A model generated the notes under the pieces. That model was not told the origin of the DNA. It saw only the letters and a list, made by a program, of their open reading frames with translations, and did no database searches. Below are positions 1 through 64,000 of a stretch of 64,000 bases of DNA, one piece after another. Both the position numbers and the translations under genes were made by a program. Position 1 is the stretch's first letter. The number at the start of each line of letters is the position of its first letter. Source of the DNA: Heterobilharzia americana (lineage: Eukaryota > Platyhelminthes > Trematoda > Strigeidida > Schistosomatidae); contig OX104127.1 of NCBI GenBank assembly GCA_944470555.2, positions 144,995,787 through 145,059,786 on the forward strand, read 5' to 3'.

Positions 1-205
1 GTTGGTTTAGTTATATCGTGAATTGACAAGAAAGAAAAGGTGAACGATTGTATTTCTTTCAACCTAGTGGTTGAATGGTTAAGGTATTCGTCAAGAGACT
101 TGTAGGTTTTATGATCAATCCCTGATGAAGTGGTAGGTATGTACAGCCTAGGATAAAAAAGCTGTTCAATGTTTCCAGGTTTTCAATAATTCTTCAACTC
201 AAACT
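1..205 (+). repeat. Family A SINE, old degenerate copy
   Basis: A tRNA-like stretch (CTAGTGGTTGAATGG, then GATCAATCCCTGATG) is followed by a decayed ribozyme zone and a TTTCCAGG...CTTCAACT end, in the same order as better copies elsewhere. The ribozyme core is unrecognisable here, so the copy is old. The left end may run off the window. Confidence 0.6.
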
Positions 206-922
206 ATATTTTTCAACAATCAACAGCGTATTCATCTACTACAATAAGAAAGTTCTAAGTAATAGAAATGTAGTCATTGTGAAGATTTAATTACTTTCAA
301 GGCAAAGTGATTGAATAGTTTCTTGTTCAACTTTTAAGTGTATCGAACAACAAACGTGTTGAATAAATTCTCATTATTACCTAAAATCTTATACTCATGT
401 AAACTGAAGAGTTAAAGAAAACAATAACACATTAACTACTGAAAATGAAAATATTTGATCATTTTTTAAATCCTCTTCAGACTCTTCAACATAATACATA
501 CACATAACCTTAAATTACCTCATTAAACAGTAAAGATTACAAGGGTAATTATTCTGTTACTCTACTTCAATGTCCTCCCAGTGACAATTTTATCACTGTG
601 GCATTATTAAAAAGGTTGAACCTATGATTTAAATACTTTTTTGTGCATGAAAAAAAAATCAAGACAGATGTACTCGAAAACTGGAGTTCAATCATCATAA
701 TAATATATCAGTTAATTTTTATTACTGTTTCGATTGCATCTAAACAAGCTGAGCCTTTTTTAACAACTATTGAACAAAAAAAATGGTATAGTAACTAGAG
801 TTTTTATTTATTTTTTTTCAAATAGCATTAATCAAATCAGTCGGTTACTTAATCTCAGTGTACAGATGGTGAATTCATTCGAATAAACTCTATTTCTCCA
901 ATGATAAATGTTGGTGTACACG
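206..922. other. AT-rich intergenic stretch
   Basis: I see no convincing exon, RNA gene or repeat here, only AT-rich sequence with short homopolymer runs. Confidence 0.5.
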
Positions 923-1048
923 CTTTAAAATCTCTTCCTTACAAACGATCTTAACAACTGCTGAAATAACCAATTAAGAGCTATCTTTCTAGCTGGAATA
1001 CGGAAATCTGATTGGTTACTTCAGAAGTTACCAGGGTGGTCTTTAAAA
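923..1048. mobile_element. Short MITE-like palindromic element, copy 1
   Basis: Both ends carry CTTTAAAA. Imperfect inverted arms contain CTGAAATAACCAATTA on the left and TGATTGGTTACTTCAG plus ACCAGGGTGG on the right. The same design recurs at 8950, 24550 and 41974. It has no coding capacity. The size (about 126 bp) and terminal inverted repeats fit a MITE; the parent transposase is unknown. Confidence 0.6.
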
Positions 1049-1539
1049 TTACCCTTACTTCTCTAAATAATGCGAACGAATATTGAAATTTATCATAATC
1101 AATAATTAGAGCACTGTAGAACATCCACGTGGTTTAATGTGTTCGCTGATAATGTTCAGTTAGTTTCATGAGACGTTTTCCTTATATACGTGACGTTAAG
1201 AAAAACTAATCTATCATCTTTAAGTATAGTTGGTTCTTTATGTTCTACAGTAGTTAAAAGCCGGATCCAGCATGTTTTCTATCCTCAAAAATAGCAAGTT
1301 TACATACAGACATTATCCCATCTACTAAAAGTGGCTAGATTCTCATGTCTTTCTGAATAGTTGACAATCTTCCACTGTTTAACAAGTAAGAGTCAACTAC
1401 TTCATGGAATAACCAGAGGAAATTGTTACTCCAACCTATTCCAAATCTAAAGGTATATCGACTGTTTGCTATGATCAGTAAGAAAAATCAGTTCCCGTCG
1501 TCATCTAGTATCAGTTGAATAGCTGTTGTACTGGAGATT

Positions 1540-2005
1540 AATTCTACTGGGTGATCATTGAAGGCGAAATAAAAATCTCGGCCGCGACAGGATTCGGACC
1601 ATAGAGCTCTGGTTTATCAAAATGGTAACCTACCGACCGAGCTACGAGACCCAATTGCTGATGACCAGATCTTGATTTCTCTTCAATCGCCACGTGATGA
1701 GTCACTATTTATTCAGCGTATACACACTGGTTGCCTAGATAGTACTTTTGAACACAATTTACGTCGAGATGAATTCGATAGAGATGCAGCATCATATTCA
1801 TTGCCATTAAAATCAAGAGATAGTAACGTATCACAAATTCATATGATAATCGGGCAAACACCTTGATCATTGAAGTGAAATAAAGATCTAGTCAGCAGCC
1901 GGGTCTCATAGCTTGGTTAGTAGAGTCAAAGGTTGATAATTCAGAGGTCTCTGGTTCAAATCCTGAAGCTTCAGTCATCACTCAGTATCACTAATGTAAG
2001 CCTAC
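1540..2005. repeat. Family C tRNA-like SINE pair, minus then plus
   Basis: A minus-strand copy (about 1543-1770) shows the reverse complement of a tRNA-like domain, with GAAGGCGAAATAAAAATCT next to it. A plus-strand copy (about 1866-2005) has GGTCTCATAGCTTGGTTAGTA, then a B box CTGGTTCAAATCC and CTTCAGTCATCACTCAGTATC. The two are arranged head to head. I see no clear target-site duplication. Confidence 0.7.
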
Positions 2006-2653
2006 CAAATGCAGATCATCAATTTGTTAATCATATTTACCAAAACATGTATGTATGTTTGAGGAATACAAAAGGTTTTAAATGCTCTCCCTCCCCTCTT
2101 CCGAAAAAAGAAGAAAAAGAAACGGAACAATAAACCGTGAATTGGTCAACATTATCGAACACATGATTGAAGTCATAATGTTATTGAACACTGATCGAAC
2201 ATTAGATTACATGTAGTGAATCCTACATTAATCCATTTTGTTTTCTTTTAGCTCACTTCAACTAGTCTATAACAAAAACACGATGTTGAAATACTTGAAT
2301 AAAGTTTTCTTTCTCCCGTATTTTTCTTTTTGTATGCTTCATTGGGTTTCTTATCCAAAGAAAAATAAACAAGTTAGTTCATAAGTCGTTAAACAGGTTT
2401 CAACTTAAAGGTTTAATGGTAATGCGCTCATCACTGATAGATCTAATAATCTTCAGATCGATTCTTCATTAAATCGATCGTTGGTGTAGATTGTTGAAAA
2501 GTTCTGATCTAAAAAGAAAAATTTATTGAGTGCTCTTAGTTTTCTGAATGATTCTTCAACTGAATTTTGAGGGAGTTGTGGAGATTTGGAAATATTTCAA
2601 GTTGTTATTCATTGTAGACTGACATCAGTTGGAGGAACAATGGAAACCTGGGA

Positions 2654-2702
2654 GTACTGGACGACTGTTTCTTCCAACTAGTATGGGACTCCTCAGCAGT
2701 GT
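2654..2702 (-). ncRNA. Compact hammerhead ribozyme (family A)
   Basis: Read on the minus strand, core CTGAGGA is followed by GTCC, a loop, GGAA, then GAAA and the cleavage triplet GTC. Stem I strands are GCACACTG and CAGTAC. Stem II has lost one pair (GGAC to GGAA), so activity may be reduced. Confidence 0.65.
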
Positions 2703-3065
2703 GCACTCACGACCTGGCACCATCAGGGATAGAACCCGCGACCTTCAGGTTGCGCGTCCGGTGAGTTACCATTGAGCTACTGGGTCACAATCCAATGTTC
2801 CATATTTCCAACTCCTGCTCATTGGTGACTAGATTCAAGAAGTATTCCTGAAGTTCCAATGATAAGTCGTGACCGATGGAGTCAATGCCTGATGGTCATG
2901 AGGACCATTACTCATTGATGACATTGGGTGGCGGTTAAGCTATATTGTGAGCTAACAGAAGTTGGAAATATGGAGCATTGGTTTCTGACCCAGTGGCTCA
3001 ATGGTAACGCACTGGATGCGTAACCTGGTCTCGGGTCCGATCCCTGCTGGTGGGGTCGTGGGTGC

Positions 3066-3114
3066 GCACTGCTGAGGAGTCCCATACTAGTTGGACGAAA
3101 CAGTTGTCCAGTGC
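3066..3114 (+). ncRNA. Compact hammerhead ribozyme (family A), intact core
   Basis: Stem I is GCACTG (3066-3071) with CAGTGC (3109-3114), perfectly complementary. The core is CTGAGGA (3072-3078). Stem II is GTCC (3079-3082) with GGAC (3093-3096), followed by GAAA (3097-3100). Stem III is only ACA/TGT around two bases. Cleavage is predicted after C3108. Such a short stem III often needs a dimeric fold in known hammerheads, so activity as a monomer is uncertain. Confidence 0.8.
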
Positions 3115-3394
3115 TCCCAGGTTTCCTTTATTCCTCCAACTGATGTCAGTCTACGATGAGTAACAACTTGAAAGATTCTTCAACTGATGTCAGTCTGTCT
3201 GCAATGAAAATCAACTTGAAAACATTTCATTCGGTGTACAAAGTTGGTAAATGCTTACCTCTTGGTTTCTCTCTCTCTCCCTTTCTTCCAATGTATGCAT
3301 ATTTACTCAAGCTTTGTTAACCAGAGACAAGGGTAAACACTAAAAAGGTGTACTCAGATACAGGACAATATCTTTTTGCTTATTATTTTTATTG

Positions 3395-3570
3395 ATACAG
3401 GATGGTGATTGAAGGTGAAATAAAAATCTTGTCCGCGATGGGGTTCGAACCAACGACCTTTATGTTACCAGCCTGGTACTCTACCAATTAACCTATGGAG
3501 ACCCAACTGCTGTTGATCAGATCCTAATTATTTTCTCTGTTATTGGTACTGCTTCCCTCCGCCAGAATAT
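3395..3570 (-). repeat. Family C tRNA-like SINE
   Basis: The reverse complement reads as a tRNA-like domain (GGTCTCCATAGGTTAATTGG, later GTTGGTTCGAACCCC) followed by ATTTTTATTTCACCTTCA. It is tRNA-derived but not a functional tRNA, because there is no clean acceptor stem and the tail is shared with the family. Confidence 0.7.
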
Positions 3571-4454
3571 ACAGAGCTTCTCAACAGGCAATACGAATGA
3601 TAATCTATAACCGTATATAGTCAGAGAATCCATTCCTAATGGGTATCTGCATACTTAAAATTATAACAGACACTCATCCTTTTGATTTTATCAATGTTTA
3701 ACACTTTGACCTACAATGATTAACCTATGGTGCATATGAATGAGGAAAAAGGTATCAATGGGCATCTTGACATGATTCAATGAAATGCAAGACAGATCAT
3801 CACAAATCAGTCATTTCATCTTCTAAAAAATATTCATTTAGTTCATTTATATTGGGGAGAAATGATAATAATTTAACTTTCTGCTGTCTTTACAATATCT
3901 CTGCCATAGTTGTCATTAACACTTAAATTCTACTATATAACTACTACAACACTATCACACGTTAATAGGCAATATATTGAAGAAAACTGCACCTGTGTGC
4001 TTTTAAAAACAAACAATGAAATAAAATAGAAATCAGGTTAAATAAATATTGACCACCATCAAAATGTCATTTATTGAAAATAACGACTAAATGTTGAGTA
4101 GTTGTTAGTGTTCCATTAAATTTTCTTATGAGGGAATTTAATGACCTCCCACCACCACCACCCCACCCTATTCTTCTAATAAGTGGTATTGTGTTTAGTG
4201 CTTAAGGGAACCATATTTCTCACTGTGATTTATACAAACGTGTGTATTAATCTAGAAAATTGAATTTTTCAGTTGGAATAAATTAACCTAATTCATATGA
4301 TACTTTTTAATGCTTTTCTTAATGTCCTGTCTACTATCTTCTTTGCCTTTGAATGATGGGCTTTCATAAAGACCATCTTTAGTGTTTTGAGGTACAAAAC
4401 TGTTTCTTTTCCCTTTCATTAAACTATTAACATTGATAGTAGTGCATCACTAAT
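3571..4454. other. Intergenic stretch without genes
   Basis: AT-rich sequence with a short C/A-rich run (CCTCCCACCACCACCACC) near 4144. No exon or repeat family is recognised. Confidence 0.5.
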
Positions 4455-4625
4455 TCACACGGCAGTCAGGCAAAGCCATTGGTTGGTAGAAGATTGAACT
4501 GGAAACCCAGTGGTTGCTGGTTCGAATCCTGCGGTAGGCCAGATTTACTTTTCGCCTTCAGTCATCATCCAGTACGAATACTGACTAACCTAAGCGTTTA
4601 ATACTGGAAGTAACCGTTTGATCCC
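4455..4625 (+). repeat. Family C tRNA-like SINE
   Basis: GCCATTGGTTGGTAGAAGATTG, then GGAAACCCAGTGGTTGCTGG and TTCGAATCCTG, form the tRNA-like head. It is followed by the family C tail (TTCGCCTTCAGTCATCATCC). Confidence 0.7.
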
Positions 4626-5199
4626 GATGTAACAGAAATTCGTTAATTGTTAACTATCAAGATTTCTTATCATTAAACAGTCCAGAGCTGCAGGATTACA
4701 ATAATTTAGCTTACTTGGTCACTTGATTACACCACATTGTTGTGTTACCAGCTGATTACTGACTGGTCAGCAAGTAATCTAGGCGAAGGTCTACTAGGAC
4801 CATGTCTCCTTTACTTTTGAGTTCGAAGAAAAGTGAATAGTAGAGTAAATTTAAAGCTAAGGATGTGGATAATAATAGTTTACAGCTCAAAAATGCTTCG
4901 TTTATTTATGAGATAACAGTTGATGAAGCCATTTAGTTTAGTGAATAAACCTGAAAGTATGGACAGCGCCGAACGATTACCATCTTCAGTATTCTTAAAG
5001 AGGACGGAAATTTCTGTATTTACATCTGCACATGATTTATTAACATTATCTTTTGTGAGGATAACATTGAGTGGGTCTGTTACATCTCTACTTCCCACAA
5101 AAGTAGGTTTCTGATTTGGTTCTATAATAATTATGAGTTTATTGTAGAGGATTTGCAACTAAGGATACAGGATAATTTTGAGTTAAACGAACTCTATAA
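4626..5199. other. Intergenic stretch
   Basis: Overlapping opposite-strand ORFs of 64 and 92 codons near 4880-5158 look like chance ORFs. No protein family is recognised and no repeat is clear. Confidence 0.45.
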
Positions 5200-5410
5200 A
5201 GCTTTATATTGGGTGATGACTGAAGGTGAAATGAAAATTTGGAACGCGACTAGATTCGAACCAACAACCACCTAGTTTCCAGTCCGATGTCTGGTGGGTG
5301 GTTTGAATCCCGCCATGGTTCAAATTTTCATTTCACCTTCAATCATCACCCAGTATAAATACTAGTCAGCCAAACTACGGCTATCTCACATAGTCAAATG
5401 ATAATCTCTA
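5200..5410. repeat. Family C SINE head-to-head pair
   Basis: A minus-strand segment (GGGTGATGACTGAAGGTGAA at about 5210) is followed by its near mirror image on the plus strand (TTTCATTTCACCTTCAATCA at about 5325), so the locus can fold into a hairpin. Both halves include parts of the tRNA-like head. Confidence 0.7.
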
Positions 5411-6027
5411 AATCTTGTTCACCTTACAATGATGAAACTAGTCTAGGTTGAACGCTGTATAAATAATAAGGTTTTAATTCAAAACCATCTAAAAAGAGAT
5501 TTTTAACGAAACCTATATTGAGTCCATCCACCTTACCGGCCTCTAACGTCGAACTCCTAAAAAGTATTATGCCTACGTTTTATCATTCTTCCTCCTATGA
5601 AGTGTATATACTTTTCTTAAGTAATGTCATTATTGCTATAGTCATGCGTATCATTAGGAATGGAAACCAGACAGAAAAATCACACACCTCGTAGAGCTAG
5701 ATAGCTATGTTTTAATTTGAGAATCCTCAGAAGTGTGTTCTCATTATAGCATGAGGGATTGAGGATAGGTACTTCAGTGAACACCTAACCATTCAATCCC
5801 ACTTTCCTGGGTTTCAACCTACACACGGTATCGGGTATATCCTGCCACGGTAGAGCTTTCAAAACTAGGACGAATCAGGTGCCCAGTGTTTCCAGATTTT
5901 CAGTGATTCTTTTGCTCGTGTCGACCCATGATGGAAACCTGTCTGAAGCCACTCAGTCCTTAAAAGCCACCAAATTGATTGATAGTTGTGTTTAGCTTCT
6001 GAAAAAATTTAGCTACAGGTTTATCAC

Positions 6028-6250
6028 ATTAGCCAATTAAAAAAGACATATTTATCAGATAGCCAATCAAAAACCCAATACGCTGAACACGTGGGTGGAT
6101 GAGCGCATGACAAATATTCCAATTGGTCACGATTTATTACACATGAAGCATTTTCCCAATTCCACACCTCTCACTGACACACGCTGCACTCCCATTGGCT
6201 GTTATTCAAACACGCGAAAATTTATCAAAACGCCACGCTCATATATAAAT
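6028..6250 (+). promoter_or_regulatory. Candidate promoter of the HES-like gene
   Basis: A TATA-like box, TATATAAAT (6242-6250), lies 34 bp before the proposed start codon. Four CCAAT boxes lie upstream: CCAAT at 6033-6037 and 6063-6067, and ATTGG at 6122-6126 and 6194-6198. A CACGTG (6088-6093) and a CACGCG (6211-6216) match sites bound by HES-family proteins, so autorepression is possible; that is inference. Confidence 0.6.
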
Positions 6251-6283
6251 TAAAACATCTCTTTAAACAAACACATTACTGAC

Positions 6284-6487
6284 ATGCTTACTATGATTCC
6301 GTACACTGATCATGCTTGTGGAAATTATACACGTGTACCACCCATTTACAATTCTGCTGAGACAACTACAGCACAAGATGTTTCTACTCATTCGAATGTG
6401 ACTCATGTTGTTTGTGGGAGTTCAGGTCGTTCTCGAAGAGGTAGACGATCAAATGTTCCACTTGAAATCAGAGAGCAGACACGCCGA
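6284..6487 (+). CDS. HES-like gene, exon 1
   Basis: Begins at ATG 6284 downstream of a TATA-like box and encodes 68 residues, ending in a basic stretch (SGRSRRGRRSN, REQTRR). The donor is CGA|GTAAGT at 6488, phase 0. An ATG four codons in (6293) is an alternative start. Confidence 0.8.
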
Positions 6488-9400
6488 GTAAGTTCATGTC
6501 CTGTTTCTCAATAACAAGTTGTTACTTTCATGAGTATGGCAACTTGAGATTAGTTACCACAAGAACTTTTAAACCAAGGTATTTAAGTACGATGATATTC
6601 AGAGTCAGCAAAAAAACTGAAGATATTGGGTTTCATTCAGTATATTTTTATTGCTTAGAGTTCGAATATGTTTTATGACTTACTGTGTTATATGCGTTGA
6701 AATGACATTATGCAGCTGATGAGATAGAATTCGGTGAAATGGGAATCAATGCAATTTTGCTCTTTACTTCAAACTGGTAGTAGTATAAGTCAGATCAATT
6801 GTGCTTTCACGCTTTTCATTACCTTCAGGATCTATGAATGAGCGAAATAAACACTTAACTGATATCTGTTTCACTGATCACTTTGTAAAAGGGCGTCAAT
6901 TTCATTGTCGATGAATGGAACCTGAAGGTAGCTAGTTAAGCGACAAACTGTTCTCATTCCTTACTAAATGTTCTAGCAAGTTATTTCCGACTAACTATAT
7001 GAAGTAGGAAAGTATGCGTCATGGTCTATCAATGGTTGTTAGTCACGTAATCTGGACTTATAATGCACCCATTACTAAACAGATGAATACTCGTATATTC
7101 ACAATCCACAACTGTATTATCTGATAAAACTAGTTATCATTTTGACTGTGTGAGATGGCGATGGTTTGACAGACTAGTATTGATACTGAGTGATGATTGA
7201 AGGTGAGATGAAAATTTGGACCATGGTCGGACTCGAGCCAGTTTTCTAGTCCGATGCTCTACCAACTAAGTTATAAGGTCCGACTGCTGACCACATCTTA
7301 ATTTCACTTCAGCCACTAAGGGTTTTCCCCAACCACCGTGTGAATTTATCCTGACTCGTTATCATCGCTTGATCGTACTCATACTGGCTGCTTAGTCACA
7401 GCTTCTCATCCCAACCCAAATCTACTTCAAATGGAGAAGGGGAGTATCATATTGATTATCTATTTGATTTTCTGAGTGAGATAGCCATGACTTGGTAGAC
7501 TAGTATTGGTTCTCAGTGATGATTGAAGGTGAAATGAAGATTTAGATCACGACCGGATTCGAACCCGCGACCACCGCATTTCCGACTCAATGCTCTACCA
7601 ACTGAGTCTAGAGGTTCAACGGATGACCAGATTTTTATTTCAGTTCAACCAATTAATTATATAATAATGAGCATTTTGAATTATATTAAACTTTTCTTAT
7701 GATATCGTCTTTTTGGTAATAATAATAGTTGAAGAAACAAAATATGGAGCGTAGACGACGTGCATGCATTTCTGATAAAATGAATGCCCTACATAACTTG
7801 GCTATGAATCTAATCGGCATTGATGTAAGCAGTTTATCTATATTATTATTATTATTATTATTTGCTACTAATCCAAATGTTAACCAGACTTTTTCAGCAA
7901 CATTCATTATTGAATGTGTGATAATCTGTTTGAAATGATCTACTGTGTTTGGTTTTTACCCAACCTATATTACTACTATAAATTGGCAATTTATCGGCTA
8001 GTTTCAATCGCATTTGATGGATGTTATAGAAGATCTGAGCCAATTGGTGTAACAAAACAATATGTCCTGCTTAATTGTAGTATCGTTCAGTTCACAAACT
8101 GCTTACACTATCGGAAGGAATCATGACTTTTAAGAGTAGGTGGGTAGGTGAAGGGTTCTAGGATGCTACAGAGAAAGAAACCTTTAACCGATAGTCGCAA
8201 ATTTCAGTTCACGTGTCTAGCCGAATGTATTTTGTTGATAAATGATGTATATTTACACTATAGTGAACCAGCTAAATCAATTCCTTTCAGTATTTAACAT
8301 AATAGTATGCTTTATTAAGCGGAATATTCTGCAGTTCTGTTGAGAAGTAATGACCTGTGAGGTCAACCAATCGGAAGCGAAGCGGAAGTATGGATCATTG
8401 AACTTCAACTGAGTGGTTGAATACCTGACGCTTTCTTTACGAGACCTGAAGGTAATAAGTTCTACGCCTGGCGGGGTCATGAGTACATACTGCTGAGGAG
8501 TCACATATTAGGACGAAACGGTTGTCCATTGCTTCCAAGTTCTTCAAGTGATTTCTTTTCGTGATGAGGAAACCACCTTAACAATCAATTTGTTTCATTC
8601 ATTTAACACTAGATATGTTTCTCCTCGTTTTAACACCAAAAACGAGCTGCTATATTGTGTTGTTAAAATTACCGTCACCGAACTAAATTACAGAAGTTTC
8701 CCGGGGTTGTTTTTTTCACTCATTCTCCAGTTTTAATGATTTAAGGTGGGGCTGTTTTTCCAGAATTCCATTCCATATATCTTTACAAAATTGAAGCCAG
8801 TCAGGTTTACCACGCTCTGCTACATTTCAAAATTGTGATCGGTTGTCCTATAGTTGATAGGGTAAGCTTAAATTCTGTTGGATTGGTTGTCACCAATATT
8901 TAGATCTGTAATTGATGTTTAAGTGTTTTCCCATCGCTATCTTCAATATATTAAACTCCCTCTCTTTATAAAACTGCCAAAATAACCAATCAGATTCCGG
9001 AATTCCAACTGCAAGGTAGAATAGAATACAGAAACGTAATTGGTTGTCTCAGCATTGTTGGGGTGGAGTTTAAAGCGTCACTCTTATTACTCTACTGTCG
9101 ATCGACTACCCCCGATATTTTCCAATTTTACCCTGGTTACTCAGATCGGTTGATTCATCTGATAAGGTGTATAACAGCTTAAAAATAAATACTTATTATT
9201 TATATACATTTCTGATTTGTCATAGATATCACGATGAATAAACAGAAAGTCTTCTGAACACGTGACCACTAGCCTGTTGCCAAGCTGTTCCATTTTTAGT
9301 AAATATTGAGGCTAAATTCCACAGGATGGTAGTCAGTATTTAGATGACCGAAGTGATATGGTGAATTTACGAGTGAATCTAAGATACCATCCTAGTAACC

Positions 9401-12400
9401 AGATCAATTGTAACTACGACACATTCCAAATATTTTAATATTGCATCATGGATGATGTTAATGAACATGTTTAAGGGGGAGTAACAAACGGTTTGGAAAG
9501 TCACTCCTAAAAAGCAGCATATAGTTAGCTACAAGTTATTGTAGATGATCAAAACACTCACTTTAGTTGGCCATTCTGTTTTACTCAAGTAGATTAACGA
9601 TTTCGAATAATGTGATGGTGAAATGTACTGGGTGGTAGTGGAATCCACGGCACATGTTTCATCCCATTTGGAACTTTGCAGCTGAATGTACCTGCCTCTC
9701 AGTAAGTGATATTTTCCCCACCAAGACTCGAATCCAAGATCAATCACTTCAAACACCAGAGGGTTATCCAATAGGTTAACGAGTTACGATAGCCACTATT
9801 TGTGAGACTGGTATAAGTTTGGTCTTATAGCCTACAATTTCGAACAGTATTCACGATTTTGTTATCAGACAGTGTGAAAGAGAATTATCACAGTGTATAT
9901 TCCTTCATTTGGCCTCATTGAAAAACTGTATTACTTCTGTATAACTTCATACGTAGAGTAATTGATAAGTGTCTTTATTTAGTCTAATCCTCTTCACTTT
10001 TCTTTCTTCTGATGTTACAGCCTAATGAATATCATAAAGTTGAGAAAGCTGATATATTGAATCTGTGCTACAATGTATTCAAAGGAATTGCGAATATTAC
10101 CAAAGATGAACCTGGTAAGAGATTCTTTATTGCTTCCTAGCATAAACTTTGGTGTTTTTGTTGTGGTTTTTTAACTCCAATTTTTCTTGAATAATTTTTT
10201 TGATTATCTTAAGTGGTTATTATAAAAGATGATGGGCTAAGATAGAAAGGATCTTCATACATCATAGATACTGTAGAGATGAATGAACTATAGTGATAGT
10301 TAAGCTAACAACAGTAACAGAGTAAAGTTCACCATTGTATTTTTATTCTGTATGTATCAGAAATACTTCAGACGGGATGAATAGATTGAATTATTGTCAA
10401 TGTACAAGCTGTAATTATCAAAGGGAGACACTTCATTTTCTCTACATATGGCCATCTCTGATCTGTTGTAAATTAGTAGTCAAGGTTTCATAAAGTACAT
10501 TTGATATTCTAGCTGTATCCAAATAAATATGCGATTTCTTCCGTAAATTAACTTTCAATGTATTATGTGCCTAACATGAGCCGAATTAAAGCCATTATAA
10601 ACTCTGCAAACACCTAGGTATATATTATTGATGCTTATTGTTATGATAAATGTCAAACTAGTGTCTGGGTTCGACTCCATTTAGTATCATGAATATACGC
10701 TGTTGAGGATTCTTTAACTGGTTTTTGATGAGAGCTTTTTTCAGATTGACCTGGTTGATGACTGAAGGTGAGATGAAAATATGTCTTACAGCAGGATTCG
10801 AACCATTGACCTCTGGGTCATAAGACCCAGTTGCTGCTGACTAGATCTTAATTTCACTTCAATCACTAAGGGTTTTGTCAAACTATTATGTGAATTCGTT
10901 GTGACGCGTTACTGCCACCTGATCATATTCACACTGGCTGCCTAGTCAGGACTTCTCATCGAAATCCAAATCTAAGTGAATTAGAGAGGGCGTGGAGCAT
11001 CATATTGATTATCATTTGAGTATCTGAGATAGCCATAGTTTAGTAGACTACTAATGATACTGAGTGGTCGCTGGTTCGAATCTGGCCGCGGTCCGAATTT
11101 CTATTTCACCTTCAGTCACCACCCAGTATCAATAATAGTCTACCAAACTATGGCTATCTCAGATACTCAAATGATAATCAATATGGTGCTCCACCCCCTC
11201 TCTAATTCACTTAGATTTAGATTTGGATGAGAAGTCCTGACTAGGCAGCCAGTGTGAATATGATCAGGTGGCAGTAACGCGTCACAACAAATTCACATGA
11301 GCGTTCGACAAAACCCTTAGTGATTGAAGTGAAATAAAAATCTGATCAGTAGTCGGATCTCGTAGGGGAGTTGGTAGAGCATCGGGCTGGAAACCCAATG
11401 ATCATTGGTTGGAATTCAGCCATGGTCCAAATTTTCATTTCATCTTCAATCATCACCTAGTATAAATATTAGTACTTTCATTCATGGATCGATTACAGTA
11501 AGATAAAAATCATCTAGGTTTTTTTATCAATAGCAAAAATTAAGTTTAGTGGTGGATAATGGATAGCAGTGGAATGCAGAAAGGGTGTTTCGTCCTAGTG
11601 GGCAATCATGTCGATGCAGTCGACGATGAGAATTCATAAGCCACAACATCAGAACTATGTTCTATCCATCACACAAGGAGTGGGTCTGGTTGTAATGTTA
11701 GTGGGAACATCATCATACACTAGGGTATAGGTACACCCAGCTGACGAGTCATAGATAGGACGAAACCCATATCCTGGATTCCACTGTTAACATCCGCACA
11801 GGAGCCCATTTGTCAACAGTAACCTATCAATTCGGTCCAATCAACTATGGAAATTCACAAGATATAACATAAAATATGTTTGTTCTGATGTTCTTGTATT
11901 CAGATCTGTTTTATGTTGTAATCTTGACAGAATTGGGAGCACGTCTAAGAAAATTACGTAACAATTTGAATGAAGTATCATGCCCCTCATCATCATCATC
12001 ATCAACCTCACTTGTAACGAAAAATAATTCCACTCCACATGCTGATGAAATGGATAAAAGTTTATTGAAAGTGAATGAACAAAGCAATTCGTTAGATAAA
12101 CGCCTACATCAAACACACTATCATCATAAAAACAAACAACATTCACACTTTAATACTGTCGATTTGTTCAGTACATCAACACCTTCATCAGAAACACCAT
12201 TGTTCTGTACTGATTCTAGTCGCAGAACTTCTGAAGACAATAAAGAAAATAGAATACCAAAAATCATTATAAAGAATCCTCTATCAACTACAAACTATAC
12301 AATATCTAGTCCCGTTGTTACTGATGTTAACAGTATGCGCAATGTACCTTTGACGTTTGTTGTTCCGCAATCTCTGTCATCTTCATCTGTTTTCTCAACT

Positions 12401-12922
12401 CCTCCAAGTAGAATACATCTGAGCAGTTTTAGACATCAACAGATATGTGAACCTATTACCCAATGGCAATCAACACCTTTACAATGTACTGAGAAATGTA
12501 CCTCATTGTTAAATAATTCCGAAAGTGGTTTCTTCAGTAGTCAGACAATGGAGTTAACACCGAATATAACAAAGATGTCTACATTCAATGGAAAAGATAC
12601 TAAGGTCAATGTATTGGAATTGGTTGATTCCTCTTCTATAGAAGTGTCACATACCGCATCATCATCACCTTCATTGTCATCACCATTGCCAAGAGACTAT
12701 GTATCAGCCTTCAGTAAACCAACAAAAAGATTATCTAAGGTCAACATAACCAGATCATCAGATGCATTTGTTACATCCAATGGTTATCAACACCATAATA
12801 AAACAACTAATAGTGATAGTGGTATTTGGCTTACTCCTGACACTTCTGCATCAATTGAAACTCTTCATGATGTTAAACCTACTCATAGGACTGTACCTAT
12901 GTGGAGGCCATATTTAGACTAG
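6284..12922 (+). CDS. HES (Hairy/Enhancer-of-split) type bHLH transcriptional repressor, four exons
   Basis: The coding sequence joins 6284-6487, 7729-7824, 10021-10114 and 11931-12922, giving about 461 residues. All introns are GT-AG and the phases fit (0, 0, 1). The basic region and helix 1 (MERRRRACISDKMNALHNLA) begin at about residue 74, and helix 2 carries VEKADILNL, the HES hallmark (KLEKADILE in relatives). MWRPYLD at the C-terminus contains WRPY, a Groucho co-repressor binding motif related to WRPW. HES proteins bind DNA as dimers in the nucleus and repress developmental genes. Oddities: the HES basic-region proline is replaced by Gln (KQNMERRRR), a conserved Arg is Cys (RACI), and there is no clear Orange domain. 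LGARLRKL...LNEVS after the bHLH may be its remnant. The middle is Ser/Thr-rich and looks disordered. The family call is firm; the exact orthologue is not. Confidence 0.86.
7145..7655 (-). repeat. Family C SINE, partial tandem dimer in HES intron 1
   Basis: Two minus-strand units follow one another. GATGGCGATGGTTTGACAGA at 7154 recurs as GATAGCCATGACTTGGTAGA at 7480, a period of about 326 bp. Both have tRNA-like heads (reverse complements of GAGTTGGTAGAGCATTGAG and GGTTCGAATCC). Confidence 0.75.
7729..7824 (+). CDS. HES-like gene, exon 2: basic region and helix 1
   Basis: The acceptor is AATAATAATAG|TTG at 7728/7729 behind a T-rich tract, and the donor is GAT|GTAAGC at 7825. The 96 nt encode 32 residues including MERRRRACI and helix 1. 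The phase is 0 at both ends. Confidence 0.85.
8320..8560 (+). repeat. Family A SINE with hammerhead remnant in HES intron 2
   Basis: The copy is in the sense orientation of the gene. The hammerhead core CTGAGGA (8493-8499) and GAAA are kept, and GGAC remains. Stem II is reduced to three pairs (GTCA with GGAC) and stem I is mismatched (CATACTG with CATTGC). Activity is doubtful. Confidence 0.7.
8950..9076. mobile_element. MITE-like palindromic element, copy 2
   Basis: In HES intron 2. Left arm: AAAATAACCAATCAGATTCC. Right arm: CGTAATTGGTTGTCTCAGC, then GGGGTGGAGTTTAAAG. The ends are less well preserved than in the copy at 41974. Confidence 0.55.
9620..9815 (-). repeat. Family B (Sm-alpha type) SINE, degenerate, in HES intron 2
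   Basis: The reverse complement shows GGCTATCGTAACTC..., a tRNA-like head, CACTTACTGAGAGGCAGGTA and a decayed hammerhead ending near GGATTCCACTACC. The core has mutated, so it is probably inactive. Confidence 0.65.
10021..10114 (+). CDS. HES-like gene, exon 3: loop and helix 2
   Basis: The acceptor is a pyrimidine tract ending GATGTTACAG|CCT, and the donor is CCTG|GTAAGA. The 94 nt encode PNEYHKVEKADILNLCYNVF and about 11 more residues, leaving phase 1. Confidence 0.87.
10745..11475. repeat. Family C SINE head-to-head pair forming a large palindrome in HES intron 3
   Basis: A minus-strand copy (about 10745-11070) meets a plus-strand copy (about 11070-11475). From about 10830 to 11060 the left arm is nearly the exact reverse complement of about 11120-11350, sharing for example CTGACTAGGCAGCCAGTGTG. 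The plus arm continues into a full tRNA-like head (GGGAGTTGGTAGAGCATCGG). The arms could form a roughly 230-300 bp hairpin in the pre-mRNA. Confidence 0.8.
11562..11845. repeat. Family B SINE with minus stub and plus hammerhead, HES intron 3
   Basis: A minus stub (AGCAGTGGAATGCAG...TTTCGTCC) is followed by a plus copy with GGTACACCCAG, the hammerhead and the family B tail (CATCCGCACAGGAGCCCATT, AATTCGGTCCAATCAAC). It ends about 90 bp before the exon 4 acceptor. Confidence 0.7.
11733..11779 (+). ncRNA. Hammerhead ribozyme (family B) in sense orientation within HES intron 3
   Basis: Core CTGACGA (11741-11747); stem II is GTC with GAC in the ATAGATAGGAC segment; GAAA at 11762-11765; cleavage triplet ATC, C at 11773. 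Stem I is CCAG with CTGG. All core bases are present. Stem II and the outer stem I have mismatches. Confidence 0.65.
11931..12922 (+). CDS. HES-like gene, exon 4: C-terminal region with WRPY
   Basis: The acceptor TAATCTTGACAG|AATTGG restores the frame: G from exon 3 plus AA gives Glu. About 330 residues follow to TAG at 12920, rich in Ser/Thr, with an SSSSSS run and KENRIPKIIIKNP, ending MWRPYLD. The open frame extends 5' of the acceptor to 11876, but that part is probably intron. Confidence 0.85.
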
Positions 12923-13490
12923 ATTCTGTATAGTTCAATTCTTATCAGGCGCCAAATGTTATCCATTTGAACAATGATACATACACATTTGTAAATCTAG
13001 TAAAACTAAGGGAACAAGATTTTACTGATACAAAATTATTAGATATAAAAACTCTTATCTTTAACAAATCTGTACAAATATTTTAATTTATATATAATTT
13101 ACTTTTTTCATATACAAATAGAGTATACTTTTCATTAGTTTGTTGTTAACTAACTTCATCACTATCTCATACAGTCTGAGCATTGATAGTCATGAGTTGT
13201 CACTATAATTCAACTGGGTTCAAGCTAGACTTGGTATATGGACGTAACATTATGATGAATAGTAAAAAAAGAAGCTAAGCCAAGTCAGTTAACTGCACTG
13301 ACAGTATTTCCTCTCATAGAGAGGTTACTACTATAAAGTCCCATGTGTTTGTTTACATTATCATTGGCTGAACGGTAGATTTACTCAACAATCGATCCTA
13401 AATACACTTTTAACTCTTGGCATAGTGTTACATTCAGATTATGATGAAGTAAACACTGTAGATCACATAAAAATCAATCAGTCTAGTTTA
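12923..13490. other. 3' flank of the HES-like gene
   Basis: AT-rich sequence that probably holds the 3' UTR. I see no canonical AATAAA close to the stop; AT-rich variants near 13080-13110 are candidates only. Confidence 0.4.
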
Positions 13491-13598
13491 AAGTATTCAA
13501 AAATTAAATTTTGAGGGAGTTGTAGAGATTTGGAATTATTTCAAGTTGTTATTCATTGTAGACTGACTACCAGTTGGAGGAATAAAGGAAACCTAGGA

Positions 13599-13647
13599 GT
13601 ACTGGACAACTGTTTCGTCCAACTAGCATGGGACTCCTCAGCAGTGC
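13599..13647 (-). ncRNA. Compact hammerhead ribozyme (family A), intact core
   Basis: On the minus strand: GCACTG, CTGAGGA, GTCC, loop, GGAC, GAAA, CAGTTGTC, CAGTAC. Stem I has one mismatch (GCACTG with CAGTAC); everything else matches the family consensus. Confidence 0.75.
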
Positions 13648-13810
13648 GCACCCACGACATCGCACCATCAGGGATCGAACCCGCGACCTTCAGGTTCCAC
13701 GGCAAGCGCGTTACCATTGAGTCACTGGGTTAGAATCCAATGCTCCATATTTCCAACTTCCGCAACCTGAAGGTCGCGGGTTCGATCCCTGCTGGTGGGG
13801 TCGTGGGTGC

Positions 13811-13856
13811 GCACTCCTGAGGAGTCCCATACTAGGACGAAACGGCTGTCCAGTGC
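13811..13856 (+). ncRNA. Compact hammerhead ribozyme (family A)
   Basis: CTGAGGA at 13817-13823, stem II GTCC/GGAC with a seven-base loop, GAAA at 13839-13842, cleavage after C13850, 3' stem I CAGTGC. The pair next to the core in stem I is C-C, because GCACTG has become GCACTC. Confidence 0.7.
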
Positions 13857-14596
13857 TCCCAGGTTTCCTTTGTTCCTCCAACTGATGTCAGTCTACAATG
13901 AATAACAACTTGAAGTATTCAAAAATGTTTATTTTTTTGTGATAATATGTTAAAGAGCACGATTATTTTGTACCAGAGTGAACTACCTGTTGAATCTCTG
14001 AGACCAATCAGTTAATGTATGTAACACATTCCCATAAAACTCACAATTTAATATTTAACATTCTGAAGTTATGAGATTTGTAGAACAAGAAGAATAAAGT
14101 GAAAAGTTTGAGGAATGTAAGATGCAGTAGAAAAAAAAAGAATAACGCACGACAAATTCCTTTGATTTTTCGTGGTTTAGACTGAATAATCTGAGAAAAT
14201 GTATTCCACTATAGTTTATATTTCTTTCACACACGTCAGATATACGATTAATGCGTGAGAAATGGACCACAACACTTGACGTCATTTCGTCTTTTTCTTC
14301 CCTTTCTCCAAGCAGCTGCAGTTTTAGTGGACAATGGTGGTGGTGGTGGTGATGAGCCATTTCAATGAGGACGGCATACAAATAGATCGTTTACATTAAC
14401 GAATACACATAGGCGTATATCATGCATCAAGTGATTGAGTTAACACTTTCAGTTCACATAAAGCCACGTACGAAATTTCACCACTAATTTTGGTTATCAG
14501 AAAAAACCAAAATATATCACGTTCTCTAGAATTCTTTTTTCCTTTCCTATGTGATGATAACGACCGTGTCCTGAAAAGAGTACTGAAAACTGTCAG

Positions 14597-14737
<141 letters not shown>

Positions 14738-14781
14738 CAAATGTGTCACAGAGAACGCACTGTCCATTCAACCACAGGACT

Positions 14782-15260
14782 AGAGTTCAACGAACCACAG
14801 TTTCCTACTGCTGTCAGTTCCCCATATATAGTGACTATTCACAAAGATCTTCAGTTATGACTCACTTCACTTCCGACTAGTTGATCCCCATAGGTTACGA
14901 CTTCTCATTAGAACTTCGAAATAGCTATCTGGAAGCATAATTCTCTAACTGATTTGAGACTGTGACAAGTACTAGATTGAAAAAAAATCTACATAAACAT
15001 ACCGTCTATCAGTGATAGTCTTTGAAATGAATATCTCGCAGTTCTAATGAGAAGTCAGAACCTATGAGGTTAACCAGTCGGAAGTGAAGCGGATAGCAAC
15101 TGAAGACCTTGGTAGATATTCGTACTATATCGTAAACTGACATAAACAGGAAAGTGTGGGGCGTTGAACTACCACCATCCGGTTACCGTATGGTAAATGC
15201 GTTCGTCATGAAACCTAAAAAATCCTAAGTTCAATCACCGATGGGGTGGTGGGTTCTTTC
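14782..15260. repeat. Family A SINE remnants, head-to-head
   Basis: A minus fragment (about 14782-14940, CTTCACTTCCGACTAGTTGA, CGACTTCTCATTAGAACTTC) is followed by a plus fragment (about 15020-15260, TCTAATGAGAAGTCAGAACC, CCAGTCGGAAGTGAAGCGGA). The plus fragment runs to a decayed tRNA-like end. The ribozyme part is lost. Confidence 0.65.
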
Positions 15261-16088
15261 GGTAGCCAAAGTATTTAGGTTAGGTAGTGTAAGCAGCTTG
15301 GTACCAGTAGAGCAATTAAAAATTCAGTTATATTATTGAAAAAGTAATATTACTGAATACAAACAGTGTCTCCAGGGTTTTGTCTGAGATTAAGGTGTTT
15401 CATATACACTTAACTTTGCTGCCATGGTAGTAGAGTAACTGTATTCATCTCAAACTATTGCTAGGAGTTGCTGACAGGTAGTTTATTCTCGATTATCTTT
15501 GGGTTTTCACCACTCAAATGCTCGATAGATTCAAACTGTCAACCACTTTGCTGTCTAAAAGTGAAAATCGTAAGGCAAAATCAATAAATATGGTTTCATT
15601 GTTTGCTTTCTCTGTGAAGTGTCAAGACACTGAGATAGTTGAACTTGGTTTAACTAGGAAGTAATAAGTTTTGCTTCAGTTGACAAGATTTTCACTAGAC
15701 TTTAGAGAGATAGCTATTTTTAGATGTTAGTTGTCAGAGATTGAACTCTTATCATTCGAAACTCAGAAATATTTGAGTCAATTAAAGAATTGAGAACTGT
15801 TTAGTATCCTTACTTATCGTTACTTTGTAATGTTCTAGCCAGTACATTGCTCTTCGATCTTGTATTTTTGTACACAGAGCTTTCAACACTAACCTAGGGG
15901 TCATGTTGAATAAAGTCTGACGAAAATGTATATTCGCTGTGATTATTGGCAGATGTAATGGCTAATTTTAATTCATTAAATGAAAAACCTAGTTCTGACC
16001 ACATCTTCACCATTCCAAACCAACTATTCTAAGTTACCACAAGGATTAGATAGATAGATGTAACCCAATACTCCACACACTCTATCAA
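15261..16088. other. Region upstream of the Penelope-like relic
   Basis: No recognised exon or repeat. It may include decayed 5' sequence of the relic that follows. Confidence 0.4.
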
Positions 16089-17676
16089 ATGAACATCACA
16101 ATCAACCAAATGATCTCTGGAAAAATTGAAGACTTAGCCATGATACTTTTTGACAAAGATGATGAAATAGTGCTTCTGAACAAATTATTCATTGCATCAG
16201 ATAGAAACACAAAACATACAGTTCAGAAAGACCCTGTGGATGAAACAGAGCGTCAATTGTCCAGTATATTGATGAAGATTAAGCAGTTATCAGCAATAAA
16301 CTCTATGAACAATTCCATCCATCAGGTTCCTCGATCCCTCAACTATATGATCTATTTAGATTGAACAAAAAAGGTGGTTCCCCCTCGTCTAATATTAGAC
16401 ATGACTCATTCAGTTGCAAAATGATTCGTCAAGATCCTGGATCCAGTGAAGGATGAAATTTTGAAACATAGTCTGTATGATACATTTAATGCTGGGTATG
16501 ACGTTAATTTCTATGATTACGATTTTAATAAATGTTGAGTTGATAAAATACAATTGGTGTTAATTAAAGAACCGCTGAAAGCTAGAGAGCATTAGACAGC
16601 TATCATGGCTGGACTCAAAACATCCTATAGGATCGACCTTAAGACTGTTATCTTTGTTAGTGAGCATGCTGTCATAGGTCTACTTCCCAACTTCCATCAA
16701 TTCACTATATATCACTATTAATCAATGTTATTAATGAGAGTCCATGTTCCCTTTTGAATTGGCAGGAAATTCATTCCAAAACTACTCTTTAATTAGTACT
16801 GTGAGGTTGATCAAATTCTCATAAACTAGCAAATCGAGTAAACTTTTCCCGACAAATGGTATACTGCAAAGGTTCATCATTGAAAACAGCATGTGGAGTG
16901 GTACCTACTTGAATTCTAATAGCTAACTAGAGAGGGGAATTAGTTAGAACTCTATTTTACAGAGTTAAGATGATATAAAATGGCCGAAGAGTTAGGAACA
17001 ACTGAAAGATGCTCACAAGACGATGGATATCCATAAGGATTTCTGAACAGATATGGAAAAACAGAAGACAAACTGTCGACGAAATTTATAGTCAATAGTC
17101 CTTTTCGTCAGAATCAAAGGTAATGATGTTACAGGAAACATTAACGGAAGACTGAAGGCGTCATTGGCTAGAACTTTCCCTTCAAGCGTCTTAATTCCTG
17201 TGTTATCAAACAATGTGCTATTTAGCCCAGTCAGAAGTCGACGGGTACCCTCCCTCTGTATATATCAATTTATGTGTAGCTGCCAAGGCAGATACATTGC
17301 AAGAACAGAAAGAAGCGTTTTTCTCAGATTCCCTGAAAGCATTTCGGAAAGCCTACAACTGAAGGGAAGTAACAGTCTAAACACCGCTATCATTCAGCAT
17401 CTGGTTGACACTGGACATCAAGCAGATATCTTCATTTCTTTCAAGATATTAAACAAACGAATGAGCTCAATTCTCCTGAAGTTTACTGATACCACAGTCA
17501 TAAGACGCCTCAAATCTGACTTATGTGTTCACAAAGAAGCTAAAATCAACCTCCAATCTACCTTGATAACCTGTCTTGACAATTATTTGATAACGTCATC
17601 CTTTATCGCTTTTAGATGTTTATTCCTTCATTCTTATTTAGTTGCGTCATCTTTTATTCATACTGAATGTTTCTAA
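16089..17676 (+). pseudogene. Penelope-like retroelement relic: reverse transcriptase and GIY-YIG endonuclease
   Basis: Penelope-like elements encode an RT followed by a GIY-YIG endonuclease. The 16089-16364 frame resembles the N-terminal RT region (KDPVDETERQLSSILMKIKQ). An overlapping frame then gives HPSGSSIPQLYDLFRLNKKGG, and after a shift VPPRLILDMTHSVAK and LDPVKDEILKHSLYDTF, matching the conserved LYGLPKIHK, VPLRPILDM and following blocks. The middle palm is badly eroded. The 17164-17676 frame carries the linker and endonuclease: YQFMCSCQGRYIARTERSV, then AIIQHLVDTGHQ and LKSDLCVHKEA. The diagnostic YIG is YIA here. Frameshifts and stops mean it cannot make an intact protein. The assignment rests on motif order read by eye. 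Confidence 0.78.
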
Positions 17677-17828
17677 CTAACTGGGCTTAATGAGCAGTAT
17701 TTTGCTTATTTATCGAATGACGTAATTCGATAATATTAAGCCCGTTTATTAGGATTGCTACTCCTATCGTAATTTTGATTCTAGAAACTTCCATTGGGTT
17801 ACGTATATGGTGGTGACAACCAGTTAAC

Positions 17829-18324
17829 ATTTACCAATCTTCGCATTTCGTCCTATTTGGGACTCGTCAGCTGGATGTACCTGCTTCCCAGTGAGTGATG
17901 TTGTTCCCATTGGGACTCGGACTCGGGAGCGATCGCTTCAAACGCCAGCGCGTTATCCACCACACCACCGAGCCACGATAGCCACTTCTTGTGCAACGGG
18001 TATAGGTTTTAGTGTTGTTGCTTGTAGCATCGTGGCTCGGTGGTGTGGTGGATAACGCGCTGGCGTTTGAAGCGATCGCTCCCAAGTCCGAGTCCCGGTG
18101 GGAACAACATCACTCACTGGGAAGCAGGTACATCCAGCTGACGAGTCCCAAACAGTACGAAATGCGCATCCTGGATTCCACTGCCCATCATTACTAAACA
18201 TAGTTAAAAGACAGGCCATATCGAGGTATCCGTATAGGAGCCCATATGCCAACAGAGACTGAATAATTCGGTCCAGTCAACGACGGTGTAATACAAGCAA
18301 TAACACTAAAATTTACCAACCTTC
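17829..18324. mobile_element. Family B (Sm-alpha type) head-to-head composite with 14-bp flanking repeats
   Basis: ATTTACCAATCTTC (17829-17842) and ATTTACCAACCTTC (18311-18324; one mismatch) flank a minus copy (17843-18025) joined to a plus copy (about 18026-18310). Both arms have a tRNA-like promoter (TGGCTCGGTGG A box; GTCCGAGTCCC B box), and their shared part is nearly identical. The outer end of the minus arm lies within the hammerhead, a few bases short of the expected cleavage point. The plus arm runs through the hammerhead to the family tail. Confidence 0.82.
18132..18176 (+). ncRNA. Hammerhead ribozyme (family B, Sm-alpha type)
   Basis: Stem I is ATCCAG (18132-18137) with CTGGAT (18171-18176), perfect. 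The core is CTGACGA (18138-18144). Stem II is GTCC with GTAC, one mismatch against the usual GGAC. GAAA is at 18159-18162, stem III is the ATGCGCAT self-complement, and cleavage is after C18170 (triplet ATC). This matches the described Schistosoma hammerhead design. Confidence 0.8.
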
Positions 18325-18594
18325 CTTAAATCTGTCACCATAATTGACCTTTACTCTGTGAGACTATTTCTATCCTTCTCAACTACGGACTGATATTTTT
18401 TTTCTCCAGCAAAACTATACATTCGATATTCTAAGTTGTAAGCAGTTTATGAGACACTATGAAAATAAAATGGATCCGTTTGATTCTACTTACATTGTTG
18501 TTATTTTAAAAACCTTACTGAACTTTTATAAATAAAGTAGGATTCATTTTGGAGGTTTGTGAGAATTTATTTATTTATTTAACGGTTGATAATC

Positions 18595-18745
18595 ATCAAT
18601 GACAACGTGCTGGCCACAGAACCAGAAAGTCATGAGTTCGAGCCCAGGCGGTGAGGAATCATATGGGTGCTCACTGCTGAGGAGTTCCATATTAAAACGA
18701 GACAGATCCGCAGATTTCCAAATGCTTCTCAACCTGAAAGTGGAC
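18595..18745 (+). repeat. Family A SINE fragment, degenerate
   Basis: Shows ACGTGCTGGCCACAGAACC, TGAGTTCGAGCCCAGG and GCTCACTGCTGAGGAGTTCC. The hammerhead core is kept, but GGACGAAA has become AAACGAGA, so it should be inactive. Confidence 0.65.
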
Positions 18746-18959
18746 TCACTTCTGTGCAAAATAATTTTTTATATTTTATACTGTGATAAACTCATGTTCA
18801 TGAAATATGAACTTCTAAAGTTATTTGGAAATTTCTACCTATATTAGTGGTCGTTTGATAAACTTTCATCCTTCACTTTTGAGCCAAAAAGGAATCTGCA
18901 TCACAAGTTGTTATTCATTGTAGACTGACATCAGTTGGAGGAACAAAGGAAACCTGGGA

Positions 18960-19008
18960 GTACTGGACAAATGTTTCGTCCAACTAGCATGGGACTCCTC
19001 AGCAGTGC
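18960..19008 (-). ncRNA. Compact hammerhead ribozyme (family A)
   Basis: Minus strand: GCACTG, CTGAGGA, GTCC, loop, GGAC, GAAA, CATTTGTC, CAGTAC. All core bases are present and stem I has one mismatch. Confidence 0.72.
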
Positions 19009-19347
19009 GCACCCACGACCCCGCACCATCAGGGCTCGAACCCGAGACCTTCAGGTTGCGTGGCCAGCGCGCTGCCACTGAGCCACTGGGTCAGAATCCA
19101 ATGCTCCATATTTCCAACTTCTGTTAGCTCACGATATAGCGTAACCGCCACCCAATGTCATCATTGAGTAACTGTCCTCACGACTTCTCATTGGAACTTC
19201 GGGAATACCTCTCGAAGCTAGTCACCAATGAGCAGAAGTTGGAAATATGGACCAATGAATTCTGACCCAGTGGCTCAATGGTAACGCACTGGACGCGCAA
19301 CCTGAAGGTCACGGGTTCCATCCCTGATGGTGCGGGGTCGTGAGTGC

Positions 19348-19396
19348 GCGCCGCTGAGGAGTCCCATGCTAGTTGGACGAAACAGTTGTCCAGTGC
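19348..19396 (+). ncRNA. Compact hammerhead ribozyme (family A)
   Basis: Core CTGAGGA (19354-19360), GTCC/GGAC, GAAA, cleavage after C19390, 3' stem I CAGTGC. The 5' stem I strand is GCGCCG, giving one mismatch and one wobble. Confidence 0.7.
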
Positions 19397-19712
19397 TTCC
19401 AGGTTTCCTTTGTTCCTCCAACTGATGTCAGTCTATGATGAATAACAACTTGTATTCCCAACAAACCTCGAAACTGAAATAATGTCCCAATGATCATTAA
19501 TGACGTGTTTCTGGATGAGGTCTCCTGAAATTTTAGTGATAAGTCATGACTTCGATGGTATTTAATGAAGGTTGCTCTATTTCGTGAATTGACAAGAAGA
19601 AGTAGGAAAATGTGGACGAATGGATTTTGACTTCGTGGCTGAATGGCAACGCGCTGGCCACGCAACCTGAAGGTCTCGGGTTCGATCCCTGATGGTGCGA
19701 GGTCGTGGGTGC

Positions 19713-19761
19713 GCACTGCTGAGGAGTCCCATGCTAGTTGGACGAAACAGTTGTCCAGTAC
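19713..19761 (+). ncRNA. Compact hammerhead ribozyme (family A)
   Basis: GCACTG (19713-19718), CTGAGGA (19719-19725), GTCC, loop, GGAC (19740-19743), GAAA (19744-19747), cleavage after C19755, CAGTAC. There is one mismatch in stem I. Confidence 0.75.
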
Positions 19762-19860
19762 TCCCAGGTTTCCATTGTTCCTCCAACTGATGTCAGTCTA
19801 CAATGAATTACAACTTGAAATATTTCCAAATCTCCACAACTCCCTCAGAATCCACATCTC

Positions 19861-20664
19861 TCAATTTAGTCACTTTTGATTTACTTATTTGTCGACTGAT
19901 CACACATGAGTGGTATCTTATGAGGATTATCTGAATTTACCATAGCCTAGTTACAACCAGATAATTACCGTGTAAGAACAACTATGAGGTAAACGAAGTA
20001 GGCTGAAAAAGGGAATCTGATCATAATAAACTCTAGAGTGATTTATTATCGAAGCAGTTCAGTTAATCTGATCTTTATTCATCATTGTATAAATTAAGAG
20101 AGAAAATAATATTAAAATATTATTTTTTCTTGTCTCTACGTCTCCTTGTTTTCTGGTTGACAACATTGTTATTCTTTTAGCTCATTTAGACTAGGAAATT
20201 GGAGACTAACATTACCTCCTTAATCTCAAAGATCAGTTGATCATAGTTCAGTATGAAATTTGCGCAATTCATCATAATCATGAATTGACTTCAAGTTACT
20301 GGCTTTGGAAAACAGATTACCGAGCGAATCAAATTCTCTTGAATGACTATTTTAAATCAGAGATGTTTGAACGTTTTTGTTTATTTATGACCAGAATGTG
20401 TTGTCATTGTGTACGATATGAAAGTTTTATCCCTAGAAACATATTGATTAGTTACTATAGAGTAGCTAAAGTGCTAATCGAATTCTATCAATCACTTTGC
20501 AATTTGAATTGGTGTTAGGTTGCTGATATACGGTGCTCGCAAGTGCCAATAAATATGAAACTTAGGTGGAGAGCTTCCTACAAACTGCTTTCAAACGCTT
20601 AGTACCCCTGGAAGTCTCAAAATGAGAATTATGGATTGGGGGTAATATATAAGATGACCATGCT
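19861..20664. other. Intergenic stretch with an unassigned ORF
   Basis: A 93-codon plus-strand frame (20237-20518; residues include YWLWKTDYRANQ) is the only notable ORF. It starts from TTG in a eukaryotic context, shows no recognised domain and is probably a chance frame. The rest is AT-rich. Confidence 0.4.
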
Positions 20665-20975
20665 AATACAGATTCTGGGTGGTGATTGATGGTGAAATAA
20701 AAATCTGACTGGGGGGGCAGGATTCGAATCAGCCACCTTCAGGTTATCGGGCCGATACTGTACCCACAGTGCTATGAGACCCCAGTGCTGACTAGATTTT
20801 ACATCGCTCCAATCACCAAGGCGTTTACCCAACTGCCATATGAATTAGTGATGAGTTACTATAAAATAATCGCAGTCACAGTAGCTAACCCATCAGGTCT
20901 TCTCATCTCAATCCGAATAGAGGTGAGTTAGAGACAGGGGTAGCATCAAACTGATCCTAGTTCAGACTCATCAAT
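20665..20975 (-). repeat. Family C tRNA-like SINE
   Basis: Minus-strand copy: GGGTGGTGATTGATGGTGAA marks the tail side, followed by the reverse complement of the tRNA-like head (GATTCGAATC) and the long family C body (TCAGGTCTTCTCATCTCAAT). Confidence 0.72.
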
Positions 20976-21199
20976 TGTACACAATTAAGTTAATTGGTGT
21001 TTATAATGAGCTGAAATGTAACAACAACCGCTTCAAAAGTTCTAGAAGAATAAAACTAAAGGTGAAGTCAAGCTACCCTTTCGAAAATCTCAGATCTAAT
21101 TAGAAGCTTTGGGAATCCGTCCAGCCAAATAACAAGGGCAAAGCAAAATTATATGAAATAGTAAAAATCGTAATTTCACACCTCGTTGGTAGACATTTT

Positions 21200-21720
21200 A
21201 TAATATGATTATCATTCTGATTATCTGAGTGAGATAGCCGTGATTTGATAGACTAGTATTGATACTGAGTGATGACTGAAGGTTAAATGAAAATATGAAC
21301 CGCCACCGGATTCGAACCAGAGACCACTGGGTTTCTGGCCGTGGTCCAAATTTTCATTCTACTTTCAACCACTACTCAGTATAAATACTAGTCTGCCAAA
21401 CCACGGCTATTTCACTCAGATAGCCAGATAGATAATCAATATTATGATCCCTTCATTTATGTTGGGATTGGGATGACAAGTTGCCACTAGACAGCCAGAG
21501 TGAATACAATCAAATGGTAGTAACGCGTCACGAATTCACATGGTAGTTAAGCAATACCTTTGGTGACTGAGATGAAATTAAAATGTGGTCAGCAGTCGGA
21601 CCTCGTCAATCAGTTGGTAGAGCATCGGGCCAGTAACCTAGCGGTCGTTCATTCGAATCTGGCCACTATCCAAATTTTCATTTCACCTTCAATCATCATT
21701 CAGTATCAGTTTTAATATGA
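21200..21720. repeat. Family C SINE head-to-head pair, plus arm longer than one unit
   Basis: A short minus copy (about 21200-21335) joins a plus segment. That segment runs through a tail, a full body and a second tRNA-like head and tail (TCAGTTGGTAGAGCATCGGG, then CATTCGAATCTGG). The plus arm is therefore about 1.2 units. Confidence 0.75.
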
Positions 21721-21904
21721 GTATATTTTAAAAAAGCTTTCAAGAGTTTGTTCTAATGATGTTATCTAGAATTGCAACGAAAGCTCCACTGTTAAACCAT
21801 TCAGCTCAGAGAACACAACACCATCAAGTTATTAAATGTTGATTTAGTAAACAACGTGGTTTTGCCAAGATGATCAAAAATGAATGAACATAGATGATGA
21901 TATG

Positions 21905-22300
21905 TTCTAGTTAACTTGGTGGCTAGTAGTGGAATCTAGGACATGCATTTCGTCATATTTGCTACTCCTCAGTTGGTTGTACCTGTGAATAGTGGTGGTT
22001 CCACTGAGACTGGAATGCAGTACCCATCACTTCAAGTGTCAGAGGCCAAGCAAGTCGACCCAGTACAGTAACGCGAGACTAAAAATGTTGATAGACGGCA
22101 ACTGATACCCGTTACACGACAGGTGGTCCGCTTGCCTCAGTGGCAGGCACATCCAGCTGACGAGTCCAACATAGGACGAAATGTGCCATGGATTCCACTG
22201 CTAGCCGCTACCAATGAATATTTGAGGAGCATTAAGGCATCTGCGTAGCAGACCATTGCTAACTGAAGTTGACCATTTCGATAATTTGTTTTACTGCGGT
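21905..22300. repeat. Family B SINE head-to-head pair
   Basis: A minus copy (about 21920-22065) and a plus copy (about 22125-22300) face each other. The minus arm has a CTGAGGA core instead of the usual CTGACGA. The plus arm has CATCCAGCTGACGAGTCC and GGACGAAAT. Confidence 0.7.
22151..22193 (+). ncRNA. Hammerhead ribozyme (family B), damaged at the cleavage site
   Basis: ATCCAG, CTGACGA, GTCC, GGAC and GAAA are all present. The stem III and cleavage segment reads ATGTGCCATGGAT with a deletion that removes the normal ATC-CTGG junction, so self-cleavage is unlikely. Confidence 0.55.
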
Positions 22301-22489
22301 GATACTGGAAGGTAAAACCAAATCTGGGTTTTTATCTGACTCAACTTGTCAAACTACGATTTATGGAATCGACTTCAAACTTGATGAATAAACAGACTGT
22401 TGGTCTAACTGTCATACGAATGGCCGATTCACCTCCACATAAGTTTTCTTATTTATAAAATGAATCGATTAAAACTACATAGGTTGGAA

Positions 22490-23075
22490 TTCATCATGGA
22501 CTAACATGAGTTGGAGGAACACTGGAAACCTGGGATCACTGGACAACTGTTCCGTCCTAATATGGGATTCAGCAGTGCTCACCCATCACCCATATTCATA
22601 GAGGGTGAACCCAGGACCTTCAGGTTCCGTAACCAGCACGTTACCATTGAACCACTGAGTCGAAATCCAATGGTCCACATTTCCTACTTCTGTCAGTTCA
22701 CGATATATCTTGGAGAGGTGATTCCAATAAGAAGTCGTGACTAGTGAAGTCAAACAAGTCAAACATGAGGACAGTAACTTGACGATGACACTGGATGTAG
22801 GTCACGCTATATAGTGAACTGGCAGAAGTGGGAAATTTTGACGACTGGATTCCGATCCACTGGCTCGACGGTAATGTACTGGCCACGGAATTTTAAGGTA
22901 CTGGTTTTGCTCCCTGCGGACGTGGTATGGTAGATGTGCACTATCAAGTCCCATACTAAGATGGAACAGCTGTTGAGTGCATCCAGATTATCAATGGTTC
23001 TCCAACTGATGTCAGTCCATGGTGAATTCCAACCTAAGATCAATTAATAAACCTTCACAAACCTTCAGACATAAC
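22490..23075. repeat. Family A SINE head-to-head pair, older subfamily
   Basis: A minus copy (about 22490-22725) meets a plus copy (about 22712-23075). The plus tail ends in the older-subfamily form (ATTCCAACCTAAGATCAATT, AATAAACCTTCACAAACC). Both ribozyme cores are broken: one has a deletion across CTGAGGA, the other reads CTATCAA. Confidence 0.72.
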
Positions 23076-23334
23076 TAGATAGGTTATTTCGTATAACCTT
23101 GGTTGGAAACCTTGACCATACACAAGCGCTAACAACAGGGTTCTAAGTGGATATTGTATCCAGTCACTGTTCCTTCTTATGCGTTATTGTGAATGTTTTT
23201 AAACTAAACAACAACAACTTCTTACAAGCACACTTTACAAGAACTTCAACTAAAGAAATCAACTCGTCTACTTTCGTCGAATATTACTTCTGTAGATGTT
23301 CATGGGTAGTACTGTTCTATGCATAAAAAATTAC

Positions 23335-24533
23335 ATTGGTAGGTAGTGTCCCAAGCGTTTATCAACCGCATTCAACAGCTGCATGCTGTATAATGCTACA
23401 CGAAAAGTGGTTGACGATAGAAAGCTCAGTGATGCCTTTGAAGTGAGGACAGGCAGGAGTAAGACAAGGTTGCCACCTATTATTACCGATGATCTTCCTG
23501 ACTGTGTTCAATTGTCAGGAGCAAAAAGAGGGGTATACTCTGAGTGGTTGGACCGATAAAAAGATCCAACAAGATTTGAACTTCACCAATGATGATTCAT
23601 GTATGGTGTCATATGTTACACAAAATTGTAGATATATAGGCGAAAACTAACAAGATGGTAGAAGAGGCTGGTCAACGGAGACGACAATTCCTTCAAGTGA
23701 ACGTAGAGAAGACAGAAGTGATGGAGATAGTCAAACAACAATAATACTAATAATAATACTGATAATAATAATAAGAAGCACCAATTACCAATCACCATCA
23801 ACGGGAGAAGTCTAAACGAGGTTGTCTCTTTCACCCACCCATCTACCTAGCTAAGCAGCATCGTTTCAACTACAGGCGGCAGAGTCGGTGGCGTCACACA
23901 TGAGGATGTCAAAGCAGCCAGCAGTGGAAAATCAGACAACACAGGCCTTCCTACATTAATGTGAAATCAGTGTGCAGATGTACTGCACTGGATTGCACTG
24001 CATTGCACTGCACAGCACAGCACTGCACTGCATTGTACTGCACTGCACTTCACCCAGCATAAAGCGTCAACAACATCCTCATTTTCAACACCAAGTCAGT
24101 CAAGTCAAGTCAAGTCAGGTGAAGTGAAGTGAAGTAAGTCAGTGCTTCTATGTGATGGTTGAGAGTGAGACTTGGCGCATTGTGGAAAGCATTTCCAACA
24201 AGCTGGAAAGATGCATGAAGCAACAATTGCCACCTACACTCACTCGATACTGAAGGTGAGATGAGATGAGATGAGATGAGAGGGTGAGGAAGAACAAGCA
24301 AGAAGGAAGTGTGGCTGGCTGGCTTTCAGTCCAAGTCAGGTCGTTGAGTGGAACTAGAGGTGAAATGACGAGTTTGGCATCTGGTGGTGTTGACATGGAG
24401 GAGAGGTTGTGAGGAATGAATGGGAGCTTGTGGGGAGTGGTGGATGCAGGTTAAGATGACTGGAGGGAAGAGGGTGAAATGACGATGTGCTACTGAAGCC
24501 GTATGTTCCATTAGGAATCCAAGGGACAAATAG
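23335..24533 (+). pseudogene. RTE-like LINE-derived repeat, copy 1
   Basis: The 5' part translates in broken frames to RT palm remnants (KLSDAFEVRTG, RSKTRL). A segment follows where the FADD catalytic motif of RTE-like RTs should be. After that comes ITINGRSLNEVVSFTHPS, matching the region downstream of the catalytic site. The 3' half has GCACT-type, AGTCA, GATGA and TGGC tandem runs and ends at CCAAGGGACAAATA. It is clearly non-functional. Confidence 0.75.
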
Positions 24534-24549
24534 TAATTAATTTTCCAGG

Positions 24550-24604
24550 CCAATTAACAAAGCCTGATTGGGCATTTTAGTTGTTGCTAGGGTGGCCTTT
24601 AAAG
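24550..24604. mobile_element. Half MITE abutting the LINE-derived copy
   Basis: CAATTAACAAAGCCTGATTG, then GTTGCTAGGGTGGCCTTTAAAG, match the right arm of the 41974 element. Only the right half is clear. It lies directly after the 3' end of the LINE-derived repeat. Confidence 0.55.
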
Positions 24605-24689
24605 TCTCTCATAGATGGTGACGTGTTACTCGTAAGTTATAAGAGTTAGGTAAATTGCTTTATTTAGTAATGCTGAAAACTGTTAAAAC

Positions 24690-25215
24690 TGGTAGAGTGC
24701 TTGAACCTTGGGTTACTAAAATTTTTCAACCGGACATATTGTAACAAATTCTTCCCTTTCAGTTTGTTTTAATCTTTCAAACATGTCCTCCGAACGTATC
24801 ATGTACTGCTGCGTATTTTTGAAATGCTTTAAACTGGCAGTTTCTCGAGTTGATAGCAAAACGAAGGGAAAATGTCATGTAATACACAAATAGACTCTTA
24901 AATGCACAGAAATATATCATGTATTTCTATCCTCTGGATACTTGGATTCTTGTACTAGCTGAATGAACTGCTACCTTCAAACTGGCTTTCGTTTTCCTGT
25001 CTATTCTCCTCTATTCTAGACTAGACGCTAGTGCAACACTAGCTGTCTCTTTCTTATTATTCCCTCCATTAACATCATCCAGATTTAGCAATCATTTCGT
25101 TTGAAACTATAGTTCTGGGAGTGAATTTCTTAGAAAATTGTCTGGAACAAAGTGACTACTATTAGTGGTAGTACATCCGTTGGTACCAAATCTTAACAAG
25201 GATATAGGCTGTTCC
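24690..25215 (+). repeat. Diverged copy of sequence found inside the 4.6-kb inverted repeat
   Basis: TTCAGTTTGTTTTAATCTTT, ATCATGTACTGCTGCGTATTTT and GAGTGAATTTCTTAGAAAATT here resemble, in the same order, segments at about 49815-50260 of the right arm and their mirror in the left arm. The class is unknown and I see no RT or transposase. Confidence 0.6.
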
Positions 25216-25423
25216 CAGTTAGATTGTTTTATAAAACATTAGTTGACAGTTATGTGAATGTTTCTATTGTGAGGAGATGACAACCAACTCGACCGAACGC
25301 ATAACAATGGAGCTTTAGGGTGTGGCATGGTGAGTCAGTATCACATAAGATCAGTAATCCAGAATTTCAAGTTGTTATTCATCGAAGACTGACATCAGTT
25401 GGAGGAACAAAGGAAACCTGGGA

Positions 25424-25472
25424 GCACTGGACAGCCATTTCGTCCAACTAGTATGGGACTCCTCAGTAGTGC
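25424..25472 (-). ncRNA. Compact hammerhead ribozyme (family A)
   Basis: Minus strand: GCACTA, CTGAGGA, GTCC, loop, GGAC, GAAA, TGGCTGTC, CAGTGC. The core is intact; the stem I pair next to it is A-C. Confidence 0.72.
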
Positions 25473-25965
25473 GCACCCACCACCCCACCAGCAGGGATCG
25501 AACCCGCGACCTTCAGGCTCCGCGGCCAGCGCGTTACCATTGAGCCACTGGGTCAGAATCCAATGCTCCATATTTCCAACTTCTGTTAGCTCACGATATA
25601 GCGCAAACCGCCACCCAATGTCATCGTTGAGTATTTGTCCTCACGGCCATCAGGCTTTGACTCCACCGGTCACGACTTGTCATTGGAACTTCGGGAATAC
25701 TTCTCGAAGCTAGTCACCAACGCGCACTAGTTCAATTAAATTTTGAGGGGGTTGTGGAGATTTGGAAATATTTCAAGTTGTTATTCATCGTGAGGACAAA
25801 TACTCAACGATGACATTGGGTGGCGGTTTGCGCTATATCGTGAGCTAACAGAAGTTGGAAATATGGAGCATTGGATTCTGACCCAGTGGCTAGCTCAATG
25901 GTAACGCGCTGGTCGCGGAACCTGAAGGTCTCGGGTTCGATCCCTGCTGGTGGGGTGGTGGGTTC

Positions 25966-26014
25966 GCACTGCTGAGGAGTCCCATACTAGTTGGACGAAA
26001 TGGCTGTCCAGTGC
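25966..26014 (+). ncRNA. Compact hammerhead ribozyme (family A), intact core
   Basis: GCACTG/CAGTGC stem I is perfect. CTGAGGA at 25972-25978, GTCC/GGAC, GAAA at 25997-26000, cleavage after C26008. Stem III (ATG...TGT) relies on wobble pairs. Confidence 0.78.
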
Positions 26015-26254
26015 TCCCAGGTTTCCTTTGCTCCTCCAACTGATGTCAGTCTTCGATGAATAACAACTTGAAATATTTCCAAATCTCCACAACCCCCTCA
26101 AAATCCAGAATTTATTGATTTTACATCTATCAAACTATTAGACTTTATTCAAGAAGTGTCAGTCAAAGTGGTTTTCATCCATTTTCAAAGTAAGTAGAGT
26201 ATACGGATTGATTAGTTACGGGAGAGCAACCAGTTTCATGTTGTCTATTCCTGA

Positions 26255-26530
26255 GTGCAGACCGAATCCTATCGAGCATATTTACGATGTGACACCAAGC
26301 TACTCGGAGGCTTAGCATCGCGATGCATATTAGCAAATGTTAGTTAGTTGTAGGCAATCAACAGGAAGCCCTCCTTAACCTGACTGTTAGCACTCGTCAG
26401 CAAGGCGTATCTGCGACCTCAACGGGACTGATGTCCCACCTGAGATTTAAGCAGGCGTCACCCAGTATCGTAGTCAGTGACTTCACCACTGACCTATTCG
26501 GGCCATGACTGGGTTTATATTAGTTATATA
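26255..26530. repeat. Unclassified dispersed repeat, copy 1
   Basis: CAACAGGAAGCCCTCCTTAACCTGA, then ATCTGCGACCTCAACGGGACTG, is similar in order to 31625-31870 (CAGCAGAAAGCCCTGCTTCACC, AACCTTCAGGGAATTGATAT). It may be part of a retroelement; no domain is identified. Confidence 0.45.
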
Positions 26531-27388
26531 GGTCAGAGTGACAAGATTCACATTACAAGGTATGAAGATATTAGATTGATTTCATGAAATATTAAAGTAA
26601 GCCAGTAACCATTTCGTGTAGTAACTATTTTCTCACTTTTTGTGTCTAATTCATCTTTTCTTTTTCATTTTCTTCCCTATTCCTACACACCCAATTCATG
26701 ACATACAACTTTTAATTGACTTGATTATCTCATTGTATGTGTTAGCTTTTATTCTTTTGTCACACTTTCAAATAAAAGTCGACAGGGAAAAGAGGACACA
26801 TCTCATCATACAAAACCCTTTCATTTTCACTTCTATTAGTTTCTACACTGTTAATCGACGCTTACGCTTACATATCAACTTTTCTTTCCCATCTTTAAGT
26901 GTAACGCACAAAACATCTGACTATTTCAAAAGATTAGCTGTTAATACTAATAATAACAATAATCATAGTAATGATAATATTACTAATAAGTGGCGTGTAA
27001 TCCATATAAACCATTATTTTTTTAAAACAATCATTACCTTTTTATTCTTCTTACATCCTACGCTTTCGTAATTATTCTAAAGTCATCATTGTCATCTGTA
27101 TCATCAGCGTTTCAATTATGGACACTATGGTTACTAAAATCTTTGAGTGTAAGGGGGGGGCGGAGCATAAAAATAAGTGGGTTTTTTGTCATGTCGTTAC
27201 TCATGCTTAGGTATACTGATAAAGCCTAATTTACTTCATTAGTCAGTATTTCGCTTAAAGTTATTCAGCTACGAAAAACTTTCATACTCGTGTTTTTTAC
27301 TTGTTGGTCATCTCTTTTGTCGAATAAACCATTGACACTTCTTGATCATTTACTAAACGAATATGTTTTACTTAGTAACAACTGAATA
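26531..27388. other. AT-rich stretch
   Basis: A 143-codon open frame (26640-27071) starts at TTG and has no internal Met, with a hydrophobic, low-complexity translation and an Asn run. It is treated as chance. A run of nine G is near 27153. Confidence 0.45.
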
Positions 27389-28449
27389 GTATTAATCTAA
27401 TATTTGTAGCAAGCTTATTTGATGGGAAGTAGATGGGGAGTAACTATGACTCTCTAAGGGTGGCACGTTTATTCGTCTTAAGTTGGATATCCGGTTTGCC
27501 GGACGATTATGATGGCTATGGTATTTTAAGTCGCCGTCCATACGCCCGATTTTAGGTCGCACATTTAAGGTGTATTTATCAGACTGACTTTCTGAACATC
27601 TGACTTGCCAGATATTGCATGGCGACTCAGGTGTAAACGATAAAGTGGAGTGAATTTACCCAACAATTGACTTCCTCGTGGTTCCCGCTATTAGGCTGAT
27701 ATCAACCTATGAACAAACTCACCATGAAATCTTTCTGTCCGGCGCTGGGGTTTCTAAGTGAAGAAACTTACTTCAGTGTGGTTAATGATAGAGCTAATTA
27801 GAAATGCATAGACTTTTCCGGGTACCTAAACTGTAAGCTCAGGGCACTTCTTAAGGCAACTGGATTGTGTACACCTTACGACACATGCGAGACTATATAC
27901 CTGCTATCTACCTTAAGTGACACACCAACACCATTAGGATTGAGTTGGCTCGCATAGTCACTTATATCCCTGTATGGGTTGCAGGTCATTGGTGAGGTCT
28001 ACCCTGGTGACTGCACCAGCAGCCACTATCGAGTGTTCGAAGCGATGAAGGTCGTATTAGTCCTCTTGGTTGGCGATTGGGTCTTGAGAAGCAGTTACCG
28101 ACATCTAATCATGGTGCTAGGGAGGTTGGTATGAATTGAATGATGAGTGTGAGATGGGGCTGACCTTAACGGGATAACGTGGGTAGGGCACTCACCACCG
28201 TCCCTTCAAGAGAGATAAGTTTCGATGCCTAAGACTTTAAGGCCTTCTCCATCAGAAAAAGTGCATGGGCTGTTGTGTATACCAGTTTCATGCATATGCG
28301 CTTAGCTGGAACGCGGTTTATTGGTAGGTGAAGTTCAACTGATCTGGGAAACCAGGTAGTGCCTGTAAAACCGAAATAACTGTGATCAACTGTTTCTATC
28401 TCTATCCGCACAGATGTACGGTATTAATCTAATATTTGGAGCAAGCTTG
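27389..28449. mobile_element. Unclassified insertion bounded by a 28-bp direct repeat
   Basis: GTATTAATCTAATATTTG, one variable base, then AGCAAGCTT occurs at 27389-27416 and 28421-28448. Between them lies about 1 kb of moderately GC-richer sequence without long ORFs. Part of it (28138-28370) reappears diverged at 60240-60460, so it is dispersed. The direct repeats could be a long target-site duplication or short terminal repeats. Confidence 0.6.
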
Positions 28450-28844
28450 TTTTAAAACGGGAGGATGAAAAGCTGATGCATTTAGAAATATTCTGTACAA
28501 TAAATAGAAGAAAATAATAAACATTGTGTTTTAGATGACATAAACTAAGGCGAAATCATCTTCATTAGATCTGACTATCAAAATAGAAGTTCTGATTAAT
28601 TTGTTGTTATCCACTGATAAAGGATCTATCAGTTTTCTTTGAAATTAGATTTCCATCATAATTAACTTTCACTGGTTGATGTATTATATCAAATCTGTTC
28701 ATTATCCCATATTATCAAGCGTTCACCCGGAGTGTAGGTGTTCTTATTACTTTCCATAATATTCTCATCATCTACTTTAAGGTTTATGAGGATTTGATTT
28801 TGAAAGAAGTCATGCTATGTCACCAATTGACAGGAGTAGGGAAC
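28450..28844. other. AT-rich stretch, nothing recognised
   Basis: No exon, RNA gene or clear repeat. Confidence 0.45.
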
Positions 28845-29000
28845 CACTGACCTCCGAAGCAGTGGCTAAGTGATCAAAGCGTTTACAACGAGAACTGAAG
28901 ATCCTGAGTTTGACCCCTGATGAGGTGGTGGTTGCCAACTGATAAAGAATTTCGTACTAAGATGAAACGGTTGTCCGCTGGTGGCTCAAACGATATCAAG
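28845..29000 (+). repeat. Family A SINE fragment, degenerate
   Basis: Shows GAAGCAGTGGCTAAGTGATC, TGAGTTTGACCCCTGATGAG and a decayed ribozyme zone ending GATGAAACGGTTGTCC. Confidence 0.6.
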
Positions 29001-29084
29001 CCGATTCTGATTATTTGTTCAATTTTCTGACGACTATAATCTTCTTGATTGGACTGGACTGGATTGGACTAGATCATGCAAGAA

Positions 29085-29887
29085 GCTATGAGGAGCAAGA
29101 AGAGGGTATACGCTGAGTGGTTGGACAGATGAAAAGATCCCACAAGATTTGAACTTCATCAATGATGATTTATGTATGGTGTCTTATGTTACACAAAATT
29201 GTAGATCTATAGGCGAAAACTAACAAGATGGTAGAAGAGGCTGGTCAACGGAGACGGCAATTCCTTCAGGTGAACGTAGAGAAGACAGAAGTGATGGAGA
29301 TAGTCAAACAATAATAATACTACTAATAATAATAATAAGAAGAAGAAGCACCAGTTACCAATCACCATCAACGGGAGAAGTCTAAACGAGGTTGTCTCTT
29401 TCACCCACCCATCTACCTAGTTAAGCAGCATCGTTTCAACTACAGGCGGCAGAGTCGGTGGCGTCACACATGAGGATGCCAAAGCAGCCAGCATCGGAAA
29501 ATCAAGCAACACAGGCCTTCCTAGATTAATGTGAAATCAGTGTGCAGATGTACTGCACTGCACTGGATTGCACTGCACTGCAATGCACTGCATTGTACTG
29601 CACTTCACTCAGCATAAACCGTCAATAACATCCTCATTTTCAACACCAAGTCAGTCAAGTCAAGTGAGGTCAGGTGAAGTGAAGTGAAGTGAAGTGAAGT
29701 AAGTCAGTGCTTCCATGTGATGGTTGAGAGAGAGAGAGACTTGGCGCATTGTGGAAAGCATTTCCAACAACTGGAAAGATGCATGAAGCAACAGTTGCCA
29801 CCTACACTCACTCGATACTGGAGATGAGATGAGAGGGTGAGGAAGAACAAGCAAGAAGCAAGTGTGACTGACTGACTGACTGACTGA

Positions 29888-29918
<31 letters not shown>

Positions 29919-30256
29919 ACTAGCTGGCTACAAACCAACCAACCAACCAACCAACTAAGAAACAATCACCCAACAAATATGCAGTTCAAGTAAATGGAGA
30001 TGGATTTGATTGGGCAGACACTGGGTAGAAGATTCGGGTACATCATGTGTCAGTTCAGGTCAGGTCCTCGAGTGGAACCCAGAGGTGAAATGACGAGTTT
30101 GGCGTCTGATGGTGTTTATATGGAGGAGAGGTTGTGAGGAAGAAATGAAAGGTTGTGGGGAATGGTGGATGCAGGTTAAGATGACTGTAGGGAAGAGGGT
30201 GAAATGACGATGTGCTACTGAAGCCGTATGTTCCATTAGGAATCCAAGGGACAAAT
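29085..30256 (+). pseudogene. RTE-like LINE-derived repeat, copy 2
   Basis: Close relative of the copy at 23335. It starts at GAGGAGCAAGAAGAGGG and shares the altered catalytic segment (DLNFINDDLCM in place of the usual LDFADDL), the ITINGRSLNEVVSFTHPS segment and the 3' end CCAAGGGACAAATA. The tandem runs differ in length; (TGAC)n-(TGGC)n and (CCAA)n are well developed near 29870-29955. Confidence 0.75.
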
Positions 30257-30477
30257 AAATAATAATCTCATGATTGTTCATATTTTTAAGTAGAAAAACT
30301 TACTGTTACATACAGGTTATATTTGCCTAAATCGTATGACTTTATGATAGATCGAGTTCACAACCCTTCGACCTTATATCCCACAACTGGTGTGAAACCC
30401 AAGGATTCGCGTTTTCGTTTTGACGATGTAGTGTGACCATCGCCAATTGCATTGGCCTGTATTTGTTTTCACATTAG

Positions 30478-30840
30478 ACTTGGTTGATCCCACAGGTCGT
30501 GATTTTCCATGAGAACTGCAAGAAATTCATCTCTAAGCATTCCACCAATGAGCGCTGGAATTAAGTTAACTAGGGGTTTGTGGACTGATAAAAGTTGGAA
30601 AATGTGGACCACGGAATCCTACCCCAGTGGTTGGATGGCAAGGTACTCACCATCAGATCTTACCGTCCTGGGATTCATTGCTGATGAGGTAGTGGGTGTG
30701 TACTGTTGAGGAATCCCAAACCAGGACGAAACAGCTGTCCAGCTCTTCTAGTTTTTCGGTGGTTCTTTAACTGTTATCAGTCTTTTATGAGAACTACCCT
30801 AGAATCAGTCAACCTCCGAAAATCACCAAAAGTATATCAG
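30478..30840 (+). repeat. Family A SINE, older subfamily
   Basis: The 5' region, a tRNA-like head (CCCCAGTGGTTGGATGGCAA) and a ribozyme zone are present. The core has mutated to TTGAGGA, so it should not cleave, although GGACGAAACAGCTGTCC is intact. Confidence 0.68.
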
Positions 30841-31624
30841 TTCAGGGTTACACTATACCAGCAACAATCGACATGCATACAGAGTATAAACTATGTCTGT
30901 TCAGCTAAAGGAATGTCATTACTTTGAAAGTATAATCATGATATGGTACTTAAAATGCTGTTTTTATAGGTTAAATATCAATTGAAACAGGTTTTATTTT
31001 TTTTTAGAAAAGATCCCGAAAATAAGAACATAAGTGAAGCACACAAAGATAAGTGGAAAGTTTTTCAGTCATAATGACAAAACAAATTCTCAGATTATTA
31101 TGGCATAGAATCGGGTAATATTTCACTGGTGCAACCCAGGAATCAATCAGTATTCACAATGACCACCTTTTTCACCTAAGTTCTGGTCGTGTATTCAACA
31201 CAAACACAATTAATCAGAGTCATTACGAAGTGCCATATGGCTGAGATAATTTCAAGATTGTAGTACTCTTTCATCTGAACTACGACAAATAACTTCTAAC
31301 CACAATAATACTCAGATGAGTAACACCATATGGGGAATTTTATACTAAACTCAACTATAGAACCAGTAAAATCTATGATAGTTATAAGGGCAGTGGATAA
31401 CTAAGAGCAAATGAAGAATAATCTCTGGATACAAGTTCATATCTATTTAAAACATTAGAGGGTCAAATACTCAAAAATTGAAGTTTAAAATCAGCGCAGA
31501 TAATCATAATTATATGAAAGACATTCCCTATAGTTATAAATTTTCATCCTACGTTTTAGGCTACATGTTAGACACAATATGTTAACTTTCCTTCATATTA
31601 GATGCTTGAGTCTACCTTGATTGA
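30841..31624. other. AT-rich stretch, nothing recognised
   Basis: No supported gene or repeat. Confidence 0.45.
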
Positions 31625-31870
31625 TACTAAATGATTAGAGATGATCAGCAGAAAGCCCTGCTTCACCTAAGTTTCATCAGGAAGGTATATAAGTAACCTT
31701 CAGGGAATTGATATCCCCTCAAACATTGAACCTGTATTACTCGATGCTGCAGACAGCGACGTTGACATTGAGCTGTTCAGTCAGCCGTCTCTGATCATCT
31801 AACATCAAGCAAAGGATACCATGATCCCGACTCTCCCATCTTAGTGACCACATTATAAACTGACTGGTAG
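31625..31870. repeat. Unclassified dispersed repeat, copy 2
   Basis: Diverged partner of 26255-26530, sharing the CAGCAGAAAGCCCTGCTTCA block and following sequence order. Confidence 0.42.
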
Positions 31871-32051
31871 ATTTTTATGATCAACATTTATGACCAGACA
31901 ACATGAAACTGGTTACTGTCCGTTATGCATTAAATCCATAGGAAATTTAATACGATGCTTAGTTCTTTCGACTACTATAACAATCGTTATGGTAGCTTGT
32001 TATTTTTTCATTTCATCCCACGTATTAATTCGTATCAATTCGTTGACGCCA

Positions 32052-32089
<38 letters not shown>
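32052..32089. repeat. (AAT)n microsatellite
   Basis: About 38 bp of AAT repeat; the poly-Asn and poly-Tyr ORFs across it are artefacts. Confidence 0.95.
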
Positions 32090-32090
<1 letters not shown>

Positions 32091-32403
32091 CCGTAAAACT
32101 CAACTTTTGTACTGAGTTTAACTTGGAACTCATTGAAATGATAGTGATGTTAAAATAAAACGTGTGACCGATTGATGAATGATTATAGTAGCCATGCCTA
32201 CCTAACCTTTCTATCAATTAATTCATTGAAATGTAATAGGGTGAGGGATAAATTATTTCCAATTAGGTGAATGAAGAGAAGTGGGAGGAGCAAAAATCAT
32301 GTTGAAAACTGTTCACATATAAGCACGTCTTGATTTGATCAACGTAAAACAACCCGTTGATTAAATCTTAAGATTTGACTGATCCCAAAATGGTATTCCC
32401 TCT

Positions 32404-32915
32404 CGAATGACATCAGCTGGAGGAACAGTGTAAACCTGGGAGTACTCGATAGCTCTTTCGTCCTAGTGTGCTACTCCTCAGCAGTGCGAACCTATCACCT
32501 AGCCACTCCCTGCCAAGTATAAAACCCAGAACTTTCAGGTTCCATGACCAGTACGTTACGGTTGAGCCACTCGGTCAGAATCCAGTGGTTCATATTTCCA
32601 ACATCTGTCAGTTCACGACAGTGCGACCATCACGCAATGTGATCGTTGCGTATTTATCCTCAAGTTCACCAGATTTTCTCGACCGGTCATGAATTCTCAT
32701 TGAAATCACTTCTCGAAGCTAGTCACCAATGAGGACTAGATCAATTGAATCTGAGGTTTTATGAGGATTTAGTGATTTTTAAAGTTGGTATTCACCATGG
32801 ACTGACATCATTTGGAGGAACATTGGAAACCTGGAAGTACTGGACAACCGTTTCGTCTTAGAATGGAATCCCTTAGCAGCATGCACACATGACCCCACCA
32901 GCGATTTCTTTTTCC
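32404..32915 (-). repeat. Family A SINE, partial tandem dimer with two ribozyme zones
   Basis: Two minus-strand units in the same orientation: GACATCAGCTGGAGGAACA at 32409 recurs as GACATCATTTGGAGGAACA at 32804, a 395-bp period. The full tRNA-like domain and 5' region lie between the two ribozyme zones. The first (about 32442-32487) keeps CTGAGGA and GGACGAAA; the second (about 32837-32890) has decayed to CTAAGGG. Confidence 0.75.
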
Positions 32916-34749
32916 TGGAGATTTTCAGTAACTCCTGATCTCATCTGAGTTCATGGTAAAAACTATCTTGAAAAAGCAATCACTTCAAATTCAAATTAGA
33001 CTAAATTTGTATGGGTCAACATTCAGCATAACCTAGTTGTGAATATGGATCTCACTTCTGAAGCTTGATCGTGCTTATGGGTGATCAGAATGCATGCCAT
33101 CGTGGATAACGGAACTACAATGCATAGATGACACAAGTGATATCTTCATAGCAAACAACAAGTTTTCTCTGTCATCTCAGATGCATAGCTTTATTTTTTC
33201 AACGTGTGATGACTGATGGATGTGTGACAGATGATGTTTTGTCAGCCACTTACTGAAAGCCAGAATGATGTCAGCCAATTTGGATCACTTCTTTCTGCCA
33301 CCATTCTGACGTTAACCTTGTTGTAAAAGGTCAGTTATGCAACGTATAAGGGTGAGTAGTTCTACCTTCCACCTGTACAGACTAACCTTTCCGAATTGAG
33401 TTTGTCTGACAACTCTGCATTTTCAACCGTCGTTGTCTCTGTAGGATTACTCAGATCCATTTGAAGGATTACATGAATAATTCTGTGGAGAGACGATATG
33501 TATTTGGCTGTGGTGGAGATAGTCGTTCGTTGAGTGTAGGTTATCTGTAAACACTGGCTTGAACATATCTTTCCAGTGACTTTCGTACGCCTCACTGTTT
33601 GCTTGCTCTGGGACTGGTTACAAGAAGCAGAGAGACAGTCAGTGTACAACTTGGCACCATGGGAAGCAGGATGATTGTGTTAGGTTATTGTCTGTAGGCG
33701 GTTCAAGACACTCTGGACGGAGTTCGAGAGATCATACAACTCACTGACTTGAGGCAATAGAAGACATGACCCACGATCGATATCAGTGGCGGTCATTCTT
33801 CGGTTTTCGTTTCATCTATAATCGAAAAGCAAAAAGGAATGTAGTGGATAGTTCTTTGAATGTTTCTTTGTGACTGCTTATTTCATAAACCATTTCTATC
33901 TTACCTTTATAATCGTTTCCTTTTCTTCTTTCTATATTGCTTCTGCATCGTTTTAGTTCGAATGCATTATTCTGTATAACCGAGATCTTGATGTATATAT
34001 TGTAGCAAATGGTATTTGAAGTCAATAAATAAAGTATCGAGCATGACTACTTGTGTCAGACTTTCCAAAGCTACTTCGGCAGCTGATTATACAAAACACC
34101 ACTGAACTAAAAGTGAACTTCTTTGATGCAGATGAATCTAATAAATTCCAGTCACTTCTTGGGCAACTACGTTAGTTGTCTAATGAAGTGTACTTATAAA
34201 CAAAAAGGTGGTTCCTAATGCGATCATAAATTCACCTTAATACACTAAAGTATCCTGTCCTTTCGAAATACCGTGACATCGGATAGTTAGTCATCATTCG
34301 ACTGAAAGACACTGGGATGTGTTTCTTAATTGTCAATACTAATTGTAAGAGTTTTTTTACAAACTCTATCTGACAAGTTCACTTTTAAGGTGTTTGACTA
34401 ATGATCAATGCAATATGCTTCTGTATGTATGTATGTAAGGGTTCAGCCTGTTGTATATGTATTGCTGTGTGCCAAAAAACAGGGCAAATGAGTCAGAATT
34501 TTCAGCCAGTTCTTCGCATCCACTCAAGGCCTTCTAGACAAGGGCGGTGAATAACAGAAAGCGTAGAGTATGTCTTAGAGTAACACTGCATATACCTCAG
34601 CAGAATAAACGAAGTTACACTTGACTAAGGCGGTGAAATTGTCTGGTAAAAATGGCTACAGAATGTTTAAGCAGATGGGAGTTGGAGTATCAGGAACTTA
34701 GCCGAAAGAATGTGCGTATAAAGGTCATTTTTGCGAAAACATTTTTTTA
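32916..34749. other. Long stretch without supported genes
   Basis: A minus ORF of 95 codons (33362-33649) matches no family I recognise. Some of 33000-34050 and 34490-34740 has a less AT-rich, repeat-like look and may be decayed retroelement sequence. No motif supports a specific call. Confidence 0.35.
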
Positions 34750-35155
34750 GCTCACGATATAGCGCAAACCGCCACCCAATATCATCGTTGAGTATTTGTC
34801 CTCACGGCCATCAGGCTTGACTCCAACGGTCACGACTTGTCATTGGAACTTCGGGAATGCTTTTCGAAGCTAGTCATCAATGAGCACCAGTTCGTGAGCT
34901 AACAGAAGTTGGAAATATGGAGCATTGGATTCTGACCCAGTGGTTCAATGGTAACGCGCTGGCCGCGGAACCTGAAGGTCACGGGTTCGATCCCTGGTGG
35001 GGGGGTCGTGGGTGCGCACTGCTGAGGAGTCCCATGCTAGTTGCACGAAACAACTGTCCAGTGCTCCCAGGTTTCCTTTGTTCCTCCAACTCATATCAGT
35101 CTACAATGAATAACAACTTGAAATAATTCCAAATCTCCACAACTCCCTCAAAATT
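34750..35155. repeat. Family A SINE: minus 5'-region fragment joined to a full plus copy
   Basis: The minus part (about 34750-34893) contains only the 5' region (reverse complement of GAAGCTTCG...CGATATAGCG). The plus part (about 34893-35155) has a tRNA-like head (TGGTTCAATGG; GGGTTCGATCCCTGG), hammerhead and full tail to CCCTCAAAAT. Confidence 0.78.
35016..35064 (+). ncRNA. Compact hammerhead ribozyme (family A), one stem II mutation
   Basis: GCACTG/CAGTGC stem I is perfect. CTGAGGA at 35022-35028 and GAAA at 35047-35050; cleavage after C35058. Stem II is GTCC with GCAC, one mismatch. Confidence 0.72.
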
Positions 35156-35794
35156 GACTGATGGTTCTTCAGAAAACAGATCAGTGTAGATATCTCAAAC
35201 ACACACTGAAAGTATGTTGGATATAAAACCAAACACTAACAAAGAAACTAGATGTTCCCTTAATATATGAAAAATTGTATACTAGTGTTCAGATATTGTT
35301 CTGCACTGATGACAATGTCTATTATGATATTAAAATGTCTATCGACGAAAACCATAGCTTAGAGAATAACTTATTCTGAAAATCTACACCTTGAGCTACA
35401 AAATATTTTCCACAATCTCTACGATGTATGTTACTTCCAAAGAAATGCTCATATATGTGCAGAGACACCATATAGTTCATCTTTGAATAATAAATGCAGC
35501 TATAGAACTTCTCAATTGATCAGATGGTTACTAGATCTCAAGAGATATGAAGGATAGTGCACATAATTTTTCTCGTTCTTGAGGATGGAGCAAGTTTGAT
35601 TCAAAACAGAATACTCAACCTAGTATCACTATAGTGCTTATAGGAGATTTTTACCTTTATCTGGTTTATGGGTGAGTACTACTGATGAGTCTTACACTAG
35701 TACGGAACAGCTGCCAAGTGCACCTATGTTTTCAAAGGTTCTCCAACTGATTTTTCTCCACGATGAATACTTTCTCGAACGACCTAACGATAAG
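35156..35794. other. AT-rich stretch
   Basis: No gene. A weak family A tail-like remnant lies near 35670-35770 (GATGAGTCTTACACTAGTAC). Confidence 0.4.
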
Positions 35795-36248
35795 ACATAG
35801 AATATATTAGTATTATTGCTTGTATTATATCGTCGTTAATTGGACCGAATTGATTGGCCTCCATTGGCATATGGGCTCCTGTGGGGATACCTCGATATTA
35901 TCGGTGTTTTTAGTTGTAGTAGTGGTTAGCAGTGGAATCTGGGATGCGCATTTCGTACTATTTGGGACTCGTCGGATGGATGTACCTGCCTCCCAGTGAG
36001 TGATGTCGTTCCCACCGGGATTAGGACTCAAGAGCGATCGCTTCACACGCCAGCGCGTTGTCCACTACACCACCGAGCCACGATAGCCACCTTGTGTGCA
36101 ACGAGTATAGTTTTAGTCCGAATCCCGGTGGGAACAACATCACTCACTGGGAGGCAGGTATATCCAGCTAACTTGTCCCAAATAGTACGAAATGCGCATC
36201 CTGAATTCCACTGCTAGCCACTACACATCATTACTACATAGAATATAT
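35795..36248. mobile_element. Family B head-to-head composite with 13-bp flanking repeats
   Basis: ACATAGAATATAT at 35795-35807 and 36236-36248 brackets a minus arm (35808 to about 36117, from family tail through hammerhead to promoter) joined to a short plus arm (about 36118-36235). The plus arm begins inside the B box and ends beyond the hammerhead at GCTAGCCACTACACATC. Both ribozymes are damaged: CCGACGA on the minus strand, CTAACTT on the plus strand. Confidence 0.82.
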
Positions 36249-37075
36249 GTTTAGTTTCATTTTGTTGGAATCGACTGAAAGTAGCTGCGTCAATGTGTTT
36301 ACTTCCCCTTAGAAGTGGAATCAATATCCGTGTTTTCAAAGCCTTGACAATTATCCACTATACACTACTGAGTTTACCAGACTTCATTTATCACCGTCGC
36401 TTGGTGTTTACTGTTTTCAAATTTATTGAACTGAATTAACAATCTTCAATTATTATCACATCAGTCCTTCAAAATGAAGATATACATAGCTGAAGTAATT
36501 TCAATTTACCTGTACAATAAGTTCAGATACAAGAAGCGTCTTAACAACAGTTGAATCCTGTTAGTTCAACAGCAGTTTTTAGTCTAACCTATGGTAACTC
36601 AATTACTATGAGGATGATGTATTATATTCCTGAAAAGTTGAGTCCACTACAGACCCCTTCATGTGCGTGTATGTGTATGGTAGATGGTTTTTCAAATCCG
36701 CAGGGTACACTCTCATGAATTAACTATAACCAGATCACCTTTCTGACAATCCTTCCAAGTGTATAGTCAATGAACCGAATGGTCATAACTCTAACCAGAA
36801 ATTTGATTTATGAAATGAGATCTGATTGTTGTAAATGAGCAAATGAACTGATATTCAATAAAATAGGAAATACAGGAGACATGTAAGATTGTTATCAATC
36901 GGAAATGCCCTTCTTATAACTTATATCACTTATGATCCCTTACATTGTTTTCAAGTCTTGAATGATAAGTGGTCAGATAAGTTGCCTTAAAAATGCCAAT
37001 TTATTATTATTGAATGAACAAACTCACTGCTTTAACAATACGACAGTAATTTAAGCGTCACTAACAAGTGATCGG
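36249..37075. other. AT-rich stretch, nothing recognised
   Basis: No supported gene or repeat. Confidence 0.45.
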
Positions 37076-37663
37076 CCTGATATATTGTTAATGATGGATC
37101 ATGGCTAGCAGTGGAATTCAGGGTGCGCATTTCGTATTATTTGGGACTCACTCGTCAGCTGAATGTACCTGCTTCCCAGTGAGTGATGTTATTCCCACCG
37201 GGATTAGGACTCGGGAGTGATCGCTTCAAGCGCCAGTGCGTTTTCCACTACACCACCGGGTATCCGCACATGAGCCCATATACTAATAGAGACCGGTCAA
37301 TTCGGTCCAATCAACGACGGTATCATATAAAAAACAATTATACTAGAACTATATCCGTCGCACAAGAAGTGGCTATCGTGGCTTGGTGGTATAGTGGATA
37401 ACGCGCTGGCGTTTGAAGCGATCGCTCCCCAGTCCGAATCCCCGTGGGAACCACATCCATCTGACGAGTCCCAAATAGTATGAAATGCGCATCCTAGATT
37501 CCATTGCTAGCCATGATCCATCATTAACATAATTAGAACGTTAGCAATATCGTGGCATCCGCACAGGAGCCTTTATTCTAATAGAGGCCAATCAATTTGG
37601 TCCAATCAACGACGGTATCATATAAAAGCAATTATACTAAAAACCTGATATATTGTTAGTGAT
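37076..37663. mobile_element. Family B composite: minus arm plus tandem plus-strand units, with flanking repeats
   Basis: CCTGATATATTGTTA occurs at 37076-37090 and 37644-37658, and similarity continues for five more bases with one mismatch. Inside are a minus arm (about 37096-37258) and a plus segment of about 1.3 units. TATCCGCACATGAGCCCAT at 37261 recurs as CATCCGCACAGGAGCC at 37556, a 295-bp period. A tail, a complete unit (promoter, hammerhead) and a second tail are therefore consecutive. Confidence 0.82.
37455..37499 (+). ncRNA. Hammerhead ribozyme (family B), weakened
   Basis: Core CTGACGA (37461-37467), then GTCC, loop, GTAT where GGAC is expected, GAAA, stem III ATGCGCAT, cleavage after C37493. 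Stem I is ATCCAT with CTAGAT and has mismatches. Confidence 0.6.
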
Positions 37664-37714
37664 TCAATAAATGAACTGGTAGAATGTTTAGGTTAGGACT
37701 TCTTACACTATACT

Positions 37715-37900
37715 TTCTGGTTCATTGGTAACGTTGCTGTTTTCAGCACTGTATGGTATGGATTAAGATCTCAGAGGGGAAATCACTCCCTTTGACTTTG
37801 TAGATATGCCTTGCAGACAAGTGCCAACAACCACAAGCCTTGTTCAAGTAAGGCTTCCAAACGATCACCTCCAACCAACTAAAACTCATCGAAGGTTTAA
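37715..37900 (+). repeat. Possible additional tRNA-like repeat
   Basis: TCTGGTTCATTGGTAACGTT resembles an A box, with GATTAAGATCTCAGAGGGG downstream in a B-box-like position. Only one copy is seen in the window, so this is tentative. Confidence 0.35.
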
Positions 37901-38289
37901 TCTGTTAAAAGTTGGTGAGAATCAAAGCATAGAAGTTTATCTAATGTGAAGTTATTCCTGACACTGTTATTCAGTTATCTCACTCATTTGGCTACTTTAG
38001 ATACTTCGACTTATTCAGTGTAGGAGGTACAAAGAATTGAATGAATCAGTGTAAGTGATAAACAAAAATAATCCTTATAATTTAGAGGGGAATTTCTAAT
38101 TCAAACACGAGTTGGTTGATTTTGCGAAATTATCAACGGAAGTTTTATGATTGTACTTAGGCCGTTTGACGCTTCAGTCGATATACATTAGTGAGATTTA
38201 CTTCTTGACTGATGAAACTCATGTATAAGTAGATAAAAATTGAAACGAGAATGATTCATTACTATATATTGACAGACTTGTTATTCTCC
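37901..38289. other. AT-rich stretch, nothing recognised
   Basis: No supported gene or repeat. Confidence 0.4.
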
Positions 38290-38375
38290 GTTGTTTTGTT
38301 CGATCGAATTGTTCCACGTCTATTGGCATATGGGCTCCTATGCGGATACCATGATATTGCCTGAATGTTAAGTAT
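38290..38375 (-). repeat. Family B SINE tail fragment
   Basis: Contains the reverse complement of the tail (GGCATATGGGCTCCTATGCGGATACC). Confidence 0.65.
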
Positions 38376-38894
38376 GATAAATTGGTTGATTCAATTGGGA
38401 AAACTACTACACATTTAATTTTACATATGGTAGTGACAAGCGGTGAGATTGAAGACTTGAGTTTTGTTTATTTTGGCACTAAGCGAAATATGCCTTCATC
38501 CTGGAGAATACTAATATGTGTCATTTCTGACACTGAGTATTTATTCATAAGTCCGTAGAAGGTGACAATAAGCCAACAGAGACTGGTCAATGTATTTCTG
38601 TAAACAAATGAATAGGAAAGATCAAAACTCTAATAAATAATCTACACTTCTTCATGCCGTAAAACTATATATATTATAAATAACATAAACTCGCCAATTA
38701 TATATCTCAGTTTTTAGGCAAGTATTGACTTGGAACTACCTAACGGTACAACCTATAATTTGTCAAAATAGAAATTTATTCACAGAAGACGCCTAGGAAG
38801 ATTTTCTTTATGAGGAAACATATGGCCTGGTGAGAAACATGTTTCGAAACTAATATACTACTAACGGTGTATTAGGTCTGTTTATACGAATAGA

Positions 38895-39170
38895 ACTTTA
38901 GCTGGATGTACCTGCCTCCCAGTGAGTGATATCGTTCCCACCGGGATTAGGACTCGGGAGCGACCGCTTCAAACGCGAGTGTTATCCACTACACCACCTA
39001 GCCACTATAACCACTTATTGTGCAACGGGTATGGTTTTAGTGTTGTTGCTTGTATTACACCGTCATTGATTGGACCGAATTGATCAGTCTCTGTTGGCAT
39101 ATGGGCTCCTGTTCGGATGCCTCAATATTGCCTGTGTTCTTAACTATATAGCAATAACACTAATAATACT
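38895..39170 (-). repeat. Family B SINE across a tandem-unit junction
   Basis: On the minus strand, one unit's tail (reverse complement of GGCATATGGGCTCCTG) is followed by TACAAGCAACAACACTAAAACC and the next unit's promoter and pre-hammerhead region. It captures the unit-to-unit junction. The hammerhead itself is lost beyond 38898. Confidence 0.7.
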
Positions 39171-39190
39171 TTAGGCCTAAATTCTTTTGG

Positions 39191-39449
39191 ATCGATAGTA
39201 GTGACGGATAGTGGCTAGAGATGGAGTCCAAGATGGGTATTTCGTCCTACCTCTGGCTGGTCAGTCGGAACACTTGTCAGTGGTATCGTTCCCGTTGAAA
39301 CTTTAACCTAAGACCGACCACTTTAAAAGTCAGTGGGAACAAAACCACTCACTGGCAGGCAGGTACATCCAGCCCACTACCCCCAAATAGAACGGAATGT
39401 GCGTCATGGGTTTCATTGCTAGTTTCTATTCGTCTTTACTATCATCAGC
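39191..39449. repeat. Family B SINE head-to-head pair, degenerate
   Basis: The minus arm (about 39191-39325) and plus arm (about 39326-39449) mirror each other, from GATAGTAGTGACGGATAGTGG to its rough complement at the right end. Ribozyme cores are eroded. Confidence 0.68.
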
Positions 39450-39639
39450 CAACGCAGTATGCTAGAAAATCTCAGTTCACCTCATCACTGTCATCTTAAC
39501 AAATAACAATAGAGGGGATTCTATCGAATTTATGTGTAGTTTCAATAATGCTCGAGGTTGACCATTATTTTTAATCCACTTTAAATCAGGAATAAGAAAG
39601 AATAGTAAAAGGAAGCTTGCTATGTTGATATGTCACAAC

Positions 39640-40320
39640 CATATTCGTAGATCGAACCCAGAACCTTCAAATTCTACAGCCAGCAGGTCAGCACCGAACC
39701 ACAGGATTCCGACCCAGTGGCTGGCCCTGTCGACTTCTCACTAGAACTTCAGGAATCTCATCTCGAAGCAAGTCACTAATAAGCACTGGACAGTACTTGA
39801 ACATGAAAGTTCGTATGTTTTTTTTATTGATTTCAAGTTGCTATGCATCGCGGACTGACATCAGTTGCAAAACCACTGGAAACATGGAAGCAGTGAATAG
39901 CTGTTTTGTCCTGGTAAAGGACTCCTTGGCAATGCTCACTCATGAGGTGGTATTCCTAAATTCCAATGAGAAATCATAACCGGTAGGGACAACCAAGTCG
40001 GATGCGAAGACAGATACGCAACGATGGGATTGGATGAAAGTCATGCTATATCATAAAAATTGACAGAAGTAGAGAGTGTGGACCCTTAGCTTCTGGTTCA
40101 GTGATTCGATGGTGACACTCTCGCGGAGAAACCTGAAAGTCCTCTGTTCGATCTGAGGCAGTATGGTACCATGTGTGTGGAGTGCTGAGGAGTCCCATAC
40201 TAGGACGAAGCAGCTGTCTAGTGTACCCAGGTTTCCAATCGTTCTCCGATTGATGTCAGTCTATCATGAATACTAACCTAAAATCAATAAATGAATCCCC
40301 AAAAACCTGTAAATTATGTT
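39640..40320. repeat. Family A SINE remnants, minus fragments and a plus copy
   Basis: Minus fragments (about 39650-39790 and 39825-39960) precede a plus copy (about 39960-40320). The plus ribozyme zone has CTGAGGAGTCC and GGAC, but GAAA is mutated to GAAG, which should abolish cleavage. Its tail is the older subfamily (ATCAATAAATGAATCCCC). Confidence 0.68.
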
Positions 40321-40770
40321 TATTGATTTGGCCATCATTTTGTACACTCAAGTTGGCGTATACATAACCAAATGAAAATTCAATCTTTTTTTATCACACG
40401 AATCAGTGTTTAAATTATCCATAATAAAAGGATCCAATACGGGCATAATGACTATTATTATCATTATTAAATAGGCCATAAAATGAAATGACCAGTTGAA
40501 CAAATTTAATCATACTAAATCAGACAGAATGAGAGAATAGTTTATATTTACACTAGAGAAATCAATTTTTTATCTGACCTTGTTAAATAACTGATAAATC
40601 ACTGTCTTATCTGAACTACTCAGATAAATATCTTACCATAGAGCACAGAAAATTGTTTCATATAAGGGTAACTTTATTAAGTAGTCAGTCATTTCTGTGG
40701 TGAAGAAAATCTCCCAGATATATTTAGCATCTAAAGTTACTATTGATTATTTACACTTGGTTGTTTGACT
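40321..40770. other. AT-rich stretch, nothing recognised
   Basis: No supported gene or repeat. Confidence 0.45.
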
Positions 40771-41601
40771 AATCTTAATATCATTTTGGCTATCTGAGAT
40801 GGTCGTAGTTTGGCAGACTAGTTAGTATTTATGCTAGGTGATGATTGAAAGTGGAATGAAAATTTGGACAGCAGCTGGATTCCAACCAGCGACCACCGGG
40901 TTTCCGATGCAATGCTCTATCAACCAATCTACGAGGTTCAACTGTTGACTAGATTTTTATTTCACTTCAATCACCAAGGTGTTTACTCAACTGCTGCAAG
41001 AATTCGTGACGCGTTACTACCACTTGATCGTACTCATACTGGCTGCTCAGTCATGACGTCTCATCCCAATCCAGATCTACTTAAAATAGAGGACAACATC
41101 GTATTGATTATCCTTTTGACTATTTGAGTGAGATAGCCGTGATTTGGTAGACTAGTATTGATACTAAGTGATGACTGAAGGTGAAATGAAAATTTGGATG
41201 GCTGTCGGATTCGAATCAGCGGCCACCAGGTTTTCAACCACGGTCATCATCCAGTATCAATACTAGTCTACTAAATCACGGCTATCTCACTCAGATGGTC
41301 AAAATGATAATCAATATGATGCTCTCCTTCTCCAATTCAGTTCGGTTTGGTGTGAAATGAGAAGTCCTGATTAGGTAGCCAGTGTGAATACAATCAAGTG
41401 GTAGTAATGCATCACGAGTTCACATGGTAGTTAAGCAAAACCCTTAGTGACTGAGATGAAATTAAGATATGGTCAGCAGTCAGACGTCATCAATCAGTTG
41501 GTAGACCATCGATTCGGAAACCTGGTGGTAGCTGATTGGAATCCGGGTGAGGTGCAAATTTGTATTTCAACTTCAATCATCAACCAGTATAATCTTAATA
41601 T
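40771..41601. mobile_element. Family C head-to-head composite with 11-bp flanking repeats
   Basis: AATCTTAATAT at 40771-40781 and 41591-41601 flanks a minus arm (40782 to about 41245) joined to a plus arm (about 41245-41590). The minus arm spans more than one unit, because two tRNA-like heads are visible. The plus arm ends in a tRNA-like head and tail (ATCAATCAGTTGGTAGACCA, TTCAATCATCAACCAGTAT). This shows the pairing is not limited to ribozyme-bearing families. Confidence 0.78.
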
Positions 41602-41973
41602 AATAATACAGACCGGTTAAGCGGGAGAAAGACAGTTATGCAGGTAAGATGGAAACTTTCTGTTTGACTAGTGAAGTTGTTCAGTCATTTCTTCAACTTT
41701 AGCTTAGGTATGGTATGAATAAGCGTCGCCATCGAAATCTTCTTTATAAGCAAGTCAGAAAGTATTATAAGTGCAGTTGAAAGTGCATATAGCAAATAGT
41801 ATGGGAGGTCACAGCAACCAATCTACTAAGGTTTCTTGTCAATCGTCAAACTCCATCATAAAGTGACTTATCCATCATCAGGATGCCATCAGGAGCTGTG
41901 ATATGTAGACTAACAACCTAATCCAAAGAAGAATGCATACAATACAAAGAATGAAAAGACGATATTTGAGTGA

Positions 41974-42103
41974 CTTTAAAGCCGACCCTAGCAACTAGTG
42001 AAATAACCAATTAAAGTTCTCTATTTTAAGAAAATCTCGCATTCCAACCACAATGAATTAACCTAATTAGTTATTTCCATCGTTGGTAGGATGTCCTTTA
42101 AAG
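41974..42103. mobile_element. MITE-like palindromic element, best copy
   Basis: CTTTAAAG lies at both ends (41974-41981 and 42096-42103). Inverted arms read CCGACCCTAGCAAC, then TGAAATAACCAATTA; and TAATTAGTTATTTCC, then GTTGGTAGGATGTC. It is 130 bp with no coding capacity. TTTAAA at the termini could include a TTAA target duplication. Confidence 0.7.
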
Positions 42104-42330
42104 CTGCTCCAATATTCCAGTCATTTAATTTGACAGGAATGTAGATCGCGTTGTTCACATTATAGGATGTTCGATTTGGGAATACATCCTTGTGTCTATG
42201 TTCCAACTGGGACTCAAATTTATCACCTATCCACTTACGTCATGCTGTCCACTTGCTCCCCTGCGTTAACAGATGTGCTCTTTATATAAACGCCTTAATG
42301 TCGACTCTTAGTCCAAACGTTATTTGTCGT

Positions 42331-42364
42331 GGGTGGGTTGGGGAGGGCGGGGGGGGGAGGGGGG
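42331..42364 (+). other. G-rich tract, potential G-quadruplex
   Basis: Five or more separate runs of at least three G lie within 34 bp (GGGTGGGTTGGGGAGGG followed by two longer runs). This meets the usual G4 pattern and stands out in an AT-rich window. Confidence 0.8.
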
Positions 42365-43309
42365 ATGACTAACATCAGGATCTGAAATGAACATTTATGA
42401 ACTTAATGGATAACATTTCAGTTCATGAAGTTATGGATGGATAGTTCAAGTTCCAGTGGGAGGATCAATGCCATAGAGAATACAAGTACAGCTGCCTTAA
42501 GGTAGGCTACAGATTATGCATGAGTTGCTAACTTAAAAGCTATGAATGAAAAAACTTTCAACATTTCATCTTGTGTTGAGTTTATCTATTGCGTACGAGT
42601 ATGGAAAATATAGTTAAGTGCTGACCATGCTTTGTTCGTCACTCGGATGCGAATTTATAGTCGCGTGAAAGTGTGAAAAATGCATTTTTATCTTTAACTA
42701 TGAAGCACGTGACCAGATTGACAAGTTTATTCGCAGTTGAAGTAAAAGAAACTTCTAATGTTTCTGAAACAGACATTTATTTTCACTACAAACCACACAC
42801 CGATCAGTAATCTGTATATATATATAATCAGATAAGGCGATGCGGTAGTAGTAGTACTTGATCAGTGTTGTAATAACATAACATACAGAGAGTGGAGAAA
42901 CTGATCAGCAGAAGGTTACCGATATCGCTTTGCAGTACTTAGCGCTTGACACTGGTCGAACTCTGTTGACTAAGTTAGTAATGATTTCACGCAGTCAAAA
43001 GAACTTGGCACTGTGGTACATTTTGCCTTGGTGAAAGATACCAAAGAAGTAATTGACAGGAAACCTTGGATCTACGTCCCGTGTCTGCTGATATTATTTT
43101 TGTCCGTCGGCTGTGTCTGAAAGTATGAAAAGACTGATATCCCATCGACACTTCGAAATTGTATCACCTAGTGCCAAAGTAAGTGGATTCATCACCAAGA
43201 AACTCAGGTCATACATGTTCCCCAAAACACTGGATTATGCCAGCCAGTGGAGAATTGATGTAAATGTTTGGTCATCTACACATAATATATTTTTAAGGTA
43301 GCAATCATC
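42365..43309. other. Intergenic stretch, nothing recognised
   Basis: A 62-codon frame (43113-43301) has no recognised domain. Sequence around 42880-43080 is less AT-rich and may be an old repeat. Confidence 0.35.
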
Positions 43310-43790
43310 ACGGACAAGCATCAGCCTGATAACCTTTTAAAACCTTGTAGCACTGCAACACTGATTCGTCCTAGTATGTTCCTTAAGCACAGTGTCCATT
43401 ACTGATATAAATCGAGATGAATATCTAGAAGTGCTAATGAATAGCATCGTGTGATATGTGGCGCAAACCAGTCGAAAGTCAAGTGGATGTCAAGTAAAGA
43501 CATTCATGCATACTCACATTATATCACGAATTGATACATGTAGAATATTCTGCAACAGTGAACTCCAACCAACTGACCGGATGGTCAACACATTCATCAT
43601 GAAAACTAAACGTCCTGACACTGATCTCTGACTGAGTCGTGGCTGCACACTACTCACCAATCCCATGTACGATGTCACACCTACCCATCACTCCCAAGAC
43701 TTAAACAAACATCAGATTCATGTCACTCCAGAATGAAGACCACCTCGAAATAAATTAAATCCTCATAAACATCTAATCACATATAATATA
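43310..43790. repeat. Family A SINE remnants straddling the left edge of the large inverted repeat
   Basis: A minus remnant (about 43310-43400) is followed by a plus remnant (about 43400-43790) with the older tail GACCACCTCGAAATAAATTA. The inverted-repeat boundary at about 43463 falls inside the plus copy's 5' region. Confidence 0.6.
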
Positions 43791-46700
43791 TATTCATTCT
43801 CACAAACATCTATCTCCTTCATGAGACGATTCACGTAATACCTATCAAAATCGGGTTGAAACCAACTGGTACATACAAGTATATTACAGAACCATGCTAA
43901 CAATAGGCTCTTCACAAAAAATCTTGACTAAACAAACAACATGTTTTTGTGTGGAAATGAAGAAACCACACCGACTATTTCAGACATCACTTGAGTGAAC
44001 TTCGAAGATTAAAGGTTACCTGAAAAATAATGGTTATACAGTTAGTTAGATAACTTGGAAGGAAACTCATTTCTCAGTCAGTCAATTCGAGTACTTTACA
44101 TACTTTGATGATATATACTGCACTCAGTTTCTCAATAACTTTCATAAGTACTGTGGGCATTATGTAAACTTACTTGTTGGTCAGGAATATTAGACGATTT
44201 CAAAGTCAATAGAATACCACACCTCCACCATACCACACAAACTTACACATACATACACAATACGTAGTGAAATACTGTCTAGCGAAGCTACTTATTTTTA
44301 TAGTATCTCCAATCTGTTATACATTCTTAAACTTGATAGCATTAATAAGGTAAATACATTTGTGAAAAGCAAATGAGGTGAGAAAACAAATTCCTGACGT
44401 TTCATGATCTCGTAGAAACCACATTCTCGAAGAAATCTAGTTTTTGCTATAAAACATATTTACACAATGCTCAAACTATCCAATTATATTAGATGTGATC
44501 ATCATCCTGAAGTTCATAAAGTCATTCTTTGGAATTATCAACAACACTGAAATCAATCCCTTCCTAACTGTACTCATTCAAGCCAGTTTCAAATGCTCAA
44601 CAAATTCACTTCTATTCAGTTAGCCTCAGACTTCTACAACAAATGAATATTTTGATCAGTAAGAGAGAGAGAGTGTGTGAGTGGATAAACAGGTAGGGAA
44701 AAATGTTGGAACCACATCCATTAATTATATGCTCTTCGAAACGATGTTCTCAAGTCACACACAAATATATACTCCACGCTCTACAACCAATCACACTTTC
44801 ACCATGACAGATATAACACTACTGTCAACAACTTCACACCATCAAATGACTCATCAACAGTAACAACATTTCACATGAATCAACATCATGTGAACTTTCA
44901 CATTTACACTTCTCAAACAACCATCATTCATTGATAACCTCCAAAATGAAATCACTCAGTGCGCGTCACTCAAACACAAACATCAACAACAACAACAACA
45001 ACCTGAACAATAAATATATCAAACAGTCTATTTGACACACAAACGACAATTAATAGTCTCAACAAAACACATCTCGATGCAGCATACATCATCGACATTA
45101 ACAACCATGACTAGATAGTAAACAGATCCTGATCAACACTACTATCACGACCGACATACCAGTAAGTGTATCCAGATACACGACACACTCAACTAGTCGA
45201 AGCTGATTAATTCAACGTAAAAAGACTTCAAATAAACAGAATATCCTGTACTGTATCGAGTGGTTGCATACTCCCAATACACGATTGGCAAACAGTAGTG
45301 GAAACCAATTGATGATTTGACCTCACTACCCATGTACCATCAAAACAATCACATCTCATTCACAATTCACACCTCACATGCATTATCAATAAAACAGTGA
45401 GCATTCCTTCAACAACATATACTGAAGATATTGTCGTTGGATTCCATGCAAACCGCACACTACAATTACACGACATGAAGCTCACAGTTGACAACTTCCA
45501 CTAACACACTAACTGAAATGCTGATGACAAAGTCGACAAACATAAACAATCCCCACATTCTAACACTCCTGTAAACAAAACACTCAACATATATATATGA
45601 GATGACAGTCATTACAACGTGTAGGAAATATTCCATTTTGTTACAAATCACACACATCACACAGTCAAAGACATATTGTCGTCGAATTGACTAACCCATC
45701 ATCAGTAAGCCAATTCATACACCACTCAATGAAATGCTTGCACATCATCATACTGCAAAAACACCGAAGTGTTCAAACACCAGTCAGTCACTGCATGTGT
45801 GCATAATTTCACGTGTCATCCAAATGTAATCAAATGTAATCAAGTGAATCCCTTAATCACTCACCACTTCTCCCACTACACGAACAGCTGACACTCTCCA
45901 TAGTCATGATGACGCAATACTTTTGTCAATTTATCATATTAATTAACTAATGTATGTAGTTTGTAATGCAGTGACTGACAATCACTCAACTTACTATTGT
46001 CCCCCTACACCACTTCAAAATACCAGCAATATGAGCAAAATACATTCACCAGCACCACACACACACACACACAGGAATGTCTGTGTACTCCTGACAAATT
46101 AGACAGATTAGTGTATCTAGTGTGTGAATATAACAGCACACACAAGGCACACACACACACACACATTATGCTTGCGTGTCATGCTCTTTTCGCATAAATT
46201 ATTTTATCTCCACTTAATTCAGTATAATTCAGTGTTCACACAGTGTTGCCGTGATGTAATGAATTGCACTGAATTGATGTTGTTTGTCCACTTTATAGGC
46301 ATCTGTAATCTACAGTTATGCTATGCAATGATGTCTGACTGATCATCACAGCAGATGTTCACGCCTTTGTACACACATTGAAAATATCCAATCTTCACAG
46401 TTTATTACCGTTTACAGCCTCAAACAATAACATTGACATCAGCGTAACATGAATTAATGAAGAAAGGTGAAAACAGTCACAAGACTGAAGATGATGATGA
46501 TTGACGAATCTAAACTGTAAACGATAACAGCTGACCACATCAGTGAATTCATTTGGAATGAAAGTGATGAAACAAGTTGAAAACTAGATCTCTTCATTTA
46601 ATGCTGCTTGGATATGGATATCTTCCTCAATTTCCTTGTAATAATCCCATTCCTCCATCACTAACAATCATAATAATAACAGTAGTAATAGTGGCTTTGT

Positions 46701-48047
46701 TCTGAACAATATGCATGACACTATGCAATTCTCAGCATGTAATTTTTCAACAAATTCACTCGAAGAACAATAATTTTAGACAAAACTGTTATTGTATCCG
46801 CATGATGTTAATGATAATAATAGTATTCAAGGCAATAATGTGAAATAGCCAGCTGCTTCTCGATGGACGTCCGGTCCATCATGAAGAATCAACAGAAATG
46901 TAAGCGTAATTTTGGTGGTGGCGATTCATTCACACAGTGAAAATATCTGCAGCTCAAGCTAAACATCTGACGGATAGAAATTTGATGCTATTTTTCACAC
47001 CGAAAGGTCCACTTCCAAACGACGTAACATTGTCTCTCTCCTCTGTTATTGAGTCGAGAAACGGAGAGTTGGGAATAGTTTGAAAATATGCAAGAGTACA
47101 TGATGCTTTGAAATGATTAAAACAAATTGAAAGGATAGAATTTGATGAGAAAATGTTCGATGGATAAATTTGGTAGTCCAAGATTCAAACGGGCCACCAA
47201 CGGATAGTTGAATTACTTTTATCAGATTTGTATATCACTATGTTACTGTCAATTCGTAGATTATTCAGAGTGGAATTCTCTACTTTCGATAGATTCCCTT
47301 CTGACTTCTATTGTTTTCTCAGTATTGATTGATGGACACTATACCCTAACCTGTTCAATGATTGCCACATCCACTCAGCCTAATGCCACTTTCATTGTAG
47401 GTATGACATTTTCGAGTTGTAGATGACCTACTGCCACTTTGAAGTCTATTCCTTTTCCAAGTACTCTGGTTTCAGCTGAGCATAAGTTTCTCGAGTAGAG
47501 ATTGACCATCAACTTCATTCTATCGATGTTTGGTGATGTTTCACTTGTAATCTGATTACTTTCCGAGGGATATTTTTTGGCATTAAATTGTTGAACTCTT
47601 TTATTTGACTGTTTCTGGATTTATTGAAAGCCACTGATCTTACTTTATCTAATACTTCTAACTGAAACTCATAGTCTCCGTTGTTTCCAGGGGTTCTTCA
47701 ACTGTTCTCAGTCCGTGATGACTTGCATCTACTGGTATACCCAAAATAGGATAATCAGTTTGTGAACTTCAAAGTCGTCATTGATATTTTTCACAGTTGA
47801 GTGGTTTTTTCAACTTCTCAACTGAGGTCCCAACAGGGTTTCAGCTGAAAACCATTCAATCGTGATCTCGAGGTGTGATCTTTGTCATGATAGTGTCATG
47901 AACTAAAGATTGATTATTCCATTTTAGGGATACCATTCCATGCAAGTCAACTAGCCAGTCAAATTCAGGTGATCTGAACTAATTGGGATCTATGAGCTAA
48001 ATTTGTCCGGGTTCACCGTTGATGAACTCGGTCCCATACAATCGAAA
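43463..48047 (+). repeat. Large inverted repeat, left arm (about 4.6 kb)
   Basis: This arm is nearly the exact reverse complement of 48903-53497. Paired positions sum to 96950 near the centre and about 96960 at the outer edge, so only about 10 bp of indels accumulate, partly from a CAA microsatellite at about 44985. Most differences seen are in microsatellites, plus scattered single bases. It contains no recognised long gene; it includes the SINE at its outer end, (CA)n runs and a sequence related to 24690-25215. Confidence 0.92.
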
Positions 48048-48902
48048 TACCTGGTTGCTATCTAATCAGTTTGTTCTATGGGCGGTTTATCTAAGTAAAC
48101 ATACTTCACGTAGGCTGAAAGAGAAAATAAATAAATAAATATACAAAAATGTGAAAGTGGAATGTTCTTACTGCTTTAAATTTCACTGGGGAAACTCTAG
48201 GAGCAGTCAAGGATGACACTCTCAACTTGTATAAAGTTTATGAATAAGGATGTATTGTCAGTTTGATCGTATGAGATTGTTCTGGTTTGTTAGATTTTTA
48301 TCAATGATACTTGTTGATGGATGGGGTGAAACCGAAAAGTAAGCCATTACAGGAATCGAACAAGAAATCTCATGGTTACTGGTCCAGTGCTCCACCAACT
48401 GATTTACTAAACCCGGGTGCTGACCAGATCCCGATTTCGATCTGTTCATCCTAGTCGCCCACTTAGGACTTTTTATCACAATCGAAATCGAGCTGAACTA
48501 GACTAGGGAAGAATCAGGTTGTTCATCAGTTTGACTACCTGAGTTAGTGACGGTTAGACAGGTTTGTATTATTGATACACAGTGTTGATTGAAGTGAAAC
48601 AAAAATATGGTCTGTAGCTGAGTCTCTCATCTCAGTTGGTAGAGCACTGGGCCGGTGAACCAGAGGTCGGTTTTTCGATTCCCACTGAGTTCCAAATTTT
48701 CATTTAATCTTCAGTCATCACATAATATCAATAAAGGTGTATTAACAGGAACTTATTCTTCTATTCAAAGGTTATTTGTTGATTGACATGTTCATTTTTA
48801 CTAAAGGATAGAATATGTGAGTTTTGTAAATCTCACATAGACACAGATAACAAGCAATCCTAAAGAGTTTTTGCAAGTCAGACCGTTTCTTTGTTAGACT
48901 GG
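48048..48902. repeat. Spacer of the large inverted repeat, holding a family C SINE pair
   Basis: The 855 bp between the arms contain a minus family C copy (about 48290-48585) and a plus copy (about 48585-48745; ATCTCAGTTGGTAGAGCACT, then TTTTTCGATTCCC). They are head to head, so the centre is itself partly palindromic. Confidence 0.75.
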
Positions 48903-51900
48903 TTTCGATTGTATGGGACCGAGTTCATCAACGGTGAACCCGGACAAATTTAGCTCATAGATCCCAATTAGTTCAGATCACCTGAATTTGACTGGCTAGT
49001 TGACTTGCATGGAATGGTATCCCTAAAATGGAATAATCAATCTTTAGTTCATGACACTATCATGACAAAGATCACACCTCGAGATCACGATTGAATGGTT
49101 TTCAGCTGAAACCCTGTTGGGACCTCAGTTGAGAAGTTGAAAAAACCACTCAACTGTGAAAAATATCAATGACGACTTTGAAGTTCACAAACTGATTATC
49201 CTATTTTGGGTATACCAGTAGATGCAAGTCATCACGGACTGAGAACAGTTGAAGAACCCCTGGAAACAACGGAGACTATGAGTTTCAGTTAGAAGTATTA
49301 GATAAAGTAAGATCAGTGGCTTTCAATAAATCCAGAAACAGTCAAATAAAAGAGTTCAACAATTTAATGCCAAAAAATATCCCTCGGAAAGTAATCAGAT
49401 TACAAGTGAAACATCACCAAACATCGATAGAATGAAGTTGATGGTCAATCTCTACTCGAGAAACTTATGCTCAGCTGAAACCAGAGTACTTGGAAAAGGA
49501 ATAGACTTCAAAGTGGCAGTAGGTCATCTACAACTCGAAAATGTCATACCTACAATGAAAGTGGCATTAGGCTGAGTGGATGTGGCAATCATTGAACAGG
49601 TTAGGGTATAGTGTCCATCAATCAATACTGAGAAAACAATAGAAGTCAGAAGGGAATCTATCGAAAGTAGAGAATTCCACTCTGAATAATCTACGAATTG
49701 ACAGTAACATAGTGATATACAAATCTGATAAAAGTAATTCAACTATCCGTTGGTGGCCCGTTTGAATCTTGGACTACCAAATTTATCCATCGAACATTTT
49801 CTCATCAAATTCTATCCTTTCAATTTGTTTTAATCATTTCAAAGCATCATGTACTCTTGCATATTTTCAAACTATTCCCAACTCTCCGTTTCTCGACTCA
49901 ATAACAGAGGAGAGAGACAATGTTACGTCGTTTGGAAGTGGACCTTTCGGTGTGAAAAATAGCATCAAATTTCTATCCGTCAGATGTTTAGCTTGAGCTG
50001 CAGATATTTTCACTGTGTGAATGAATCGCCACCACCAAAATTACGCTTACATTTCTGTTGATTCTTCATGATGGACCGGACGTCCATCGAGAAGCAGCTG
50101 GCTATTTCACATTATTGCCTTGAATACTATTATTATCATTAACATCATGCGGATACAATAACAGTTTTGTCTAAAATTATTGTTCTTCGAGTGAATTTGT
50201 TGAAAAATTACATGCTGAGAATTGCATAGTGTCATGCATATTGTTCAGAACAAAGCCACTATTACTACTGTTATTATTATGATTGTTAGTGATGGAGGAA
50301 TGGGATTATTACAAGGAAATTGAGGAAGATATCCATATCCAAGCAGCATTAAATGAAGAGATCTAGTTTTCAACTTGTTTCATCACTTTCATTCCAAATG
50401 AATTCACTGATGTGGTCAGCTGTTATCGTTTACAGTTTAGATTCGTCAATCATCATCATCTTCAGTCTTGTGACTGTTTTCACCTTTCTTCATTAATTCA
50501 TGTTACGCTGATGTCAATGTTATTGTTTGAGGCTGTAAACGGTAATAAACTGTGAAGATTGGATATTTTCAATGTGTGTACAAAGGCGTGAACATCTGCT
50601 GTGATGATCAGTCAGACATCATTGCATAGCATAACTGTAGATTACAGATGCCTATAAAGTGGACAAACAACATCAATTCAGTGCAATTCATTACATCACG
50701 GCAACACTGTGTGAACACTGAATTATACTGAATTAAGTGGAGATAAAATAATTTATGCGAAAAGAGCATGACACGCAAGCATAATGTGTGTGTGTGTGTG
50801 CCTTGTGTGTGCTGTTATATTCACACACTAGATACACTAATCTGTCTAATTTGTCAGGAGTACACAGACATTCCTGTGTGTGTGTGTGTGTGGTGCTGGT
50901 GAATGTATTTTGCTCATATTGCTGGTATTTTGAAGTGGTGTAGGTGGACAATAGTAAGTTGAGTGATTGTCAGTCATTGCATTACAAACTACATACATTA
51001 ATTAATTAATATGATAAATTGACAAAAGTATTGCGTCATCATGACTATGGAGAGTGTCAGCTGTTCGTGTAGTGGGAGAAGTGGTGAGTGATTAAGGGAT
51101 TCACTTGATTACATTTGATTACATTTGGATGACACGTGAAATTATGCACACATGCAGTGACTGACTGGTGTTTGAACACTTCGGTGTTTTTGCAGTATGA
51201 TGATGTGCAAGCATTTCATTGAGTGGTGTATGAGTTGGCTTACTGATGATGGGTTCGTCAATTCGACGACAATATGTCTTTGACTGTGTGATGTGTGTGA
51301 TTTGTAACAAAATGGAATATTTCCTACACGTTGTAATGACTGTCATCTCATATATATATGTTGAGTGTTTTGTTTACAGGAGTGTTAGAATGTGGGGATT
51401 GTTTATGTTTGTCGACTTTGTCATCAGCATTTCAGTTAGTGTGTTAGTGGAAGTTGTCAACTGTGAGCTTCATGTCGTGTAATTGTAGTGTGCGGTTTGC
51501 ATGGAATCCAACGACAATATCTTCAGTATATGTTGTTGAAGGAATGCTCACTGTTTTATTGATAATGCATGTGAGGTGTGAATTGTGAATGAGATGTGAT
51601 TGTTTTGATGGTACATGGGTAGTGAGGTCAAATCATCAATTGGTTTCCACTACTGTTTGCCAATCGTGTATTGGGAGTTTGCAACCACTCGATACAGTAC
51701 AGGATATTCTGTTTTATTTGAAGTCTTTTTACGTTGAATTAATCAGCTTCGACTAGTTGAGTGTGTCGTGTATCTGGATACACTTACTGGTATGTCGGTC
51801 GTGATAGTAGTGTTGATCAGGATCTGTTTACTATCTAGTCATGGTTGTTAATGTCGATGATGTATGCTGCATCGAGATGTGTTTTGTTGAGACTATTAAT

Positions 51901-53497
51901 TGTCGGTTGTGTGTCAAATAGACTGTTTGATATATTTATTGTTCAGGTTGTTGTTGTTGTTGTTGTTGTTGTTGATGTTTGTGTTTGAGTGACGTGCACT
52001 CAGTGATTTCATTTTGGAGGTTATCAATGAATGATGATTGTTTAGAGGTGTAAATGTGAAAGTTCACATGATGTTGATTCGCGTGAAATGTGGTTACTGT
52101 TGATGAGTCATTTGATGGTGTGAAGTTGTTGACAGTAGTGTTATATCTGTCATGGTGAAAGTGTGATTGGTTGTAGAGCGTGGAGTATATATTTGTGTGT
52201 GACTTGAGAACATCGTTTCGAAGAGCATATAATTAATGGATGTGTTTCCAACATTTTTCCCTACCTGTTTATCCACTCACACACTCTCTCTCTCTTACTG
52301 ATCAAAATATTCATTTGTTGTAGAAGTCTGAGGCTAACTGAATAGAAGTGAATTTGTTGAGCATTTGAAACTGGCTTGAATGAGTACAGTTAGGAAGGGA
52401 TTGATTTCAGTGTTGTTGATAATTCCGAAGAATGACTTTATGAACTTCAGGATGACGATCACATCTAATATAATTGGATAGTTTGAGCATTGTGTAAATA
52501 TGTTTTATAGCAAAAACTAGATTTCTTCGAGAATGTGGTTTCTACGAGATCATGAAACGTCAGGAATTTGTTTTCTCACCTCATTTGCTTTTCACAAATG
52601 TATTTACCTTATTAATGCTATCAAGTTTAAGAATGTATAACAGATTGGAGATACTATAAAAATAAGTAGCTTCGCTAGACAGTATTTCACTACGTATTGT
52701 GTATGTATGTGTAAGTTTGTGTGGTATGGTGGAGGTGTGGTATTCTATTGACTTTGAAATCGTCCAATATTCCTGACCAACAAGTAAGTTTACATAATGC
52801 CCACAGTACTTATGAAAGTTATTGAGAAACTGAGTGCAGTATATATCATCAAAGTATGTAAAGTACTCGAATTGACTGACTGAGAAATGAGTTTCCTTCC
52901 AAGTTATCTAACTAACTGTATAACCATTATTTTTCAGGTAACCTTTAATCTTCGAAGTTCACTCAAGTGATGTCTGAAATAGTCGGTGTGGTTTCTTCAT
53001 TTCCACACAAAAACATGTTGTTTGTTTAGTCAAGATTTTTTGTGAAGAGCCTATTGTTAGCATGTTTCTGTAATATGCTTGTATGTACCAGTTGGTTTCA
53101 ACCCGATTTTGATAGGTATTACGTGAATCGTCTCATGAAGGAGATAGATGTTTGTGAGAATGAATATATATTATATGTGATTAGATGTTTATGAGGATTT
53201 AATTTATTTCAAGGTGGTCTTCATTATGGAGTGACATGAATCTGATGTTTGTTTAAGTCTTGGGAGTGATGGGTAGGTGTGACATCGTACATGGGATTGG
53301 TGAGTAGTGTGCAGCCACGACTCAGTCAGAGATCAGTGTCAGGACGTTTAGTTTTCATGATGAATGTGTTGACCATCCGGTCAGTTGGTTGGAGTTTACT
53401 GGTGCACAATATTCTATTCGTATCAATTCGTGATATAGCGTGAGTATGCATGAATGTCTTTACTTGACATCCACTTGACTTTCGACTGGTTTGTGCT
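48903..53497 (-). repeat. Large inverted repeat, right arm (about 4.6 kb)
   Basis: Mirror of the left arm, ending at CTTTCGACTGGTTTGTGC (about 53496), beyond which similarity fades. The outer 300 bp is a minus family A SINE. A short frame at 50292-50366 (and mirror 46584-46658) encodes MEEWDYYKEIEEDIHIQAAL plus four residues; its status is unknown. Confidence 0.92.
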
Positions 53498-54544
53498 AGA
53501 CTTCACGCGGGGCTCCTCAGGATCACGTTTATTCTTTTTGAATGTGTTGGTGTCTTTCGGGATTCTTTTTTTTGTTTCACGTTCATTTAATATGTGGAAG
53601 TTTGTCTATATAATCAGATCTGTTCAGAAGCACATTTTTTTATGACCTTTATCTGAAATTATCATGCTCAGGTCTTCATTTTTCTGGAGATCACTTGGTT
53701 GATTGTGATGTTCATTTGATGGATTGTGTGGAGTATTGGCTTTTGTATCTACCTAATCCGTTTAGGAACTAAGATGAGTTTATATGTCATTCTGAGTGTT
53801 TTTTATATGAAGTCTGGACTAGATCTTTCATTTGACTAACCCAATTTCCGTACTTTTCATGTTTATTGGATAACTTTGGATATTGTCTTGCGGAATTTCG
53901 GGCCGATGTGAAAGACCTGTATTGGAATGAGTGGCAGCGATACACTCGGTTAGTTGAATACGTACTTTTTTAATCACAAAGGAATATAGTTTCATGGATT
54001 ATTCACTTCAGACACTTGTTCAGTTTTATGTTAGCGTGATCAGCGCATTTCTTGGCGAGGGTATCAAAGTAGTTGTCAAATTCCTTCCATTCGTCTGTAG
54101 ATAATTCAAAAAGAATGTGGATCTCTTGTGACAGTTATCGTTCTTGTTCTAGTAATCTAGATCTAACACCATCAATATACTTCATAGCGTGTCGTTTCAA
54201 ACTACGTGGATTAGGAATTCTACATTTCTTCGAGAAAGAAATTTCCTTATTTGCCCCTGCATGTTCGACGGGAAAACTTATCTTGTTGCTTTACCGTAGA
54301 AGGGTTGTTTCTATTCTTCAGATGGGATTGTTAAAACATTTTGTGACTAGTATTTCTTTCAGGAGTTTCTATCCCTGTATGTTTATGAGTACATCTTGTT
54401 GGGGGCTTTCATTCTAGGACGGAACGACCGTCAAGTACCCTCAAGTTTTCAGTGGTACTATGAATGATATCAGTGTGTGATGAATACCAGCTTGAAATAT
54501 ATGTTTCCTCAGTAGATATAATATATATCACTGAACTCGTCAGT
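53498..54544. other. AT-rich stretch
   Basis: A 114-codon frame (54073-54417) has no recognised family and overlaps, at its end, a degenerate family A-like segment (CTAGGACGGAACGACCGTCA). No gene is supported. Confidence 0.4.
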
Positions 54545-54655
54545 GGGATAAGTGAGAACAACACTCACCGAAAGGCAGATGCATCCAGCTGACGAGTTCA
54601 TAACAGGACGAAACACACTTCCTGAATTCCAGTGCTAGTCATTATCTACCGCTTA
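54545..54655 (+). repeat. Family B SINE fragment with hammerhead
   Basis: Covers the region before the hammerhead (GAACAACACTCACCGAAAGG), the ribozyme and GTGCTAGTCATTATC after it. The tRNA-like head is missing. Confidence 0.7.
54583..54627 (+). ncRNA. Hammerhead ribozyme (family B)
   Basis: ATCCAG, CTGACGA (54589-54595), GTTC with GGAC (one wobble), GAAA (54610-54613), cleavage after C54621 (triplet TTC), CTGAAT (one mismatch). The stem III sequence is weak. Confidence 0.6.
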
Positions 54656-55582
54656 TGTCTAATTCAAATGTTTATTGGAATTAAAACTTGAATTCAAAGC
54701 GTGAAACATTTGCCAGGCATGTTGCTTAGCAGAAAACAGACTGCAATTTATGCATCCAATTTTTGTTTATTTTATCCTGCTGCCACCATATTGTCTTACT
54801 GATCATGAGAAATAGTAACCTGGGGATTTTCATGAAATTTGACAACAGTAATAATTTATATTGAATAAATGAATAAATTGACATGGGAGATGAATTTTAA
54901 TTTCCACCTGTAGCAACAAACATTTCGTAAGCAAAAAAAGTTGGAAAGATTACGTAATCATTACAAATGTGTCAGAGTTGATGGTTTCAACGATAATAAA
55001 GTGGCAGAAATGTGGTCATGGGGTGTTTAAATAAGGGATACAATGGTGATCCGACTTATGCATTCAACTAAGTATTAGAATAGAAGACTGTTAAGTAAAC
55101 ATTTTCTTGAGAGAGAATTGAAACGACCACCAACCTGAATATTTATTTCATTGTTGCTAAGGTTCAGTTTCATTGACTGTTGATAGTTTAACCTGTAACT
55201 GGTTATTCAGTATGTGTAGAATAACAGAAAAGAAGATGAGTTTTGATGAATATTTGTTTTTCATTTGCCATAGTGACATGGTTTTGACACAGTCACCAAT
55301 CCTATCACAACTCTACACGAGAGCTGTTCAATACAAAATATGTCGTAAAGGCTTCATCTCATGCAAAGTCAACAGAAGTGAAATTCCAGATTAGTTACTA
55401 TTGTTAAAGATTCAATTATTAGTTTGTTATTCCAATAGGTAATATTGATTATTTACAAAAGTATTATTTATCATGTAGTGATATCGGTTGGAGAACCACC
55501 GAAGATTTGAAGGTAATGAATACCTATTTCATCCCGCTATGAGTGTCCTCAACAGTCCTCATCTACGACACTGTCTCTCCAA
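54656..55582. other. Mostly AT-rich stretch with the decayed end of a family A copy
   Basis: No gene is supported. From about 55470 a minus family A remnant begins (GGTTGGAGAACCACCGAAGA). Confidence 0.4.
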
Positions 55583-56094
55583 GGATCCAACTCAGGACTA
55601 TCAAGTCTCATGATGAACACGTTAACCATTCAACCAATAAGTCAAAAATGGTTCAACGATCCACAGTCTCCTACTACCTCATGTCAATTCCTGATATTAT
55701 AGCCCGACTACCATTCAACATCTTCACTTCATTTCACTTCACTTCCCATACACATTCCCTTATGACTCATCGCCCCCACACACATCACTCACATCTCATT
55801 ACAACTTCATCATCTCCATCTGGAAGTATGTCACTAATGTCAATAATGAACACCATACAGTAATTTATTTTGAGGTGGTATTCATCACGAACTGGCATCA
55901 GTTGTGTGCGTGTTGTGGAGTCGCGTGCTAAGATGAGACAAACAGCTAGCTGTCCAGTGCTCTCAGGTTTCCAGTTGTTCTCCAACTGATGTCAGTTCGT
56001 GATGAATGTCACCTTAAATATTTGTTAGTTGATGGATGAAAAATAACTCCCCAATCAGTAATTACTAATGGTCTTCACTAAAAGTGAAGTTAGC
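55583..56094 (+). repeat. 512-bp inverted repeat, left member
   Basis: Reverse complement of 62084-62595; paired positions sum to 118178. It contains a minus family A piece, a C/A-rich unique middle (CATTTCACTTCACTTCCC, CATCTCCATCTGGAAG) and a plus family A piece. Differences are few and include copy number of a GAAGT-type run. Confidence 0.85.
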
Positions 56095-56494
56095 AGATAC
56101 AATTCCTTCAAAACTGTTTCTAGTATTTTGTTTCCAATTATTTTATCTTTTGGTTGTCAGCCATTTACATGCATCTGTGAAAATTTGGTTGAGTATGTCT
56201 ACACACTGAATAGCATACACAAATGTGTGTTTTGAGGTCATTAATCTTTGAGACTAGGAATTGATACACAAAAAGCATAACTAAAGTTGCAGGTGATCGG
56301 TAAGAAGACCTGGATGTAGGTTTCATGCTTGCTGGCATCTGAAAACAAAGCATGTCTGAAGATATCACATTCGAGAGACATGTACTCGTTCTTATCTTCC
56401 TTGTAGACTGCCCATCACGGTATTCAGTTAAGTGGTAATGAGTCAGGAACTTATTACTTATCGATACTTCTAATTCCCCGTTGTTATCCTGGAT

Positions 56495-56780
56495 CGAATC
56501 GACCAAACTGTATTAGCATATGGCATCTTATGTAGATGCCTTGATATTGCTTGATTATTCATTATGTTGTAATTTGCTTGGTGGTGGCTAGTATTGGGAT
56601 TCAACACAATCATTTCGTCCTGTTTTGGACTCGTTACCTAAAATGTACCTGAAACCCAGTAGGAGTTGTTACTTACCCTGAGACCTGAATCTGGTATCCA
56701 TTGCTTCGAATGCAAAGTATTTCTTCACTAGACCAGTGAGGCACAAGAGCCAATTCTTGTGCTATGGATATCATATGTCA
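56495..56780 (-). repeat. Family B SINE, degenerate
   Basis: Minus strand: tail (reverse complement of GATGCCATATG), a decayed hammerhead (GGACGAAATG is kept, the core is lost) and a tRNA-like head. Confidence 0.62.
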
Positions 56781-57014
56781 TTTGCAAAAATTCTGGTCTA
56801 CTATTTGAAGTTGGTGAAACTAAGTAGAAAGTTCAGAATTTTGAGATGATTGAACAGATTTGTAGCTGAGGGTGAAGATGATGGTGTTCTCTGAGCTTTG
56901 GTTTTGGTCGTAAACGTTTCATCAATAGACTCGTTGACATCTTCAGAATACAAAGCTCAGAGAGAACCAAACCAACATCAAAAATCAGGATTTGAAAATC
57001 TAAAAGAACAAGGT

Positions 57015-57345
57015 GTAGAATCAGTGGGAACACGATCACTCACTGGAATTCATGTAGATCCAGTTGACGAGTCTTAAATAAGATGAAGCGTTAACCGGAT
57101 TCCACTGCTACCCACCATCAGGTAACCTTTAACATATTAGACAGTCAGGCAATATGGAGGCATCCGCATCAAAAGAGCAAATACTCATGCCTTAACGACC
57201 TAGTGGATAACACTCTCATGTTTGAAGCAGTTGGTCCTGGGTTTGAGTCTCCGTGATGACAACATGAATCACTGGGATCCGTATACATTCTGGCAACTAA
57301 TGAGTCCAAAGTACGATGAAAAGTACATCCGAATCACAAAATTGA
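57015..57345 (+). repeat. Family B SINE, partial tandem, degenerate
   Basis: A hammerhead zone (GATCCAGTTGACGAGTCT; core TTGACGA) is followed by a tail (AGGCATCCGCATCAAAAGAG), then a second tRNA-like head and second hammerhead zone (AACTAATGAGTCCAAAGTAC). Two consecutive decayed units are visible. Confidence 0.65.
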
Positions 57346-57474
57346 ATAATCACTTTGTTTTGGAACGGAGTTTCGGACTTTAGAAGCATTCTTCTAGGGG
57401 TTCATTCAATATTTTATTCACTTATAATGGGGTAGATTTGTGCCTCAATACATATTGAATAAGGAATACAAAGA

Positions 57475-59022
57475 AGGGCGACCTAAGTCTTTGCAAGAAC
57501 TGGCGCGGAATCAAGCTGCTGTCCACCCCAAGCAAAATATTAAGCCGCATCATCCTGAAGAGACTAAACAGAAAATCTGACTGTCTTCAGGAAGAACAAA
57601 TCATGTGCGGATCGAATTGCAACGCTATGCATCATCATAGAACAGAGTTTAGAATGGCAGTCAACTCTCTACCTCAGCTTCACCGATTTTGAAAAGGCCT
57701 TTGACAGCGTCAACCGAGAGGTAATTTGGTAGTTGCTTTAACACTACGGAATACCACAAACCTTTATCAATCTCATTCAACAACCATATGAAGACGCCAC
57801 ATGCCAAATGATCCATAATGGAAAGCTGACTGACTCCTTTGAAGTGGAGACAGATGACAGGAGTAAGACAAGATTGCAACCTACTATCACCGATGATCTT
57901 CCTGATTGTGGTCGAGTGGACTGGACTGTATTATCCAACAAACTGTGAGGAGCTGTGAGGGGAGGAACATGAGCTGTTTGACCAGTGAAAAGACCCTAGG
58001 AGACTTGGATTTCTCCAATGATGATTTATATCTAATGCCACACGAGCTCGAAGATGTACACATGAAAACCAACAAGTTGACAGAAGAGACAGGGCAGCGA
58101 AGACGGCACTTCCTTCAGATGAACGAAGAGAAGATAGAGGTGACGAAGATACCCAATCAACAACAACAAAAACAACAAACACTAAGAACGGGAGAAATTT
58201 AAAGAAAGTAGTCACTTCCACCCACACATCGACCTGGGCAACACCGTTCCAACTACAGGCGGCACAGATACAGATGAGGATGTCAAACCAGCCAGCATCG
58301 GAAAATCAAGGAACACAGGCCTTCCTACATTAATCTGAAATCAGTGTGCAGATGTACTGAACTGGATTGCACTGCACTGCACTTCACCCAGCATAAAGCG
58401 TCAACAACATCCTCATTTTCAACACCAAGTCAGTCAAGTCAAGTCAAGTGAAGTAAGTCAATGCTTCCATGTGATGGTTGAGAGAGAGACTTGGTGCATT
58501 GTGGAAAGCATTTCCAACAAACTGGAAAGATGCATGAAGCAACAGTTGCCACCTACACTCACTCGATACTGAAGGTGAGATGAGATGAGATGAGATGAGA
58601 TGAGATGAGAGGGTGAGGAAGAACAAGCAAGAAGCAAGTGTGACTGGTTGGTTGGTTGGCTGGCTGGCTGGGTGGGTGGGTGGGTGGGTGGCTACAAACC
58701 AACCAACCAACCAACCAACTAAGAACCCATCACCCAACAAATATGCAGTTCAAGTAAATGGAGATGGATTGGATTGGGCATACATTGGGTGGAAGATTCG
58801 GGGACATCACGTGTCAGTCCAGGTCAAGTCCTCGAGTGGAACCCAGAGGTGAAATGACGAGTTTGGCGTCTGATGGTGTTTATATAGAGGAGAGGTTGTG
58901 AGGAAGAAATGAAAGGTTGTGGGGAGTGGTGGATGCAGGTTAAGATGACTGTAGGGAAGAGGGTGAAATGACGATGTGCTACTGAAGCCCTATATTCCAT
59001 TAGGAATCCAAGGGATAAATAG
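57475..59022 (+). pseudogene. RTE-like LINE-derived repeat, copy 3, with the longest RT segment
   Basis: NWRGIKLLSTPSKILSRIIL (from about 57499) matches the RT fingers block of RTE-like LINEs. After a frameshift FTDFEKAFDSVNREVIW (about 57680-57731) carries the first catalytic Asp, then a stop. HYGIPQTFINLIQQPYE and GKLTDSFEVETD follow. The second catalytic block reads LDFSNDDLYLM, damaged relative to FADD. The 3' half has the family's short tandem repeats and ends CCAAGGGATAAATA. Confidence 0.82.
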
Positions 59023-59124
59023 TGTACAATAATAGAGAAAAGTTCAAATGTAAGTAGTTCAGAAAGCTGCAAAATTAATCGGATTTCAGCAAAATTAAAA
59101 ATGATCTCAAGAAGTGATAAACCA

Positions 59125-59290
59125 AGACCAATGGATAACGCTCTGGCGTTTGGAGTGACCGGTCTTGAGTTCGAGTCTCAGTGGGACAACATCACTCAGT
59201 AGGAGGAGGGTACATTCAGCTGAAGAGTCCTAAATAGGACGAAACAGGCTTCCTGGATTCCACTAAAGGCCACTATCCATCACTAATATA
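59125..59290 (+). repeat. Family B SINE with hammerhead
   Basis: Includes the tRNA-like part (AATGGATAACGCTCTGGCGT, TTGAGTTCGAGTCTCAGTGG), the pre-hammerhead region and the ribozyme, ending at GGCCACTATCCATCAC. Confidence 0.75.
59214..59258 (+). ncRNA. Hammerhead ribozyme (family B) with CTGAAGA core
   Basis: ATTCAG with CTGGAT pairs fully (one wobble). The core is CTGAAGA, stem II GTCC/GGAC is perfect and GAAA is at 59241-59244. Stem III (ACAGGCTT) barely pairs, so it may be inactive alone. Confidence 0.62.
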
Positions 59291-60239
59291 TATAATTAAA
59301 ATACATGTTGAGTAATATTATAAAAGTATTGTGTTCAACAATGGTGGCATAATGGATAATCAGTGCGTCATATCTTCCTGAAGTTAATTCTAGGACATTT
59401 CTTGTTATATATTCACTTAAAATCAGTTGACATCTCCGTTGAAAACTGTAGTTTTTCATCATCAATCAGTAAATAACCACTGATTTTATAGATTTACGTC
59501 TTATAACAGTCTGATTACTCTGAGACAAATCCCATTTGACATATACTTTAGTCAAAAATCGATCTTCAAAGATTCACTGAAGAAGGCATACAAAGGTTTT
59601 TCACACGATGATTTGATTTATAAAAGTTGCTTTCTTTCCAGATTTCCTTCTTTTCTGTGACTTGTTCAATCACATAAACAGGGAAGATGATCCAGTGGTT
59701 AGTGTAAATGCATCCTAATGACCTCAAATTTAGAAACATCAGAGGAGTTCAGTCCTTAAACTATCGATAACTACAGAAAACATATAGTTTCCTGGTCGTC
59801 ATCATACATGTCATCACCAACATTATTAATAGGCACTTAAGGCCAACAGATGAAATGATGATCTATTTAAGCCACAAGGAAAAAGTTGTGTAACGGTCAA
59901 GATCGGGCATTGATTTCAGGTTGGTCGTTGTTGAAGCAAAAATATCCTTTCTACTTCCAAAAATTATTTAGAACTTGGAGGAGGACTGGCATGAAATTTA
60001 CTTAAGTGCAAATCATAATCCTAACTTACAAAGCTGACATTTTAAGGACAGCTGTACGAAAAGCCAATAAAGTACAGACCTGAATCATTATGACGTTTGA
60101 ATTAGGAGTAATCTATGGAAGGTAGACAGAAATATGTCTGAAGATGTTGGAATGTCGAAGGCATGATAGTGCTAGACCGGATACACTTCAGGTGTAGCGC
60201 ACAAACATTATGAAACATTTTGAATAAAAGTAGACATTA
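59291..60239. other. AT-rich stretch, nothing recognised
   Basis: No supported gene; a possible very degenerate SINE lies near 59690-59760. Confidence 0.4.
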
Positions 60240-60460
60240 AAGTGATGAGTGTGAGATAGGCCAGCCTCATTCGCGTCCCTTCTAAGGAGGTAAGGTTAGA
60301 TATCCATGACTTCGGGGCCTTCTCTATTAGTAGGAGTGCATTGCCTGTTGTCTACATTTTTTTTCATGTATATGTGCCTAATTGGAAGCCGTTCATATGG
60401 TTGCTGACGTTTGGTTGACCTGCGAAACCTGGGAAAGCCTAGAAAAAGAAACTAGCCTAT
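60240..60460 (+). repeat. Partial copy of the 27.4-28.4 kb insertion
   Basis: GTGATGAGTGTGAGATAGG, GCGTCCCTTCTAAGGAGGTA and GGGGCCTTCTCTATTAGTAG align in order with 28138-28370. Confidence 0.65.
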
Positions 60461-60649
60461 AACTTTATTGGGTGTATAATCGACAAAGTAAAATAATGCA
60501 TAGTAAAACTCCGTTTACCATCTTTACACATTAAGTCTGTGTTACAGTAGAATTTCAGTTTAATATGTGATAAATTTAAAATGAATATAGACGAAAGAAG
60601 TTACTTCGTAATTATGACCCGTATTAGGTTATTGAATCGTGATGTTGGC

Positions 60650-60850
60650 TTATTTTAGCCAGTAATGTAACAGTCACTACTTGTGATAGAAAAGATTCAA
60701 CACCTGGGTTTAATCCCTGACGAAGTCATGAATGTGTATTGCTAAGATGTCTCATACTAGGAGGAAACACATATCCAAAGCTATGAGACCTTCAATGGTT
60801 CGTTAATTGATGTCAGTCTATGATGAATACTACCTTAAATTGGTCAGTAT
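60650..60850 (+). repeat. Family A SINE, degenerate older copy
   Basis: Ends with TTGATGTCAGTCTATGATGA and TACTACCTTAAATTGG. The ribozyme zone is eroded. Confidence 0.6.
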
Positions 60851-61724
60851 TTTTAAAAATAATTTTCTGGTCAAATTTAATGTCCATAGATAATTACTTT
60901 CTGTTGAAGATGATATTCAGAAAAAAAGTGGAAACATGCCTTTGTTTCATATCTAACTCTGAGAACATGAATGATGAATGAATATAGGTGTGAATATAAT
61001 GTGTGAGAAATTCAATTAACTTTAAATATATATATATATCTTCGTACATAGGAATGATATGGATTTGTGACAATTATGAATAAAGGGGGGGGAGGGTGAT
61101 GATCAAAAGTGAAATGATACTTGGGTCACAGCAGGATTCGAATAGTTAATTGTATTGACAGAGATAGGCTGTCTAGCTATTAGTTTGAATTTAATCAGAC
61201 AAAACAGATATACAATTTGTATACTATTTCAAGATTTGATAAATGAGGAAGACTATATATACAGGCGTGAAATGAAAAGATAATTTATACAAACTAATTA
61301 ATCAAGCTATTGACTGTCTAAGTATACATAAAGGTAATAAGGAGTAAGGTTAGACAGTTTACTTAAGTTTCTAGGATAATCTTGGTTGGTAGACGGATAT
61401 TCATTATGGAGGCTAAACAAAATGGTCAAGTACTCGTCTTTCCAATTTATTTGGTTCTGGATTTAAATGAGAAGACTTGGTTTAACACCTTGGTGATAGC
61501 CTCAGAAAATGAAATGAAACTGATATCTAATTAGTAATCAGGTCTTGGAGACTAGGCCAGAAAGCACTGGACTGCTTGGTCAGTATTCTTTATGTTTTCT
61601 GTTGACTTCATTCACCAAACTTCAAATGTAACCGATATTCCACTTCATAGAACCCGATTGTCTTGATAAACCAATGCACACCAAAGAACAGTAGATTTAT
61701 TGAAGTATGACGTTATTGGGGATT
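60851..61724. other. AT-rich stretch with a TA run and a family C remnant
   Basis: A short (TA)n lies near 61027 and a G run near 61086. GATGATCAAAAGTGAAATGA and GCAGGATTCGAATAG near 61100-61145 look like a family C minus remnant. Confidence 0.45.
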
Positions 61725-62075
61725 ATAATGCAAGGTAGTATTCAATACGGACTGATATCAGTTGAAGAAATATTAAAAACCTGGGAATACTTGAAATTTT
61801 TTCCATCCTAGTATGAGACTCGACAACAGTACAGACCTATGATCCCACACAAATGATCAACTATTGGAAAAGGTGGCTTAAACAGTAGAGGGACCCCTAC
61901 GAGAAGCTAATTCACCATGGGACATGAATGACTTGATTTCGATCCGTGGGAGGTCGTGGGTGCGTGCTGTCTAGGAATCTCATACTAGGATGAAACAGTT
62001 GTCCAATGTTTCCAGGTTTTCAATGATTCTCTAACTCATGTCATTCCATGATGAATATTACCTCAAAATACATTG
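61725..62075. repeat. Family A SINE head-to-head pair, older subfamily
   Basis: A minus remnant (about 61725-61880) faces a plus copy (about 61900-62075) with TCGTGGGTGCGTGCTG and GATGAAACAGTTGTCCA. The cores are mutated (CTGTCTAGGA). Confidence 0.62.
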
Positions 62076-62083
62076 CCGTTTAG

Positions 62084-62595
62084 TGCTCATTCACTTTTAT
62101 TGAAGACCATTAGTAATTACTGATTGGGGAGTTATTTCTCATCCATCAACTAACAAATATTCAAGGTGACATTCATCACGAACTGACATCAGTTGGAGAA
62201 CAACTGGAAACCTGAGAGCACTAGACAGCTAGCTGTCTGTCTCGTCTTAGCACGCTACTCCACAACACGCACACAACTGATGCCAGTTCGTGATGAATAC
62301 CACCTCAAAATAAATTACTGTATGGTGTTCATTAGTGACATTAGTGACATACTTCCAGATGGAGATGATGAAGTTGTAATGAGATGTGAGTGATGTGTGT
62401 GGGGGTGATGAGTCATAAGGGAATGTGTATGGGAAGTGAAGTGAAGTGAAGTGAAGATGTTGAATGGTAGTCGGGCTGTAATATCAGGAATTGACATGAG
62501 GTAGTAGGAGACTGTGGATCGTTGAACCATTTTTGACTCATTGGTTGAATGGTTAACGTGTTCATCATGAGACTTGATGGTCCTGAGTTGGATTT
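62084..62595 (-). repeat. 512-bp inverted repeat, right member
   Basis: Mirror of 55583-56094. Beyond its outer end the plus family A copy continues to about 62730 with a dead ribozyme core (CTAAGGA) but intact GGGACGAAACGGCTGTC. Confidence 0.85.
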
Positions 62596-62730
62596 CTGGA
62601 AGGGGTGGGGGTCGTGAGTAAGAACTGCTAAGGAATCCCATAATGGGACGAAACGGCTGTCTCGTTCTCCCAAGTTCTCATTGATTCTTTTACTGATATC
62701 AATCTATGATCAATGCTACCATGAAATAAA

Positions 62731-63354
62731 CTTATGATTGATAGAAGATATAACTGGTTCGGTTATGGGGCTTTGAGGTATAGTAATACATGCTTTTTTC
62801 CTAACACCCCTAGCATTATAGAAAGTACTGTGGTATGTTTAAACGTCAGAATTGTACATCTGGGACTGATCACTAGAATAAAGGTTGATATACTAAAAAA
62901 GATTAGACTTGTGAACTTATCGTCTAGATCGTCTGTCTGAATGAGACAACAATAAACTCTATTTGACGCTACAAATTTAACATTATCACTCAAAACAAGT
63001 TACTAGGCTAATAGAAGCGAAAATCTATCGCTAAATCTAAGAAGACATACTAGTGGTTTCAAAGTGACCATGTTGTGAAGCAACTAGAGAAATAATGATT
63101 CATTTCCAATCTAACTAGTTTGATCTAACAACTTCAATAGGCGTGGTTTATATTGTTTCCTGTTAATCGGCTTAAAAGAATATCACCAAGGCTATGATGT
63201 TTCATTTACTTATAATATAATCATCTTCCTTTATGCAGTTTATGAAATAACTGGTTACACTCTTGTCTATAGGAAGATTTTATTCCCCATTATATTTTTT
63301 GATTTGGAAGTACTTAACATTTTGAAAGAAACCTTCATAAAAGAGATTGGATGT
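62731..63354. other. AT-rich stretch, nothing recognised
   Basis: Short overlapping opposite-strand ORFs only; no supported gene. Confidence 0.45.
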
Positions 63355-63665
63355 TCCAAGTTGTTATTCATCGTAGACTGACGTCAGCTGGAGAAACAAA
63401 GTAAACCTGGGAGCACTGGAAAGCTGTTTCTTCCGACTAGTATGGGACTCCTCAGCAGTGCGCACCCACCACCCCACCCGCAAATGATCGAACCCGTGAC
63501 CTTCAGGTTCCGCGGCCAGTGCGTTGCCACTGAGCCACTGGGTCAGAATCCAATGCTCCATATGGCGCAACCGCCACCCAATGTCATCGTTGAGTAACTG
63601 TCCTCACGACTTCTCATTGGAACTTCGGGAATACTTCTCGAAGCTAGTCACCAATGAGCACCAGT
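63355..63665 (-). repeat. Family A SINE, near full length
   Basis: Minus-strand copy with tail, hammerhead, tRNA-like head (reverse complement of TGGCTCAATGG-type and GGGTTCGATC) and 5' region ending GAGCACCAG. A short deletion after CTCCATAT removes part of the region upstream of the promoter. Confidence 0.78.
63413..63461 (-). ncRNA. Compact hammerhead ribozyme (family A), altered cleavage triplet
   Basis: Minus strand: GCACTG, CTGAGGA, GTCC, loop, GGAA, GAAA, CAGCTTTC, CAGTGC. Stem I is perfect. The triplet is TTC instead of GTC (still NUH) and stem II has lost a pair. Confidence 0.62.
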
Positions 63666-64000
63666 AAATTGGGTTTTTATTTCTCCATCTTATAAGATAT
63701 GGTGATTTAAAGTTTCACAGTGAATGAATAACATTCAAAAAAGAAGTGAGTAAATGGAGGTAATAAGATGAAAAAGTTCATTCTTTTGAAAGTAGATTAG
63801 TCGTAAGAGTGGACGAAATAATATTTTATTCTTTATTATGTATGTCACAATGCAAAGTTTCAGCCATATTTATAGCGTGAATCCTAAGTGACTGTTTACC
63901 TTTAGTTACTTTTACTTCTTATCGTATGGCATGAATAACTCACTGGTAATGTCACTAACTATAACGCTAGATGTCATGGGTTCAAGTTGTGGATTAGATA
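63666..64000. other. AT-rich end of window
   Basis: GTAATGTCACTAACTATAACG and GATGTCATGGGTTCAAGTTGT near the end hint at the start of another tRNA-like repeat, cut by the window edge. Confidence 0.35.

Follow-up and report, generated by a model that had tools for sequence, protein, structure and literature searches.

The window analysed here is a stretch of 64,000 nucleotides of Heterobilharzia americana DNA (positions 144995787-145059786 of its contig, in an assembly of 664.9 Mb and 337 contigs), and it contains copies of a short repeat, family A, together with two further repeat families, B and C. The family A unit of about 406 nt consists of a tRNA-like part, recognised by eye, followed by a type I hammerhead (RF00163), with the cleavage site placed near unit position 304, and then by about 65-100 nt leading to the 3' end. 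The A/B-box-like tRNA strings are visible by eye; ARAGORN reported zero tRNA genes in the window. Alignment of the arms revealed two 3' ends, separated by about 32 nt: a short end (S, unit positions ~363-376) finishing in ...CAACTTGAA, and a long end (L, ~398-406) that runs about 32 nt further and finishes in CTCAAAAT. This double end, overlooked by an earlier, sequence-only reading of the window, is the main clue of the present analysis. The segment between S and L showed no stem-loop beyond that of shuffled sequences (z -0.30), and an exact-pattern search for the family A hammerhead in viral and prokaryote collections returned none.

Three family A pairs were described in the sequence-only reading as minus-then-plus arrangements with the 3' ends outward, each pair bracketed by one direct repeat. 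This layout holds for all three pairs, and the repeats are exact to the base and lie where they had been placed. In pair 1, the 14-bp repeat GATTCTTCAACTGA occupies 2550-2563 and 3174-3187 (both on the plus strand). The minus arm (2564-2817) has its L 3' end at the left, is truncated at about unit position 149 and gave no Rfam hammerhead match, and the plus arm (2810-3173), a nearly full unit with its S 3' end at the right, contains a type I hammerhead at 3066-3114 on the plus strand (RF00163, 40.4 bits). Pair 2 lies between exact plus-strand copies of AAGTATTCAAAAAT at 13491-13504 and 13913-13926, with a minus arm ending at L (13505-13760; minus-strand RF00163 hammerhead at 13599-13647) and a plus arm ending at S (13766-13912; plus-strand RF00163 hammerhead at 13811-13856). 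Pair 3 is flanked by exact plus-strand copies of AATCCAGAATTT at 25356-25367 and 26102-26113. Its minus arm, with an S end, is more than one unit long (25368-25790; minus-strand RF00163 hammerhead at 25424-25472), the 5' end of a unit at about 25733 abutting the tail of the preceding unit, which extends to 25790. Its plus arm, with an L end (25789-26104; plus-strand RF00163 hammerhead at 25966-26014), has its final bases in common with the duplication.

Older family A arrangements were also observed. A composite at 18904-19853 comprises a minus arm with an S end (18904-19240), a plus arm (19233-19461) and an extra plus unit with an L end (19572-19853). By eye, it appears to be flanked by an imperfect 9/12 repeat (GAATCTGCATCA at 18892, GAATCCACATCT at 19848), and a 10-bp match is located 17-21 bp beyond its edges. 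The head-to-head join of this composite (19233-19240) is common to pair 1 (2810-2817), in opposite orientation and with unshared flanks, which suggests that copying or conversion of a whole composite took place once. At the edges of the older pairs located near 22.5, 39.8 and 61.7 kb, no repeat of at least 8 bp is present; the pair at 61.7 kb has a 10-bp match about 20-26 bp beyond its edges. A separate family A piece at 34747-35154 has its 5' and 3' parts in opposite orientation, in a twin-priming-like manner, with no repeat of at least 8 bp at its edges, and a similar arrangement was found at locus L002 of the genome sample described below.

Composites of family B, a hammerhead repeat that we take to resemble SMalpha, and of family C, a tRNA-like repeat, differ in sequence from family A yet carry a similar scar. 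Exact repeats of at least 12 bp were present in three of the seven composites checked: two head-to-head family B composites at 35795-36248 (13 bp, ACATAGAATATAT, at both ends, 35795/36236) and 37076-37658 (15 bp, CCTGATATATTGTTA, at both ends, 37076/37644), and a head-to-head family C composite at 40770-41601 (12 bp, TAATCTTAATAT, 40770/41590). The remaining four gave 10 bp (right edge uncertain), 9 bp, 8 bp and none. Since family C bears this kind of scar and showed no Rfam hammerhead, pair formation is probably not due to the ribozyme. In a family B pair at 17829-18320, with a 9-bp repeat ATTTACCAA at 17829/18311, the minus arm stops, by eye, a few nucleotides before the hammerhead cleavage site, and it is possible that copying started there at a ribozyme-made RNA end.

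The window also contains a near-perfect palindrome (43426-53531) with multi-kb arms that are 98-99% complementary and 855 nt apart, including 46122-48047/48903-50828 and 43426-44916/52041-53531, among others; it represents either an inverted duplication of recent origin or a fold-back of the assembly. A dispersed repeat of about 1 kb occurs at 23531-24541, 29104-30266 and 58328-59030 in blocks that are about 90% identical, and a 349-aa open frame at 11873-12922, with no Pfam match, is possibly a host exon.

Orientation, 3' ends and target sites in the genome sample

Two DNA queries, one including the long end and one without any tail, yielded 30 family A loci each from the best 40 of 4172 and the best 40 of 3558 candidates, respectively. 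Sampled copies are mostly young, as only the best-scoring candidates were scored, and the first query is biased in that it contained the long end. Once repeats of one site were removed, the 60 loci represented 53 distinct insertions: 41 head-to-head (minus then plus), 12 in a single orientation and none tail-to-tail. The single-orientation counts are upper bounds, given that L005, scored as single, appears on visual inspection to have a very short minus arm, only a few bases long, at the left. The pair had been proposed as the normal mode of insertion; it is indeed the usual outcome (41/53), though not the sole one (12/53).

The arms of a pair rarely end alike. One S and one L end were found in 37 of the 41 pairs of this best-scoring sample, the exceptions being L035 and L040 (S/S), L022 (L/L) and L002 (one internal end). 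In the tail-free sample, the 18 two-armed insertions comprised 16 S/L and 2 S/S, a distribution with P 5.5e-4 if the ends were independent; in the long-tail sample, 22 pairs had a terminal end on both arms, and the partner end was S in 21 of them (P 4.5e-5). As far as the open-licence literature shows, this almost strict pairing of a short with a long end appears to be new.

The comparison of flanking repeats around pairs and around single copies, proposed in the sequence-only reading, was run on this sample. Exact direct repeats of at least 10 bp surround 36 of the 37 S/L pairs, compared with 2 of the 12 single-orientation insertions and 0.3% of 672 swapped-flank combinations. Duplication length has its mode at 12 bp, with exactly 12 bp in 19/37 S/L pairs, although these lengths may include bases common to the element ends or, in L021, to a simple repeat. 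Among the four pairs outside the S/L pattern, a clear duplication (12 bp) was observed in L040 only.

Target preferences were analysed in 33 rebuilt empty sites, taken from S/L pairs with 10-14-bp repeats and oriented by the S arm. A was present at -3 in 25/33 and at -2 in 20/33, and T at +2 in 22/33 and at +3 in 20/33; AAY precedes 15 and RTT follows 14 of the 33 sites, compared with 4.8% and 4.7% of random places. Position -1 was C in 18/33 and +1 was G in 18/33, but choosing the longest repeat partly fixes these two positions, so the target claim rests on -3, -2, +2 and +3. The resulting AA...TT pattern around an AT-rich repeat reads the same on either strand, as one would expect of a single enzyme cutting both. 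An AT-rich target cut on both strands is a feature of Penelope-like element (PLE) insertion, and at the sequence level these sites show a matching pattern.

For the empty-site comparison, the joined flanks of 42 entries were matched against the window and the 60 loci; since pairs 1 and 3 each appear twice, these entries stand for 40 distinct insertions. An uninterrupted counterpart, paralogous and not allelic, was identified for 7 of the 40 insertions (L012, L014, L015, L024, L029, L058 and pair 1), the weaker matches being 67-77% identical. The host repeat of L024 is uninterrupted in L046 (95% over 379 positions), L020 (90% over 374) and L030 (82% over 400), with the 12 bp present once. The host of L029 is a family B copy, uninterrupted in L041 (90% over 127), at 38267-38391 of the window (88% over 125) and in others, and that of pair 1 is an older family A tail.

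Joins, templates and competing explanations

Each of the 41 joins has a unique pair of unit positions within the genome sample. Microhomology of at least 2 nt was found at 26/41 joins (15% expected) and of at least 3 nt at 17/41 (5% expected). Joins were taken from BLAST ends, and the few apparent fillers (L032, L051) are unrecognised tail sequence, which makes this count conservative. In the 37 S/L pairs, S arms span 26-866 nt and L arms 83-766 nt, and 21 of the 74 arms exceed one unit, passing from the long tail into the start of the next unit. Between units of the same arm, 7 of 71 informative comparisons were discordant (23/125 with gap-prone sites), and the family A template may be a circle or a tandem transcript. 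A pile-up of inner ends at the hammerhead cleavage site was weak, with 17/94 at unit positions 305-350 against about 11 expected.

Together with the single duplication and the paralogous empty sites, these joins make one insertion event per pair the best fit, as the sequence-only reading had held. Several rival routes to such a structure have to be weighed. The least unlikely of these rivals is fold-back or self-priming, in which a cDNA or antisense RNA primes on itself and one arm serves as template for the other, or an inverted duplication arises after insertion; self-priming from palindromes at the junction was proposed for bdelloid PLEs in the available text of PMC3846280. Arms are indeed more alike within a pair than between pairs: at 12 informative sites in 22 pairs, 23 of 152 within-pair comparisons were discordant, compared with 31% between different pairs (46/267 in 27 pairs, compared with 37%, when four gap-prone sites were added), and 11 of the 22 pairs had zero discordance. 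However, 6 of the 22 (L026, L029, L030, L031, L035 and L042) differ at two or more informative sites, so that half of the pairs fit one RNA species while several seem to need two. The arms of pairs 1 and 2 are only 88.1% and 91.3% identical, despite perfect 14-bp duplications, where unlinked copies in the window average 90.8%, and by eye their subfamily indels differ between arms. The different 3' sites of the two arms, S and L, in 37/41 pairs also speak against copying of one arm from the other, which we regard as improbable.

The sequence-only reading likened the pairs, with both primers placed at element 3' ends, to LINE-1 twin priming, in which two primers give an inverted arrangement with a microhomology join and one duplication, as in family A. 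On a strictly LINE-1-type account, a LINE enzyme would nick one strand and a second primer would enter the RNA internally, leaving the 5' part inverted. Classically, tRNA-like SINEs depend on LINEs, and L002 and the piece at 34747-35154 do look as if the 5' part had been inverted relative to the 3' part, but both cases are without a clear duplication. Twin priming leaves the element 3' end on one arm only, unlike family A, where both S/L arms have it outward; duplications cluster at 12 bp, and a PLE copy of this genome has the same layout. With a symmetrical target pattern as well, the likeness to LINE-1 is not borne out, and a LINE-driven origin is very unlikely.

We give an equally low probability to a ready-made palindromic element moving as a unit, in a fold-back or MITE-like manner. 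The join shared by pair 1 and the 19-kb composite, in opposite orientation and with unshared flanks, is what such an element would leave, yet the 41 sampled joins all differ in unit positions and the S/L arms vary from 26 to 866 nt. Two separate neighbouring insertions, for which the abundance of copies would supply chance neighbours, can be practically dismissed in view of the one duplication per pair, the microhomology joins with no flank between the arms, the 41 head-to-head against 0 tail-to-tail arrangements and the paralogous empty sites with neither arm.

Penelope-like elements as the probable mobiliser

PLE-like reading frames were detected in 12 of the 60 loci (tblastn, E 1e-3 or better). 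The window contains a decayed PLE-like GIY-YIG/C-terminal fragment at 17092-17673 (plus strand), a relative of the presumed mobilising enzyme, which matches the PLE-like copies of these 12 loci by tblastn. Although it has no Pfam match of its own, it aligns, more weakly than a fragment in L065, over the stretch of database protein P0066 that Pfam calls GIY-YIG. A protein search with the window ORF alone gave nothing at E 0.001. With the L014 copy as query, 331 relatives were retrieved; among the 120 listed, the best was a Trichobilharzia szidati protein (64% identity), RT and/or PF26215 domains were present, and two proteins were named GIY-YIG, one of these with the Pfam domain. Among the matches listed, PLE-type proteins from one locus match schistosomatid flukes best. 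The L014 copy itself has an RT match just below the Pfam cut-off, Pfam found no domain in the L065 and L067 fragments, and none of the genome's own tested fragments gave GIY-YIG; these PLEs are putatively of the GIY-YIG type, by alignment to P0066.

As far as can be read from the DNA, the layout of family A recurs in one or more of this genome's PLE copies. The copy in L061 has inverted arms, 98% identical over 379 bp, pointing outward in head-to-head arrangement around a reading frame, with a 12-bp duplication (AATTGTTTATTT at 1999 and 3789) and one arm about 25 nt longer. This case is clear, and those of L062 (9-bp repeat, long left and short right end) and L063 (repeat of about 8 bp, agreeing layout) were established partly by eye; L064 and L067 showed no clear duplication. 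A PLE with family A's own S/L end was not found in this material, the ends of the L061 and L062 PLEs being other sequences. Family A insertions were observed within or near the PLE copies in L063, L064, L065, L066 and L067.

We therefore favour, with a probability of roughly 0.85, the reading that a PLE enzyme inserts family A, which is a short retroelement without coding capacity and belongs with the animal retrozymes or hammerhead SINEs. At about 406 nt, its unit is too short for an RT plus GIY-YIG frame, so it would be at most a non-autonomous client of such an element. The head-to-head pair is best explained as what one PLE-type insertion event usually leaves. We infer the PLE as the enzyme, its dimeric state, the 3'-overhang cut and the order of the steps as follows. 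A dimeric endonuclease would make one cut in each strand, with a spacing of 12 bp, at an AT-rich target that is roughly palindromic, and two 3' ends would result. Both of these would serve as primers for reverse transcription of family A RNA, the first starting at S and the second at L, about 32 nt downstream. Each copy would extend a variable distance, at times beyond one unit into the next; the two cDNA ends would be joined head to head, mostly via a few bases of microhomology, and fill-in would yield a single duplication of the 12 bp, enclosing the pair as a unit. The features that this scheme accounts for (paired arms, S/L asymmetry, one duplication, microhomology joins, multi-unit arms, target symmetry and paralogous empty sites) appear in the sequence itself. 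Priming on both strands at element 3' ends, with the cDNAs joined at their 5' sides, had already been suggested and is the best fit, with the correction that the arms end at different 3' ends, one about 32 nt longer. Against the PLE scheme stand the four of 41 pairs outside the S/L rule, the 12 of 53 single-orientation insertions, and the join common to pair 1 and the 19-kb composite, which it does not predict. The differing ends of the L061 and L062 PLEs, the L064 and L067 copies with no clear duplication, the negative Pfam result for GIY-YIG in the genome's own fragments and the in vitro behaviour of the purified PLE described below also weigh against it.

Comparable structures are known from PLEs. 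In the accessible portion of Arkhipova et al. (2013, PMC3846280), PLEs with pseudo-LTRs are described as having inverted pLTRs, of which head-to-head is the commonest arrangement, together with a single duplication and a tail of 31 bp that one pLTR may carry. Family A resembles them in its inverted head-to-head terminal copies, its single duplication and its tail of about that length on one copy, and differs from the PLEs of that text in being without a reading frame and in having mostly 12-bp duplications. One tail per pair is a near-rule in family A, whereas in those PLEs it is optional, and the same text has its authors favouring self-priming. The Anolis Poseidon PLE (PAc) protein cuts and extends both strands in vitro, from two start sites that bound a tail (Frangieh et al. 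2024, PMC11167929). The likeness to family A includes an AT-rich target in which both strands have ATT, RNA-internal start sites that bound the genomic tail, and a hammerhead upstream of these sites (PMC11167929). For this only purified PLE, start site did not differ with strand in vitro, whereas family A insertions apparently use one site per strand.

The sequence-only reading regarded the arrangement as undescribed as the usual mode of a hammerhead SINE. We found no prior description of head-to-head hammerhead SINEs in the open-licence literature, and to that extent the statement stands; as a claim of general novelty it fails, since PLEs are known to make such structures (PMC3846280, in the part available, and PMC11167929). 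What would be new, as far as the same literature shows, is a PLE-type scar on a hammerhead SINE, the S/L near-rule, the 12-bp symmetric target and possibly arms from different RNAs.

Retrozymes are recognised as short repeats that code for no protein but contain a type I hammerhead, and by their tandem units; family A has both characters, the tandem units being carried by 21 of the 74 arms. In the available text of Cervera and de la Pena (2020, PMC7229834) and of the review PMC7761336, metazoan non-LTR retrozymes are tandem, non-coding units of about 170-400 nt with type I hammerheads, as family A is in kind; that text gives no insertion structure for them. SMalpha of Schistosoma mansoni is likewise given as a SINE-like family with a type I hammerhead (Ferbeyre 1998, as reported in the accessible text of PMC8490949). 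As excerpted, both retrozyme sources name PLEs as a strong or likely candidate mobiliser on the basis of common hammerheads, tandem copies and co-occurrence (PMC7229834, PMC7761336), and the review adds that retrozymes have no conserved motif from which the autonomous element moving them could be recognised (PMC7761336). Head-to-head pairs with paired S/L ends may be this missing trace of the mobiliser.

A broader generalisation, which we hold with evenly divided confidence, is that PLE-type insertion is intrinsically asymmetric, with a two-subunit enzyme making a palindromic cut staggered by 12 nt and assigning one strand to S and the other to L in each event, often from two RNA molecules, and that all animal hammerhead SINEs ride on it. 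Arms made from two templates would count against the view that PLE-type inverted repeats generally arise by self-priming, and the one-short/one-long rule would be a constraint on the PLE mechanism beyond what in vitro work showed. Which element mobilises animal hammerhead retroelements is a question raised in the available text of PMC7229834 and PMC7761336, and PLE-like scars make it testable in any genome with hammerhead repeats.
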